Below are positions 1-64,000 of a DNA stretch of 64,000 nt, piece by piece. The stretch covers positions 26,648,409-26,712,408 of the forward strand of contig NC_060065.1 in NCBI RefSeq assembly GCF_020283565.1. The letters are read 5' to 3'. Both the position numbers and the translations under genes were made by a program. The notes under the pieces are model-generated. The model was given only the letters and a program-made list of their open reading frames with translations, was not told where the DNA came from and did no database searches. The DNA comes from Trifolium pratense (lineage: Eukaryota; Streptophyta; Magnoliopsida; Fabales; Fabaceae). How positions within the stretch are numbered: the stretch's first letter is position 1; each line of letters opens with the position of its first letter.

Positions 1-530
1 AATTTTTCTGTCATTCTCTTCCATCTCCTTCCTCTTCGTATGAACCTGTTACTCTTCGTATGGACCTGTTAGAATTTCCGGAAAAAAAAAACTCTCCTTT
101 TACTTCTTCTTTTTACTAAATGTCTCTCATTCTTCTTATGCAAATTCATCTCTTGCATAATTGTTAACATACTATAATGTAACCATGATTTTGGTATCAA
201 ATCTATATATTTCTTCAACAAATCTGGGTAGTTCTTCAACAAATCTGAGATTTATACTTGTTTGTATTTTGTCAGATTTTGACTTTAATATTTGATTTAA
301 CACTTTTTTTAATCGAATTAAAATCATAAATATATTAGAAATGACTTGTATGATGTTTTTGGGTTGTGATTTTTTATGTTAAAAATGCTCTGAAACGTGC
401 GACTTTTGGTTCCACATGTGCGGGTCGTAACCCGGGTCAGAGTGACCCGCTGGAGGTTGAAGATGATTCTTTTTTTTACGTTGGTTATATGGTATATAAT
501 TTAAGAAACTAAACCATTTAACAAGTAGCA

Positions 531-592
531 GCCTTGGCCCAGCGGTTGAGTGTTTAACCAAACTAGTAGGTCATGTGTTCAAACCTTGGCAG
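531..592 (+). repeat. tRNA-like module in left arm (SINE-type A and B boxes)
   Basis: The stretch reads like a degenerate tRNA: an A-box-like TTGGCCCAGCGGTTGAG at 534-550 and a B-box-like GTGTTCAAACC at 575-585, spaced as in a tRNA gene. It is not a functional tRNA gene because the acceptor stem does not pair convincingly. It could be the head of a tRNA-derived SINE or a captured tRNA pseudogene. Confidence 0.4.
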
Positions 593-740
593 TGACATTT
601 TTTTTGTGACTATTATTTATTACTTAAACGTTGCCATACATATTCAATTCATGGTTAAAAGTTAAAACATTTTTGTGAAATCCTGTTAATTTATATTTTA
701 AAAACTAACTAGATTTGTTTCTTTTTTTAAAAAAATTAAG

Positions 741-1455
741 TTTTCGATGAGACTGTTATTACAATCGGTTTCTATACATTAAAAATACGATCATCAAATT
801 TTTCATTCTTGTTGGTTTGTTAGTCCAATTATATGATATTGAACGGTCGGATTGATAAAATTCAAAATCTCCAATCAAAATCGATGGATGTAGTCAAACT
901 TTACGACCCTTTAATTAAAACCATGTTTTCGATGAGAACGTTATTACAAACGTTCAATATTTTCGGAGTTCGATCATCAAAATTCGTATTCCCATATGTT
1001 TGTTAGTCTGATTAGATTGATAAAATTCATAATATTTAGTCAAAAACGGTAGTTTTTGTCAAACTTCTTAGCATTTTCATTAAAACTAGTTTTATGATGA
1101 GACAATTATTACAATCGGTCTATACGTTCGAAGTCCGATCTTCAAATTTCTCATTCTAAGTCATTTGTCAGTCCAATTACGTGATATTGAACAGTCGGAT
1201 TTATAAAATTCGAAATTTTCAGTCAAAATCGGTAGTTTTAGTCAAACTTTATGGCCCTTTCATAAAAATTAGGTCTCAGATGAGATTATTATTACAATTG
1301 GTCTATACGTTTGAAGTTCGATCATCAAAATTCTCATTCTAATTCATTTGTTAGTCCAATTAAGTGTTATTGAACAGTCAAATTGATAAAATTTGAAATC
1401 TCCCATCAAAATCAATAATTTTAGTCAAATTTCATGTCTCTTTCATAAAAACTAC
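741..1455. repeat. Four-copy ~178-bp tandem repeat
   Basis: Units start near 741, 926, 1091 and 1272. Each begins with a GATGAGA...TTATTACAA block, continues with (G)ATCATCAAA...TCATTC and TTAGTCCAATTA...GATATTGAAC, and ends with TAGTCAAACTT...CTTTCATAAAAA. Copies are visibly diverged from one another. No reading frame is conserved across units. Confidence 0.7.
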
Positions 1456-2256
1456 GCTAACATTCTAGGGGGAAAATGCAAAAAAAAAATAAAATAATAA
1501 TTACACGTGGATAAAGCAAAACTTGCTAACATTATAGGGGTAAAACCTATTAACTCTATTTTTAAAATATAAATATAAATTTATTATTTTTATGATTAGA
1601 ATTTTAAATGCAAAATTGAAGGAGAAAATAAAAAATAAAAATAAGTAATTCTAGTAAAAAGATAAAAATTGAACGTAAATATGCAAGGTTTATTTACTCA
1701 TAATTCTAAGTAATTGCTTAATTTGAATTTAAAAATATATATTACTCATAATTAATTAAAGAGTGGCGACTCAATTAGTTACTCCCTTCGTAGTACTTTA
1801 TAAGCAAAAATATATTTTATCAGTTCATTGTATATTTAATGTATCTAGTCTGCATTAGTGTTACAGATCAAAAGTAATAAGAATAGAGTTTAAAGACTCG
1901 TGCATTCGCACTGGTCATTGACTTTTTTTTATAAGAACACAAGTCATTGACTTTTATTCGATATTTAAGTTTGTCATTATATCATGGTAGAAAATTTATT
2001 CATAATTAAATATTTAAAAATTTATTATATAATATTGTTAAAATATAAGTGAAACTATTGTGCTATTTTTTGTAAAACTTATTAAATAAATAAATTTGAT
2101 TATAATTATCAATGATAAACTATCAAATTTTTTATGTATCCATCACAAATAATGATCCCGTGTATATTTTTTAATAAAAAAATTTGAAATTTGATTAGGA
2201 ATATTTTGGATAATTTAATAAATTTGATAGTAATTAACTTTATTGTATTATTATTA

Positions 2257-2298
<42 letters not shown>

Positions 2299-2710
2299 CA
2301 ATAGTTGTATTTATTTATGAAAAATGTTATTTATGTTTTTTTTTTTATGAAAAATATTATTTATATTTCTATTTCTACATTCTTATAATCTATTTTAGTG
2401 AAATTACAATTAAGGTTATAAAACTTGAAACATGATTAAAAATAATAAGGATAAATTAGTAACTTTGGTGGTAATATATTTTAATATATTAATAATAGAT
2501 AACATCACTCAAAAGTTACACCGATATAATTTGATTCCTTCCATATATAATTAAGTAATTAATTAATTTCCACAAAATATTAAGTAATTAATAAATGATT
2601 CCTTCCATATATAATTAAGTAATTAATTAATTTCCACAAAATATTAAGTAATTAATAAATTTTACCATATACCACTTTAGGCCAACGTTTAAGTAATAAT
2701 TTTATAAATT
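1456..2710. repeat. AT-rich non-coding stretch with simple repeats
   Basis: No gene is visible. The stretch contains an (ATT)n microsatellite at about 2247-2300 and a perfect two-copy 64-bp tandem duplication (2533-2596 and 2597-2660, each starting GATTCCTTCC). The rest is ordinary AT-rich sequence between the inverted-repeat arms. Confidence 0.7.
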
Positions 2711-2721
2711 TTCGCAAAAAA

Positions 2722-2790
2722 GTGGCATAGCATGGACTTGAACACAAGACCTGCTGCTTGATTAAGGAATCAGTTACCGCTGCGCCATAC
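2722..2790 (-). repeat. tRNA-like module in right arm (SINE-type A and B boxes)
   Basis: On the minus strand this reads TGGCGCAGCGGTAACTG (A box) followed by GTGTTCAAGTCC (B box, complement of 2733-2744). It is the mirror-image counterpart of the module at 531-592 and better preserved: GCAGCGGTAA and TTCAAGTCC are close to true tRNA boxes. A longer interval separates the boxes, as in tRNAs with a large variable arm. Confidence 0.45.
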
Positions 2791-5660
2791 ATGATAGTTG
2801 TGTTGTTATTTAGTTCTTTAATATATATATATCACAAACGTTACATCAAAACAGCATCATCTTCAACCTCCAGCGGGTCACAGCGACCCGGAATATGACC
2901 CGCATATGTATATCAAAATTCGCACAAAAACTACAATTAATAACCCAGAAAAATCATACATAATATATTTCTGATTTTAATTTTGATTAAAAATGTGTTA
3001 AATCAAATATCAAAATCCAGATCTGACAAAATGTGAACAAATACTTAGAGTTGCTGAAGAACTTCACCCAGATTTATGGAAGAAATACCCGGATTTGATA
3101 ATCTAACGATCTTAACACAAAATTATCAAGTTTTAAACATCAAAACATAAGATTTTAAAAAATTCTGAAGTTGTGAATCCCATAAAAAAAACGTTTTTCT
3201 TTGATTGCTCCCTCCATGATTGTTGAAAAAACATAAGATTTGTGACATTAGATTCCTAAAATCATGATCTACAAAAATCTTATAATATTTCACTGCAATT
3301 TGTTGGATATTTGTTGGATATCAAGTTTCGAAATTTTGAAAAAAGAATATGACGAAAATAATCTGGAAAGTAAGAAAAGAAGAAGAATTTATAGATGAAA
3401 ATATAAAAATGTTCACTTGCAAATCTGAAGATGAAACGAAAAACCAATGTTAAAATTAGAGGGTTTTTTTTGCAATTACATTATTCTAACATACTAGCCT
3501 TGCAAATTTTATATTTTTTATTACATAAATAATAGATGATAGATCAAATGGTTTAGATTGTGCCAACTCAAATGGGTACCTCAGCCCATTTTAATGGAAT
3601 GGGTAGATAAGAATTTGCCTTTGCTAGCTTACTCTAGATTGCATGGATAGTGGATACAGGTATGAAACATATGCAGCTATATAGTTTTTGGAATGGATAC
3701 GGGAGGATATATTATATATAACCATTAAAAAATAAAATATTTAAAAAGAAAAAAAAAATTATGGGTATTTCTAACTTGTGCCCTAAGCCCCTAAGAGCAC
3801 ATGTAAAGGAACCCAAAAGTAAAAAATTTGCGTTGAAAAAAATAAATAAAACTTTTAAAAAGTAGAATGCACGAGTTTTAGGTCAGATATTTCTAAATTG
3901 AGTTTCTTGACATGTGCTGTTACAGCGAGTTAGTCGTCTCCCTTTTTAATTAACATTCTAACTCAATGTCCTAATTAAATTTCATAAAATACATCAAGAG
4001 ACAAAAATACAAAATATGATATAATTTGATAAGTACTATGAAGTAGCAATTGTTTCAGTTAGTAGCAAGCTGAACAAATCACAGTTAGTAGCAAGCTGAA
4101 CAAATCAGCAGTAAAACAGGACATGTATGAAGAAATAAAATATTATGCCAAAGATAAACCAAATCACAGGAAGAAAAAATTTCTGAAAACGGAAATTCAT
4201 AATAATACCTTCAAAAACCTTCGGCGCAGTGATAAGCTGCGCTCCAAAGGTTCGTCGTAGGAAGGGCCTGAAGTTAAAACTCTGTCCGAAAGAACTGATT
4301 TCACTCCCAACAAATTTCAGGAAAAAGATGGAGAAAAAAAGTATATATTCATTAACGTCATGTGATCATAGAATCTGTCATTCAACATTAAGATTCGATT
4401 CCTTAAAAAAAAAAAAATTAAGATTCGGTAGAAATCCCTAATTGATTTGAGTGACTCAATAGTGAATAGCTAAAATTTCAATTTCATTGAAACCCTAAAT
4501 ATTTGATTTTAACCCAAAATTTTAATTGCCTAATTGAATTGAAACCCAAAAAGAATTTGAATTTGCATATTTAATGAATTTGAATTGTGCAGATATTAAG
4601 AAAAAACTACTGTACACCAAAGCGCAATATTGATCGGTATAGATTATGGATAAAAATTCAAAACGCAATATTTCAACACAGCGGGCTAAGTGTTTTTTCC
4701 CCAAATTTTCATTTTCACAATCTCATTGCAAATTCTCAAAATTTCTCTATTCCTATCGATTATACCTTCAATTGATTCCTTCTTCAATGAATTTCACGCT
4801 CGTCCATCAATCGCGACCTACAAAACTTTCAAAACCCTCATAATCGTCCGGTTCTTCTCTACTCAGTACTCACGAACCAAGAACCTGTTCTTGTTCTTCT
4901 CTATTCCTTTCCTATTTCCAAATTTCTCTAACGCGACGCAAGAATCCCTTCAAGACTCATAAACGCTTGAAACCCTAAAGTTTTGAAACGCTACGAAGGT
5001 ACTTGCGATTCACAAGGTATATTTACTTTTGAAACCCTAAATTTTCTTTTTTCCCATTATTGATATAATATAATAATTGCTCTTTATTATTGTATTGACC
5101 TAAATTTTATCTTAATTTTCTTCTTGTTCTTGTATGCGATTATTGACCTAAATTTTATCTTAATTTTTGTTGTTGTTGTTGTTGTTGTTGTATGCCATCG
5201 ATTATTATAGTTTCGACACACACACACACAACATGTTTGATGAAATGTTTCATTGGAATCACCCATACATTCATCTCCTATTTATCGATACCCATTTCCC
5301 AGAATCCAATTATTGTGTTGTGTGAAACAATGTATTCGATGAAATGTTCCATTGCATCACACACGTTTATTTCTAAATTTTTCTAGAGGTAGTTCAATTC
5401 TCGTGTTGTCACTTGTCACACAATCACATAGAAACTCTGTTTCTAGCCCATTCATTTTCTAAGCAGGTTCACCCCTTTTTGACAACCAAATGTCATAATT
5501 TGATTTTTTGTAGTTTTCTATTTTAAGTTTTGATGTGCTCTTAGTATTGACAACCTGTGCATACCCAGGAACTGAATCAAGACAATGAGTGCATTTTCTA
5601 TGTTTTAAATTTCATTGAGTAACTACTCCTGTTCTCTTGTACAGAAAAAAGAACACAATT

Positions 5661-5786
5661 ATGGTGCAGTTGCAGAGGCATATTTTTTCGATTCTTCGTT
5701 GTAATCTTAAGAGAGTGGAGCATACCAATAGTTCGGCTACAAACCTTGTAATCTATCGCTTTGATTCTTCTCTTTCACAAGGTTAA
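5661..5786 (+). CDS. Short ORF or first coding exon (41 codons), function unknown
   Basis: An ATG lies 17 bases after a plausible splice acceptor (TTGTACAG). It opens a 41-residue frame beginning MVQLQRHIFSILRC, rich in Arg and hydrophobic residues and poor in acidic ones at its start, as in an organelle-targeting presequence. It runs to a potential donor (CACAAG|GTTAAA), after which a stop follows in the intron. A following block (about 5895-5965, ending AG|GTAAAT) could continue the frame if the acceptor is the AG before TTACAGAGCC. The copy at 19522 keeps the frame. No family is recognised; it could equally be a decayed or non-coding exon. Confidence 0.25.
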   Translation: MVQLQRHIFSILRCNLKRVEHTNSSATNLVIYRFDSSLSQG

Positions 5787-6239
5787 AAGTGTTTCTTCTA
5801 TTCCTATTTTTTATATTTTTTAAATTTTCTAGTCACAAGTTACTCACGTTTGCAAGGTTTATTAAGAACATTTTTTTTGGGTATTGTAGATTAGTTACAG
5901 AGCCAATGGTCAACAAGTTTGCCAAGTATCTTGAGGCCTTTTTATCATTGTTTTCAATATCAGGTAAATTCTTGTTTCAAATGCACCATTATCACTGATG
6001 TATTCATGTTTCAACAAATCATCATTGTTCCGTGATAAGCAATCTAGTACTAAGTGTTCCGTGATATTTATAATGTCAAAATTTACAAGAAAAGTACATG
6101 ATGCACACTTTATTTATTATGTAAAAGTTTACAATGCTTTAAGTGCATTATGAGTGTGAATTTGTATTCACAATATAAGGATGGTATCTACTGAGTTTTT
6201 ATGACTTGAATGCAATTCTATACTGCAAGATAAAATATG

Positions 6240-9230
6240 AGCCTAAATTTTGAGACTATTGGCTTCCTCGGATGACACGAAAGTAATACATGAATATTAT
6301 TAGTTATATAAATAAACTGTTGCTAGTATTTGGAAGCAACTGTTGCTAGTATTTGGAATCCTCATTGACCGTAAAAAACATTACGAACTCTTTACTCATA
6401 ATGTAAAAGTTGCCTGATGCCTTCGATGCGATATTGATATGAATTGAATTTGATTCCTTCATAATATAAGGTATGGATTATTGGATGCCGCGATGACCCG
6501 AAAGGAATCAATGAATATTATTTGTTATATAAATTGTTGCTTGTATTCGGATGCCTCATAGACCGTAAAAAACATTATGAACACTTTACTCATAATGTAA
6601 AAGTAGCCTGATGCCTTCGATGTGATATTGATATGAATTGAATTTGATTCATTCATAATATAAGGGATGGATTATTGGATGCCTCAATGAACCGATGGGA
6701 ATCAATGAATATTATTTGTTATATAAATTGTTGCTTGTATTTGGATGCCTCAATGACCGTAAAAAACATTATGAACTCTTTACTCATAATGTAAAAGTTG
6801 CTTGATGGCTTCGATGCGATATTGATATGAGTAGAATTTGATTCGTTCATAATATAAGGGATGAATTATTGGATGCCTCAATGACCATATAGGAATCAAT
6901 GAATATTGTTTATTATATAGATAGTTGATAGTATTTGAATGCCTCATTGACCGACAAAAACCATTATGAACTCTACTCATAATGTAAAAGATGCCTGATG
7001 CCTTCAATGCGATATTGATATGAATTGAATTTGATTCGTTCATAATATAAGAGATGGATTATTGGATGCCGCGATGATCCGAAAGGAATCAATGAATATT
7101 ACTTGTTATATAAATTGTTGCTTGTATTTGAATGCCTTATTGACCGTAAAAACATTATCCACTCTTTACTCATAATGTAAAAGTAGCTTGATGCCTTCGA
7201 TTTGATATTGATATTAATTGAATTTGATTCGTTCATAATATAAGGGATTGATTATTGGATGCCTCAATGGCCCGATAGGAATCAATGAATATTGTTCACT
7301 ATATAAATATAAATAGTTGATAGTATTTGGATGCCTCATTGACCGTCAAAAAACATTATGAACTCTACTCATAATGTAAAAGTTGCATGTTGCCTTTGAT
7401 GCAATATTTATATGAATTGAATTTGATTCGTTCATAATATAAGGGATGGATTATTGGATGCCACGATGGCCCGAAAGGAATCAATGAATATTATTATAAA
7501 TTGTTGCTAGTATGTGGATGCCTCATTGACCGTAAAAAACATTATGACCACTTTACTCATAATGTAAAAGTTGCCTGATGCCTACGATGTGATATTGATA
7601 TGAATTGAATTTGATTCGTTCATAATATAAGGATGGATTTTTGGATGCCTCAATGACCCGATTGGAATCAATGGATATTGTTTACTATATAAATAGTTGA
7701 TAGTATTTGGATGCCTCATTGACCGTCAAAAAAATTATGAACTCTACTCATAATGTAAAAGTTGCATGATGCCTTCGATGCAATATTGATATGAATTGAA
7801 TTTGATTCGTTCATATAAGGGATGAATTGTTGTATGCCACGATGACCCGAAAGGAATTAATGAATATTATTTGTTATATAAATTGTTGCTAGTATGTGGA
7901 TGCCTCATTGACCGTAAAAAATCATTTTGAACACTTTACTCATAATGTAAAAGTTGTCTGATGCCTTCGATGTGATATTGATATGAATTGAATTTGATTC
8001 GTTCATAATATAAGGATGGATTATTTGATTCCTCAATGACCCGATAGGAATCAATGAATGCTATTTACTATATAAATAGTTGATAGTATTTGGATGCCTC
8101 ATTGACCGTCAAAAAACATTATGAACTCTACTCATAATGTAAAAGTTGTCTGATGCCTTCCATGCGATATTTATATGAATTGAATTTGATTCGTTCATAA
8201 TATAAGGGATGGATTATTGGATGCCGCGATGACCCGAAAGGAATCAATGAATATTATTTGTTATATAAATTGTTGCTAGTATGTGTATGCCTCATTGACC
8301 GTAAAAAATATTATGAACACTTTACTCATAATGTGAAAGTTGCCTGATGCCTTCGATGTGATATTGATATGAATTGAATTTGATTCGTTCATAATATAAG
8401 AGATGGATTATTGGATGCTTCGATGACCCGAAAGGAATCAATGAATATTGTTTGTTATATAAATTGTACCTGTTGCTTGTATTCGGATTCCTCATTGACC
8501 GTAAAACTCATTATGAACTCTTTACTCATAATGTAAAAGTAGCTTGATGCCTTCGATGTGATATTGATATGAATTGAATTTTATTCCTTGATAATATATG
8601 GGATGGATTATTGGATGCCTCAATGACCCAATAGGAATCAATGAATATTATTTGGTTATATTAATTGTTGCTTGTATTTGGATGCCTCATTGACCGTAAA
8701 AAACATTATGAACTCTTTACTCATAATGTAAAAGATGCATGATGCCTTCGATGCGATATCAATATGAATTGAATTTGATTCGATCATAATATAAAGTATG
8801 GATTTACTGGATGACTTGATGACCCGAATGCAATCAATGAATATTGTTTGTTACGTAAACTGTTTCTAATATTTGGATGCCTCAATGACCGTAAAAAACA
8901 TTATGAACTCTTTACTCATAATGTAAAAGTTGCTTGATGGCTTCAATGCAATATTGTTATGAATTGAATTTGATTCATTCCAAATATATGAGATGGATTA
9001 TTGGATGCCTCAATGACACGGAAGGAATCAATGAATATTATTTGTTATATAAATTGTTGCTAGTATTTGGATGTCTTGTTGACCCTAAAGAAACATTATG
9101 AAATCTTTACTCAATATTTGAAAGTTGCATGATGCCTTCAATGCGATGTTGATGTGAATTGAATTTGACCCTTAGGGATGGATTATTTAATGCCACGATG
9201 ACCTGAAACGATTCACGAATATTATTTATT
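6240..9230. repeat. Fifteen-unit tandem array, period ~194 bp, with internal hairpin
   Basis: The marker GGATGCCTCATTGACCGT recurs near 6350, 6550, 6744, 6938, 7131, 7330, 7518, 7709, 7898, 8092, 8288, 8484, 8683, 8876 and 9069, a spacing of about 190-200 bases. Each unit then carries ACATTATGA-(9 nt)-TCATAATGT, a perfect 9-bp stem in most units, a GATGCCTTCGATGCGATATTGATATG block, and a second half-unit with GGATGCC(G/T)C(G/A)ATGACCCGAAAGG. The array sits in what would be an intron of the copy A gene candidate. The end units (9069 onward) are the most diverged and match the older units kept in copy B. Confidence 0.85.
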
Positions 9231-10244
9231 CCATAAAATGTTGTTAGTATTAAGGATGATATCTATTGTATGCTTATAAACTTCAGTATCTAAATGCAAC
9301 TACTATATAAAGTGATTTGCAGATACAATGTTATCAAGTGTGTTGGATTAGCCTATGAACTGAAGTACTTATGTTGTAGAAGGATGTCTGATTTGCATGT
9401 TGGAGATCAATGGAGGAAATTCTCATAACTATGAAGGCTTAGAGGTCGAGGATCTCTACTACAACGAATATAATTGTCCCGTGAAAATGAGGACGGTATG
9501 GAGGATAACACTGAAAAAGGTTGCTAGCCTTTCTGCCCCAAAGTAACAAAATATGAATTTTTAGGTAAGAAAATATCATACTTTCACTTTCAATGTCTGG
9601 GGTATTCAATTATGCTTTTAGAGAGGCTGATATTGTCATGTAATTGCCCAAATCTTTGTAACTAAGCATGTTGTCCACTGTTGGATATGTCCTGTTTCCC
9701 TTGATATTTGATTTGATAACATGTTCTATTTCTATTAAATACTTGAAAGTATAATTGTCTAGTTACACACTGCACTGCCCAAATTGTTGAATGTGTGATC
9801 TAAATAAGTTTAATCTTTTCTGCCAATGATTGAAAAGAAAGTGCTTATTGATTCTACAAGTGATAACATTGACATAGGATTTATATTCATGGTAGTTTGT
9901 TAACCTTTTAGATTTATTATGAGACAATTGGCCCTGAGATTGAGACTGTGGTGGGAACATTGTTGTTTTGTTTGCAGGATAATAATTTTGGGGGTAAAAG
10001 AATAACAGATGCAAGGAACTTTGTCAATGAGATAAAATCATATATCAAAGGTTTTTTATTTGTTTCTACTCATGTTTTAGGTTGTAAGTGAATGTAGAAA
10101 CAAGTTTTAATTTTTATTTTTGCCAGTTCTGGATATGGACGAAAGGCATCTGATCTTACCACTATGTATGTGTCTTTTTGGCTTTTGGTCTTCTATTGCT
10201 ATTTTACTATTGCTATTGCTATCTTTTGGTCTTCATTTATAATA

Positions 10245-10406
10245 AGGTTAAATAAGATTTTGGTCCCCTGTAAAATAAAATCGAACTTAAAGGGACCAAA
10301 TGTACAAACAGTGATATTTAGAAGGACTATAAAAGTGCGATTTTATTTTACAGGGACTAAAAACAAAATTCTAAAATTTTAGAGGGACTAAAAACATACT
10401 TAAACC
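10245..10406. mobile_element. Mutator-like MITE, copy A (162 bp, internally deleted)
   Basis: A short element with terminal inverted repeats containing GGTTAAATAAG...GGTCCC and GGGACTAAAAACATACTTAA, flanked by the 9-bp direct repeat TTTATAATA (10236-10244 and 10407-10415). It matches the 191-bp element in copy B at the same place but lacks about 30 bases of its left arm, and is the same length as the copy in C. Confidence 0.75.
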
Positions 10407-11975
10407 TTTATAATATTACATGTTTGATTGGTCCTTTGTCACCACTAAGCAAATTTTCCCCATCCAAAACAAATATTTTTCTACAAATTGTGGGAACAAC
10501 TCTTAATATTTATCTTTGTTACATTCTATAATTCTATTGCTTTTCAGCTAGGTATTTGGTGTAGAACCAACTGAAAGTGAAGTTCTGTATATTTGTTCTT
10601 TTGTCTACAGTCCTCTATATAGCTAATTAAGTGTGTGTAAATAATATGCTCTATTGTTTTGTGGAATTAAGATTAGAAGTTAAGACATCCAAATACCCAT
10701 TTTTAATATTTAATCAGTGTATCAGACTATGTAGATGTTCCGTATTACATATGATAAACAAGAGAATTGGGACCCATCCAACTTGGATCAGGGAAAATGA
10801 AAACTTGGTGAAGGGACTTGTGCAGAGATGTCCTGATTGGACATAATCTGCAGGCTACAGCTACAAAGTCAATAGTGCCGGTATGTATTTCAGAGGAGGA
10901 GATCCTCTCAAGTGACTCTATTCTCCGGTAAAATCCTGTCCATTCATTCTTTTATCACATAATTTTAATTATTAATAAAATTGTGAAGGGTGGGGATACA
11001 CATGGGAATCCCTCCGGTGATAATCCCACGGGAGACAACCCTATCCCGTATTTCAATGTGCATAGTAATGACTATAGGAGTCTAGGACGTGAAATGAAAA
11101 TTATTCGAAAACGAAAAGTTAATGAAAATTATTGGTCTGCTTGGAGTCACTGTGGGAGGGGGCGAATGCGCGTTTTTTTTAAGTTACAAACTGTAGCTTT
11201 GCAATTTTTGTAAGGGAGAGGATGTCTTGATGACCCTAAAGTAAACTGCATTAAGAGCTTCTGCATTTATAAATATGCACAAAGTAATAAATAAAATTTT
11301 AAATATGCATGGTGAGTACTCAATATATTTGAGATGTGGTTTGCTTCATGCATAATGAGGTTTGTGCGACTTGATTTTCTATTTGAAAGCTCTAGATTAT
11401 TATCATAGCCAACGTTTCATGAGTTAATTAAGGTCTGATGTGTGAATGACCAACATGTTATTGAGACTACATGTTTTGTTTGTGTGTATCAAAGATTTGA
11501 TGTGCCCTATGAATATGTGCATAATTGGTGTCTGCCTGCATAAGTATGCATGACTATCATGATTTTTTTATTAAATGACAATGAAAGGTTCTGTTATAAT
11601 ATGATTTGAATGCTTATATAAAAATTGATCAACTACGTATAGGAATTAGAAGTAGGGAAAGTGATCCATAGGATGTAAGGTTTTCAGATTTTGGAAGTGG
11701 GTTATACTTATAAGGATTATCACTTCAGATTTTAATTGATTTATGTTCCGGTAAGTCTAGGTCATTTGAAAAATGACAAGTGATTTAGGTCATCATAGAT
11801 TATGGATAACTAGTTAAGAAAACCACAGATGATGCAAGGTGGCTAAAAAATTCAACCATCATATTTTTTCTCTTCCTATATACAAATATTCTGCATAAGT
11901 GTGCAGAAATCATGCTTAAATATGAGTTTTATGAATCTTGGTACACGACAGATTGATTTAGTTCGTTGCGTTGAA

Positions 11976-13218
11976 ATTGTGTGACAATACTACTACTTAA
12001 AATGTAGAGTAAGAGCTATTGAAATATCAAACTTTTAAATTTGAGTTAGAATAAGTTAGTTTTTTGGTTATACCATCTATAAATACAAGAAAAAGTTGTA
12101 CACACAATCTCATGTAGTTATTGTAAAAAATTGATTAGGTTGAAAACTAAGGGACCAATGTAAGGTATATAACTCATTAATTACTCCTTGAAATAAAAAA
12201 GGAAAGTTTAAAAGGATTAGGAGGCATACATTAAGCTTTTGATCAAATTAGAATGATATATTGATTTCAAACTTTTTTCCCCAAGTCCTAAGTCGTGTAT
12301 ATGGTTTTATAGATCAAGTAAAAAGTGAAAATAAAAAATAAATACAAACATATTGGAATTATGAGAAACTAGCCTGATCATTTTCCCTCCATATCAACTT
12401 TAAATCAGAATTGAATTTGCAGATAAAGTCAAAGTTAGAGAAAAAAATTGTAGCTCCTTTAATATGGAGGTATTGTAAGGAATTGCAAAATATGGTCACA
12501 TAGGATAAGTTATTAGTATCAGTTTTCTAAGTCTGCTTGTTTTAGTAAATTTGTGGTTTAACTATCATGTTATGGCCTATGAGTAATACTTACAAGTTTA
12601 CAATGAAAAGTCATGTTTTTGGATCCATCATAAAAAAATGCAAGCTAGAGAGGAATAGAAAGATTTTTTTTGGAGCTGAGGTATTATGGTGTCTTATGGA
12701 CCATGTAATTTCTCTGGCTTTGTGGCATTTGAGAGAAATTATGTCTAACATATTGGAGCTCAATATTGATTGGATCACTATACCGCGCGGTAGTCAATAT
12801 TACTACTGCAATTGGCAATTATAAAAACTCCTATTGTGGATGCAGACTGCAATTTGAAACCTTAATGTCAATACATGTTCTAAACTCCTAATGCCGCTAA
12901 TTTCTGTTCACATAATTTTTCCTTTTCTAACTTTGTTATGGTTAGGTTTGTACTTTTATGCGATTAGTAAATATTAAGAGTATATATACACATCCAAATA
13001 GTGTATCTAACTTGTATAGTTGTTTTTTTTCTTTTGGGTGATTGCATAGTTGTATTCTATTGTAAGTGGCATATGATTTTTCTTGACTCATGTAAGAGGT
13101 ATATGAAGTCACCCAATTTTTTGAGTTTTGTACATGGAAGGATGCCACAACTAATTTAAATTTACCCTGTAGTACTATTGCATGAGCTGTGGTTTTTGTA
13201 CATGGAAGGAACTCAAGC
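11976..13218. other. AT-rich intergenic stretch, nothing recognised
   Basis: After the end of the A/C homology (about 11975, GACAGATTGATTTAGTTCG) I see no gene, repeat family or RNA. Short open frames here are not supported by codon pattern or homology. Confidence 0.6.
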
Positions 13219-13281
<63 letters not shown>

Positions 13282-13331
13282 NNNNNNNNNNNNNNNNNNN
13301 NNNNNNNNNNNNNNNNNNNNNNNNNNNNNNN
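13219..13331. repeat. (TG)n(TA)n microsatellite followed by a 50-N assembly gap
   Basis: A short TG run (13219-13228) passes into a (TA)n tract to about 13280, then 50 N characters occupy 13282-13331. The gap probably reflects collapse or failure across the TA tract; 50 may be a placeholder length. Frames translated through this tract are artefacts. Confidence 0.95.
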
Positions 13332-13413
13332 TTAAATTGGATACATAAAAATACCATAACCTATACTATAGGCTAGAGCTATCAATTGCTTACCAAAGAT
13401 ATTATCCCTAATT

Positions 13414-13549
13414 TTATGCTGGTTCAACCTTGTTTTGAGTCACAACCAATTCATTTTCAACAGTTTCCTCTCTGAACTTGTTGTATATGTCACCTTTATA
13501 AAACTTTCTAGTCCTTATCACCAAAGTTAGAGACACAAGTGCCCCAAAG
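13414..13549 (-). pseudogene. Detached C-terminal end of the nodulin-like MFS gene
   Basis: Read on the minus strand from the target duplication (13549-13541), this stretch continues the transporter frame exactly at the codon where the element at 13550-14906 breaks it. It encodes 41 further residues starting LVSLTLVIRTRKFYKGDIY and ends at a TAA at 13416-13414. The start completes the last membrane helix; the basic RTRKFYKGDIY stretch is what this family has after that helix, followed by a hydrophilic tail. Without the insertion the gene would encode about 569 residues, the usual length of nodulin-like MFS proteins. Confidence 0.85.
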
Positions 13550-14906
13550 GAGTAAACTGCCATTTTAGTCCTCGGAAGTGTCACTCGCTGTCATAAAAGT
13601 CCCTGAATCATCAAAAAATATTTTAAAGTCCCTGAATTTAATATCCATTAGTCAAAATGGTCCCTGACGTTATCTTTCTGTTTGTTTTATATGATGTGTA
13701 CCAAAATTTGACATGTTGGACCAATATGTGGCAATTTTTTATTTTAATTTTACAGCCACCTAAGCAAGCATCAAATTGAAAGTAAGCATAAAAAATTTGT
13801 AAATAAAAAAATACAACAAAATAGTAAAAAAAAACAATAGAAAGATTCATCCAAAATTCATAATAAACTCATCTTCAACCAATTATCCCTTCCGAGAATT
13901 CATCTTCTCACCCAACAAAAAACCATAACAAAAAAAATCAAATTTCTCCATATTTCACCCCCTCTTCTATTAGAACAAAACTAAATGAATAATCATATTT
14001 TCCAAAATCAACAAAAGAAGTTCAAGAGATAAAGAGAGCAGAAAGTTCAAGAAAACCAGATCTGAGATTTATTTGTTTACTTTAAACTTGTTATTGTGAT
14101 AATTAGAGAGGAGAAATGATTGACTAAAACATGGAAGAAAACTCATTCTTTACAAGCTTTGTCTAACTTTTCTAGCTCAATTGCATCTTCACAAAACAAT
14201 TTAGCAAGGTCGATAATTGGTAAAGAGGTTGTTGTTGATACAAGAACAAGGTCTTGATTTAGTGGGAGATATGTGGAACTTTTGTAATGCTTTGCTTTGC
14301 CAACTTTTACCAATTATCGACCTATTTGTTCACAACCGTCATGGGTCAATTTCCATCCTCACTCTCTCTTATCTGTTTACTTAAAACTTGTTGTTATTGT
14401 GATAATTTTTGGGGTATTTATTTGTGTCGATTTACTTTATAAGTTAGTAGATTAATGTTTCTCATATTTAAATGAATGTTCTTTTTTCCAAGTTTGAAGA
14501 TAGAGGTAGGAGTTGGTATGAATTTCTATTATTTAATCCAAAATATTTTTGAAGAAAATGGAAGGTGGGTTTGACATATTGATGCTTGATGAAGGTTTGT
14601 GAAGAAGAGAGGAGAAAGAAGATGAAGATTTGTTTTTGTTCATTTTTATTGTATTTGTTTTTATTTAGGAAATTTTGATTTTTACTATCATTTTAATTTT
14701 TGTATAGGTGTTACTGAAAATTGCCACATATTGGTCCAATGTGTCCAAATTTGGGGACAGATCATAAAAACAAACAGAAAGATAACGTCAGGGACCATTC
14801 TGACTAACGGAAGTTTGTTTCAGGGACTTTCAAATGTTTTTTGTTGTTTCAGGGACTGTTATGACAGCGAGTGACACTTTCAGGGACGAAAGTGACTGTT
14901 TACTCT
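13550..14906. mobile_element. Non-autonomous Mutator-like element inserted in the MFS gene
   Basis: A 1357-bp element with long terminal inverted repeats (about 190-200 bp): the left end reads GAGTAAACTGCCATTTTAGT and the right end, reversed, reads GAGTAAACAGTCACTTTCGT. Both are followed by GTGTCACTCGCTGTCATAA and GTCCCTGAA. A 9-bp direct repeat GCCCCAAAG flanks it (13541-13549 and 14907-14915), typical of Mutator-superfamily insertion. The ends differ by a one-base offset at the junction, so the exact boundary is uncertain by a base. No transposase reading frame is present in the ~960-bp interior. Confidence 0.88.
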
Positions 14907-16489
14907 GCCCCAAAGAGACTAACAGCAGTGATTATAATGAAAGCCAATTTATAGCACTCACTTCCATTGCAATTCAACTCGTCCCCTTCCTTCCTCTTTA
15001 ATCCTAATATTGCCATTTGTCTTGTAGCTTCCTTGTCATACAAATAACCAGCAACCCTTACACTTAACAAGCATGACCCAATTGGACTTGCTATTGACCC
15101 AACATTGTACAATGTTGAGTAATATTTAAGACCAAATAGTTCAGATATGATTGAAAATAGTACTGGCCAATTTGCTCCAAAGCAAAAACCAATAATAATT
15201 GATGCTACATAAAGACCATTTGGAACATCAAATGCAATTAGAAGGTGACCAAAACAAGACAATATAAGGATTGATGTAAGCATTAGAGGCCTAGGTAGTT
15301 TTAACTTGGTTATGATAAATTCTGAGATAACCCTTTGTGTAACTTTACCTAGATAGATCCATATTGCCATTAGGGACACAAATGTGGTTATACTATGTGC
15401 AGGATATCCTAGAGATAATCCAATCTGACTCAAGTTATTTACCACAGTAAGAGTTCCACCAAGTCCACAAATTGTGGCTACAAAAAGAGTCAACATGTCA
15501 AGGCTGAAAATGGCTTGAAGTATTGTATGATCTTCACTTCTAGAAGGGGGAATTTGTATGTTTTGATTTTGAATAGTCTCTCCTCTAGCTTGTGGATTCT
15601 TTTCTAGATTTGGTGGCATCTGTGTAGCTATATTTGAACCGTCTCCGTTTTTGTTCTTCAAAATCCTTTGTTCTTCCATAATAACAACAATAAGAGGCAG
15701 GATGATGAGCAAGAGAAACATCACAGTAGAAGTGACATAATACTCACTTTTTGTGAATTTGAAACATTTTTGCACTATGATCATAATCATGAGGAACCCT
15801 GCAAGGATAGGTGTCATGTAAAGGAAATTATAGAAAGCATTGGAATCATTTGGTTGTTCAGCCATCTTATGGTGTTTAATCACCGGCATAAAAACAAAAG
15901 TTACAGCAGTTGGTAACCAAGCCATAAGCAAAATTAAAGATTCTGAGTCATTTCCATAAAAAGCATAGTATAGTTGAGTGATGATAGCTCCACTCAAACC
16001 AAGATAACCACTCAAAAGACCTATAACAACACCTCTACTACCAGGGAAGTTCTTTACACTTGTGACTAAAGCACCAGTGTTGGTTGAACAATGAGAATTT
16101 GCTCCAATGAATATGTATAAACACATATTCCATATTGGTGGTTTAGGAATTTTTCTTATGACTGCAAGCCATATCATGAAATAGCCAAAAAAGTTGAGAA
16201 TTCCACCAATTGTTAAGACAACCCAAGGGGGTGTAATTTCATTGAGTAGGCCTGAAAGAATGCCTATGTTAGATCCTAAGTCTTTGAAGAAGCTTAAGAG
16301 AGTAAGAGTGGATTGGTCATAGCCCAAAACTGATTTTATTTCTCTTGAATATAAGCCAAACATGTAGCTTGCTCCAGATACTGACATGATCATAAATGAT
16401 GAAAACACCATAAACCACCTTCCTGTTAGGACTTGGAGGGTGAAGATTTTAGTGTTTTTCGAACCATGGTGCTTTCCTGAAAATACCAT
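14900..16489 (-). pseudogene. Nodulin-like MFS transporter, C-terminus truncated by insertion
   Basis: A single 529-codon frame from ATG at 16489. The N-terminal half is the Nodulin-like domain (PF06813 type): TGRWFMVFSSF, then GLYSREIKSVLGYDQSTL, FFKDLGSNIG, NFFGYFMIW, IPKPPIWNMCLYIFIGANS, NTGALVTSVKNFPGSRGVVI and QLYYAFYGND. It is followed by a hydrophilic loop (about 285-325) and an MFS half. Family members are plant membrane proteins with about 12 helices; substrates are mostly unproven. The frame stays open for 528 codons, then enters the Mutator-like element, which adds one codon (GAG) and a TAA stop. The lost part is the end of the last helix plus a ~30-residue cytosolic tail, found intact at 13414-13540. 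The product is probably unstable or altered; expression is unknown. The name 'nodulin-like' does not imply a role in nodules. Confidence 0.9.
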
Positions 16490-16767
16490 TTTTCTTTTTC
16501 TCTTTTGCTTTCCACACCGTCACAGGACTTTCTATCGTTTGAACCACACATGTCGTGCACGCATAAGACGAATTTGGAAGTCCCAAATCAGAACAAATGA
16601 CCTGTCCAGGTGCATTTATCTCCAAGGTGGAGATTTTCTCCTGCAGACGTAAATGAAATAACATAAATATGTGATTAAGAGTAAATTGATACACATAGAA
16701 TAAGATTAAGAGTATACTTAACTATATCTTCTCTAGTTAAAACATCAAATTTTATCACTTTTATACG
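16490..16767. other. 5' flank of the MFS gene
   Basis: This holds the upstream (minus-strand) leader of the transporter gene. I see no convincing TATA box or upstream coding exon. The next feature upstream is a hAT element inserted about 280 bases from the start codon. Confidence 0.5.
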
Positions 16768-17311
16768 CAGGGACGGATCCAGGAATCTATAAAACGGGGG
16801 GCCGGAATAATTAAATAATAAATATTAAATAAATCATAATCATAATTATAATAGTACTTAAATATATTCAATAAAAAATAAAAAATACATTACATTGTTT
16901 ATCTAAATTGTACACGATATTGCTCTATATCATAAAATTCATCAACAACTGAATCTGTATTAATTAGTTTGAAATTCATTTTCTATCTTGTTTCTCAACC
17001 TAATTTTCACAATCTTCATAGCAGAAAATAATCTCTCACTTATAGCAAACAATCAGAACTAACTTAATCGAATTTCGACTTTAATAGTGTCTAATACATA
17101 TTATCAAAATATTTTAAAGTAGTAAATTGTTACAATTACTATGTTGTGGGTGCATGATTTGCGCCAATCAGTCGTTACTAATCTTTTAACACATCTCTCA
17201 AATATTAATTTATGTGTACATATATATCAGGAACAAGTATATGAAAGAAAAAAAATATGACAAGAGGGGGGGGCCTCAGCCCCTACTTGCCCCCCCTTAT
17301 GTCCGTCCCTG
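16768..17311 (-). mobile_element. hAT element, 544 bp, copy 1 (transposase tail remnant)
   Basis: The ends are CAGGGACGGATCC...GGACGGACATAAG (right end reversed CAGGGACGGACATAAG), flanked by a perfect 8-bp duplication TTTATACG (16760-16767 and 17312-17319), as expected for hAT. On the minus strand (about 17052-16970) it encodes a short frame ending SERLFSAMKIVKIRLRNKIE plus a few residues and a stop. This is the start of the C-terminal hAT dimerisation region (consensus ERSFSAMK.IKTRLRN). It is therefore an internal-deletion derivative of an autonomous element, not a random MITE. It is identical by eye over its full length to the copy at 27132. Confidence 0.92.
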
Positions 17312-17509
17312 TTTATACGACCAGATGACACATTGTGCTCTGTAGTGAGGTCATGATCATCCATGGAATTTGGTAACCTTGCACTCCACATAAATTTCAA
17401 GCAGCCTATTCATTTGAAAAGTATTAATAAGATTGCAGACAGAATGGGCTCAAAGAACAAGTGAGTAAATGATGCAACACATATTGTCTGTCTAAAGCTA
17501 GACTTGTAT
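17312..17509. other. Unassigned spacer upstream of copy B
   Basis: This is sequence between the hAT target duplication and the start of the A/B homology. No gene or repeat is recognised. Confidence 0.4.
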
Positions 17510-19018
17510 ATTTGCTACTTTACTCTAGATTGCATGGATAGTGGATACATGTATGAAACATACGCAGCTATACAGTTTCTGGAATGGATACGGGAGGATA
17601 TATTATATATAGCCATTAAAAAAAAAAAAAATATTTAAAAAGAAAAAAAAATTATGGGTATTTCTAACTTGTGCCCTAAGCCCCTAAGGGCACATGTAAA
17701 GGAACCCAAAAGTAAAAAATTTGCGTTGAAAAAAATAAATAAAACTTTTAAAAAGTAGAATGCACGAGTTTTAGGTCAGATATTTCTAAATTGAGTTTCT
17801 TGACATGTGCTGTTACAGCGAGTTAGCCGTCTCCCTTTTTAATTAACATTCTAACTCAATGTCCTAATTAAATTTCATAAAATAAATCAAGAGACAAAAA
17901 TACAAAATATGATATAATTTGATAAGTACTATGAAGTAGCAATTGTTTCAGTTAATAGCAAGCTGAACAAATCAGCAGTAAAACAGGACATGTATGAAGA
18001 AATAAAATATTATGCCAAAGATGAACCAAATCACAGGAAGAAAAAATTTTTGAAAACGGAAATTCATAATAATACCTTCAAAAACCTTCGGCGCAGTGAT
18101 AAGCTACGCTCCAAAGGTACGTCGTAGGAAGGGCCTGAAGTTAAAACTCTGTCCGAAAGAACTAATTTCACTCCCAACAAATTTCAGGAAAAAAGATGGA
18201 GAAAAAAAGTATATATTCATTAACGTCATGTGATCATAGAATCTGTCATTCAACATTAAGATTCGATTCCTTAAAAAAAAAAAATTAAGATTCGGTAGAA
18301 ATCTCTAATTGATTTGAGTGACTCAATAGTGAATAGCTAAAATTTCAATTTCATTGAAACCCTAAATATTTGATTTTAACCCAAAATTTTAATTGCCTAA
18401 TTGAATTGAAACCCAAAAAGAATTTGAATTTGCATATTTAATGAATTTGAATTGTGCAGATATTAAGAAAAACTACTGTACACCAAAACGCAATATTGAT
18501 CGGTATTTATGGATAAAAATTCAAAACGCAATATTTCAACACAGCGGGCTAAGTGTTTTTTCCCCAAATTTTCATTTTCACAATCTCATTGCAAATTCTC
18601 AAAATTTCTCTATTCCTATCGATTATACCTTCAATTGATTCCTTCTTCAATGAATTTCACGCTCGTCCATCAATCGCGACCTACAAAACTTTCAAAACCC
18701 TCATAATCGTCCGGTTCTTCTCTACTCAGTACTCACGAACCAAGAACCTGTTCTTCTCTATTCCTTTCCTATTTCCAAATTTCTCTAACGCGACGCAAGA
18801 ATCCCTTCAAGACTCATAAACGCTTGAAACCCTAAAGTTTTGAAACGCTACGAAGGTACTTGCGATTCACAATGTATATTTACTTTTGAAACCCTAAATT
18901 TTCTTTTTTCCCATTATTGATATAATAATTGCTCTTTATTATTGTATTGACCTAAATTTTATCTTAATTTTCTTCTTGTTCTTGTATGCGATTATTGACC
19001 TAAATTTTATCTTAATTT

Positions 19019-19052
<34 letters not shown>

Positions 19053-19521
19053 ATGCCATCGATTATTATAGTTTCGACACACACACACACAACATGTTTG
19101 ATGAAATGTTTCATTGGAATCACCCATACATTCATCTCCTATTTATCGATACCCATTTCCCAGAATCCAATTATTGTGTTGTGTGAAACAATGTATTCGA
19201 TGAAATGTTCCATTGCATCACACACGTTTATTTCTAAATTTTTCTAGAGGTAGTTCAATTCTCGTGTTGTCACTTGTCACACAATCACATAGAAAATCTG
19301 TTTCTAGCCCATTCATTTTCTAAGCAGGTTCACCCCTTTTTGACAACCAAATGTCATAATTTGATTTTTTGTAGTTTTCTATTTTAAGTTTTGATGTGCT
19401 CTTAGTATTGACAACCTGTGCATACCCAGGAACTGAATCAAGACAATGAGTGCATTTTCTATGTTTTAAATTTCATTGAGTAACTACTCCTGTTCTCTTG
19501 TACAGAAAAAAGAACACAATT

Positions 19522-19647
19522 ATGGTGCAGTTGCAGAGGCATATTTTTTCGATTCTTCGTTCTAATCTTAAGAGAGTGGAGCATACCAATAGTTCGGCTA
19601 CAAACCTTGTAATCTATCGCTTTGGTTCTTCTCTTTCACAAGGTTAA
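19522..19647 (+). CDS. Short ORF or first exon, copy B of the 5661 ORF
   Basis: The same 41-codon frame as at 5661-5786, with two visible replacements (Cys14 to Ser, Asp36 to Gly). Preservation of the frame only shows that the duplication is recent; it does not prove translation. No family is recognised. Confidence 0.22.
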   Translation: MVQLQRHIFSILRSNLKRVEHTNSSATNLVIYRFGSSLSQG

Positions 19648-20099
19648 AAATGTTTCTTCTATTCCTATTTTTTATATTTTTTAAATTTTCTAGTCACAAG
19701 TTACTCACGTTTGCAAGGTTTATTAAGAACATTTTTTTTGGGTATTGTAGATTAGTTACAGAGCCAATGGTCAACAAGTTTGCCAAGTATCTTGAGGCCT
19801 TTTTATCATTGTTTTCAATATCAGGTAAATTCTTGTTTCAAATGCACCATTATCACTGATGTATTCATGTTTCAACAAATCATCATTGTTCTGTGATAAG
19901 CAATCTAGTACTAAGTGTTCCGTGATATTTATAATGTCAAAATTTACAAGAAAAGTACATGATGCACACTTTATTTATAATGTAAAAGTTTACAATGCTT
20001 TAACTGCATTATGAGTGTGAATTTGTATTCACAATATAAGGATGGTATCTACTGAGTTTTTATGACTTGAATGCAATTCTATACTGCAAGATAAAATAT

Positions 20100-22340
20100 G
20101 AGCCTAAATTTTGAGACTATTGGCTTCCTCGGATGACACGAAAGTAATAGATGAATATTATTAGTTATATAAATAAACTGTTGCTAGTATTTGGAAGCAA
20201 CTGTTGCTAGTATTTGGAATCCTCATTGACCGTAAAAAACATTATGAACTCTTTACTCATAATGTAAAAGTTGTCTGATGCCTTCGATGCGATATTGATA
20301 TGAATTGAATTTGATTCCTTCATAATATAAGGGATGGATTATTGGATGCCGCGATGACCCGAAAGGAATCAATGAATATTATTTGTTATATAAATTGTTG
20401 CTTGTATTCAGATGCCTCATTGACCGTAAAAAAAACATTATGAACTCTTTACTCCCAATGTAAAAGTAGCCTGATGCCTTCGATGTGATATTGATATGAA
20501 TTGAATTTGATTCATTCATAATATAAGGGATGGATTATTGGATGCCTCAATGAACCGATGGGAATCAATGAATATTATTTGTTATATAAATTGTTGCTAG
20601 TATTTGGATTTCTTATTGACCCTAAAGAAACATTATGAAATCTTTACTCGAAATTTGAAAGTTGCATGATGCCTTCAATGCAATGTTGATGTGAATTGAA
20701 TTTGACCCTAAGGGATGGATTATTGCATGCCACGATGACCTGAAACGAATCACGAATATTATTTATTCCATAAAATGTTGTTAGTATTTGGATGCCTAGT
20801 TGACCCTAAAGAAACATAATGAACACTATCTTCACAATATTAATGTTGTATGATGCCCTTCAATGTGATATTGATATAAATTGAATTTTATTCATTCATA
20901 ATATAAGAGATGGATTGGTTGAGATATAATGACCCTAAATGCAATTTTATATTTGTATTATAAATGTTTCAATTATTTGGATGCTTCGACAACTCTAAAG
21001 GAAGCATTGTCAATTTACTTATAATTTAAAAGTTGCCTGATGCCTTCCTTCAGTGTTATATTATATGAATTGAATTTTATTCATTCATAATAGAAGAGAT
21101 GTGTATTTGTTGTGACTTAATGACCCTGAATACAAATATAGACGGAGAGTGCAAAAATTGCCGCTGTGAGATGGAATGAATATTATGGGATGCCTCAATG
21201 ACCCAAACTGAATTATGGATATTATTTGTTCTATAAATGTTTCAAGTAATTGGATGCTTTGATGTTCCTAAAGAAAACATTGTGAACACTATCTTAAATG
21301 GTATTTTGATATGTGAAATTTTACTCCTTTAAAATATAATAACAGATGAATCTATTGTGCTTTGATGATTCTTACGACAATCCTAGATTGACAATTGTCG
21401 CTTGAAATAGAACACGAGATGTCTTGATGATTTGAAACGAGTCATTTATATTATTTGTTCCATGAATTTTTGAAATGTTGGTATGCCTCATTGACCCTAA
21501 AGGAAACATGAATATCTTACTCATAATGTAAAAGTCAGATGCTGAGAAACATAATTTGCTCCATTTTATAGCTATTGGGAAGTCTCGATGACTGGGATGG
21601 AATCCAAGCATTACTGGTTCAATTAATTTTGTAAGTGTTGGCTCCGTAGACGACCCTCTAAACGAAGCATTGTGAATATTTTACTCAAAAGTCGGATGAT
21701 GACTTGATATGAATTTTTATTCATAATGTAATGGATGATATCTATTGTAAGCTTTTATGATTCTAAACACAATTCTTGACTGTGACTTGTCCCTATGAGA
21801 TAGGATCATATTCCATGATATTAGAAAGGGATGGTATATATGAGCCTAATAACCCTGAGTTTGATTGCAGGAATCAATAAATATTTTTTGCTTCTTGAGT
21901 TTTGTAAGTATTGGGATGCCTTGATGACCATTGAAGAAACTACACAATGAACACTTTATTCATAATGGGAAAGCTTGATGACGCCTAAACATTAATTTGA
22001 ATATTAATTTTTAATCATTACAACATTAAGAATGATATATTGTGTTTTTATAATCCTAAATGTAATTATGTATTGTGAATTGCCATTGTAAGATACAATA
22101 TGCTTTCTTAATCTAACTATGGGGTGGTATATATGCATGAGTTTAATAACCCCAACTTCAACTGAAAGATGAACATACTTTGCTCAATGATTTTTTTGAA
22201 TAGCGAAATGTGTTGATGACCCTAAAATCTTAGATGAAGCCTTAGTGTGATAGTTGAAGGATGACAATAATCCCACTTTAATATGGATATGTGTTCATAA
22301 TATAAAGGATGATATCTATTGTACGATTGTAAATAAACTT
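20100..22340. repeat. Tandem array of copy B, mostly old diverged units
   Basis: Three well-conserved units (about 20219, 20410, 20600) are followed by at least six strongly diverged ones (markers near 20798, 20980, 21190, 21480, 21920, 22210) that keep GGATGCCT..TGACCCTAAA and a GATGCCTTCAATG-like block. Most have lost the perfect hairpin. This is the probable ancestral state of the array that expanded in copy A. Confidence 0.7.
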
Positions 22341-23412
22341 TAATATCTAAATGCAACTATTATATAACGTGATTTGCAGATACAATGATATCCAAATGTA
22401 CTTATGTTGTAGAAGGATGCCTGATCTGCATGTTGAAGATCAATGGAGGAAATTCTCATAACTATGATGGTTTAGAGGTCGAGGATCTCTGCTACAACGA
22501 ATATAATTGCCCCTTAAAAAGAGGACGATTAGGAGGATAACACTGAAAAAGGTTGCTAGCCTTTCTGCTCCAAAGTAACAAAATATGTATTTGTAAGTAA
22601 GAAAATATCATACTTTCACTTTCAATGTCTGGGGGTATTCAATTCTGGTTTTAGAGAGGCTGATGTTGTCATGTAATTGCCCAAATCTTTGTAACTGAGC
22701 ATGTTGTCTACTGTTGGATATGTCGTGTTTCCCTTGATATTTGATTTGATAACATTGTCCTTGTTATACTTCATTTGCTTTTCTATTTATATTAAATACT
22801 CGAAAGTATTATTGTTTAATTACACACTGCACTGCCCAAATTGTTGAATGTGTGATCTAAATAAGTTTAATCTTTTCTGCTATTGATTGAAAAAAAAGTT
22901 CTTGGTGAGTCTACAAGTGATAACATTGACATAGGATTTACATTCATAGTAGTTTGTCAACCTTTTAGATTTATTATGGTCAATTGGCCCTGAGATTGAG
23001 ACTGTGGTGGGAACACTGATGTTTTGGTTGCATGATAAGAATTTTGTGGGAAGAATAACAGATGCAAGGAACTTTGTCAAGGAGATAAAATCATATATCA
23101 AAGGTTTTTTATTTGTTTCTACTCATGTTTTAGGTTGTAAGTGAATGTAGAAACAAATTTTTATTTTTGCCAACTCTTTTCATGGAGATAAACCATATAT
23201 TAAGGTTTTTATATTACTACTTTTTTTCCTGTATGGTGTTGAACCAGTTGAAGTGCAGTTCTGGATATGGACGAAAGGCATCTGATCTTACCATTATGTA
23301 TGTGTCATTTTGGCTTTTGGCCTTATATTGCTATTTTAGTGTGTATAAATTTTATTATTGTATTAAGTAGATATTAGAAGCCAAGAAATTAATCTAAGCT
23401 TCATTTATAATA

Positions 23413-23603
23413 GGGTTAAATAAGCTTTTGGTCCCTCTAAAATTTTGAAATTTTGCTTTTAGTCCCTGTACAATAAAATTAAAATTACAGGGACCAAATG
23501 TACAAACAGTGATATTTAGAAGGACTATAAAGTGCAATTTTATTTTACAGGGACTAAAAACAAAATTCTAAAATTTTAGAGGGACTAAAAACATACTTAA
23601 CCC
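23413..23603. mobile_element. Mutator-like MITE, copy B (191 bp, complete)
   Basis: Terminal inverted repeats GGGTTAAATAAGCTTTTGGT and, reversed from the right end, GGGTTAAGTATGTTTTTAGT, with inner GTCCCT motifs. The 9-bp duplication TTTATAATA lies at 23404-23412 and 23604-23612. It is the complete form of the elements at 10245 and 25370. Confidence 0.85.
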
Positions 23604-25369
23604 TTTATAATATTACATGTTTGATTGGTCTTTTGTCACCACTAAGCAAATTTTCCCCATCCGAAACAAATATTTTTCTACAAATTGTGGGAACAACTCT
23701 TAATATTTATCTTTGTTACATTCTATAATTCTACTGCTTTTCAGCTAGGTATTTGGTGTAGAACCAACTGAAAGTGAAGTTCTGTATATTTGTTCTTTTG
23801 TCTACAGTCCTCTATATAGCTAATTAAGTGTGTGTAAATATTATGCTCTATTGCTGTGTGGATTTAAGATTAGAAGTTATGACATCCAAATACCCATTTT
23901 TAATATTCAATCAGTGTATCAGATTATGTAGATGTACCTTATTACATATGATAAACAAGAGAATTGGGACGCATCCAACTTGAATATGGGAAAATGAAAA
24001 CTTGGTGAAGGGACTTGTGCAGAGATGTACTAATTGGACAGAACCTGAAGACCGCAGCTACAAAGTCAATAGTGCCTCAATTTGAATTTGATTCATTCCA
24101 AATATATGAGATGGATTATTGAATGCCTCAATGACACGAAAGGAATCAATGAATATTATTTGTTATATAAATTGTTGCTATTATTTGGATGTCTTGTTGA
24201 CCCTAAAGAAACATTATGAAATCTTTACTCAATATTTGAAAGTTGCATGATGCCTTCAATGCGATGTTGATGTGAATTGAATTTGACCCTTAGGGATGGA
24301 TTATTTAATGCCACGATGACCTGAAACGAATCACAAATATTATTTATTCCATAAAATGTTGTTAGTATTAAGGATGATATCTATTGTATGCTTATAAACT
24401 TCAGTATCTAAATGCAACTACTATGTAAAGTGATTTGCAGATACAATGTTATCAAGTGTGTTGGATTAGCCTATGAACTGAAGTACTTATGTTGTAGAAG
24501 GATGCCTGATTTGCATGTTGGAGATCAATGGAGGAAATTCTCATAACTATGAAGGCTTAGAGGTCAAGGATCTCTACTACAACGAATATAATTGTCCCGT
24601 GAAAATGAGGACGGTACGGAGGATAACACTGAAAAAGGTTGCTAGCCTTTCTGCCCCAAAGTAACAAAATATGAATTTTTAGGTAAGAAAATATCATACT
24701 TTCACTTTCAATGTCTGGGGTATTCAATTATGCTTTTAGAGAGGCTTATATCGTCATGTAATTGCCCAAATCTTTGTAGCTAAGCATGTTGTCCACTGTT
24801 GGATATGTCCTGTTTCCCTTGATATTTGATTTGATAACATGTTCTATTTCTATTAAATACTTGAAAGTATAATTGTCTAGTTACACACTGCACTGCCCAA
24901 ATTGTTGAATGTGTGATCTAAATAAGTTTAATCTTTTCTGCCAATGATTGAAAAGAAAGTGCTTATTGATTCTACAAGTGATAAGTGATAACATTGACAT
25001 AGGATTTATATTCATGGTAGTTTGTTAACCTTTTAGATTTATTATGAGACAATTGGCCCTGAGATTGAGACTGTGGTGGGAACATTGTTGTTTTGTTTGC
25101 AGGATAATAATTTTGGGGGTAAAAGAATAACAGATGCAAGGAACTTTGTCAAGGAGATAAAATCATATATCAAAGGTTTTTTATTTGTTTCTGCTCATGT
25201 TTTAGGTTGTAAGTGAATGTAGAAACAAGTTTTAATTTTTATTTTTGCCAGTTCTGGATATGGACGAAAGGCATCTGATCTTACCACTATGTATGTGTCT
25301 TTTTGGCTTTTGATCTTCTATTGCTATTTTACTATTGCTATTGCTATCTTTTGGTCTTCATTTATAATA

Positions 25370-25531
25370 AGGTTAAATAAGATTTTGGTCCCCTGTAAAA
25401 TAAAATCGAACTTACAGGGACCAAATGTAAAAACAATGATATTTAGAAGGACTATAAAAGTGCGATTTTATTTTACGGGGACTAAAAACAAAATTCTAAA
25501 ATTTTAGAGGGACTAAAAACATACTTAAACC
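25370..25531. mobile_element. Mutator-like MITE, copy C (162 bp)
   Basis: Same position, length and left-arm deletion as the copy A element at 10245-10406, flanked by TTTATAATA (25361-25369 and 25532-25540). The shared deletion shows that A and C descend from the same version of the segment. Confidence 0.75.
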
Positions 25532-26216
25532 TTTATAATATTACATGTTTGATTGGTCCTTTCACCTTTGTCACCACTAAGCAAATTTTCCCTATCCAAA
25601 ACAAATATTTTTCTACAAATTGTGGGAACAACTCTTAATATTTATCTTTGTTACATTCTATAATTCTATTGCTTTTCAGCTATGTATTTGGTGTAGAACC
25701 AACTGAAAAGTGAAGTTCTGTATATTTGTTCTTTTGTCTACAGTCCTCTATATAGCTAATTAAGTGTGTGTAAATATTATGCTCTATTGTTTTGTGGATT
25801 TAAGATTAGAAGTTAAGACATCCAAATACCCATTTTTAATATTTAATCAGTGTATCAGACTATGTAGATGTTTCTTATTACATATGATAAACAAGAGAAT
25901 TGGGACCCATCCAACTTGGATCAGGGAAAATGAAAACTTGGTGAAGGGACTTGTGCAGAGATGTCCTGATTGGACAGAATCTGCAGGCTACAGCTACAAA
26001 GTCAATAGTGCCGGTATGTATTTCAGAGGAGGAGATCCTCTCAAGTGACTTTATTCTCCAATAAAATCCTGTCCATTCATTCTTTTATCACATAATTTTA
26101 ATTATTACTAAAATTGTGAAGGGTGGGGATACACACTGAAATCCCTCCGGTGATAATCCCACGGGAGACAACCCTATCCCGTATTTCAATGTGCATAGTA
26201 ACAGCATGGCTCTAAA

Positions 26217-26878
26217 CAGTGGCGGAGCAAGACGAAAAAACTGGGGTGGGCCGCTATAAATATAAACGGGGTTTGAACCGTAAATATTTGAAATTCATGT
26301 ATGTATTACTATGATTATACTCATAAGGATTAAATAAGTTTTTAGAGTTTTTCAATATACTATATTTCAATTTTAATCTCTTTAAAAAATTTCAAGCAAG
26401 TTTTGGTCTTTCCGAATGTTTTTCATCATGACATTTGTCCTATTTTTAAGTCAATTCATGTGTAAACTTCACATTTATAATTGTAATATTATATGAATCT
26501 TTCTCACAAAAATTTATAATTTTTTAACCAAAAATAGATTAAACATGAATGTTTATACACTAAAACTCTATTTTAAATAAAAAAATTAAGTACTTTTTAA
26601 AACAAAAAGAATATTTTGACAAAATAAATAACACATTTTATAACATTTAATAGGTTATTAAATAATATAACATTAGAAGAGGTGCTTCAAAAAGTAAATT
26701 AAAAGGGACATTTGAACTATTAAGAATAAAAAATAAAAATAGCAGAACAAGTTTAACGGGAGTTTGAACCGCCGCTATCTACTAAAAAACCGCCGCTACA
26801 TAGTGTACTCATGAAAAAAAATAAAAAATTTTGGGGCGGGCCATGGCCCTGCCCAGCCCACATGCAGCTCCGCCCCTG
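26217..26878. mobile_element. hAT-type non-autonomous element, 662 bp
   Basis: Ends CAGTGGCGGAGCAAG and, reversed, CAGGGGCGGAGCTGC, flanked by the near-perfect 8-bp repeat GCTCTAAA/GCTCTAGA (26209-26216, 26879-26886). The AT-rich interior has two GAACCGCCGCTA-like motifs near the right end and no coding potential. The imperfect duplication suggests it is older than the two identical 544-bp hAT copies. Confidence 0.8.
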
Positions 26879-27131
26879 GCTCTAGATTACATGAGTAAGT
26901 AATGGCTATAGGAGTCTAGGACGTGAAATGAAAATTAATCGGAAAATTAAAAATTAATGAAATTTTTTGTTCTGCTTGGAATCGCTGTGGGAGGGGGCGA
27001 ATGCGCGTTTTTTATTTTTTTTTTTAAGTTACAAATTGTAGCTTTGTAATTTTATGTTAAATGCCATTGAAATTTGAGTAAATGACCAAACGCGCTCCCA
27101 AACACTCACTTAGCCTTATGACCCTCATTAT

Positions 27132-27675
27132 CAGGGACGGATCCAGGAATCTATAAAACGGGGGGCCGGAATAATTAAATAATAAATATTAAATAAATCA
27201 TAATCATAATTATAATAGTACTTAAATATATTCAATAAAAAATAAAAAATACATTACATTGTTTATCTAAATTGTACACGATATTGCTCTATATCATAAA
27301 ATTCATCAACAACTGAATCTGTATTAATTAGTTTGAAATTCATTTTCTATCTTGTTTCTCAACCTAATTTTCACAATCTTCATAGCAGAAAATAATCTCT
27401 CACTTATAGCAAACAATCAGAACTAACTTAATCGAATTTCGACTTTAATAGTGTCTAATACATATTATCAAAATATTTTAAAGTAGTAAATTGTTACAAT
27501 TACTATGTTGTGGGTGCATGATTTGCGCCAATCAGTCGTTACTAATCTTTTAACACATCTCTCAAATATTAATTTATGTGTACATATATATCAGGAACAA
27601 GTATATGAAAGAAAAAAAATATGACAAGAGGGGGGGGCCTCAGCCCCTACTTGCCCCCCCTTATGTCCGTCCCTG
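27132..27675 (-). mobile_element. hAT element, 544 bp, copy 2 (identical to 16768)
   Basis: Flanked by a perfect 8-bp duplication CTCATTAT (27124-27131 and 27676-27683). Sequence and length are identical by eye to 16768-17311, including an eight-G run, and it carries the same minus-strand transposase C-terminal fragment. Different target duplications show two independent insertions rather than one duplicated locus. Confidence 0.92.
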
Positions 27676-28135
27676 CTCATTATTACTTTGTTCCATGATT
27701 TTTCTAAGGGATAGGATGTCTTTTGCATTTATAAATATATGCTCAAAGTAATAAATAAAATTTTAAATATGCATGGTGACTACTCAATATATTTGAGATC
27801 TGGTCTGCTTCATGCATAATGAGGTTTCTGCGACTTGATTTTCTATTTGAAAGCTCTAGATTATTATCATAGCCAACGTTTCATTAGTTAATTAAGGTCT
27901 GATGTGTGAATGACCAACATGTTATTGAGACTACATGTTTTGTTTGTGTGTATCAAAGATTTGATGTGCCATATGAATATGGGTTTTATGAATATACAAA
28001 TATTCTGGATAAGTGTGCAGAGATGATGCTTAAATATGAGTTTTATGAATCTTGGTACACGACAGATCGATTTAGTTCGTTGCGTTGAAATTGTGCTTAA
28101 AATAGCTATTGAAATAACAAACTTTTAAATTTGAG

Positions 28136-28367
28136 CATATGGAGGAAGCCAATCAAGAATTAGAAGCATATGGAGGAAGCCAATCAAGCCAAAACAAACG
28201 ACAGATCGATTAAGTTTGTTGTGTTGAAATTGTGTGAAAATGCTACTACTTAAATTAGCCATTGAAATAACAAATGTTGCGTTGAAATTGTGTGAAAATA
28301 CTACTACTTAAAATTCTTCTCTCCATTGACATCAAGAATTAGAAGCATATGGAGGAAGCCAATCAAC
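28136..28367 (+). repeat. Triplicated F-box start region
   Basis: The string GCATATGGAGGAAGCCAATC occurs three times, at 28136, 28167 and 28346, each containing an ATG. TTGTGTGAAAATRCTACTACTTAAA is also repeated around 28235 and 28290. Only the third ATG (28349) opens the F-box frame. Local replication slippage or small tandem duplications explain it. Confidence 0.8.
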
Positions 28368-29505
28368 CCAAAACAGTGGCATGCTCCGATGACTGGTTAA
28401 GTAATCTCTCAGACGAATTGATTTCTCACATTCTTTCTTTTATGTCAACAGAAGAGGCTTATAGAACAAGTGTTCTATCCAAAAGATGGGCATTCATCTG
28501 CACCATGATATTCGACCTTCACTTTAAATTACCAAAACTTTCAGACGACTCCGTGTCATCGAAAGAAACTCAATCTGTATATGCAGCTCTCTTAAGACGC
28601 AACAAAAATATAAGAAAACTCGGTTTTTCTGGTGAGTTTTGCTGTGAACCACATGATGTACACATGTGGATCTCAAAGGCATTAGACCTCAATGTCCAGG
28701 AACTTTACATGGATTTGAGTCTAAAAAATCGAACCTTGTTGCCACTTAGGCTTTCTACGACTAAGTCACTAGTGGTCTTAAAATTGAAGGGCAAAATTTA
28801 ATTAAATCTCAATTCTTCTTCTAAGGTATATTTTCCATCGTTAAAGATTCTTCATCTCACAATGATTCATGTGTTAACTTCTCTCTTTGCTGATCATAAA
28901 GAGTTTGATCTTGATTTTCTATCTGGTTGTCCACGTCTTGAGGAATTTTATATAAGTGACATGTTCAAACTGCCCACAAATATCACTTTACCCTTATTAA
29001 AGAGATTATACCTTGATTTAATTATGCCTAATCCTATGTATTTTATGCCTGAAGTGGCAACAATTAAAATTAATCTCTTGTCACCACTTGACATTCTACA
29101 AATTGTTACACTTCTGCTCGAAAATACGAGTTTTTAAACTTTCTAAACGTTGATCGAGTTAGTCTTCTCATTATAAGGCATCCGGATTCACACAATAATT
29201 TGTATACCATCTTGAAAGGACTTTGTAATGTCAAATCATTGACTCTTAATCCTTAAGTTTCATAATTTTTATTATTTTAGAATGATAGGTTGTTCCACAT
29301 TTTGCTACTCGTATAATTAAGCAAATCACTTCTTTTTATAATTTTGTTTTGCAGTATCTTATTCACAGCATAGAGGACAATCTTGACAACCTAAGTCTTC
29401 TTACTTTTCACAATTTATCATCTTTATCTTTATCCGTTAAAATGTCTGAGAATTACAGATGGAATATGCTTGTTAATTTTGTTCAAAGCGCTCCTAACCT
29501 TTAAG
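28349..29505 (+). pseudogene. F-box/LRR (FBD-type) protein pseudogene
   Basis: Frame 1 from ATG 28349 has a classic N-terminal F-box (residues about 17-52: LSNLSDELISHILSFMSTEE, then SVLSKRW) and leads into leucine-rich repeats (VQELYMDLSL, SLVVLKLKGKI). A TAA at 28799-28801 interrupts the frame, which then continues in phase (FPSLKILHL, LDFLSGCPRLEEFYISD) to about 29119. There a one-base shift moves it to another phase (FLNFLNVDRVSLLIIRHPD) until 29257. A second exon (about 29354-29505, after TTTTGCAG) keeps LDNLSLLTFHNL and FVQSAPNL. The expected donor after exon 1 lacks GT. F-box proteins act as SCF ubiquitin-ligase adaptors; this copy has at least two disabling changes and is incomplete at the 3' end. 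Confidence 0.88.
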
Positions 29506-29560
29506 GATCTTCCCATTAAGGTATGTATGAATTAATTATTGGAAAAAACTTATGTCGCTT

Positions 29561-29617
29561 TAGGTACAGTTTTTTTTTTTTTTTTTTTGGGTAAGATTTA
29601 GGTACAGTTTTGATTGT
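29561..29617 (-). repeat. Minute poly(A) retroposon flanked by a ~14-bp duplication
   Basis: TTTAGGTACAGTTTT occurs before (29560-29575) and after (29602-29617) a T-run of about 17 bases plus GGGTAAGA. On the minus strand this reads TCTTACCC followed by poly(A), flanked by a target duplication: the signature of a severely truncated LINE/SINE-type retroposition. Confidence 0.55.
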
Positions 29618-29679
29618 TCCTCTCGAAAAAAATAGTTTTTATATTTTCTTTAATTTAAAAGAAAATAAAAGATAACTAT

Positions 29680-30088
29680 ATTTTTTTTGAACCAAACAAA
29701 CTTAATTCATATTATCAACTAATAAATGTTCAATACATAAGGGAATAATCTCAAATCTATGGAAAATAGCCCAAACATTGGCCGCCCTAACAAGAGTATG
29801 AGCAACCAAATTCGCTTGTCTCCTAACAAACTTAACCTCAAAGTTTACAGAAGATGACATAAGAAGAATAATGTCGTTAACAATTAAACTAAATTCCGAA
29901 TTGCTCCGTCTTCTCGAATGGATGGCGTCAACCAACAACTTTGAGTCACTTTCAAACTGAACTCGCTCAAATCCACGATGAATAGCCTCTTTCATTGCAT
30001 GTAATAGTGACAATGCTTCGCCTTCCACTATGGAATAAGAAGGCTGCTGCCATTGAGTCAAGCCAGCCACAAAATGCCCATTGGTATC
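29680..30088 (-). pseudogene. LINE 3' part: RNase H domain and poly(A) end
   Basis: On the minus strand, a frame closed by a stop at 29702 encodes the C-terminal RNase H-like domain (RVT_3 type) of an L1-type plant LINE: EGEALSLLHAMKEA, FESDSKLLVDAI, VRRQANLVAHTLVR. A short A-run (complement of 29680-29687) follows the stop and probably marks the LINE 3' end. The frame continues across the Tat-1 insertion into 44324-44812 once one copy of the GTATC duplication is removed, so this is the other half of the LINE at 44324-47570. Confidence 0.85.
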
Positions 30089-31370
30089 TGTTGGATATAA
30101 ATTTGGTATTTATCAATTAAATATAATTGGTGGGTCCAATATTTATTTGAAGGTTATATTGTTAAAATAAAACTTTCAAACGATGCGTCGAAGTTCTAGT
30201 GATGTCGAAACGGAAGAGAGTTTCGAAGGCTTTGGAAGATATGCTTGGGGCTATTTTATCAAGAGCATGTCGAAGTCGCAAAATAAGTCAAAGGGCCAGC
30301 TGGTCCAGGCCCAAAAGAAACAACAACGACCCAATAGAGCATTGGCGCGCACTGAAGAAACGAAGATTGGAAGTGGAGAACGTGGGTCGACGTGGCAAAT
30401 CGAAGAGCGTCCAGATGATCAAGAAGCAGTTACCAGCAGTTTTTCATTCAGAACAGGGGTCACAAATTTTATACAAAAAACTCTCCCTAAAATTCTAAGT
30501 ACTCAGCGATCGAACGAAAGGAATTTCGAGGAGAAAATGTATGTTTTGCAAGGTTGTCAGAACCGGACCGGTCATCGAAACGGCGAGCTCACCGGTTCAA
30601 GGTTCAATTGGTCAGACCGGGTTCAATCGGGGTCGAACCGTTTTTAATTAAATATATATTTTAATTAATATATAAATAAATATATATGAATAATTGCTCA
30701 ATATTTCATAATTTCACACATTAAAAAGATAAAATATCACAAGTCAAAATAAAATAAAATTTATAATTCAAACCAAATGAAAAATAGATGAAAATAAAAA
30801 ACATTTCCTATTCCTACGACGTCGTTGTTTTGTTTTAGATTTTTTAAAAAAAAAAAAATTTTAAAACGACGTCGTTTTGCCTTTTTTTAAAAAAAAAAAA
30901 AAAATCTGCAAAACCGCTTGAACCGCCCGGCCGGTTCGCCGGTTCAACCCGGTTCGACCCCGGTTCACACGTTTTTTTGCCGGTCGGTTTCCTATCCGTT
31001 TTTTGCTCAAAACCGAACCGTTTTCATGACCGGTTCACGGTCCGACCGGTCCGGTTTTGATAACCTTGATGTTTTGTGAACCATCTATTTGTAATTGCTT
31101 TTTCATTCAATGCAATTTACTTTTCAGCAATGTTTCTTTAGTTTTAATTAACTTTTGTTCTTGAAGTTGCTGTTTCGAGGCGTTTCGAAGCAGTTATTTT
31201 TATTATTGTTTGCAAAAGATTTCATTCTTAGATGTTTGTTTTCCTCTTAAACGAACACCCAAACATTTTCTTAAGTAAACCAAACACAAAATTGTTCTGA
31301 GATTTACTAGTTGGTCTCGCGAGTTTAAATACTTAAACTAGCGGTTGTTTACCAAATTTCCACGTAAACA
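30089..31370 (+). repeat. Tat-1 5' LTR (interrupted by a hAT MITE)
   Basis: 1282 bp as it stands; about 754 bp after removing the 520-bp hAT element and its 8-bp duplication, against 773 bp for the 3' LTR. The missing 19 bp (ACTTCGTCTTAGTATTTAT in the 3' LTR, near 43892-43910) include the only TATA-like motif I see in this LTR. Confidence 0.92.
30549..31068. mobile_element. hAT-type MITE in the 5' LTR (520 bp)
   Basis: Ends CAAGGTTGTCAGAACCGGAC and, reversed, CAAGGTTATCAAAACCGGAC, flanked by a perfect 8-bp duplication ATGTTTTG (30541-30548, 31069-31076). The uninterrupted site is seen in the 3' LTR (near 44012). The subterminal regions are packed with CCGGTTC/GAACCGG motifs, and two ACGACGTCGT palindromes lie at 30816 and 30866. 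There is no coding potential. It is the same family as 46369-46894. Confidence 0.9.
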
Positions 31371-31395
31371 AATTGGCACGCCCAGTGGGACTGGT
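31371..31395 (+). other. Tat-1 primer-binding-site region
   Basis: Immediately after the 5' LTR the sequence is AATTGGCACGCCCAGTGGGA. By position this is the minus-strand primer site. I cannot assign the tRNA; it is not the common TGGTATCAGAGC initiator-Met type. Confidence 0.6.
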
Positions 31396-31469
31396 TTTGT
31401 GTTTGTCTAAAATATTTTGTGTATTATGGAATGAGAAACTTGTTTTCTGTTTATAACTTTCGATAGGTT

Positions 31470-33469
31470 ATGGTTAGAACTACTCAAAGATATAACTCTA
31501 GTAAAAATCAAAGTTCTAGTGCAATGAGTAGTGAGGCAAGTTCGAGTGGTGGAATCGATCTATCCACACAGAGTTCGAGCACGTCTAGTCTTGTGAATGT
31601 TCCAATAGTTTCTAGTCCAACAATCTCGAATGTACATGATATCATTCCAACTATGCCAATAACAACTATTGCAATCCCGTCTATGGCTGCCGGTCATGGA
31701 CGTCTAAAATTATCGTCAGGTTTTAATCCCATGTACGGGCCTCCCCCTACTCTTGGCCTTGGGATGCCAGTTTTCGAACCTGACAGGTACACTTCATCAA
31801 GGGTAACCTCCACGCCCTTAACTATTGCGTCTGTGTTGTCCTTAAGGCAGCAAATGGATGATAGTAATCATGAAATGGTTAATCTCTTGACGCAACAAAT
31901 TGGTACTGTGTTTAATCCATTAATTCAAAATACCAATGACAGTTACCAAATGTTAGCATTCCAAATGAGTCGAATTACTGATTTTTTTGGTACACCCCCT
32001 CCACCACCTAGAGTAAATCCTGTTACTCCACAAGTAATATTACCTGCAATGTCTGCAACTCCAGTGTAACAAAGGCCAACTTATGTGGCCAATGAAACAG
32101 TTCCGAACCCAACACCTACACCAATTGTACAAGAGGAGACTTATTACCCTTACGAGGTTAATCAAAATCCTCAGGTAGTAAATCAAAATCCTCCAGTGTT
32201 TAATCTAAATCCTCAAATGGTTCACCAAACCCTCCAGTGGTGATGGTTAGGAGGAACCAAGATGCTGATGAGGTAGTTCGAGAGGTTCAAAATAACAACT
32301 TACTTGGCCAAAATAACTTGACTAACATGGTTGAAACGATTTTGGCCCAAAATGGCCTAAACACAGGGTGTCGAAGGCCAAATTTTGTTTCTGCTTTTAA
32401 TGAATACGTGTTACAAACAGAGTTGCCAAGGGGTTGGAAAGTCCCTAAGTACACTAAGTTTGCTGGGGATACTAGTGAGTCCACTGTAGAACACATTGCT
32501 AGGTACTTAGCTGAATCCGGGAATCTGGCAAATAATGAGAATCTGCGAATGAAGTATTTTCCCAATTCGCTTACCAAAAATGCTTTTACTTGGTTCACAA
32601 CCTTGCCTCCCAATTCGATTCATAGCTGGGCCCAATTGGAAAGAGTCTTCCATGAACAATTCTATATGGGCCAAACCAAGATAAGTCTAAAAGAATTAGC
32701 TAGTGTAAAGAGGAAAAACCAAGAGTCAATTGATGACTATCTAAATAGGTTTCGTTTACTGAAGTCCAGGTGTTTTACCCAAGTGCCTGAACATGAGCTA
32801 GTAGAAATGGCTGCTGGTGGCCTAGACTATTCGATTCGAAAGAAATTGGATACCCAATACCTTCGAGACATGTCGCAGTTAGCTGACAGAGTGAGACAGA
32901 TCGAAATTGGTTTTATTGATTCTTATGATAATGAAATTGATTATGAAATTGATGATGAATACTTGGAATTTGAGGATAGTGATATTAATGTGGCTGAATT
33001 AAAGCAAGGCTGAAATATGCTGATAAGGCAAAGCCTCCAATGAAGGTGGACACAGATCCTCTGCCAACTGCTGATGCCACCTATGTCGAAATGGCTGCTG
33101 GTGGCCTAGACTATTCGATTCGAAAGAAATTGGATACCCAATACCTTCGAGACATGTCGCAGTTAGTTGACAGAGTGAGACAGATCGAAGTTTATGACTG
33201 CAACATGGTTGAAATTGTAGATGCTGCTGCTCAGATCGAGGGTACGTGAAGAAGAATATGAGAAAAGGGTACGTGAAGTGTATCCTAATGCTGAGGAAGA
33301 ACTGGTGGACTTCCTGAATAGGTGCAAACTCAAGAATTCTGAAGTGATGCTTTGCCCTAGGTGCAGTGCTGTGTGTGACAAAGAGGCCACTGCAGGCCTT
33401 CAAAGTGTCGTACCTTATGCTAAAAGTAAGAGGAAATGGCCAAAGACTAAGCCAAATCAAAAAGCTTAG
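31470..33469 (+). pseudogene. Tat-1 gag region (broken)
   Basis: ATG 31470 opens a 199-codon Ser/Thr-rich N-terminal part that hits a TAA at 32067. Coding continues past it and resumes in another phase at about 32237 with the retrotransposon gag capsid domain (FAGDTSESTVEHIARYL, FTWFTTLPPNSIHSWAQLE, FHEQFY, EYLNRF-like DDYLNRFRLL). It stops at 33011. A block of about 105 bases (VEMAAGGLDYSIRKKLD...) occurs at 32803-32908 and again at 33086-33191. A further frame to 33469 has a CPRC...C cysteine cluster and a basic tail. Gag would form the intracellular particle; this copy cannot make a single intact protein. Confidence 0.85.
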
Positions 33470-33616
33470 CCATACAAGGGAGCTAACTGGGGGAAGCCTA
33501 TTACCAAAGGTCTCTCAATTCAGCAAAGGCTAGGCCCCCAAAACACTTTCAAGCCATCTGGAAGAGCACCCATTAACCAGTGGGTAAGTGGGCAGTATGT
33601 AACTTTTAACAGGAGA

Positions 33617-34831
33617 ATGATGGAAAATGGAAGTTCCAGCAATGTGAATGTTAACATTGTTTCTGAGCCTAAGGGTTCGAAAGTGGTGGCTGGAAAAGAA
33701 AAGATGAATGCTGCCACAGAAGCCAATAAGTACTCTTATAGAAACAACTATAAGGGAAAAAATCCTATGACTCGCACTCAGTGGCGAAGGTTTCAAAGGA
33801 AGAAGAAATTGGCAAGTCAGGATGTTGAGGCTGGGGGCAAGACTGTTGTGGCCCAAAAAGCTGAAGTGGCCAAAAGGCCAGTGAAAGAAAGGCTTTCCAT
33901 AGTAGTGGAAGAGCCAATGGCTGAAACTACCAAAGAAGTGGTAGAAGGTGAGGATGACATGGATGATGATGACCTCTTAGATGAGGGATCAGATTTCGAC
34001 ATAATGGTTAATGTTGTGTCTATCTTGCCTTTGGAATATGACGTGCCTACAGAAGTCAATGAGGTGGAAGAGGACTTCGAGGCTCTCGATTTGGCTGACC
34101 ATAAGCCAATGTGTTACTATGTCATGCAGAATGGCTGTGTCGAGGAACAAAAAGCTGTTTTCGAAAAGCCAGATTTGGGAATGCAGAACCACCTGAAAGC
34201 TCTGTTCATCAGAGCAAAAGTGAATGATGTGGGGTTAAACAAGGTCCTAGTTGATGGTGGGGCTGTGGTTAATATTATGCCCCACTTCATGTTGAAGAAA
34301 TTAGGTCTTTATGATACAGACCTTCATTCACACAATGTGGTGTTAGCAAATTACGAGGGTAAAACCGGTCATTCCCTAGGGGCAGTACAATTAGAAGTGT
34401 GTGTTGGAAGCACAGTTCGAAAGACCCTCTTTATGGTCATTGCTGCCAGACCCAATTACAATTTGCTATTGGGAAGGGAATGGATTCATGGTGTTGGGGC
34501 TGTCCCCTCAACCATGCATCAGAGGTTAATTATCTGGAGAGAGGATGGTTTGGTCGAAAATGTAGAGGCAGACCATAGTGCATATGTTTCAGAGACATGC
34601 ACTGTGACCCTCCAGAATTTTGATAAGAACTTAGCTTCAATTGCTCCTTGTGGTGAGCAAGACGCTGCCTTCGATCCAAATGTGGTGGTGTCGAAGAATG
34701 TATATCACTCAGTTAAACTGCATCCAACCCATGGCTTTTGTTGGGAAAGGGAAGACATAGAAAAGCCCTTGTCTGAGGATGCTTACCCACCAGCTTCTGG
34801 ATGGGTCAATTTCAATGAGTATGATGATTAA
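33617..34831 (+). pseudogene. Tat-1 protease region of gag-pol
   Basis: A 404-codon open frame. The first ~90 residues are basic and linker-like; an acidic stretch (EGEDDMDDDDLLDEGSDFD) follows; the retropepsin-like domain is at about 195-300 with VLVDGGAVVNIMP and NYNLLLGREWIH. The catalytic motif reads Asp-Gly-Gly rather than Asp-Ser/Thr-Gly, which may be a lineage variant or a defect. A stop at 34829 and a ~85-base gap separate it from the RT frame, so the polyprotein is interrupted. Confidence 0.82.
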
Positions 34832-34916
34832 GTCCCCAGCATGGGATCGAATTACGGCTTACGCAGCCGAAAATAGAATCAAAATGGCTCTCGAAGCCAT
34901 TAGTTTATAAAGAGAT

Positions 34917-36647
34917 ATGGCTGTCGAAGCCAATGTGGACTTAGAAGATAAATTGGCCTTAGAGGCTAATGACTTGAATAATGGCGAAAAGCAAAGGCTA
35001 GATTGTATTTATGATGATGAACCTTTGGGTTTTGAAAAAGATCCACACAGTTCGATTCAAAGAATGCAATCTCAAGATCCTTTGCAGGAGATTGATATTG
35101 GAGATGGCTCTGTTAAAAGGCCAACTTATATTAATGCCAATATCGATCCAAGCTTAAGAGAAAGAATGGTTGAATTGCTTAAGTACTACAAAGATTGCTT
35201 TGCATGGGACTATAGTGAGATGCCTGGGCTAAGCAGAAATTTGGTAGAACATAGGCTACCTCTTCGACCAGACAAGAAACCTGTGAAGCAGCTTCCAAGG
35301 AGGTTTGCACCAGAAATCATGACAAAGATCAAGGCAGAAATTGAAAGGTTGCTCAAGTGCAAGTTCATTCGAACAACCAGGTATGTAGAATGGTTAGCCA
35401 ATATTGTTCCTATTATTAAGAAAAATTGGTCACTTAGAGTTTGTATAGACTTTAGGGATTTAAACAATGCTACACCAAAAGATGAATATTATATGCCTGT
35501 AGCAGAAATGTTAGTTGATTCAGCAGCAGGGGATGAATATTTAAGTATGCTAGATGGCTATTCAGGCTATAATCAAATTTTTATTGATGAAGATGATGTA
35601 TCAAGGACTGCATTTCGTTGCCCTGGTGCTTTAGGCACTTATGAATGGGTAGTAATGCCCTTTGGTTTGAAAAATGCTGGAGCAACATATCAAAGAGCCA
35701 TGAACTTAATTTTTCATGATTTCATTGAAATATTTATGCAAGTTTATATTGATGACATTGTTGTGAAATCCTCATCTCAGGATGAACACATAGATCATCT
35801 TAGAAAATCATTCGAAAGAATGAGAAAATGTGGATTAAAAATGAATCCACTAAAATATGCTTTTTGTGTACATGCAGGAGATTTCCTTGGCTTTGTTGTG
35901 CATAAAAAGGGCATAGAAATTAACCAAAACAAGACAAAAGCTATCACGGAGACGAAGCCTCCAAGAACAAAGAAACAGCTTCAATCTTTGCTAGGTAAAA
36001 TCAACTTCTTGAGAAGGTTTATTTCAATCCTACGTGGTAAAGCTCAACCATTCTCTCCATTGCTAAAGCTCAAGAAAGATGATGTATTCGAATGGGGAAC
36101 AGAACAGCAAAAGGCATTTGATGAGATTAAGGCGTATTTGTCTAAGCCACCTACTTTAATGCCTCCTATTCGAAACAAAGCAATGAAGTTGTATATTGCA
36201 GCATCAGATTCAACTATTGGAAGCATGCTCGCTCAAGAGGATGAAAATGGCGTAGAAAAAGCTATTTACTACCTAAGTAGAATTTTAAATGATGCTGAAA
36301 CTAGATATAGTTCAATTGAAAAGCTTTGTCTATGTTTGTATTTCTCTTGTACTAAACTTAAGCAATATATCAAGCCAGTTAATGTTTATGTCTATTCTCA
36401 CTTTGATATTATTAAGCATATGTTATTAAAACCAATTTTGCATAGTAGAATTGGAAATTGGGCTTTGGCTTTGACTGAATACTCATTAACCTATCAACCT
36501 TTGAGGGCTGTCAAAGGTCAAATAGTTGCTGATTTCCTCGCTGATCATTCAGTAGTCGAAGTTTCAGTAACCTACGTAGATTATGAGCCTTGGACTTTAT
36601 ATTTCGATGGCTCAAGACATAAACATGGTAAGGGATTGGAATCTTGA
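34917..36647 (+). CDS. Tat-1 reverse transcriptase and RNase H1
   Basis: A 576-codon open frame. RT occupies about residues 85-350: [38 protein letters not shown] and the catalytic [10 protein letters not shown] connection and Ty3-type RNase H follow (about 400-540, including [16 protein letters not shown] and [19 protein letters not shown]). It ends [15 protein letters not shown] and a stop because one base is missing around 36635-36640; the next domain is in the +1 phase. Copies cDNA from the element RNA in the cytosolic particle. The RT itself looks intact. Confidence 0.88.
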
Positions 36648-38381
36648 TTATCTCCCCCTTAAGAATTCCAACAAAGTTTAGGTATAAGATTAATGGATCT
36701 TGCTCCAACAATAAGGCTGAGTATGAGGCTTTAATTGCAGGCCTAAAGATTCTTTTAGACCTGGGGGCAAAACATGTTAAAATCAGAGGAGACTCTGAAT
36801 TAGTAATAAAGCAATTAACAAAAGAGTATAAATGCATTCAAGAGCATCTGATGAAATACTTTGTTATTTCATTCTCTTTGCTGAAACGTTTCGATTCATG
36901 TGATATTCAACATGTACCTCGAATTGAAAACCAAGAAGCAAATGATTTAGCTCAAATTGCTTCTGGTTACAAGTTAACAAGAGAAAAACTAGAGGAATTA
37001 GTCGAGATTAAGGAAAAGCTAATTTCATGCGAAGCAATGCCCAATGTATCAACAGCATCTGAACAGCTGAGGGCAAATGAGCAAAGTGTCGAAGCCAACT
37101 TCGAAATGGTGTATGCGCACTTTGATGAGGTAATGACAGAGATTTTCGTCATTGATAACTTAGCTGACAATGATCGGAGACAACCCATTGTTAACTATCT
37201 GGAAAATCCAACAGGTGTAACTGAAAGAAAGGTCAAATATAGAGCTTTAAGTTACACAATCATTGGAAATGAGTTATTTAAGAAAACACCTGAAGGGGTT
37301 TTGTTGAAATGTCTTAGTGAAAACGAGGCATATATAGCAATTTTCAATGTTCATAGTGGAGCCTGTGGTGCTCATCAAGCAGGCCATAAAATGAAATGGC
37401 TTCTGTTTCGACAAGGGCTATATTGGCCCTCTATGCTTAAGGATTGCATAGAATATGCAAAGGGATGTCAAGAATGTCAAAAACATGCAGGGATACAACA
37501 TGTTCCTGCGAGCGAGTTGCATTCGATTGTCAAGCCTTGGCCTTTTAGGGGCTGGGCCTTAGATTTAATTGGTGAAATTAGGCTAGCTTCATCAAAAAAT
37601 CAACGCTATATATTGGTTGGAATTGATTATTTCACCAAGTGGATAGAGGCTGTGGCTTTAACAAATGTAGATCAGGAGGTTGTGATTAATTTCATCCAAA
37701 ACCACATCATTTATAGGTTTGGGCTTCCTGAAACTATTACTACAGACCAAGGGACAGTGTTTGTTGGACGAAAGATGCAAGACTTTGCTGAACAAACAAG
37801 TTTTAAATTAATAACTTCGACGCCTTATTATGCTCAACCAAATGGGCAAGTCGAAGCAGCCAACAAGGTCATAATTGGTCTAATTAATAATTTGGTCTCC
37901 TAAGGAATTAACAGGTTCAACTCCTTTTCGACTAACTTATGGTCATGATGTTGTATTGCCTATTGAGATAATGATGCAATCAATTCGAGTGAAAAAGCAA
38001 TTAGAACTACCTACTGACCATTATTGGAAATTGATGTTGGATGAGTTAGTAGATGTGGATGAGGAAAGGTTGCAAGCATTAGATGCCTTAGTTCGACAAA
38101 AGGAAAGAATTGCCAAAGCATACAACAAAAAGGTTAAATCTAAAACCTTTGACTTAGGGGATTTAGTATGGAAAGTTATCCTTCCCATGGATAGAAGAGA
38201 TATAGTCTTTGGGAAATGGTCACCTAACTGGGAAGGACCATTCAAGATTTCTCAGATATTATCTAATGGGGCTTATGAAATTGAAGAGTTAACTCCTGAA
38301 CAACGTTCAATAAACATGAATGGCAAATATTTAAAGAAATATAAGCCAATGTTACAAGAAGTATGCATAAAGAATGAGTAG
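36636..38381 (+). pseudogene. Tat-1 second RNase H and integrase (deleted and shifted)
   Basis: After the frameshift the frame encodes the archaeal-type second RNase H of the Tat lineage ([43 protein letters not shown]). Integrase follows: a zinc-binding HHCC module (HSGACGAHQ...CQECQKH), then the core with D ([10 protein letters not shown]), D ([10 protein letters not shown]) and E (PNGQVEAAN). After VIIGLINN the sequence jumps to [17 protein letters not shown] with a stop and phase change; roughly 25-30 codons of the core's C-terminal side are missing. The tail to 38381 has the usual DLVWK and WEGPFKI motifs. Integration by its own enzyme is not expected. Confidence 0.87.
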
Positions 38382-38525
38382 TGCAAGGATTAAAAAAGAC
38401 TGCAATATGGCAAAAGAAATTGCCAAGAAAATGGAAATTTTATTCATTAGAATTAACATTACAACCAATCATTCAAGAATATTCAAGAAAAATACAAAAA
38501 TGGTTGAATGTTGCAGGATAACCAC
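38382..38525. terminator. Convergent gap with poly(A) signal for the antisense gene
   Basis: This is the 144 bases between the pol stop (plus strand) and the stop of the antisense acidic gene (minus strand). The complement of 38439-38444 reads AATAAA, about 82 bases past the antisense stop, a plausible polyadenylation signal. Confidence 0.45.
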
Positions 38526-38864
38526 TTAGGGTTTACCCTGGGCTTTAGTTCCTTCATCTTTCGAATCAGAGCTGGAAAGCTCAGAAACCTGAGATTCTTC
38601 TTTCTCAAAAGAAGATGTTCCTGGGAAATCTTCGTCAGGCTCCCAGGTGCTGAGGAACTCAGCATAGTCTTCATCTGTGTCATTTGAACTTGAAGAATCA
38701 GAGGAGAGAACAATAGTTTCTATCTCCTTATTTTTTGCCCTCTTAGGGCGAAGGAGTTTGGTGCGTGGAGGCTTGAAAGCTGGTTTCTTGATTCTTCCCC
38801 TTCCAAGAGGACGTTGAGTTTTTGGATCTTGGGTGGAAAGAGGTTGATTTTTCTCCTGATCCAT
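38526..38864 (-). CDS. Tat-1 antisense acidic Ser-rich protein (112 aa)
   Basis: An intact 112-codon frame on the strand opposite to gag-pol, from ATG 38864. Residues 1-45 are basic and Pro/Lys/Arg-rich (GRGRIKKPAFKPPRTKLLRP, a possible nuclear localisation signal). Residues about 48-67 read ETIVLSSDSSSSNDTDEDY, a hydrophobic triplet followed by serines and acids, as in phospho-regulated SUMO-interacting motifs. The rest is acidic. It has its own TATA box (38931-38938 complement) and poly(A) signal. A related 109-residue protein starting MD lies in the same strand context in Tat-2 (48516). Function unknown; a role in nuclear or chromatin interactions is inference. Confidence 0.65.
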   Translation of the reverse strand: MDQEKNQPLSTQDPKTQRPLGRGRIKKPAFKPPRTKLLRPKRAKNKEIETIVLSSDSSSSNDTDEDYAEFLSTWEPDEDFPGTSSFEKEESQVSELSSSDSKDEGTKAQGKP

Positions 38865-38930
38865 TTTTCAAAGAAGTTTGTTGCTTCTTGATGTTGGACT
38901 GATGATGAGAATGAAAGGTCTTAAATGCAG

Positions 38931-38938
38931 TATTTATA
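38931..38938 (-). promoter_or_regulatory. TATA box of the antisense acidic gene
   Basis: The complement reads TCTATAAATAC, a near-ideal plant TATA box, 67 bases before the ATG at 38864. The expected start of transcription about 30 bases downstream leaves a leader of roughly 40 bases. Confidence 0.6.
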
Positions 38939-39318
38939 GATGAACTCATAAAGAGTGAAGTGATGCGCTTTTAATGCCTAAGTGGTTACAACTAACCATA
39001 ATTAGTTTCTCATAGGGAAGTGTTGTTTCAATAAATGCCCGAGGGGGTGTTATGTTTGGCTGCATTGGAAACCTGTTTTGCCTTACCCTTTTAGAGGAGT
39101 TATTAAATAAACTCAGAATGTTGGCCAAAATAGGGAAAGCAAACAATGGTAGGCCCTCAAAAAATAAAATAACTTAGACAAGACAAGAACATGCAACATT
39201 TAAAACCAAAAGTAGGCATACATTAAAAAAGGGGCATGCCTAAGTTGTTCGACTGATAATTAAAAGGAAATTGTTCAAGAGTTACAAAAGGAAAACCAAA
39301 ATTCAAATATGGTTTAAA

Positions 39319-42300
39319 TTACAAAAGTCGTAAGGTTGCTGTTGTGACGAAGAAGGGCTTCTGATTAGCTGTTTGGAATTGGTAATATTGATTTCGAATG
39401 GAAACCAACTTACGTTGCAGCATTTCTTTATCATTCGTTAAACGCTCCACTTGCCTTTGGACAGCCAAGCAATCACTATAGTGTTGAAGTCCCTCATGGG
39501 CTAGTTCATCAATTTCGGCCCTATGAACTTCGACAGCCAATGTGGCCAAACGCTCCATTTTGGCCTCCTCTTGTCGAATCTTCTCCTTTAATTCTTCAAT
39601 CTCATATTGCCATTTGGCAATGTTATCCTCGCAAGTCACAATCTGGTTAAGAGCATCAAAAGAGGTAGCTTTGATCCTCGAAACTTCTGCATTGCAATGG
39701 GCGGCTTGATCAAAAAGACGTTGTTGTGCAGAGAGTTGAGACTTTAGCAACTCATCAGTTCTGCTTAGGAGTTGAGGTTGGTTGACATACTGCTCTAGGT
39801 AAGCTTCAGCTTGAGTAACCAAGAGGAAGATTGCTTCGCTAGTTCTAGGATTTTGGAGCTTGTTGAACAAGGCCTTAATGTTGAAGTAGATGGAAGAATC
39901 ACGTTCTAGCAATCCCAACATATCTCCATGAAGAATCTCTCGCCTAAACCTAAGCTCGTGATCAAATTGTTTTTTCTCGAGCAGGCTTTCCTTGTCTTCA
40001 GCATTAGGATTGGAGGCACCATGACTCGAAAGGAGTTTATTGAGTGCATCTGCTGGAGCTAAATCTTTCAACTCCTTAGCTAGCTCAGCTGGCAAATAAA
40101 TGGAAGGAGGAGGTTTTGAAACAGAAGTACCTTCCTCATCATAAGAGTCTCCAGTTTGAGAGTCGTCGTCATCAGAATCAAAGGTATTAGCATTCATCGA
40201 GCCAGAGCAATGGCTTGGCCCACTTGGTTGTGGCTGATTGGTAGTGGAATGGTCACCTTCGAGAGGTGGGCCCTGCTCATTGGCAACCCCCATGTCATGG
40301 CCAGCTTCAGCATTAACAGCCTCTATTATGGGCTCAGTTGTATTTGGCATTTGGGTTTGATCTAACAAAGGACTTTCATGTGATGGCCTTTGAGTAAGGT
40401 TGACTTCCCCATTGTTAGGCTCAAAAGTGCTGTTCCCTGCGCCAAGGTCAGGCGAACCAGTAGGCTTAGGAGATGGTGACTTGTTAGGAATGGATGATTC
40501 GATAGGCTGAGGGGAGGGAATCCTTTCCAACACAGTTTCATGCTGCGCCGCAACTGGCTCTTCGACCACTTCCTTAACCACTTTGTTGGGAGAAAGATTG
40601 TCTTGAGGAACAGTCTGTGGAGAATTTTGTGGCTGAAATATAATAAAGTCATAAAAATAAATAACAAGCCAAAAAACCAAGAAAATGGTAAGAACTAGAA
40701 GAGATGGCTTACTTGGGCCTGACTATCAAGAGCAGTTTCAAGCACTTGAGGCGCTTCTGTTGTGACAGCAGGTGTTTCAGCAGCAGTGGTCGAAATGGGA
40801 GACTCTTTATGCTTCTTCTTTTTCTTCTTCTTCTTCTTCTCTGAGTGTTCTTGAGGAGGATTTTTAGGAGGTTTGGAGGTATCCTCTAGTACTTCAACTT
40901 CGGAGGGATGATTTTCAGAAGAAGCCAACTGGTTAGACTTCTTGTCCTTCCTTCTCTTCTTCTTCTTCTTGTCCTTGGTAGGCTGGTCAGTATGAGGAGG
41001 ATCTTGTATGGTGGAAGTGGTTGTTTGTTCATGGATAGTTGAAAGAATGGGTGCGTCCTATAAGCCACATTTCGATGAGTTTACATTCAAACCAGAGAAC
41101 AAAGAAAGAAAGTTTTGGTTAAAGGGTTACCTTATCTGCAGCACTCGAATGAGCAACTGGGACAGGCTTTTGCTTCTTCGAAGAGGAGGGAGCTTCACTT
41201 GGGTGCAACCTTTTGCGTGAGGCAACCTTAAAAAAGGGCATAGCAAAAGTTAACACAGAAAATTCCATAGAAAGTTTGAGAGGTAATAAAAGGTAAAATG
41301 CTTACCCCTAGCTCAACCTTTGGTGGTGGAAGAGGAGGTTTGTTGGAACTGCTGGAACCTGCTTTCGACTTACTTCCTGCATAAAAGAGGTATACATAAG
41401 AGAAAAGGTATGCAAATTTAAGATTGTGTAAGCAGGATTCGAAACGACAGTTTACCTCTAGTGTTTAACTTCGATTTAATCTTGTTCAAAATGGATGAGT
41501 CGAATCCATTAGAGATAGCAGTGAGCAAGACAGTTCTATCGACCAAACGCCCTTCATAGTGGAGAGACCACCACTTGGAAAATTCCTTGGTGCAGGCATG
41601 AGAAGGCGCAAATTCGAATGGAGTGAGCTCATAGGAAGACTTGGTGAAATGCTCCAAAAACGAACGGTATTGTGGCTCTGTCATGCCATATTTGCCTAAG
41701 CAAATCTCCCTCTCCTCCAAGTAGATGCTCTTTGAGAGTATTTGGGTTAAGCCAAATTGGCGAGACACCAAGTTTGGGAAGTAACCAACTAGCCCAAACT
41801 CTCCAGCAGTTAATCCAATTCGACACGAAAGGACTGTAGGCATCAGATAAGCACTCCAAATGCTGGTAACCACCTCTTCGAAGTCCGGTGGAGAAGGAAA
41901 ATGTTGGGTGAACCAAGGAGGGCCAAGTGGCCTATCCACAAAGGGAGCGAAGCTAGGCTTGAATTTCTTCAAGTTCAGAAAAACACCTCTTACCCTGGGA
42001 GCCAGTCTTGCTAGCCTCGTGCCTTCGACTTGGCGCGCGCGCGACTCATCATAAAATTGCTCAGGCAAGAAAAGGTCAAGTTCTGTATGGAATGTAGCGT
42101 TTAGCCATAGTTGCAACAACCAGAAGGGACCAGCTCCCAAAAAAGTGGATCCATCACCTGTCTTTTTAAGGTGCTCACAAGCATCCCTCATGGATTCATA
42201 AAGACATCCAAGGATGAGTCGAGCAAAGCTAAATTGCTGACACTCATGCAGCTGAATGGCCATAGGAATGTATTTTTTGGCCACCTGGAGAGACTGAGTG

Positions 42301-43039
42301 CAGAATACATACTGAGATAGCCAGAGGGTTAAGAAAGCAACATGCTCTTCAGCACTTACTTCATCATCAGTTTTCTGATTCTCAATAATGTACTTGGAGT
42401 AGGATTTGTTGCGAAAATCAAACTTAATGGTGTCAGAAGCTTTAAAGGGGTCATAAGTGTCCCCAAGGGGCGATAAACCAGTAATAGCGGCAACATCAAG
42501 TAAAGTAGAGGAGTCATCATACCACATTCGAAGTGGAAAGTGTTGGTAGAAGACTCAAAGAAATGCAGAGCAGCAATAATCATTTCCTGTTGGTATTTAA
42601 GACATGTCCTAGAGAGTTGAATAAGGTCATAAATACCACAAGCTTGCCAAATATCAGCTTTGTCTTGTTGTATTCTATCCAACCAATTAAGGTATTGGTC
42701 GTTTAGGGAGGGAGCTGATCGAAAAACCCTGTTAGGCGCTTTGATATAACTAAAGTTATAGGGTTCACTAAGGAAAACCCTAGGAATGCAAAGCTTGTAA
42801 ACAGGAAAGATGGGTATTGTGTTGGAGTTACGATTTTTTCCATCTGGTTTAGGTCCCCCAAACGCATGCACCAGATTATTAATAGAGTATAGGAAGATTA
42901 CCTGATTCTCCCAAATTTTTTGCAAATCCAATCGCAGTGAAGGTTCTGGAACTGTACCTTCTTCGTAAGAAGAGAGTGTGTTGGTGGTCCACTTGCCAGC
43001 GTAAGGAAGTAGCTTTGTAACGTTTGAATTGGACGCCAT
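39319..43039 (-). CDS. Tat-1 antisense PMD-like/coiled-coil gene, five exons, one frameshift
   Basis: On the strand opposite to gag-pol. Exons inferred from GT-AG sites with matching phases: 43039-41456, 41376-41306, 41226-41131, 41057-40713 and 40632-39319 (about 1135 residues). Exon 1 resembles the plant mobile domain (aminotransferase-like, PF10536): WQACGIYDLIQLSR, HFECGMMTP and LLDVAAITGLSPLGD. An extra CT near 42510 shifts the phase within this motif; without it the gene would be open throughout. Middle exons are Ser/Lys-rich with nuclear-signal-like runs (KKKKKRRKDKK). The last exon has acidic and Pro-rich linkers and a C-terminal coiled coil (about 39360-39750). Host PMD proteins (MAIN/MAIL family) act in silencing and genome stability; what the element's version does is unknown. 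Confidence 0.72.
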
Positions 43040-43282
43040 TGTTGAAGTCCAAGAGTTCCGCAGAATTGACGATTAGGGTTGAAATTGGGAATCGCGAGTT
43101 GTTAGAGCAATTTAGAAAGAAGCTGAAAGGAAAAAAGATCGGTGGTTTGATGTTAAGTAAAGTTTCAAAGTTGAAGGTGTTTGGAAGCAAGAGATTCAGC
43201 AGAGAGTTCTCAAAGTTAAAGAAGAAGATGAACAGTTGAAAGTTTGGAGTTTGGAAAAAGAACAATGAAGAAAGGATTTGCC

Positions 43283-43290
43283 TATTTATA
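43283..43290 (-). promoter_or_regulatory. TATA box of the antisense PMD-like gene
   Basis: The complement reads CTCTATAAATAGG. It lies about 245 bases before the ATG at 43039 and just inside the 3' LTR, so it serves antisense transcription away from the LTR towards pol. Confidence 0.62.
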
Positions 43291-43530
43291 GAGGCGCGTG
43301 ATCGTAGAATTAAAATAATTCAAAAAGGAAAATAATAACTTCTTCAACTTCTTGTGCTGACAAGTGTCCAAATTCCTTGACAAGTGGAAAAGAAAGTAAG
43401 TTTTGGAGCCAATCCAAAAATTTTGGATATCAGCCTGAAGGATAGGAGAAATAATTGGAAAAGAGAGATATCCAGTAGTACTTTCAAAAATGTCACTTCC
43501 TCTTTCGATAGACACAGTCGAAAATGGCAT

Positions 43531-43545
43531 TTTTGGGGGGCAATT
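43531..43545 (+). other. Tat-1 polypurine tract region
   Basis: TTTTTGGGGGGCAATT lies directly before the TG of the 3' LTR; the G-run fits the plus-strand primer position. Confidence 0.65.
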
Positions 43546-44318
43546 TGTTGGATATATATTTGGTATTTATCAATTAAATATAATTGGTGGGTCCAATATT
43601 TATTTGAAGGTTATATTGTTAAAATAAAACTTTCAAACGATGCGTCGAAGTTCTAGTGATGTCGAAACGAAAGAGAGTTTCGAAGGCTTTGGAAGATATG
43701 CTTGGGGCTAGTTTATCAAGAGCATGTCGAAGTCGCAAAATAAGTCAAAGGGCCAGCTGGTCCAGGCCCAAAAGAAATAACAACGGCCCAATAGAGCATT
43801 GGCGCACACTGAAGAAATGAAGATTGGAAGTGGAGAACGTGGGTCGACGTGGCAAATCGAAGAGCGTTCATATGATCAAGAAGCAGTTACCACTTCGTCT
43901 TAGTATTTATAGCAGTTTTTCATTCAGAACAGGGGTCACAAATTTTATACAAAAAACTCTCCCTAAATTTCTAAGTACTCAGCGATCGAACGAAAGGAAT
44001 TTCGAGGAGAAAATGTATGTTTTGTGAACCATCTATTTGTAATTGCTTTTTCATTCAATGCAATTTACTTTTCAGCAATGTTTCTTTAGTTTTAATTAAC
44101 TTTTGTTCTTGAAGTTGCTGTTTCGAGGCGTTTCGAAGCAGTTATTTTTATTATTGTTTGCAAAAGATTTCATTCTTAGATGTTTGTTTTCCTCTTAAAC
44201 GAACACCCAAACATTTTCTTAAGTAAACCAAACACAAAATTGTTCTGAGATTTACTAGTTGGTCTCGCGAGTTTAAATACTTAAACTAGCGGTTGTTTAC
44301 CAAATTTCCACGTAAATA
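43546..44318 (+). repeat. Tat-1 3' LTR (773 bp, uninterrupted)
   Basis: Starts TGTTGGATATATATTTGG and ends CACGTAAATA (TA instead of CA). It matches the 5' LTR with about a dozen substitutions and keeps the 19-bp segment, with TATTTATAG at 43904-43912, that the 5' LTR has lost. Confidence 0.93.
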
Positions 44319-44323
44319 GTATC

Positions 44324-47300
44324 ACGAAAGCAAAGACCTATAGAAGTAACACCGGACCCACCTACAAACACAGCATCAACATTACACTTTATCCATCCCG
44401 CTTCTGGTTTCTCCCACCGAACCGGCCTAGGATCCTCAATAGGAACAACGTTATGACGCTGCAGTTGGTGGACAGTAAACCATTCATTCCAGACGACGAA
44501 CGCCATCTTTCCAACTTGGCTCGGGGACTGAATATTGTCATTCCAAATCTTGTCGTTTCGATTATGCCAAATGCACCAAAATAACAATGCAACCCGTCCT
44601 ATCATTGCACTATCCTCGTTTCTGCACATTCGAAATACCCTGTCTGCGACAGTCCCATGCTGGTAAGTTGCATTATGCAGCAACTGTGACAGGCCTGCGA
44701 CCGACCAACATTCGCGCGTTGCTTCGCATCCAAAAAACACATGAATATCATCTTCGACCTCAACATTGCACACATGACAACTTAGTTCACATTCTACATA
44801 ACGCTGTCTCAAGCGAACTCGCGTCGGTAGACACCCCTACACAACCTCCATAGTAAGTGACGCATTTTGTGAGGAGATTGAGCTTTCCAAATATCATTCC
44901 AACTGCCCTCTACATGGTGCCTATCGCTTCGAATAATACATCTCATGGCTAGATTATAACCAGATTTAACTGAGTAACACCCATTCCTTTCCTCCTCCCA
45001 AACCACGTTATCCTCTTTAACCGAACTAATAAGAGGGGTTGCAATAATCTCGTCCACTACTTGACCTGTAAACAAGTTACGAATCTTAGCTATATCCCAC
45101 ACTTTATAATTCTCAAGTAACAGGTCTTTAACAACTAAATGATAAACATCTTCCACTTGAGGTGAGGACACCCATCGGTCAACCTTTCCACGCAACCATG
45201 GATCATACATAACACGGATTCTGTCGCCACTACCAATCCGCCACCGACACCCACGTAAAAGAATTTGTCTAGCCTTCCAAATGCTACGCCATGCCAATCT
45301 AGAATTATAACCCAAAGATGCTTCGAGTAACGATGAGCGTGGGAAATACCTTGCTTTAACTAGTTTAGCCGCCAACGAGTCTGGATGTTGAATGATGTTC
45401 CATGCTTGTTTAGCCACCATAGCCATATTGAACGCTTCAAAATTACGAAAGCCTAAACCACCCTTCGCCTTAGGGCATGCGAGTCTGTCCCAAGCTAACC
45501 AGTGGATCCCTTTATTGTTGTTACCTCCGCCTCCCCACCAAAAGGCATTCAACATTTTCTCGATATCATCAATGAGTGAGGAAGGGAGGATAAACATACT
45601 CATAACATATGATGGGATGACTTGAAGCACAAATTTTATCATAAACCTCCTTACCGGCCTTAGACAATGCTCTTCCCCTCCAAGAATTGATTTTCTTCCA
45701 GATACGATCCTTGTTGTAAGAGAATATTGCTTTCTTGCTCCTTCCTATCATTGACGGAAGACCAAGATATACACCTGTTCCTAAAACATGACGGACACCA
45801 AGTATACGAGATAGATCTTCTTTATCAGCAGGAGACATATTGGGACTAAAAAATACTTCGGATTTGGCCAAATTAATTTCCTGACCAGAGGCTAGTTCAT
45901 AAGTATGAAGAATGCTCATAAGCTGATTTACCTCTGCTACACTTGCCCGGCAAAACAAGAAACAATCATCCGCAAATAGAAGGTGAGACACCTCTGGGGC
46001 GCCACGACAAATTCTCGCTCCATGAACATCCCCCCTCCCAACCGCCTGGTGAATAAGAGAAGTCAAGCCCTCCGCTACCAGAATAAACAGATAGGGAGAA
46101 AGAGGGTCACCTTGTCGCAACCCACGACTCGGTATAATCGGTCCAACTCTGTCATAATTCATGAGTATCGAGTAGTTGACAGATCTTACACACATCATTA
46201 TCCAACGTATCCAAACGTCACCAAATCCCATTCTAGTCAGAATTTCACGGAGAAAACCCCAGTCCACCTTATCATAAGCTTTGCTAATATCAATCTTTAG
46301 TGCTAACTCGCCTCTACACCCTGTAGTTTTTCTCTTCAAAGCATGAAGCACTTCGATCGCAATAAGAGCAAGGTTGTCAGAACCGGACCGGTCATCGAAC
46401 CGGCGAGCTCACCGGTTCAAGGTTCAATTGGTCGGACCAGGTTTAATCGGGGTCGAACCGTTTTTAATTAAATATATATTTTAATTAATATATAAATAAA
46501 AATATATGAATAATTGCTCAATATTTCATAATTTCACATATTAAAAAGATAAAATATCACAAGTAAAAATAAAATAAAATTTATAATTCAAACCAAATGA
46601 AAAATAGATGAAAAACAAAAACTTTTTCTATTCCTACGACGTCGTTGTTTTGTTTCAGATTTTTTTTTAAAAAAAAATAATTAAAACGACGTCGTTTTTC
46701 CCTTTTTTTAAAAAAAAAACTGCAAAACCGCTTGAACTGTCCGGCCGGTTCGCCGGTTCGTCCCGGTTCGACCCCGGTTCATGCGGTTTTTTGCCGGTCG
46801 GTTTCCTATCCATTTTTTGCTCAAAATCGAACCGTTTTCATGACCGTTCACGGTCCGAACGGTCCGACCGACCGGTCCGGTTTTGATAACCTTGAATAAG
46901 AGTATTATCAAGAATCGATCTGTCTTCCACAAATGCTGATTGCTCCTGGGAAACACACTTATCGAGACAAATCTTCAACCTGTTCGCAAGCACTTTAGAT
47001 ATCATCTTATAAAGGACGTTACAGAGAGATATAGGACGCAAGTCTTTCATAGACATCGGATTGTCACATTTAGGAATGAGACAAATGTTTGTTTCGTTAA
47101 GACTCGTGGGGAAGTACCCTCTCTCCAACCAGTTAGATGCTGCCAGAAAAATATCATCACCACATTGCTCCCAGAACCTTTGATAAAAAGCTGGATTAAA
47201 TCCATCAGGCCCTGGAGATTTATCCGGCTGCATTTGAAACAAAGCTTGTTGAATTTCAACCTTTGTAATAGGCGCTACAAGGTAGATATTATCCTCAGCT

Positions 47301-47570
47301 GTCACACGCCGCTGGATTAGATTAAAGACCGGTTCCTGTTCGCCACTCTTAGGCTTAAAAATATCATCAAAGTATTGTTTCACTACCTCACAAAGCTCCT
47401 CTTGAGTATGAACCTCGGTGCCGCCTTCATCGACAAGTTTACTAACCTTCTTTTTCTTATGACGAGCAGTTGCAGACTTATGGAAAAAACTAGTATTCAT
47501 ATCACCTTCTTTAAGCCAATGGATCTTTGCGCGTTGTTTCCAATAGTCCTCTTCTTGAACCATACATTAT
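44324..47570 (-). pseudogene. L1-type LINE ORF2: RT, zinc-binding domain, start of RNase H
   Basis: On the minus strand, from about 47563: EEDYWKQRAKIHWLKEGD...NTSFFH, then RT with DKSPGPDGFNPAFYQ, LRPISLCNVLYKMISKVLANRL, LALKIDISKAYDKVDW, GLRQGDPLSPYLFIL and the catalytic LLFADDCFLF. The zf-RVT region (CHVCNVEVEDDIHVFFGC) and the start of RNase H follow, continuing at 30088-29702. Defects: 5' truncated (no endonuclease domain), a hAT MITE at 46369-46894, a +1 shift near 45650 (GKEV/MIKFVLQV), another near 44815, and the Tat-1 insertion. No LINE target duplication could be identified. Confidence 0.9.
46369..46894. mobile_element. hAT-type MITE in the LINE (526 bp)
   Basis: Ends CAAGGTTGTCAG and, reversed, CAAGGTTATCAAAACCGGAC, with a perfect 8-bp duplication AATAAGAG (46361-46368, 46895-46902). 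Removing it and one duplication restores the LINE frame (…DNTLI/AIEVLHALK). It is highly similar to 30549-31068, with the same paired ACGACGTCGT palindromes. Confidence 0.92.
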
Positions 47571-47718
47571 TTTAATAATAAAAAAAACTACTTCTTTGTA
47601 TCTAGCACGGTATATAAGTTTGATCCTTATTTATTTTAACCATACAAGTTTAGAGATCCGAATTTTATCGAGGTTATAAATTAAATGAGATTATTTACAC
47701 ATATGCATATACTCCATC
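47571..47718. other. Spacer between LINE and Tat-2
   Basis: AT-rich sequence with no recognised feature. CCATC (47714-47718) abuts the Tat-2 LTR and would be its left target duplication, but the other end is outside the window. Confidence 0.4.
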
Positions 47719-48185
47719 TGTCCCAAGGGTGCGTTTGATCTGCAAAAGGATAGTGATCGTGTAGACCAGAAGAGTGCGAGTCCGCCGGCGTTTACGGTGG
47801 TTGAGAGTGTTGAGACCTCTGTTGAAGCGGAGGGGGGTTGTGTACCTGCAGGCACTCCGACGCTCAAGTCAGTTTGTGTGTAAAGGTTTTCTTGGCTAAA
47901 ATAATGCGTACCTTGCGAATGAAGTGGAGACACATATATATAGCCCCCAGCGCAGGGCCAAGGCCCTTGATGGCATTAATGGCCATCAAGTGGCTGCCGG
48001 AAAACGGCTTGGAAGCCTTGATGTGCAATAAATGCCCATCATTCCGGTTTACGGCCGTTACGATACGTAAGAGTATCTGACCGTTGGAGGGTCGAGCGCG
48101 TCTAGCGGGCTCTTCGTACATGCTTGCTCGGATCGTATGTGTTCGACATCCTCTTAGGCTCGAGCGTGAGGCTCGGCCCAGAACA
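47719..48185 (-). repeat. Tat-2 3' LTR (467 bp)
   Basis: Inverted ends TGTCCCAAGG...CCCAGAACA (minus strand TGTTCTGGG...CTTGGGACA). A minus-strand TATA-like CTATATATATGTG (complement of 47931-47943) fits an LTR promoter reading in the element's sense direction. The other LTR is not in the window, so the limits rest on the ends, the TATA and the adjacent purine tract. Confidence 0.7.
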
Positions 48186-48200
48186 GGAGCCCCCCAAGTT
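48186..48200 (-). other. Tat-2 polypurine tract region
   Basis: The minus strand reads AACTTGGGGGGCTCC immediately before the LTR start TGTTCTGGG, as expected for the plus-strand primer. Confidence 0.65.
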
Positions 48201-48457
48201 GTTATGCTCGTTGATGAGGATAATAACTTGAAGCTTGACCGATTCACCTTGTGTTTAGATCTTTCGACTTGTCGAACACAGTTATTTTCGAGTTGGTTCA
48301 CGGTGCTTTTGGATTTTCGCGGTTCCCTTTGGTCAAAGTCAAGCTTTGGAAAAGGGAAAGCGTTTTTTCCAAGCGGTCAACCCTGGGTATCAGTAGCCGC
48401 CTCTTGCATTCATGGACGCCAGGCACGGTATTGGGCCTTTTGGGCGGCAAGTTTCTT

Positions 48458-48465
48458 TATAAATA
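48458..48465 (+). promoter_or_regulatory. TATA box of the Tat-2 antisense acidic gene
   Basis: TTTATAAATACTTG 58 bases before the ATG at 48516, a strong plant TATA box at the same distance as in Tat-1. Confidence 0.6.
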
Positions 48466-48515
48466 CTTGCTGCCTTTTCTTTTGCTTTCCATATTTTGTG
48501 CTTTGAGTGTCAGCG

Positions 48516-48845
48516 ATGGATAGGAAGGATTCCAAGAAGGTTGTTGTTGAGAGCTCCAAGTCCCAAAGGGGAAAGAAGAGAGCCGAAGTGTCCACGGCTG
48601 TGGTGGCTCGTTCTCAGAAGGCAAAGGAGGCCAAGGTGATCATCCTCTCTTCAGAAACTTCCGACACGTCAAGCTCCGATGAATCGGAGGATTTTATTGA
48701 GGAGTTCCTGAGGGCTCACAAGTTTCCTCACCTCTATCCTGCTTCCCCCTCTTTCGGTGAAGGGAAGTCTCAGGAGGAGGTAGAATCCAAGATGAGGCCG
48801 ACGGAGGTGTTGAAGATTGATTCGGACTCCGAGCATGAGGATTAG
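48516..48845 (+). CDS. Tat-2 antisense acidic Ser-rich protein (109 aa)
   Basis: An intact frame from ATG 48516 (MDRKDSKKVVVESSKSQRGK) on the strand opposite to pol. The first ~45 residues are basic. Then comes VIILSSETSDTSSSDESED, a hydrophobic core followed by serines and acids, and EEFLRAHKFPHLYP; the C-terminus is acidic. It aligns with the Tat-1 protein in size, position of the basic part, the (I/V)LSS(D/E)(S/T)S core, a following (D/E)(F/Y)xEFL and SFxxxxSQ. It has its own TATA box and an AATAAA 49 bases after the stop (48894). Function unknown. Confidence 0.65.
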   Translation: MDRKDSKKVVVESSKSQRGKKRAEVSTAVVARSQKAKEAKVIILSSETSDTSSSDESEDFIEEFLRAHKFPHLYPASPSFGEGKSQEEVESKMRPTEVLKIDSDSEHED

Positions 48846-49469
48846 ATGCTCGGGTCCTTTGTAATTTTTCTTTCCTTGTATTGGCTTCCCCTTAATAAAG
48901 AACGTTTTTACTTTAAATGTTCCGAGCACATTTTATTTGCATTCGTGCTTTATTTATGCTCTTTTAATTTAATAATGTCGCGGATTTTCCAGACGATTCC
49001 GAGCGGACTTTTTGATCGAAAGTCATACCTTTTTCGAGCATGTTTTCGATTTTGCGAGCTTGTTGAGGAACGCGATGTTCTTATTTGGTAGTTGCGGCCT
49101 TCCCCGTATTTTTAGCGAAAATAAGGGGATTGAATCCCGAGGATCTCGCATTTCCTTTTTGGCTGCGATTTTCTCGGGACGTAGTGTCTTGGGTTCCGCG
49201 AGATTTGCGCGAGCAGAGGGATGTGACCTGAAAGGACGAGTCGCTTCGCTTCCTCCCGCCACGTGTAAAGGCTATCTGAATAGCACTTGAGTGGCTATTT
49301 AATTGAGATTTGAATCTCGAGGTCGTCGACAGCCGTCGGATTTTCGCGCCTTTTCGTTTCTCTGGAGATTAAATCTGGGCCGCTTATCTGCCATAGATCC
49401 GGTCCGTTGGATTAATCTGACGGTTCAGATGGGGAATGGCGCAAATTTTTTCGTGCAGGCGCGTTGGCC
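48846..49469 (+). other. 3'UTR of the acidic gene and spacer before the next promoter
   Basis: Contains AATAAA at 48894-48899, then about 550 bases of GC-richer sequence without a supported gene. Confidence 0.5.
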
Positions 49470-49478
49470 TATATATAG
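49470..49478 (+). promoter_or_regulatory. TATA box of the Tat-2 antisense Transposase_28-like gene
   Basis: CCTATATATAGAAG lies upstream of a leader that includes a spliceable intron: donor CAACAA|GTAAGT at 49617 and acceptor TGCTTTTTCAG ending at 50041, 12 bases before the ATG. Confidence 0.6.
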
Positions 49479-50053
49479 AAGGGAGGTTTTTTGTTTGAAA
49501 CTTTACAGTTTCTCATTTCCCCTATTAACTTTCTTGCTTCCATTCTCTCTGGTGATTTTCGTTCCGTTTGCTACTACACTACAAGCGCCTTCTCTTCATT
49601 CCTTTTTAACCAACAAGTAAGTGCCTCATCCTTTTCGATTTTGCTTTGACTGTTTGGTTAAGTAGGACGTGGTTAGTTCACGCAGTAGGTAGTTTTGTAG
49701 TGTGTTTCTCATATAACTTGGGTAGTCTTTTTTTGAGAGTTGTAGGTGGTGATTAACACCCTTTTCCCCCCCAAATAAGGATTTTTCGGGGTTTTAAGGC
49801 GAAAAATCGCTGCTTTTTACCCACTGATGGTTGGGTTTTTGCTTTAGAACAATGTCGAGCACCACATGCGTTTTGTGCTCGGTTGTTTTTATGAACTTAG
49901 CGTCCGGAGGGATGATTTTGTCCCTTTCAGTTTTCGCGTAGTCCTTTAAGTGTTGTTGAGATCCTCGCCCTTTCACTTGATTTGACGGTGGAAGGGTGGA
50001 TTTGAATGTTGAATTCATTTTTCCTTCCTCTGCTTTTTCAGGTTTTTCTTTAG

Positions 50054-52075
50054 ATGGCTGAAGGGTCTCAAAGTCAAGTCTCGTTTATAGGTCAACAGCC
50101 GTCCTCGTCGATTCGTGTTCGAGCCGACCTTTCATGGGTGGCGGATGAACCTCGAGAAACAGAGTCAGTTTATAAGAACTGCGAGAGTGATATCCCGGAG
50201 TCAATGTGCACGGATATACAGACTCATCCTACCGAAGATTTCGAGGTGCGGATTCCTACTGCTCGTCACAGGATCTGCAGTAATTGGGCCTGGGGGACGA
50301 TTCCCATGTACGAGATCGCTTTTAAGCATCTGGGAATTAGGTTGCCCTTTACGGATCTTGAGGTGTCCATCTTCCGCCATCTTAGCTTAGCCCCTTCTCA
50401 ACTTCATCCGAACTCTTTGGCCTTTATCAAGGCTTTTGAAAAGACTGCCGAACACTTGGGTCTGGGTCCCACCTTGCCTTTATTCTTCTATCATTTTGGC
50501 CTTCAGCGAAGCTGTCCTCGAGGGGAACAGGCGAAAGGGAAACTCGCGAAAGGAGCCCCGCTACCGGACACCAAACATGGATGGGTTTCTTTGAGGCAAC
50601 GGAAACGCCTCTTTGATATGTACGACGAATCGGTGCGGGGGTTTAAGTCCGTTTTCTACGGGGTCAGGCCCATAACGACGAAAGGCTGGAATAACTTCGT
50701 CCGTAGGGGGCACCGTATAGACGAGCTGGGGCAGGAAGTGCTCGATGAACAGGGGCTCCCCATAGATGAGGATTTCGCCAGATTCCCATTCTATTGGCGT
50801 AGAGATCATTACTCCATGTCGACCAAAGAGTTTGTTTTTAAGCTGGGGGAGTTGTCCGCTGAGGAGAGAGCTGATTATAAAAAGCTGTTAGAGTTCGTGG
50901 AGGGCTTGCCTCCTTACCTTCTGAGCGACCCTGAGGGCGAGCCTTTATTCGGAGAAGATGGTCAGAGGTTGACCAAGACCAAGTTTATTGCAACCGAGGA
51001 GTTGATCGCTTGTGACACTCCGGAGAAATTATCTGTTTTTTGGAGTATGCTCGTGGCTTTCTTTTATCTATTTTTACTACTGTTTTGCTTCCTTTATTTG
51101 CTCGTCTTTGTTTTGCTAACTGTCAATCTGATTTGTGTAGGTACAATGACCAGTGGTGTCGCCGCTCTCCGCAAAGCTCGCGCTGCCAAGAACAAGAGGG
51201 AAGCGAGCAGTGCTGCTACAACCTCTTCTGCCCCCCAGTCCCCGACAGCCTCTATTGTGGATCGTTCGAAAAGAATACGGCTGGAGGAGGAAACCTCTTC
51301 TCGACAGGAGCGTGAGGTAGTGGATCTCTCTGGCCAGGATGATCCTCCGAACTCCGGTCCCCATAGGTTGTCCGCTGGCGTTCCTGCAGACGATTTCGTC
51401 CTTCCTCCCATCTATGCCCATGGCGAGCTGCTGACCGGAGAAACCAAAGTGAAGATTAATCCAGCAGATGAGGCCATCCTCGCAGACATGGGTCCCGAGG
51501 CTCTCCGCTCTGAAATTACCGCCTAGTCCATGGCCTTGCTCAAATTGGTCGAGGTGGCGACTTTTCTGAATGGTCGGGAGTGCAAATACTTGGAGGAGAG
51601 GGATGAGGCTCGCAAGGAGTTGCCTCTGTTGAAGCGAAGGCTGGCAGAATCTGAGGCCTCCTGCGAGGGTTATAGAGAGGAGCGTAAGACTATCTCGGCC
51701 AACCTTAAGGAGGCGGAGGACAGGCTCAGGACGGTGTCGGAGGAGAGGGACAATGTCGTGCAGAGGGTTGATGAGCAGAAGACTTTGATTGGCGAGCTGG
51801 AAGGGAAGTTGGCAAGGCTTCAAGTTTCTGGTGTTGTCGAGGAAGAGGAGAAGGAGCTCGACCCTCAAGGGGTGTATGCCTCCTCTTCTCGTGCTGCTTT
51901 GATCGCGAAGATCCAGGAGCTTGAGTCCAACATGGTTGCTGCTGCTACTTTTAGTTTCAACAACGCAGTGGCCCAGCTCAGGATTCTCAACCCCGGTTTG
52001 ATCGAGGAGGGTTTAGATGAGGAGAAGGATGTGCGTGATGGAGCTATCGTGACCCCCTCTGATGATGAAGTGTGA
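50054..52075 (+). CDS. Tat-2 antisense Transposase_28-like/coiled-coil gene, one in-frame stop
   Basis: On the strand opposite to pol. Coding exon 1 is 50054-51044, intron 51045-51140 (GTATGC...TTTGTGTAG, 96 bases), exon 2 is 51141-52075; about 641 codons. Residues about 60-290 resemble the 'putative gypsy type transposon' domain (Transposase_28, PF04195): PMYEIAFKHLGIRLPFTDLE, LSLAPSQLHPNSLAFIKAFE, FFYHFGLQ, then KGWNNF and FPFYWRRDH. A basic Ser/Ala-rich linker follows with KRIRLEEE and REVVDLSGQDD (SUMO-motif-like), then a long C-terminal coiled coil (ERDEARKELPLLKRRLAESE...). A TAG at 51524-51526 interrupts the frame just before the coiled coil; the phase is unchanged on both sides. The unspliced intron would also be open. 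Function unknown. Confidence 0.72.
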
Positions 52076-52739
52076 TTTATGTTTTTCTTTCTTTTGTTTT
52101 GTTCGGGCGTTTTGTTGCCCTTTTGATGTAACCGACAATCATGGCCCTTTGTGGTCTTATATTTCAGTGGTTTTTTATTTATTCGCTCGCCTTTTCACCT
52201 TTATCTTCGTATCTAGATTTAGGTTTCATGTGGCAAAATTTTAATTTCCTCTGAATGTCGAATCGAACGTTTTTGCATGCCTGACGTTTTTAGGTTCGTG
52301 CTTCGACCTGTATGCTTGATGCTTTTTTGTTTGTGCTCGACTAAGTGTGAGGTTTTTAACTTAAGTAATTTTCCAAACATTCTATACGCCGAGCTACTCA
52401 TTTCTTCGCGCTAGTGTGTGTTTGGACGATGGTCATCGTTATGATAGCTGGTACCATTGATGCCGAGCTTAGAAGGTGTGGGGAACCATTCTAAGTGTTT
52501 GGAGATGTTTATCCAAAGTAATGACGAGGAGAGGGGCTGTTGTTAAGCTTTCCTCCTCGGGGTGTGAACATCCCATCGCGAGCTGGGGTTCTACCGGTCG
52601 TGTACTGCGACGATGGCGTTCCGTGGTCTAGAACTTTCCTCGCCAACATCATCGAGCCCCTAACGTCTCGACTTTGTTTTATATTTTAAGATTCATGCCC
52701 GTACCTAAGCACTCCTCCGTTGTATAGACATAGCTTCCC
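52076..52739. other. Convergent region between the antisense gene and pol 3' ends
   Basis: 664 bases where the plus-strand accessory gene and minus-strand pol meet tail to tail. No further coding region is supported; it probably holds both 3' untranslated regions. Confidence 0.5.
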
Positions 52740-52929
52740 TCAACTGTAGTATTGCTTGAGTTTTTCGGCATTCCAAGGTCGAGGAACTTCTTTCCCGTAA
52801 AGGTCTTCCAGGTAATAAGCACTGTTTTCGGTTTTGGCTTGGACTCGATAAGGTCCCTCCCAATTTGCCGCGAGTTTACCCTCGCGGGAGTCCTTTTGAT
52901 TGCGTCGTAGCACTAATGTACCAACGTCG
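52740..52929 (-). pseudogene. Tat-2 pol 3' end (integrase C-terminal tail), detached
   Basis: The minus strand continues the pol frame interrupted at 61088: GTLVLRRNQKDSREGKLAAN, WEGPYRV, then a TGA at 52742-52740. WEGPYRV is the usual integrase C-terminal motif. It joins in frame once the Copia-type element and one CGTCG copy are removed. Confidence 0.88.
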
Positions 52930-54469
52930 TGAAGGAAAATTGATACGATAAAAGCAGCGGAATTTTAAAATTTTCCTTTTGTGATCCTTACGAATGGTCA
53001 TGAATTGTGTTTAGAGTTTTACCTTTTGGTTCGAAAACTCCCTTTAAATCATGAACGGCTATCGAACACTTCGAATCACGAACAAGGTCACGAACAAGAA
53101 CCTCGAACCGTCACGAACAAGGTCACCACCAATTCACCAACGAATTTGATCACAAGCGTTAAAGGTATAACGCCTCTAGCCAGTCCACACGAACAACAAC
53201 CTTCAATGGAGTGCTAGCTCCAATGGTTTGAAGGGTTAGGAGAAAGGAGGCACAAAATAAGGATTAGGGTTTTTCACAAAAACTCTAGAAAGGTGATTAG
53301 GGTTTCTCAAGAGAGGAGAGAACAAAGGCTCATGAGAATGAGTAACAAAAGTGTGTCACTTTTTCTCCTTACCACAAGGGTTCTATTTATAGAACCACTT
53401 GCCATGGCAAAATTACACTAAAGCCCTTTTAACTAAATGGGCTATAGTGGGCGCCGTTCTCATGTAAATATGTCTAGTACATATTTGCACCCCCTTCTTG
53501 CTACATCATACCATATGATGTAATGCTCATTTTAATTACCATAATACCCTTATCATATTTCCTTATTTCTCCAAGGTGCACCGTACCTTACGGTGTTCCA
53601 ATCTCACTAGATTGTTCTTATGTGTGTGACCCTGTAGGTTTCCGTAACATTGACAATTATAATAAATCACTATTTATTACAATAAACAGTGAGCGGTATC
53701 TAGCAACACATCACTGCTACTCAAGTTACGAGAAATTAACATGTGATCTAAACATAACCTCTTGTGATAATATCAGTGTGTATAATTACCCCTTTGCCCT
53801 TTATGTCTATATTGAACACAAAACATACTTGGTGTCATCTTTGTCCAGTTCAATATTGGGCCCATGACATTTATCCTGTTGTGCAGGATTGGCAAATTCC
53901 ATCTAGGTCACTACTGTCCCTCAGCATGCTTTGTGAAGTACCCATCAACTGCCTTTATGGTTATCCTGTTACGGACAACGTTAGATCAGCAACAAAGTGC
54001 TTGACTCCACATCTAGGGTACAAAGTGGTTTCAGGTCTAAGGGCGGTTTACACCATTATCACCATGAGAGTAACTTGTGACACTTTGCATAACTTTGCAT
54101 GTAGTACTCTCATAGCGGGTCAATCCAGTATAAATATTACTCCTAATATTTATACCTACGTCAAGACTTGATAACTCCTTATCCCATGATCCATGAGATG
54201 TGATCATCAGTCTATCTTCATAATAGTCTTTATGCTTTAAGGTTATCCCCTTTACCTTAAAGCTCGACTACGGATACTTTAAGAATAGTGTCCTTATGTT
54301 TAATATTATCTCATGATTAAGTCACACTTAATTATTAAACGGACTTTCTATTCTAGGGACTTCATTATTTTGCAACCTTACAAATATAATAAAGAAATGC
54401 CATATTTATATTCAAACTCCTAAAGCAAATACTATGAAAATAGATTGGCTCTTAGGGCTTACTCCAACA
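52930..54469 (-). repeat. 3' LTR of the Copia-type element (1540 bp)
   Basis: Same length as the copy at 59548-61087; I noticed only two differences (near 52974/59592 and 54045/60663), so insertion is very recent. Open frames inside both LTRs are shadows without coding support. Confidence 0.93.
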
Positions 54470-57400
54470 ATCTCCCACTAGCACTAAAGCCAATCTAGGT
54501 TTCTCTTAATACCTATAGACTTAGTATGCCCATCACGCTTCAACTGCGCAAGAGGCTTTGTTAGTGGATAAGGAACTATTTCCTATGTTGGTATCTTACG
54601 TATCTTCCAACGTTCTATTTCGATCTCTATCGAAATATATAAGTGTCTAAGTATATTCATGAATCGTCGGTGAGATCTATTTTCAAGTGTTCTTGCAAGA
54701 TTAAACTATTACCATCACTAATGTGATTAATGTGATTTATAACACCGGAAACATATCTTTAGCTCAATCATGAGCCAAACGATCCAATCTTAAATACTCA
54801 ACTTATTTAACTGAAACAAACATATTACGAAGCTTATCTTATAGCTTTCAATGCTTGTATTCAGCCATGATATACAATACATTGGTATGGAAACTTCCTT
54901 CATTATAACTTCCTTATAATGATCCTTCCCATACCTATCTATTTCAAGAAATAGGCCTTAGTTCCTTTAAGGTCCTTAGGGATATTCTTGAAGGTAAGTT
55001 AGTGTCAAACACTAATTTCAATTTTGGTACATAGGTTATTCCTAACTCTTTAGGAATTCTTGCCTAAGTGTTTCATCAAGAGTTATTTTCCTAGTCATGT
55101 CTCACATGTATAAGAAAAATGTCTTGATGATTAATCAGATATTATCACTCCCACTAAAACTTTGTATGCACAAGATTTATATTTGTCCTTCATTTGTTTT
55201 CCACAAAACTTTCAAAAGGAACAAATATTCAAATTTATTCGATCTAATCAAAGTTAGATAGGTTTGTCCTTGTTAATTTGTTTTCATAAAACTTCATAAA
55301 AGGAACAAACAATAATTTAATTTTCTGAGAACTCTATCTAATCAAAATTAGATAGCTACAAGTTATATACCTTTCTAGCATCATTTGGATCAACAAAACC
55401 CTTACGTATATGTCCAACGCATATATATGAGGTCATTCCAATTAAGGAATGCAACTTTGTTATCCATCTACCAAAACATGTAGTACAACATTTAGCAGAA
55501 GCAATCAAATATTATAAGGTATTCTTAATACCATCCATATCAGTGTTCAAAAAGAATACTCACTTTCATCGTATGAGTCTTACTCATCTTGAAGACATAA
55601 CCATTATCTACATAAGGTTAGTGTATATGGATTCAGTATGAGATTTCATGGCATTTAGCCACTTCTCATAATCTAGATCGTCTTACGACCTTTTAGAAAG
55701 TCAAAGACTCATCTTCCATGAGAATCATATCACATTGCTGAGTCATGATAAAACCATACCTTGTAGCCATATGTGATATGTTAGACTTATCTTGGATTTG
55801 TGCAACTTTAAAACAATGGTTCTTCAACAACCTTGAGGAACCGGTTTGCATTCCCTTTTAAATAAATATGTTTTGTGGTACTTGAATTTATTCAAGTTCT
55901 ATATCACTCCCACTGTCTCTTTTAGAGACACACTCCCACTAGAGGAATGTTTCAAACCTAGCAACAAAACAACCTTTTGTCCTTAAGAGTGATATAGGAC
56001 CAATATCCCTTTCTTTAGGATATTTCCACTTATTCATTCATTCATTTGGAATTAGATTTATCTAATAAATTTTAATCCAAAATTCTCATAAAGACAAACT
56101 TGGTACTCTTACCTCCATATCGCATATGGTGTCTTTATGATCATTTTAAAAGGGAACTAATTGTGGGTGAAGATTAATTATAAGTAAAGAGATTTATAGA
56201 AAGAGTCAATATATAATTAAACTATCCTTAAATCATGTCAAACATGATGTGATAAAATAGTTATTATAGTCTTTTAATTAAGTATTTACTGATATGACTC
56301 ATTCATATAACTTAAATACTTTTGTCGAGTTCTATTTTCTTCATTGTTGAATTTCTTTGACAAATTCAAAGATTTCTAATTGGTGTCATACACCTACCAA
56401 CATCTAATGATTTTAATCATCAATGTTAATGAAGTAAAATAAACTCAATATACAAAATATGTTTAGTGGTCGACATACATCTCATGTATATTGTTCAAAT
56501 AGGTCATGCGTTATTTTATTGACACATCGAATATTTGTACTAAACAACAATGCTCTTGATATATTTAAGGTCCAAATCATATTTGGCTCTTATCACGATT
56601 GTTATAGATAACCCTATCAAGACCATGGAACCCTAGTCCATTACTTGACTTGGAGTAATAGTATAGAAAACTTTGCTTAAATGATAGGACCATTACTTGT
56701 CTTATCATTTAAGGCTACAATTCATATATTGTCAATACAAGATATACAATTGCTACTTCTATTACTAGATGGAATTCAATAACAATTATTTTGTTCCATT
56801 TCAAACTCGATTTTAAGTCATTGCATAAGCTCTCATTATCAATGAAACAATTTTCATTCTAGATATGGGTTGACTTAAAATTATAGCCAATGTTCTAATT
56901 CTTTAAGCATCTCTATTTTCGAAAAATTGAGATTCAACATCTTGTATCATATACTTTTGATGTAGAAATAGAAATTTTGACTTTCTATAACAATATGTGC
57001 ATTATTGAAGTCTCACTTCATACTTTTGGTTTGACTCTTCCAAGAACTATTTACGTCATTTTTATTTAATGGTCTAACCATAGCCGTTCTACTTTGACAA
57101 CCATTTTGTACTATTCAAATAAGAGGAATATAAATCTTATTTATATTATATCTCAAATCTTTGATAGTGCAAATTAATTCTCATTCAACTCAACAAATTC
57201 CGGTAGATATTCAAAACAATTTTGTCTATATCTATTCCATTATAATTTGTTAGATTGATCCTATGACCAACTTTTGATCCATTGAGAAATTTATCATACT
57301 CTAAAGTTCCTTCAAAAGGATCTTACTTGAGATTAAATGATCACATCATTTATTATATATTCTATATCTAGACGTCAACTTGATGCTTCTAACAAGTATC

Positions 57401-59547
57401 CCTTTCCCAATCTAGTTATGGTAGGTTGTTCACAGTTTATAGTTCAAGACTTATAGTTTTCTCGCATTTGAGAACAATTCTCAATTTGTACCAATACAGA
57501 AACTCCTTTCTGAAAATCTTGTCCTTCATAAGGACAACTTAATATGTATTGTATTTCGAAATTCTAATTACAAAGATATGTAAGATATTATGACTAAATC
57601 ATATTTAATTTGGTCTTTAATTAAATACGCTCCCTCACTATTTTACTCAAAACAAATGACCCTCGACATTTGATTCGGAAAATCCCGTTGGAAGATTTTC
57701 TAGTGAGAATGAGATCCATATTTCACTTCGTTTTAAGTCAGCGTTGGGCTGATTACACAAAACTTAGTTATTTAGGTAGGAAACTCCTTCCCAATTGTAT
57801 CTCATACAACTCTCATATCCTTTCTATTGGGTGAATAACACTTATTCTAATCCATCATATGGAATAACCCAATACTTGCTTCTAAAGTCATATAATCTTA
57901 TTATATTTTCTTTAGTTAAGTTAGACCCATTAAATAGCGATCGGATAAATAAATTACCTCACCGCAACTTATCAATATTGACAATGCACTTCGCGTTGGC
58001 AAAACCTACATTGATCGATATTGATCTTGAAGGGCGCTATTCGTTGGAAAGCAATAAAACTTAATATTAATTCCTTTGAGGGCTTTTATAATTAATTTGA
58101 TCTCACCTTACCACGGCTTACATACAATGATGTCACTCCATACATAACATGCATCAACATACATAATATAATAAAATGAAACAGTTATGGCCCATAGCGC
58201 ATTTGTTCTCCCAAGCCAATGAGAGAACCTAATCTAACCTAAAACGATCTATACTTCTCCAAGCATGATCTCCAAGGTTGACCTCCATTGTTCTTCTTCT
58301 TCATAATATTACATAATAATATAAAAGAATACTCGTTTTACATACGAGGGAGTGGATGAGAAGAGAATATAGAGAATAGAGATAAGGCACGACACGCAGG
58401 CCGTATTTAAAAACCAAATGCAATAAAATAAATAAACTAAGGCCATAACCGATCATCAAATATAATAATAACAAACAAACTTTATTATTATTAAAGTCTC
58501 ATAATTAATTAAATCCGGCGATTGATCAAATCAGGTAAGTTTGATTCAAATATTTAATTCACAATTAAATATTTCGAATCAAAATTTGCTAAAATAAATA
58601 ACATTATTTTAAAGTAGAATTAAATCTTTTGACAATTCTCCAAATATGGAAAATTATTTAATCAAAACCTTTTTGAATAAAATATTTCCAAAATTGGTAA
58701 TATTATCTTTTAAAACAATTTTAAAAGATATTTCTAGAGATTTGAAACGATTTCATAATTAAATATATTTGTCAAATATGGAAAATTATTTAATCAAAAC
58801 CCTTTTGAATAAAATATTTCCAAAATTGATGATATTATCTTTTAAAACAATTTTAAAAGATATTTCTAGAATTTTGAAACGATTTCAAAATTAAATATAT
58901 TTATCATCTACTTTTCGCATCAACACTTGATACGTTTTGCAAATCCTAATTTTAATGACACAACATTTGTGCAACCCTTTCATGCCGTCAAAATTCCTTA
59001 TGACCAAATTCAATCCAATTGATCAACATGTCATTGTTTCACCATACAAATGTCGGATTCCGAAACAAATGAACACGGCTCGCTTTAATTGAATAACTTT
59101 CATAATAATTTTAACGAAATTACTAACGGTATATCACATACACCATTTTGCATTACGGTTACTTATATCATATATAAGTTTATGGCCGTTCTTGATTGTG
59201 TAACCTTAGGACAATTAACATATCGCATGCTTCACCATACAAGTGTCGGATTCCGAAGCCGTTTCAATGTTAATTACCCAATTCATACACAAAACTTACA
59301 TCACATGTAAGTATTGACCGTTCTTGTTCGTGTAACCTTAGGACAATCAACATATCGCATGCTCCACCATACAAGTGTCGGATTCCGGAGCCGTTTCAAT
59401 GTTAATCATCCAATTTATACACAAACAACCGTCAAATTTTAATTACTCGATTTTAATCTTTTATTAACTGTTTTAATCATATTAAAACTGAATTCATGAA
59501 TTTAAACAAACATCAATTCATGGTTTCGTAAGTGGCTCTGATACCAC
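54470..59547 (-). other. Internal region of the Copia-type element
   Basis: AT-rich and almost devoid of coding capacity apart from the 54484-54566 pol relic. Close to the 5' LTR (minus sense) are two tandem repeats: a 122-bp duplication (58651-58772, 58773-58894, starting CAAATATGGAAAATT) and a ~133-bp duplication (units near 59186 and 59319, containing CACCATACAAGTGTCGGATT, with a third partial match at 59041). Confidence 0.75.
59530..59547 (-). other. Primer-binding site (initiator-Met tRNA type)
   Basis: The minus strand directly after the LTR end reads GTGGTATCAGAGCCACTT. TGGTATCAGAGC is the classical primer site of plant Copia elements and fixes the element's orientation as minus. Confidence 0.9.
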
Positions 59548-61087
59548 TGAAGGAAAATTGATACGATAAAAGCAGCGGAATTTTAAAATTTTCTTTTTGT
59601 GATCCTTACGAATGGTCATGAATTGTGTTTAGAGTTTTACCTTTTGGTTCGAAAACTCCCTTTAAATCATGAACGGCTATCGAACACTTCGAATCACGAA
59701 CAAGGTCACGAACAAGAACCTCGAACCGTCACGAACAAGGTCACCACCAATTCACCAACGAATTTGATCACAAGCGTTAAAGGTATAACGCCTCTAGCCA
59801 GTCCACACGAACAACAACCTTCAATGGAGTGCTAGCTCCAATGGTTTGAAGGGTTAGGAGAAAGGAGGCACAAAATAAGGATTAGGGTTTTTCACAAAAA
59901 CTCTAGAAAGGTGATTAGGGTTTCTCAAGAGAGGAGAGAACAAAGGCTCATGAGAATGAGTAACAAAAGTGTGTCACTTTTTCTCCTTACCACAAGGGTT
60001 CTATTTATAGAACCACTTGCCATGGCAAAATTACACTAAAGCCCTTTTAACTAAATGGGCTATAGTGGGCGCCGTTCTCATGTAAATATGTCTAGTACAT
60101 ATTTGCACCCCCTTCTTGCTACATCATACCATATGATGTAATGCTCATTTTAATTACCATAATACCCTTATCATATTTCCTTATTTCTCCAAGGTGCACC
60201 GTACCTTACGGTGTTCCAATCTCACTAGATTGTTCTTATGTGTGTGACCCTGTAGGTTTCCGTAACATTGACAATTATAATAAATCACTATTTATTACAA
60301 TAAACAGTGAGCGGTATCTAGCAACACATCACTGCTACTCAAGTTACGAGAAATTAACATGTGATCTAAACATAACCTCTTGTGATAATATCAGTGTGTA
60401 TAATTACCCCTTTGCCCTTTATGTCTATATTGAACACAAAACATACTTGGTGTCATCTTTGTCCAGTTCAATATTGGGCCCATGACATTTATCCTGTTGT
60501 GCAGGATTGGCAAATTCCATCTAGGTCACTACTGTCCCTCAGCATGCTTTGTGAAGTACCCATCAACTGCCTTTATGGTTATCCTGTTACGGACAACGTT
60601 AGATCAGCAACAAAGTGCTTGACTCCACATCTAGGGTACAAAGTGGTTTCAGGTCTAAGGGCGATTTACACCATTATCACCATGAGAGTAACTTGTGACA
60701 CTTTGCATAACTTTGCATGTAGTACTCTCATAGCGGGTCAATCCAGTATAAATATTACTCCTAATATTTATACCTACGTCAAGACTTGATAACTCCTTAT
60801 CCCATGATCCATGAGATGTGATCATCAGTCTATCTTCATAATAGTCTTTATGCTTTAAGGTTATCCCCTTTACCTTAAAGCTCGACTACGGATACTTTAA
60901 GAATAGTGTCCTTATGTTTAATATTATCTCATGATTAAGTCACACTTAATTATTAAACGGACTTTCTATTCTAGGGACTTCATTATTTTGCAACCTTACA
61001 AATATAATAAAGAAATGCCATATTTATATTCAAACTCCTAAAGCAAATACTATGAAAATAGATTGGCTCTTAGGGCTTACTCCAACA
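59548..61087 (-). repeat. 5' LTR of the Copia-type element (1540 bp)
   Basis: The partner of 52930-54469. In the sense (minus) direction it begins TGTTGGAGTAAGCCCTAAGA. Confidence 0.93.
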
Positions 61088-63775
61088 CGTCGAACTCTCG
61101 CTTAATGACTCTTTTATCGTGCCGTTTTGCTATTTTTTGTTTCAACGTTGCTTCCCGGAGAGCCGCGCCTTCTCGAAGTTCTTCCAAAAGGTCGAGCTCT
61201 TCTCTGAGCATGTCTTGATTATCCCCCCCTTCGAGAGGTATTTCTGTTCGGAATGAAGACGCCCCCGTCTCTACCGGGATTACTGCTTCTGTTCTGTATG
61301 TTAATCGGAAGGGCGTTTCTCCCGTCGTGGAGTGCGGGGTTGTTCGGTAGGACCAGAGTACGCTGTGTAGTTCCTCTGTCCATTTACCCTTTGCTTCGTC
61401 TAATCTCCTCTTAAGTCCTCGTAATATGACCCTGTTCGCGGCCTCAGCTTGACCGTTTGTTTGAGGGTGTTCGACAGAGGTAAAATGTTGGGTTGTGCCT
61501 ATCCTCGCCATAAATTCTCGCATTTTCTTGTCTGTGAATTGAGTCCCGTTATCTGTAACGACAACTTGGGGGATCCCAAATCGTGCAAGTATGTTGCGTT
61601 TGAAGAATCGCAGCACGTTGAACGTTGTGATGCTGGCGAGGGGTTCGGCTTCGATCCATTTTGTGAAGTAGTCGACAGCTACTATCAGGTATTTATTTTG
61701 TCCTGCTGCCGTAGGAAACGGTCCTAGGAGGTCCATCCCCCACCAAGAAAACGGCCACGGGGACGAGAGCGTCTTTAGCTCGTTCGGAGGGGCCAAGTGC
61801 ATATCCCCGTGAAGTTGGCATTTGTCGCATTTTTTGACATGCTCTTTTGCGTCTGCTTGCATGGTAGGCCAGTAGAATCCTGCTCGCAAGGCCTTTCTGG
61901 CCAAGGAGCGTCCACCGATGTGTTGACCGTTTATTCCTTCGTGGATTTCGCTGAGGATCGAGGTTACCTCGCTTTCCTCGACGCACCTCAGCAGAGGGAT
62001 GGAAAATCCTCGGCGATACATTTTCCCATTTAGGATTACGTATGCGCAGGCTCTTCTTTTGACCTTAGCTGCCTCTTTCTTGTCAATCGGGAGGTTTCCT
62101 GTGTTCAAAAATTCGAACACGGGTGTCATCCAGCTGTCAGCGTTGATTTCGCATATCAGGAATACCTCGGAGGGTTTCGCTATGCTTGGCTTGGATAGCG
62201 TTTCCTGAATAAGCGATTGATTTCCGCCCTTCTTTTTCTTGGTGCTGGCGAGCTTTGATAAGATATCTGCTCTTGCATTATGCTCACGAGGAACATGTTT
62301 GACTTCGGTGTGCTTGAATTTAGTTAATTTTTCTTTGATCAAGTTTAAATATTCTGTGAGTCGTTCGTCTTTTGTTTGGTATTCTCCGGCTATTTGTGAT
62401 GCGACGAGTTGCGAGTCTGTGAATATCTTAATCTCCTCGGCTTCCATATCATGTGCCAACCGTAATCCCGCCAAGAAGGCTTCGTATTCGGCTTGGTTGT
62501 TTGTGGTTGGAAAGGTGAGCTCGAGTGAAACTTCTATGAGTACTCCTTCGCTGTTTTCGAGCATTATTCCTGCACCACTCCCTTGTGAATTCGAGGATCC
62601 GTCCACGAAGATGGTCCATTTGTTTTTATCCGGGGTAGATGGTGTGGTCATCTCGGCTACGAAGTCTGCTAGCACTTGGGCTTTTAAAGCCTTTCTGCTT
62701 TCGAAAAAGATTTCAAATTCGGACAACTCGAGCGACCATTTTAGCATTCGTCCTGTCATATCTGGCCTCGCAAGGAGTTGCTTAATCGGTTGATCGGTTC
62801 GAACAACGATGGAGTGAGCTAAGAAATAATGTCTTAATTTCCTCGCGGCCATGACTACTGCTAAGGCCGTTTTTTCAATCTGTAAGTACCGGAGTTCGGG
62901 TCCTTGCAGGGCCTTACTCACAAAATAGACGGGTTTTTGCCCTTGCTCGGTTTCTCTGATGAGAACGGCGCTGATGGCCTCCGATGCTACGGCGAGGTAA
63001 AGGTATAGGGTTTCCCCTTCGTTAGGTCGCGTTAGGACTGGGGGTTCGGATAATGCTTGTTTTAAGTGTTGTAGCGCGCCCTCGCATTCCTTCGTCCATT
63101 CGAATGCGGATTCTTTTCGAAGTAATTTGAATAAGGGTAGCGCGTGTTGAGCGGATTTTGCGACAAAACGAGATAAGGCTGTGAGCATCCCAATTAGCGA
63201 TTGGATTGATTTCTTCGAGTCCGGTGTAGGAAATTCAAAAAAATGCTCTGCATTTATCGGGGTTAGCTTCGATTCCTCTTTCGGTTAAGTAGAATCCGAG
63301 GAATTTCCCAGATTTTACGCCGAACGTGCATTTTTCAGGATTAAATCTCATATTGTACTTTCTCGCTTGGTCGAACACTCTTTTCAGATGGGATGTATGA
63401 TCGACTTCCTCTTCGGATTTGACGATCATATCATCCATGTAGACTTCGAGCATGTCACCGATTTCATTATTGAAGACTTTGTTCATCATCCTTTGGTATG
63501 TGGCGCCCGCGTTTTTAAGCCCGAAAGGCATTACGTTGTAATAATAATTACCGGATTCGGTCATAAACGCTGTTTTCTTTTTATCGATTTCAGCCATTTT
63601 TATTTGATTATAACCCGAGTACGCGTCCATAAACGATAGTAATTTAAATCCTGATGAATTATCTACTAATTTGTCTATGTTAGGTAAAGGGTAAGTGTCT
63701 TTAGGGCAAGCCTTATTAAGATCGGTATAATCAACACACATGCGCCATTTTCCATTCGATTTCTTAACAAGTACA
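61088..63775 (-). pseudogene. Tat-2 pol: RT, RNase H1, second RNase H, integrase (interrupted)
   Basis: Minus strand. RT (63775-63240): [45 protein letters not shown] and YMDDMIVKS. One extra T in a seven-T run near 63240 breaks the frame after DKCRAFF. The next frame (63188-61088 in phase) has RNase H1 (LYLAVASEAISAVL), the second Tat-type RNase H (WTIFVDGSSNSQGSGAGI, NNQAEYEAFLAGL, FTDSQLV, HVPREHNARAD), the HHCC finger (HEGINGQH...CDKCQLHG) and the integrase core with D (WWGMDLLGPF), D (VVTDNGTQF) and E (QTNGQAEAAN). Apart from the T insertion and two nested LTR elements the catalytic residues are all present. Confidence 0.92.
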
Positions 63776-64000
63776 TGAAGGAAAATCGTGTTTAAAACAG
63801 AGTGTAAAATGCAGCGGAAATTAAAATTTTCCTTCGATGGATCCTTGCGAATGGACATGATCAGGGTTTAGGTTATTACCTTTGAAGAACAATTCCTCGA
63901 TTCTGAATTGATCACAAGCACCGCACGATCGCAGCACCTCTAACCGGTCCACACGAACAGTTTTCGTTCACCTCTTAGTGCTAGCTGCAAGACGACGGTA
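63776..64000 (-). mobile_element. LTR of another Copia-type element, cut by the window end
   Basis: Starts TGAAGGAAAATCGTG in the middle of the Tat-2 RT domain. It shares blocks with the 52930 LTR: TGAAGGAAAAT, GCAGCGGAA.TTAAAATTTTCCTT, GATCCTT.CGAATGG.CATGA and GGTCCACACGAACA/AGTCCACACGAACA. It is therefore a related but distinct family in the same orientation. The other end is not visible. Confidence 0.75.

Follow-up and report, generated by a model that had tools for sequence, protein, structure and literature searches.

Two Tat retrotransposons lie near each other on opposite strands in the Trifolium pratense DNA analyzed here (a stretch of 64,000 nucleotides, hereafter the window), and each carries 2 genes antisense to its own pol. 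Are these pairs genuine genes, do they share an origin, and what might they do for the elements? Antisense genes have long been known in Tat elements, and to our knowledge no function has been assigned to them.

Structure of the 2 elements

Tat-1 is flanked by a 5-bp target duplication, GTATC (30084–30088 and 44319–44323), and comprises the following features:

30089..44318, plus strand: Tat-1, a Tat element bearing a plant mobile domain (PMD), delimited by its LTR pair and flanks and by Pfam domains
30089–31370: 5' LTR, containing a 520-bp insert
34917..38381, plus strand: RT, RNase H, aRH remnant, and integrase, spread over several frames
38526..38864, minus strand: S1, the short antisense gene (112 aa, intact)
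39319..43039, minus strand: long antisense gene with PMD (PF10536), Lys-rich linker, and C-terminal coiled coil
43546..44318, plus strand: 3' LTR

Gag, RT, RNase H, and integrase of Tat-1 are found by Pfam, and a primer-site sequence is present; the protease falls below cut-off, as does the RVT_3 remnant ahead of the integrase (20.0 bits; Pfam cut-off 21.6). The PMD of the long gene matches PF10536 at 8.7e-23, its terminal coiled coil was called by eye, and several introns are suggested by splice consensus. The gene is disrupted in this copy, with a frameshift at about 42.5 kb. Its TATA box, at 43290, is kept in 6/6 testable PMD genes, and S1 has a TATA box at 38938 and an AATAAA 81 nt past the stop. 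PMD has been reported in 57% of Ogre elements (Neumann 2019, PMC6317226), and the PMD extra ORF that Tat-1 has in common with them would place it in the Ogre lineage, a kinship taken from that ORF.

Tat-2 extends past the window edge and includes:

47744..48184, minus strand: 3' LTR (TG...CA), placed from its ends
48516..48845, plus strand: S2, the short antisense gene (109 aa, intact)
50054..52075, plus strand: long antisense gene with Transposase_28 domain (PF04195) and coiled coil
52930..61087, minus strand: younger nested LTR element, between the Tat-2 antisense genes and pol
61080..63867, minus strand: pol, with RT, RNase H, second RNase H (aRH), and integrase

Alignments of 4 other copies (L029, L031, L037, and L041) end at 47745–47773, in the Tat-2 3' LTR. 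The nested element has LTRs of 1540 bp with 2 mismatches and a CGTCG target duplication. The Pfam order in Tat-2 pol is RT_RNaseH (92–190), RVT_3 (227–345), H2C2, and rve; we infer that RVT_3 is the aRH, i.e. the second RNase H between RNase H and integrase that marks the Tat clade, to which Tat-2 would thus belong. Likewise, an antisense Transposase_28 ORF between pol and the 3' LTR is found in Retand-lineage elements (PMC11963269), and its presence in Tat-2 points to that lineage.

S2 has a TATA box at 48458 and an AATAAA at 48894. The Tat-2 long gene has its TATA box at 49470, which is kept in 10/11 testable genes; its Transposase_28 domain matches Pfam at 1.3e-7, it probably has 1 intron at about 51045–51140 and another in the 5' UTR before 50043, and an in-frame TAG (51524–51526) precedes the coiled coil. 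Rfam has no match in 30–64 kb of the window, and tandem repeats in the 2 antisense blocks amount to a 29-bp CTT run at 40812, none of note. The first-pass annotation had described just such an arrangement, with one short and one long gene on the strand opposite to pol in each element, an own TATA box for each gene, and opposite gene order in Tat-1 and Tat-2; all of this is borne out, and the 4 TATA boxes are conserved across copies.

The short gene in both lineages

The 2 short proteins had also been called related, and profile comparison agrees. Forward profile scores between the S proteins of the 2 elements are 48–67 bits, against a maximum of 25 for shuffles of local composition, and the reverse test is weaker. 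Identity at codon positions 1, 2, and 3 is 0.45, 0.57, and 0.28, third positions being random, and nucleotide comparison of the 2 genes gives no significant match (best E 0.093), so the protein has been kept while synonymous sites became saturated. S1 and S2 are bridged by intermediates (P0035, P0020, L031, L032, and L033) that share N- and C-terminal blocks besides the SSD...DEDYAEFL core, where similarity is densest. Identity to S1 is 31–40% for P0003, P0007, P0016, P0020, P0023, and P0025, and 22–25% for S2 and its nearest relatives, P0001 and P0002; over 50 residues of core, P0035 reaches 56%. By these comparisons, S is one family present in both Tat-1 and Tat-2. Viral contigs scanned with Tat-1 integrase, Tat-2 pol, and 2 S alignments, and genome contigs scanned with 1 S alignment, returned pattern matches and no relatives.

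Selection on the antisense frames

None of the outcomes checked here that would have counted against the first reading was obtained: many copies keep the frames, and dN/dS of the antisense frames lies far below neutral expectation. Median values for S are 0.29 in Tat-1-type copies (198 pairs, 21 copies; codon bootstrap 0.22–0.37) and 0.26 in Tat-2-type copies (38 pairs, 14 copies; 0.21–0.39). Medians for the long genes are 0.08–0.09 (PMD), 0.10 (Transposase_28), and 0.12 (coiled coils), and those for Tat-1 RT and integrase are 0.08 and 0.09. Other frames over S give 0.82–1.40, the exception being the mirror frame, with 0.38 and 0.31, and the ORF list holds no ATG-initiated frame of at least 80 aa opposite S1 or S2. 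S is thus under frame-specific purifying selection, with the mirror frame low too. Gene signals are equally regular: among the 34 S genes having an ATG, a TATA box precedes 33 (background 12%) and an AATAAA follows 32 (background 18%).

Occurrence among genomic copies

Most S frames in the genome assembly lack stops, i.e. 115/122 scored Tat-1-type rows and 115/127 Tat-2-type rows, in a sample chosen by match to S, which favors conserved frames. Among the matches listed, an S row lies within 3 kb of 116/121 Tat-1-type integrase-end rows, always on the opposite strand (116/116), and 5/121 have none. In the Tat-2 lineage, tblastn places S ahead of Transposase_28 in 13/13 sampled loci, the Transposase_28 match in L039 covering 25 residues only, and Pfam confirmed the domain in the 3/3 loci submitted.

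The pair is not universal, however. In the Tat-2-type search, 17 S-match rows (46–49% identity) carry one TGA and one TAG each; if they form one subfamily, elements with broken S have multiplied. In a sister family (75–78%), the S1 and S2 lists examined place no S row within 8 kb of any of its 29 integrase-end rows, and the single copy inspected, L042, has a coiled coil beside pol and no S between. A Retand-type copy, L032, has an additional antisense ORF upstream of S. The broken-frame rows and the S-less L042 count against S being necessary in every element.

Unrelated long genes and exchange of the antisense block

The long genes differ in kind, as had been proposed: hhalign finds no relationship between PMD and Transposase_28 or between the 2 coiled coils (probability at most 0.5% in 5 comparisons), and shared ancestry of the long genes is therefore not supported. 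A single-sequence AlphaFold2 model of Transposase_28 was uninformative (pLDDT 32.7). The idea of a paired, domain-swapped cassette consequently holds for the pairing, which is seen in both lineages, and not for the cassette as a whole, where only the short gene is common; given unrelated long domains, the difference could reflect either swapping or independent acquisition.

In the Retand-type copies L031 and L029, the antisense cassettes are saturated against each other and the integrase ends are near-identical (dS 0.15), which shows that the antisense block of L031, unlike LTR and integrase, was replaced in one piece. We see no repeated exchange of S between lineages among the sampled copies: one side of a branch with support 97/96 (58/88 in an earlier tree without 5 loci) is made up of the 21 S proteins of Tat-1 type, and P0039 is placed beside them with a long branch. 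In 159 pairs within the Tat-1 lineage, S proteins diverge at 1.75 times the rate of integrase, and their core at 1.18 times; at the 32% integrase identity seen between lineages, these ratios predict identities of about 14% for whole S and 26% for the core. Several S proteins are closer to S1 than predicted, which may reflect a single old exchange between lineages. Uneven rates along S could likewise yield identities above prediction.

A broader proposal, which we regard as possible and rather doubtful, is that the antisense block behaves as a semi-independent module exchanged as a unit, including across the Ogre/Retand divide, with S as hub and PMD or Transposase_28 as specificity partners. 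Such a module would be comparable to phage accessory cassettes.

A possible role for S

AlphaFold2 of S1 gives a mean pLDDT of 63.8 and a single helix at 65–73, i.e. a protein predicted to be disordered with one acidic helix (EDYAEFLST). Median net charge of S is +9 before the core and −12 after it. We take the [VI][VI]LSSDSS-acidic core, a hydrophobic core followed by a Ser/acidic run, to resemble a SUMO-interacting motif, the basic N-terminus presumably resembles an AT-hook, and the YAEFL helix, PhixxPhiPhi in acidic context, is assumed to resemble an activation helix. The strict pattern [VI][VILT]LSS[DE] fits 38/46 tree proteins; the remaining 8 fail, some by one letter, and the T. repens proteins P0029–P0031 have no such core.

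Homology of S in both lineages, selection on its protein, conserved TATA and AATAAA signals, and fixed order and strand per lineage are observed in the copies examined. A nuclear regulator or anti-silencing adaptor is the likely role that we propose for S. Our full reading, to which we give slightly less than an even chance, is that S is a genuine accessory gene under selection, lies beside a longer globular and coiled-coil gene, and encodes a small disordered nuclear adaptor that activates or de-silences the element with the long protein. Specifically, the basic N-terminus would bind nucleic acid or act as a nuclear signal, the core would bind SUMO, and the helix would bind a co-factor of transcription or chromatin. 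Targeting would come from the long coiled-coil protein, which would carry S to DNA of their own element, and the 2 would jointly switch on or de-silence that element. The antisense position may allow a retrotransposon to carry genes that have introns and promoters of their own, since splicing of antisense transcripts leaves the genomic RNA untouched.

Could S1 and S2 instead lack a common origin, being disordered acidic proteins in which the same short linear motifs arose by convergence? Their likeness is concentrated in the core, some of the set score weakly in the reverse profile test, and the L043/P0039 class has little in common with other S proteins outside the core. Against this stand the forward scores relative to shuffles, the terminal blocks that intermediates share along with the core, and similar promoter spacing, and we consider convergence improbable. 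Another possibility is that the antisense transcripts themselves are functional, through dsRNA or promoter interference, and the frames incidental; antisense RNA regulation is discussed for these elements (PMC7264820). Frame-specific selection on S, the mirror frame apart, already contradicts this reading, as do the low dN/dS of short and long genes, conserved spacing to start and poly(A) signal, and amino acids retained where DNA identity is gone; we give it hardly any weight.

It is likewise very improbable that S is a piece of a host gene, captured recently and carried along as a passenger. Plant LTR elements do capture genes (PMC7264820), but dS is at least 1 for many S pairs, a synonymous divergence that implies long residence in the elements; moreover, many S copies are open and under purifying selection, and protein searches with S, a limited test, turned up no named host gene. 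More serious, though still unlikely, is a service to the pre-integration complex, in which S and the long protein would act in nuclear import or chromatin targeting, the acidic, SUMO-binding tail being a tether to chromatin proteins. The basic N-terminus and acidic tail suit this, and Vicient and Casacuberta (PMC7264820) have raised nuclear entry of the complex for such proteins. However, promoter-like signals of their own on the antisense strand, rather than a place in the polyprotein, would be odd for a virion component, and a protein working with integrase would be expected to change together with it, whereas exchange of the cassette was independent of integrase.

Precedents and significance

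Several known systems resemble these antisense genes. Gene23 of maize Grande, likened here by description, is also an antisense accessory gene with its own promoter; its product is nuclear and is transcribed from a promoter upstream (PMC7264820). In Silene Retand, as described in citing papers (PMC7264820, PMC11728184, PMC3290532), ORF4 is an antisense ORF with Transposase_28, and ORF3 and ORF4 diverge far more than gag-pol between 2 Silene species; through those papers, ORF3 and ORF4 could be a precedent for a pair. By analogy only, VANC anti-silencing proteins of VANDAL DNA transposons, a different transposon class, evolve fast and act on their own family (PMC10398659), and HTLV-1 HBZ (named in PMC11963269) is an antisense-encoded nuclear regulator of a retroelement, with no homology claimed.

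The suggestion that the cassette might be new survives in part. Its long genes are already published for Ogre (PMC6317226) and Retand (PMC11963269) elements, Transposase_28 being predicted to bind DNA (PMC11963269). For S (about 110 aa), we found no description in the searchable literature. The available text of the Retand survey does not mention a gene of this size (about 330 nt), and that of the Ogre account names neither a short partner nor the strand of the PMD ORF. Both surveys used ORF cut-offs above the size of S: at least 600 bp, shorter only when encoding Transposase_28 (Vicient 2025, PMC11963269), and at least 250 codons (Neumann 2019, PMC6317226).

S, though below those cut-offs, is thus common to 2 lineages with different long partners. 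Exchange of the antisense block against pol shows that modular evolution of the block is possible, and its annotation and classification should be kept separate from those of pol. Small, conserved, with low dN/dS and 2 candidate binding motifs, S offers a specific biochemical handle on these elements, and the data suggest that an accessory kit of S plus a larger gene does something useful for the retrotransposons.

Paired antisense genes in two Tat elements

We find that two Tat retrotransposons in the window, the PMD-bearing Tat-1 and the Retand-like Tat-2, both carry a pair of antisense genes between pol and the 3' LTR, as the first-pass annotation had proposed. One is a long gene for a globular domain and a coiled coil; the other, S, encodes ~110 aa (S1, 112 aa, in Tat-1; S2, 109 aa, in Tat-2). 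The differences described there also hold: read from the LTR, the order is long gene then S1 in Tat-1 and S2 then long gene in Tat-2, and the long genes combine the coiled coil with different domains—i.e. PMD (PF10536) in Tat-1 vs Transposase_28 (PF04195) in Tat-2. S1 and S2 are intact and both long genes are broken in the window, with long-gene exon boundaries inferred from splice consensus alone.

Features of the window (position, strand, description)
14903-16519, nodulin-like/NFD4-type transporter gene, host sequence
28343-28801, F-box gene, host sequence
30089-44318, +, Tat-1: LTRs, 5-bp target duplication GTATC, regions for gag, RT, RNase H, and integrase
30549-31068, 520-bp MITE-like element in the Tat-1 5' LTR: terminal inverted repeats CAAGGTT.TCAGAACCGG..., 8-bp duplication ATGTTTTG
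38864-38526, -, S1, with 144 bp between its end and the final integrase-end frame
43039-39319, -, Tat-1 PMD and coiled-coil gene, LTR-proximal
45569-46231, -, LINE-like reverse transcriptase, from the same LINE-like element that Tat-1 appears to interrupt
~47744 to past the window end, -, Tat-2, interrupted by a younger LTR element nested in it
48516-48845, +, S2, LTR-proximal
50054-52075, +, Tat-2 Transposase_28 and coiled-coil gene, on the pol side of S2
52930-61087, young LTR element splitting Tat-2: 1540-bp LTRs differing at 2 positions, CGTCG as target duplication
about 61077-63867, -, Tat-2 RT, RNase H, second RNase H, and integrase, retained

The Tat-1 protease match is under the Pfam cut-off. 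Between its LTRs, the nested element has no ORF of at least 100 aa; it contains the primer-site-like TGGTATCAGAG, read on the minus strand. Tat-1 appears to have inserted into a minus-strand LINE-like element, within what reads by eye as its RNase H-like region (flanks 29702-30088 and 44319-44629). A second copy of the MITE-like element (46368-46895, 90.7%) lies between two LINE-like reverse transcriptase frames. Elsewhere, large local duplications (3620-11068 and 17511-26201; 93.7% and 97.7%) contain arrays of ~190-200-bp units at 6254-9251 and 20115-21126.

S as one protein family

The S1-S2 alignment scores 82, above every shuffled alignment (three kinds of shuffle, 2000 of each); the proposed relationship stands. 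At the DNA level the match is not significant (best E 0.093), with identities of 0.45, 0.57, and 0.28 at codon positions 1, 2, and 3 (103 aligned codons). Two small S family alignments match with an hhalign probability of 96% over 52 columns. A profile of 14 Tat-2-lineage S proteins detects 21 of 21 Tat-1-type proteins at 47.6-67.2 bits, compared with at most 25.2 bits for shuffles keeping local composition (n = 1050). The reverse search separates real proteins from shuffles less well, with scores of 15.0-70.4 bits (median 25.4) against at most 29.4 bits for shuffles; the Tat-1 profile thus misses some Tat-2-lineage S. By sequence, S1 and S2 belong to one family.

Protein searches with S returned 8, 7, and 40 matches (overlapping sets that include the window's own copy), those named by organism being from Trifolium pratense, T. 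medium, and T. repens, and the remainder from ena and jgi. Judged by their sequences, intermediate proteins connect the Tat-1 and Tat-2 ends of the family. For example, a stretch of Tat-2-type LTR (65% over 37 aa) opens the predicted protein P0035, whose S core is nearer S1 (56% over 50 aa) than S2 (39% over 72 aa). Another predicted protein, P0032, has 169 aa that match the Tat-1 coiled coil at 73% and then 82 aa that match an S1-type core at 54%—i.e. the Tat-1 order at another site.

The long-gene kinds are already published: of 2 surveys, one gives PMD extra ORFs in 57% of Ogre and Transposase_28 in 23% of Retand elements (PMC6317226), and the other finds that 97% of Retand clusters have a Transposase_28 ORF in antisense (PMC11963269). 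Their ORF cut-offs, 250 codons (PMC6317226) and 600 bp (PMC11963269), exclude S from both. Among the best-matching literature on the subject, titles and abstract openings revealed no description of S.

Copies and gene order in the genome

Copies were sought in the 413.6-Mb assembly G000, probably of red clover, where the window lies on contig C7. Among the best 150 of 595 candidates for S1, 115 of 122 S1-type matches (E 1.5e-17 or better, identity at least 58%; counted by eye) have no stop, as do 115 of the top 127 S2 matches (E 4.5e-24 or better) among the best 150 of 648. The two match lists overlap at at least 8 places. A further 17 S2 matches at 46-49% identity each carry one TGA and one TAG (e.g. 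G000:C5:17625493-17625822), and by these stop counts look like one subfamily amplified with a broken S.

Sampling was also made independent of S, with the Tat-1 integrase end as query. Among the best 150 of 1362 candidates, 121 are at 84-100% identity and 29, a sister family, at 75-78%. An S1-type match, among those listed, lies within 3 kb of 116/121 Tat-1-type ends, always on the opposite strand (116/116), leaving 5/121 without one. None of the 29 sister-family ends has an S within 8 kb among 147 S1 matches, the first 127 S2 matches, and the first 32 matches checked of P0039, a T. pratense S protein. One sister-family copy (C7:11949130) has a PMD match (~48%) within 3 kb; PMD yields 111 matches in the assembly. 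In the sole sister-family copy read (L042; G000:C2:47323201-47324700, 1.5 kb), an antisense coiled-coil ORF, 28% identical to that of Tat-1, directly adjoins pol, with no S between them.

In 20 loci chosen among the 122 S1-type places, S is antisense to a Tat-1-type integrase in 20/20, with the coiled coil on its 5' side in 17 and PMD in 9, the 9.9-kb stretches often stopping short of PMD. In the 13 Tat-2-lineage loci chosen (L029-L041), S is followed on its 3' side by Transposase_28 in the same orientation in every case, the match in L039 spanning only 25 residues. L039 encodes the T. pratense protein P0003 with no changes. L032 has an extra 215-aa ORF upstream of S that looks by eye like a coiled coil and matches the beginning of the database protein P0026 at 63% identity. 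P0039 itself has two 100% matches in G000, which together with P0003 points to red clover as the species. The P0039 type has 77 matches there, some of them S1-type. One locus of this class (L043; G000:C4:37033200-37035200, S at 694-963) has the S core IIIISSESESEEDE...DYAEYLATY and, encoded on the other strand, a long ORF; thus a third S class exists.

Promoter-like and poly(A)-like signals

The TATA box proposed for each gene is recovered. For S, TATA[AT]A occurs between -150 and -20 nt relative to the ATG in 20/20 Tat-1-type genes (21 examined; L017, without ATG, left out) and 13/14 Tat-2-lineage genes, and AATAAA follows within 250 nt in 19/20 and 13/14. The background rates at random positions of these loci are 12% for TATA and 18% for AATAAA. 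The box lies 244-255 nt before the ATG of the PMD gene (6/6 testable copies) and 566-597 nt before that of the Transposase_28 gene (10/11), which has a 3' splice-like site immediately before its ATG.

Selection on the antisense proteins

Values of dN/dS for S are not neutral in either lineage. Read in the remaining frames, S DNA gives 0.82-1.40; the exception is the mirror frame of the complementary strand, which is also low (0.38 Tat-1-type, 0.31 Tat-2-lineage), though over S1 and S2 in the window this strand has no ATG ORF of at least 80 aa.

Median dN/dS, pairs limited to 0.1<dS<1 (Tat-1-type set: window and L009-L028, 21 copies; Tat-2-lineage set: 14 copies). Pairs are not independent, and copies were picked via an S match, a bias toward conserved S frames
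Tat-1-type S, 0.29 (21 copies, 198 pairs; codon bootstrap 0.22-0.37)
Tat-1-type coiled coil, 0.12 (18 copies, 52 pairs)
Tat-1-type PMD, two pieces, 0.08 and 0.09 (10 and 8 copies, 22 and 18 pairs)
Tat-1-type integrase, 0.09 (20 copies, 122 pairs)
Tat-1-type RT, 0.08 (18 copies, 146 pairs)
Tat-2-lineage S, 0.26 (14 copies, 38 pairs; codon bootstrap 0.21-0.39)
Tat-2-lineage Transposase_28, 0.10 (31 pairs)
Tat-2-lineage coiled coil, 0.12 (8 copies, 14 pairs)
Tat-2-lineage integrase, 0.02 (4 copies, 4 pairs)

Exchange of the antisense block and descent of S

The Tat-2-lineage loci L029 and L031 are nearly alike at the integrase end (dN 0.006, dS 0.154; 140 codons) vs Transposase_28 (dN 0.44, dS saturated), coiled coil (dN 0.51, dS 1.5), and S (dN 0.68, dS 2.4). 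L031 and L037 show a like contrast (integrase dS 0.22, Transposase_28 dS saturated). The DNA flanks of L031 and L029 are 83.6% (LTR side) and 90.9% (pol side, 1418 bp) identical, and within the antisense block alignment is confined to islands no longer than 331 bp, one covering the long-gene promoter region; L029 and Tat-2 are alignable throughout (80%). If recombination had replaced the antisense block, the L031/L029 pattern, which comes from one divergent cassette type with integrase sequence (L031), would be expected; fast protein evolution alone would leave dS unsaturated. For Silene Retand, one study reports ORF3 and ORF4 as more diverged between elements than gag-pol (PMC3290532).

A tree of 46 proteins has a branch (support 97/96; 58/88 before five loci were added) that sets the 21 Tat-1-type S proteins apart on one side, with P0039 on a long branch beside them; S therefore followed its lineage in the sampled copies. 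Across lineages, S is more alike than a simple integrase-scaled rate predicts, and this likeness, together with the absence of S beside pol in L042, would leave room for a single old transfer between lineages, the alternative being vertical descent of S with a slowly evolving core.

What S may do

The N-terminal part of S is basic (median net charge +9) and the rest acidic (-12). AlphaFold2 of S1 (23 aligned sequences; mean pLDDT 63.8) predicts one helix, residues 65-73 (EDYAEFLST), and a DEDYAEFLKTY-like unit occurs twice in the database proteins P0022, P0024, and P0027. The core [VI][VI]LSSDSS with its acidic run resembles phospho-regulated SUMO-interacting motifs, YAEFL in its acidic setting is like activation-domain helices, and GRGRIKKP is AT-hook-like. 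As these motif names express resemblance, we offer as a proposal that S may act for its element as a regulator or anti-silencing factor.
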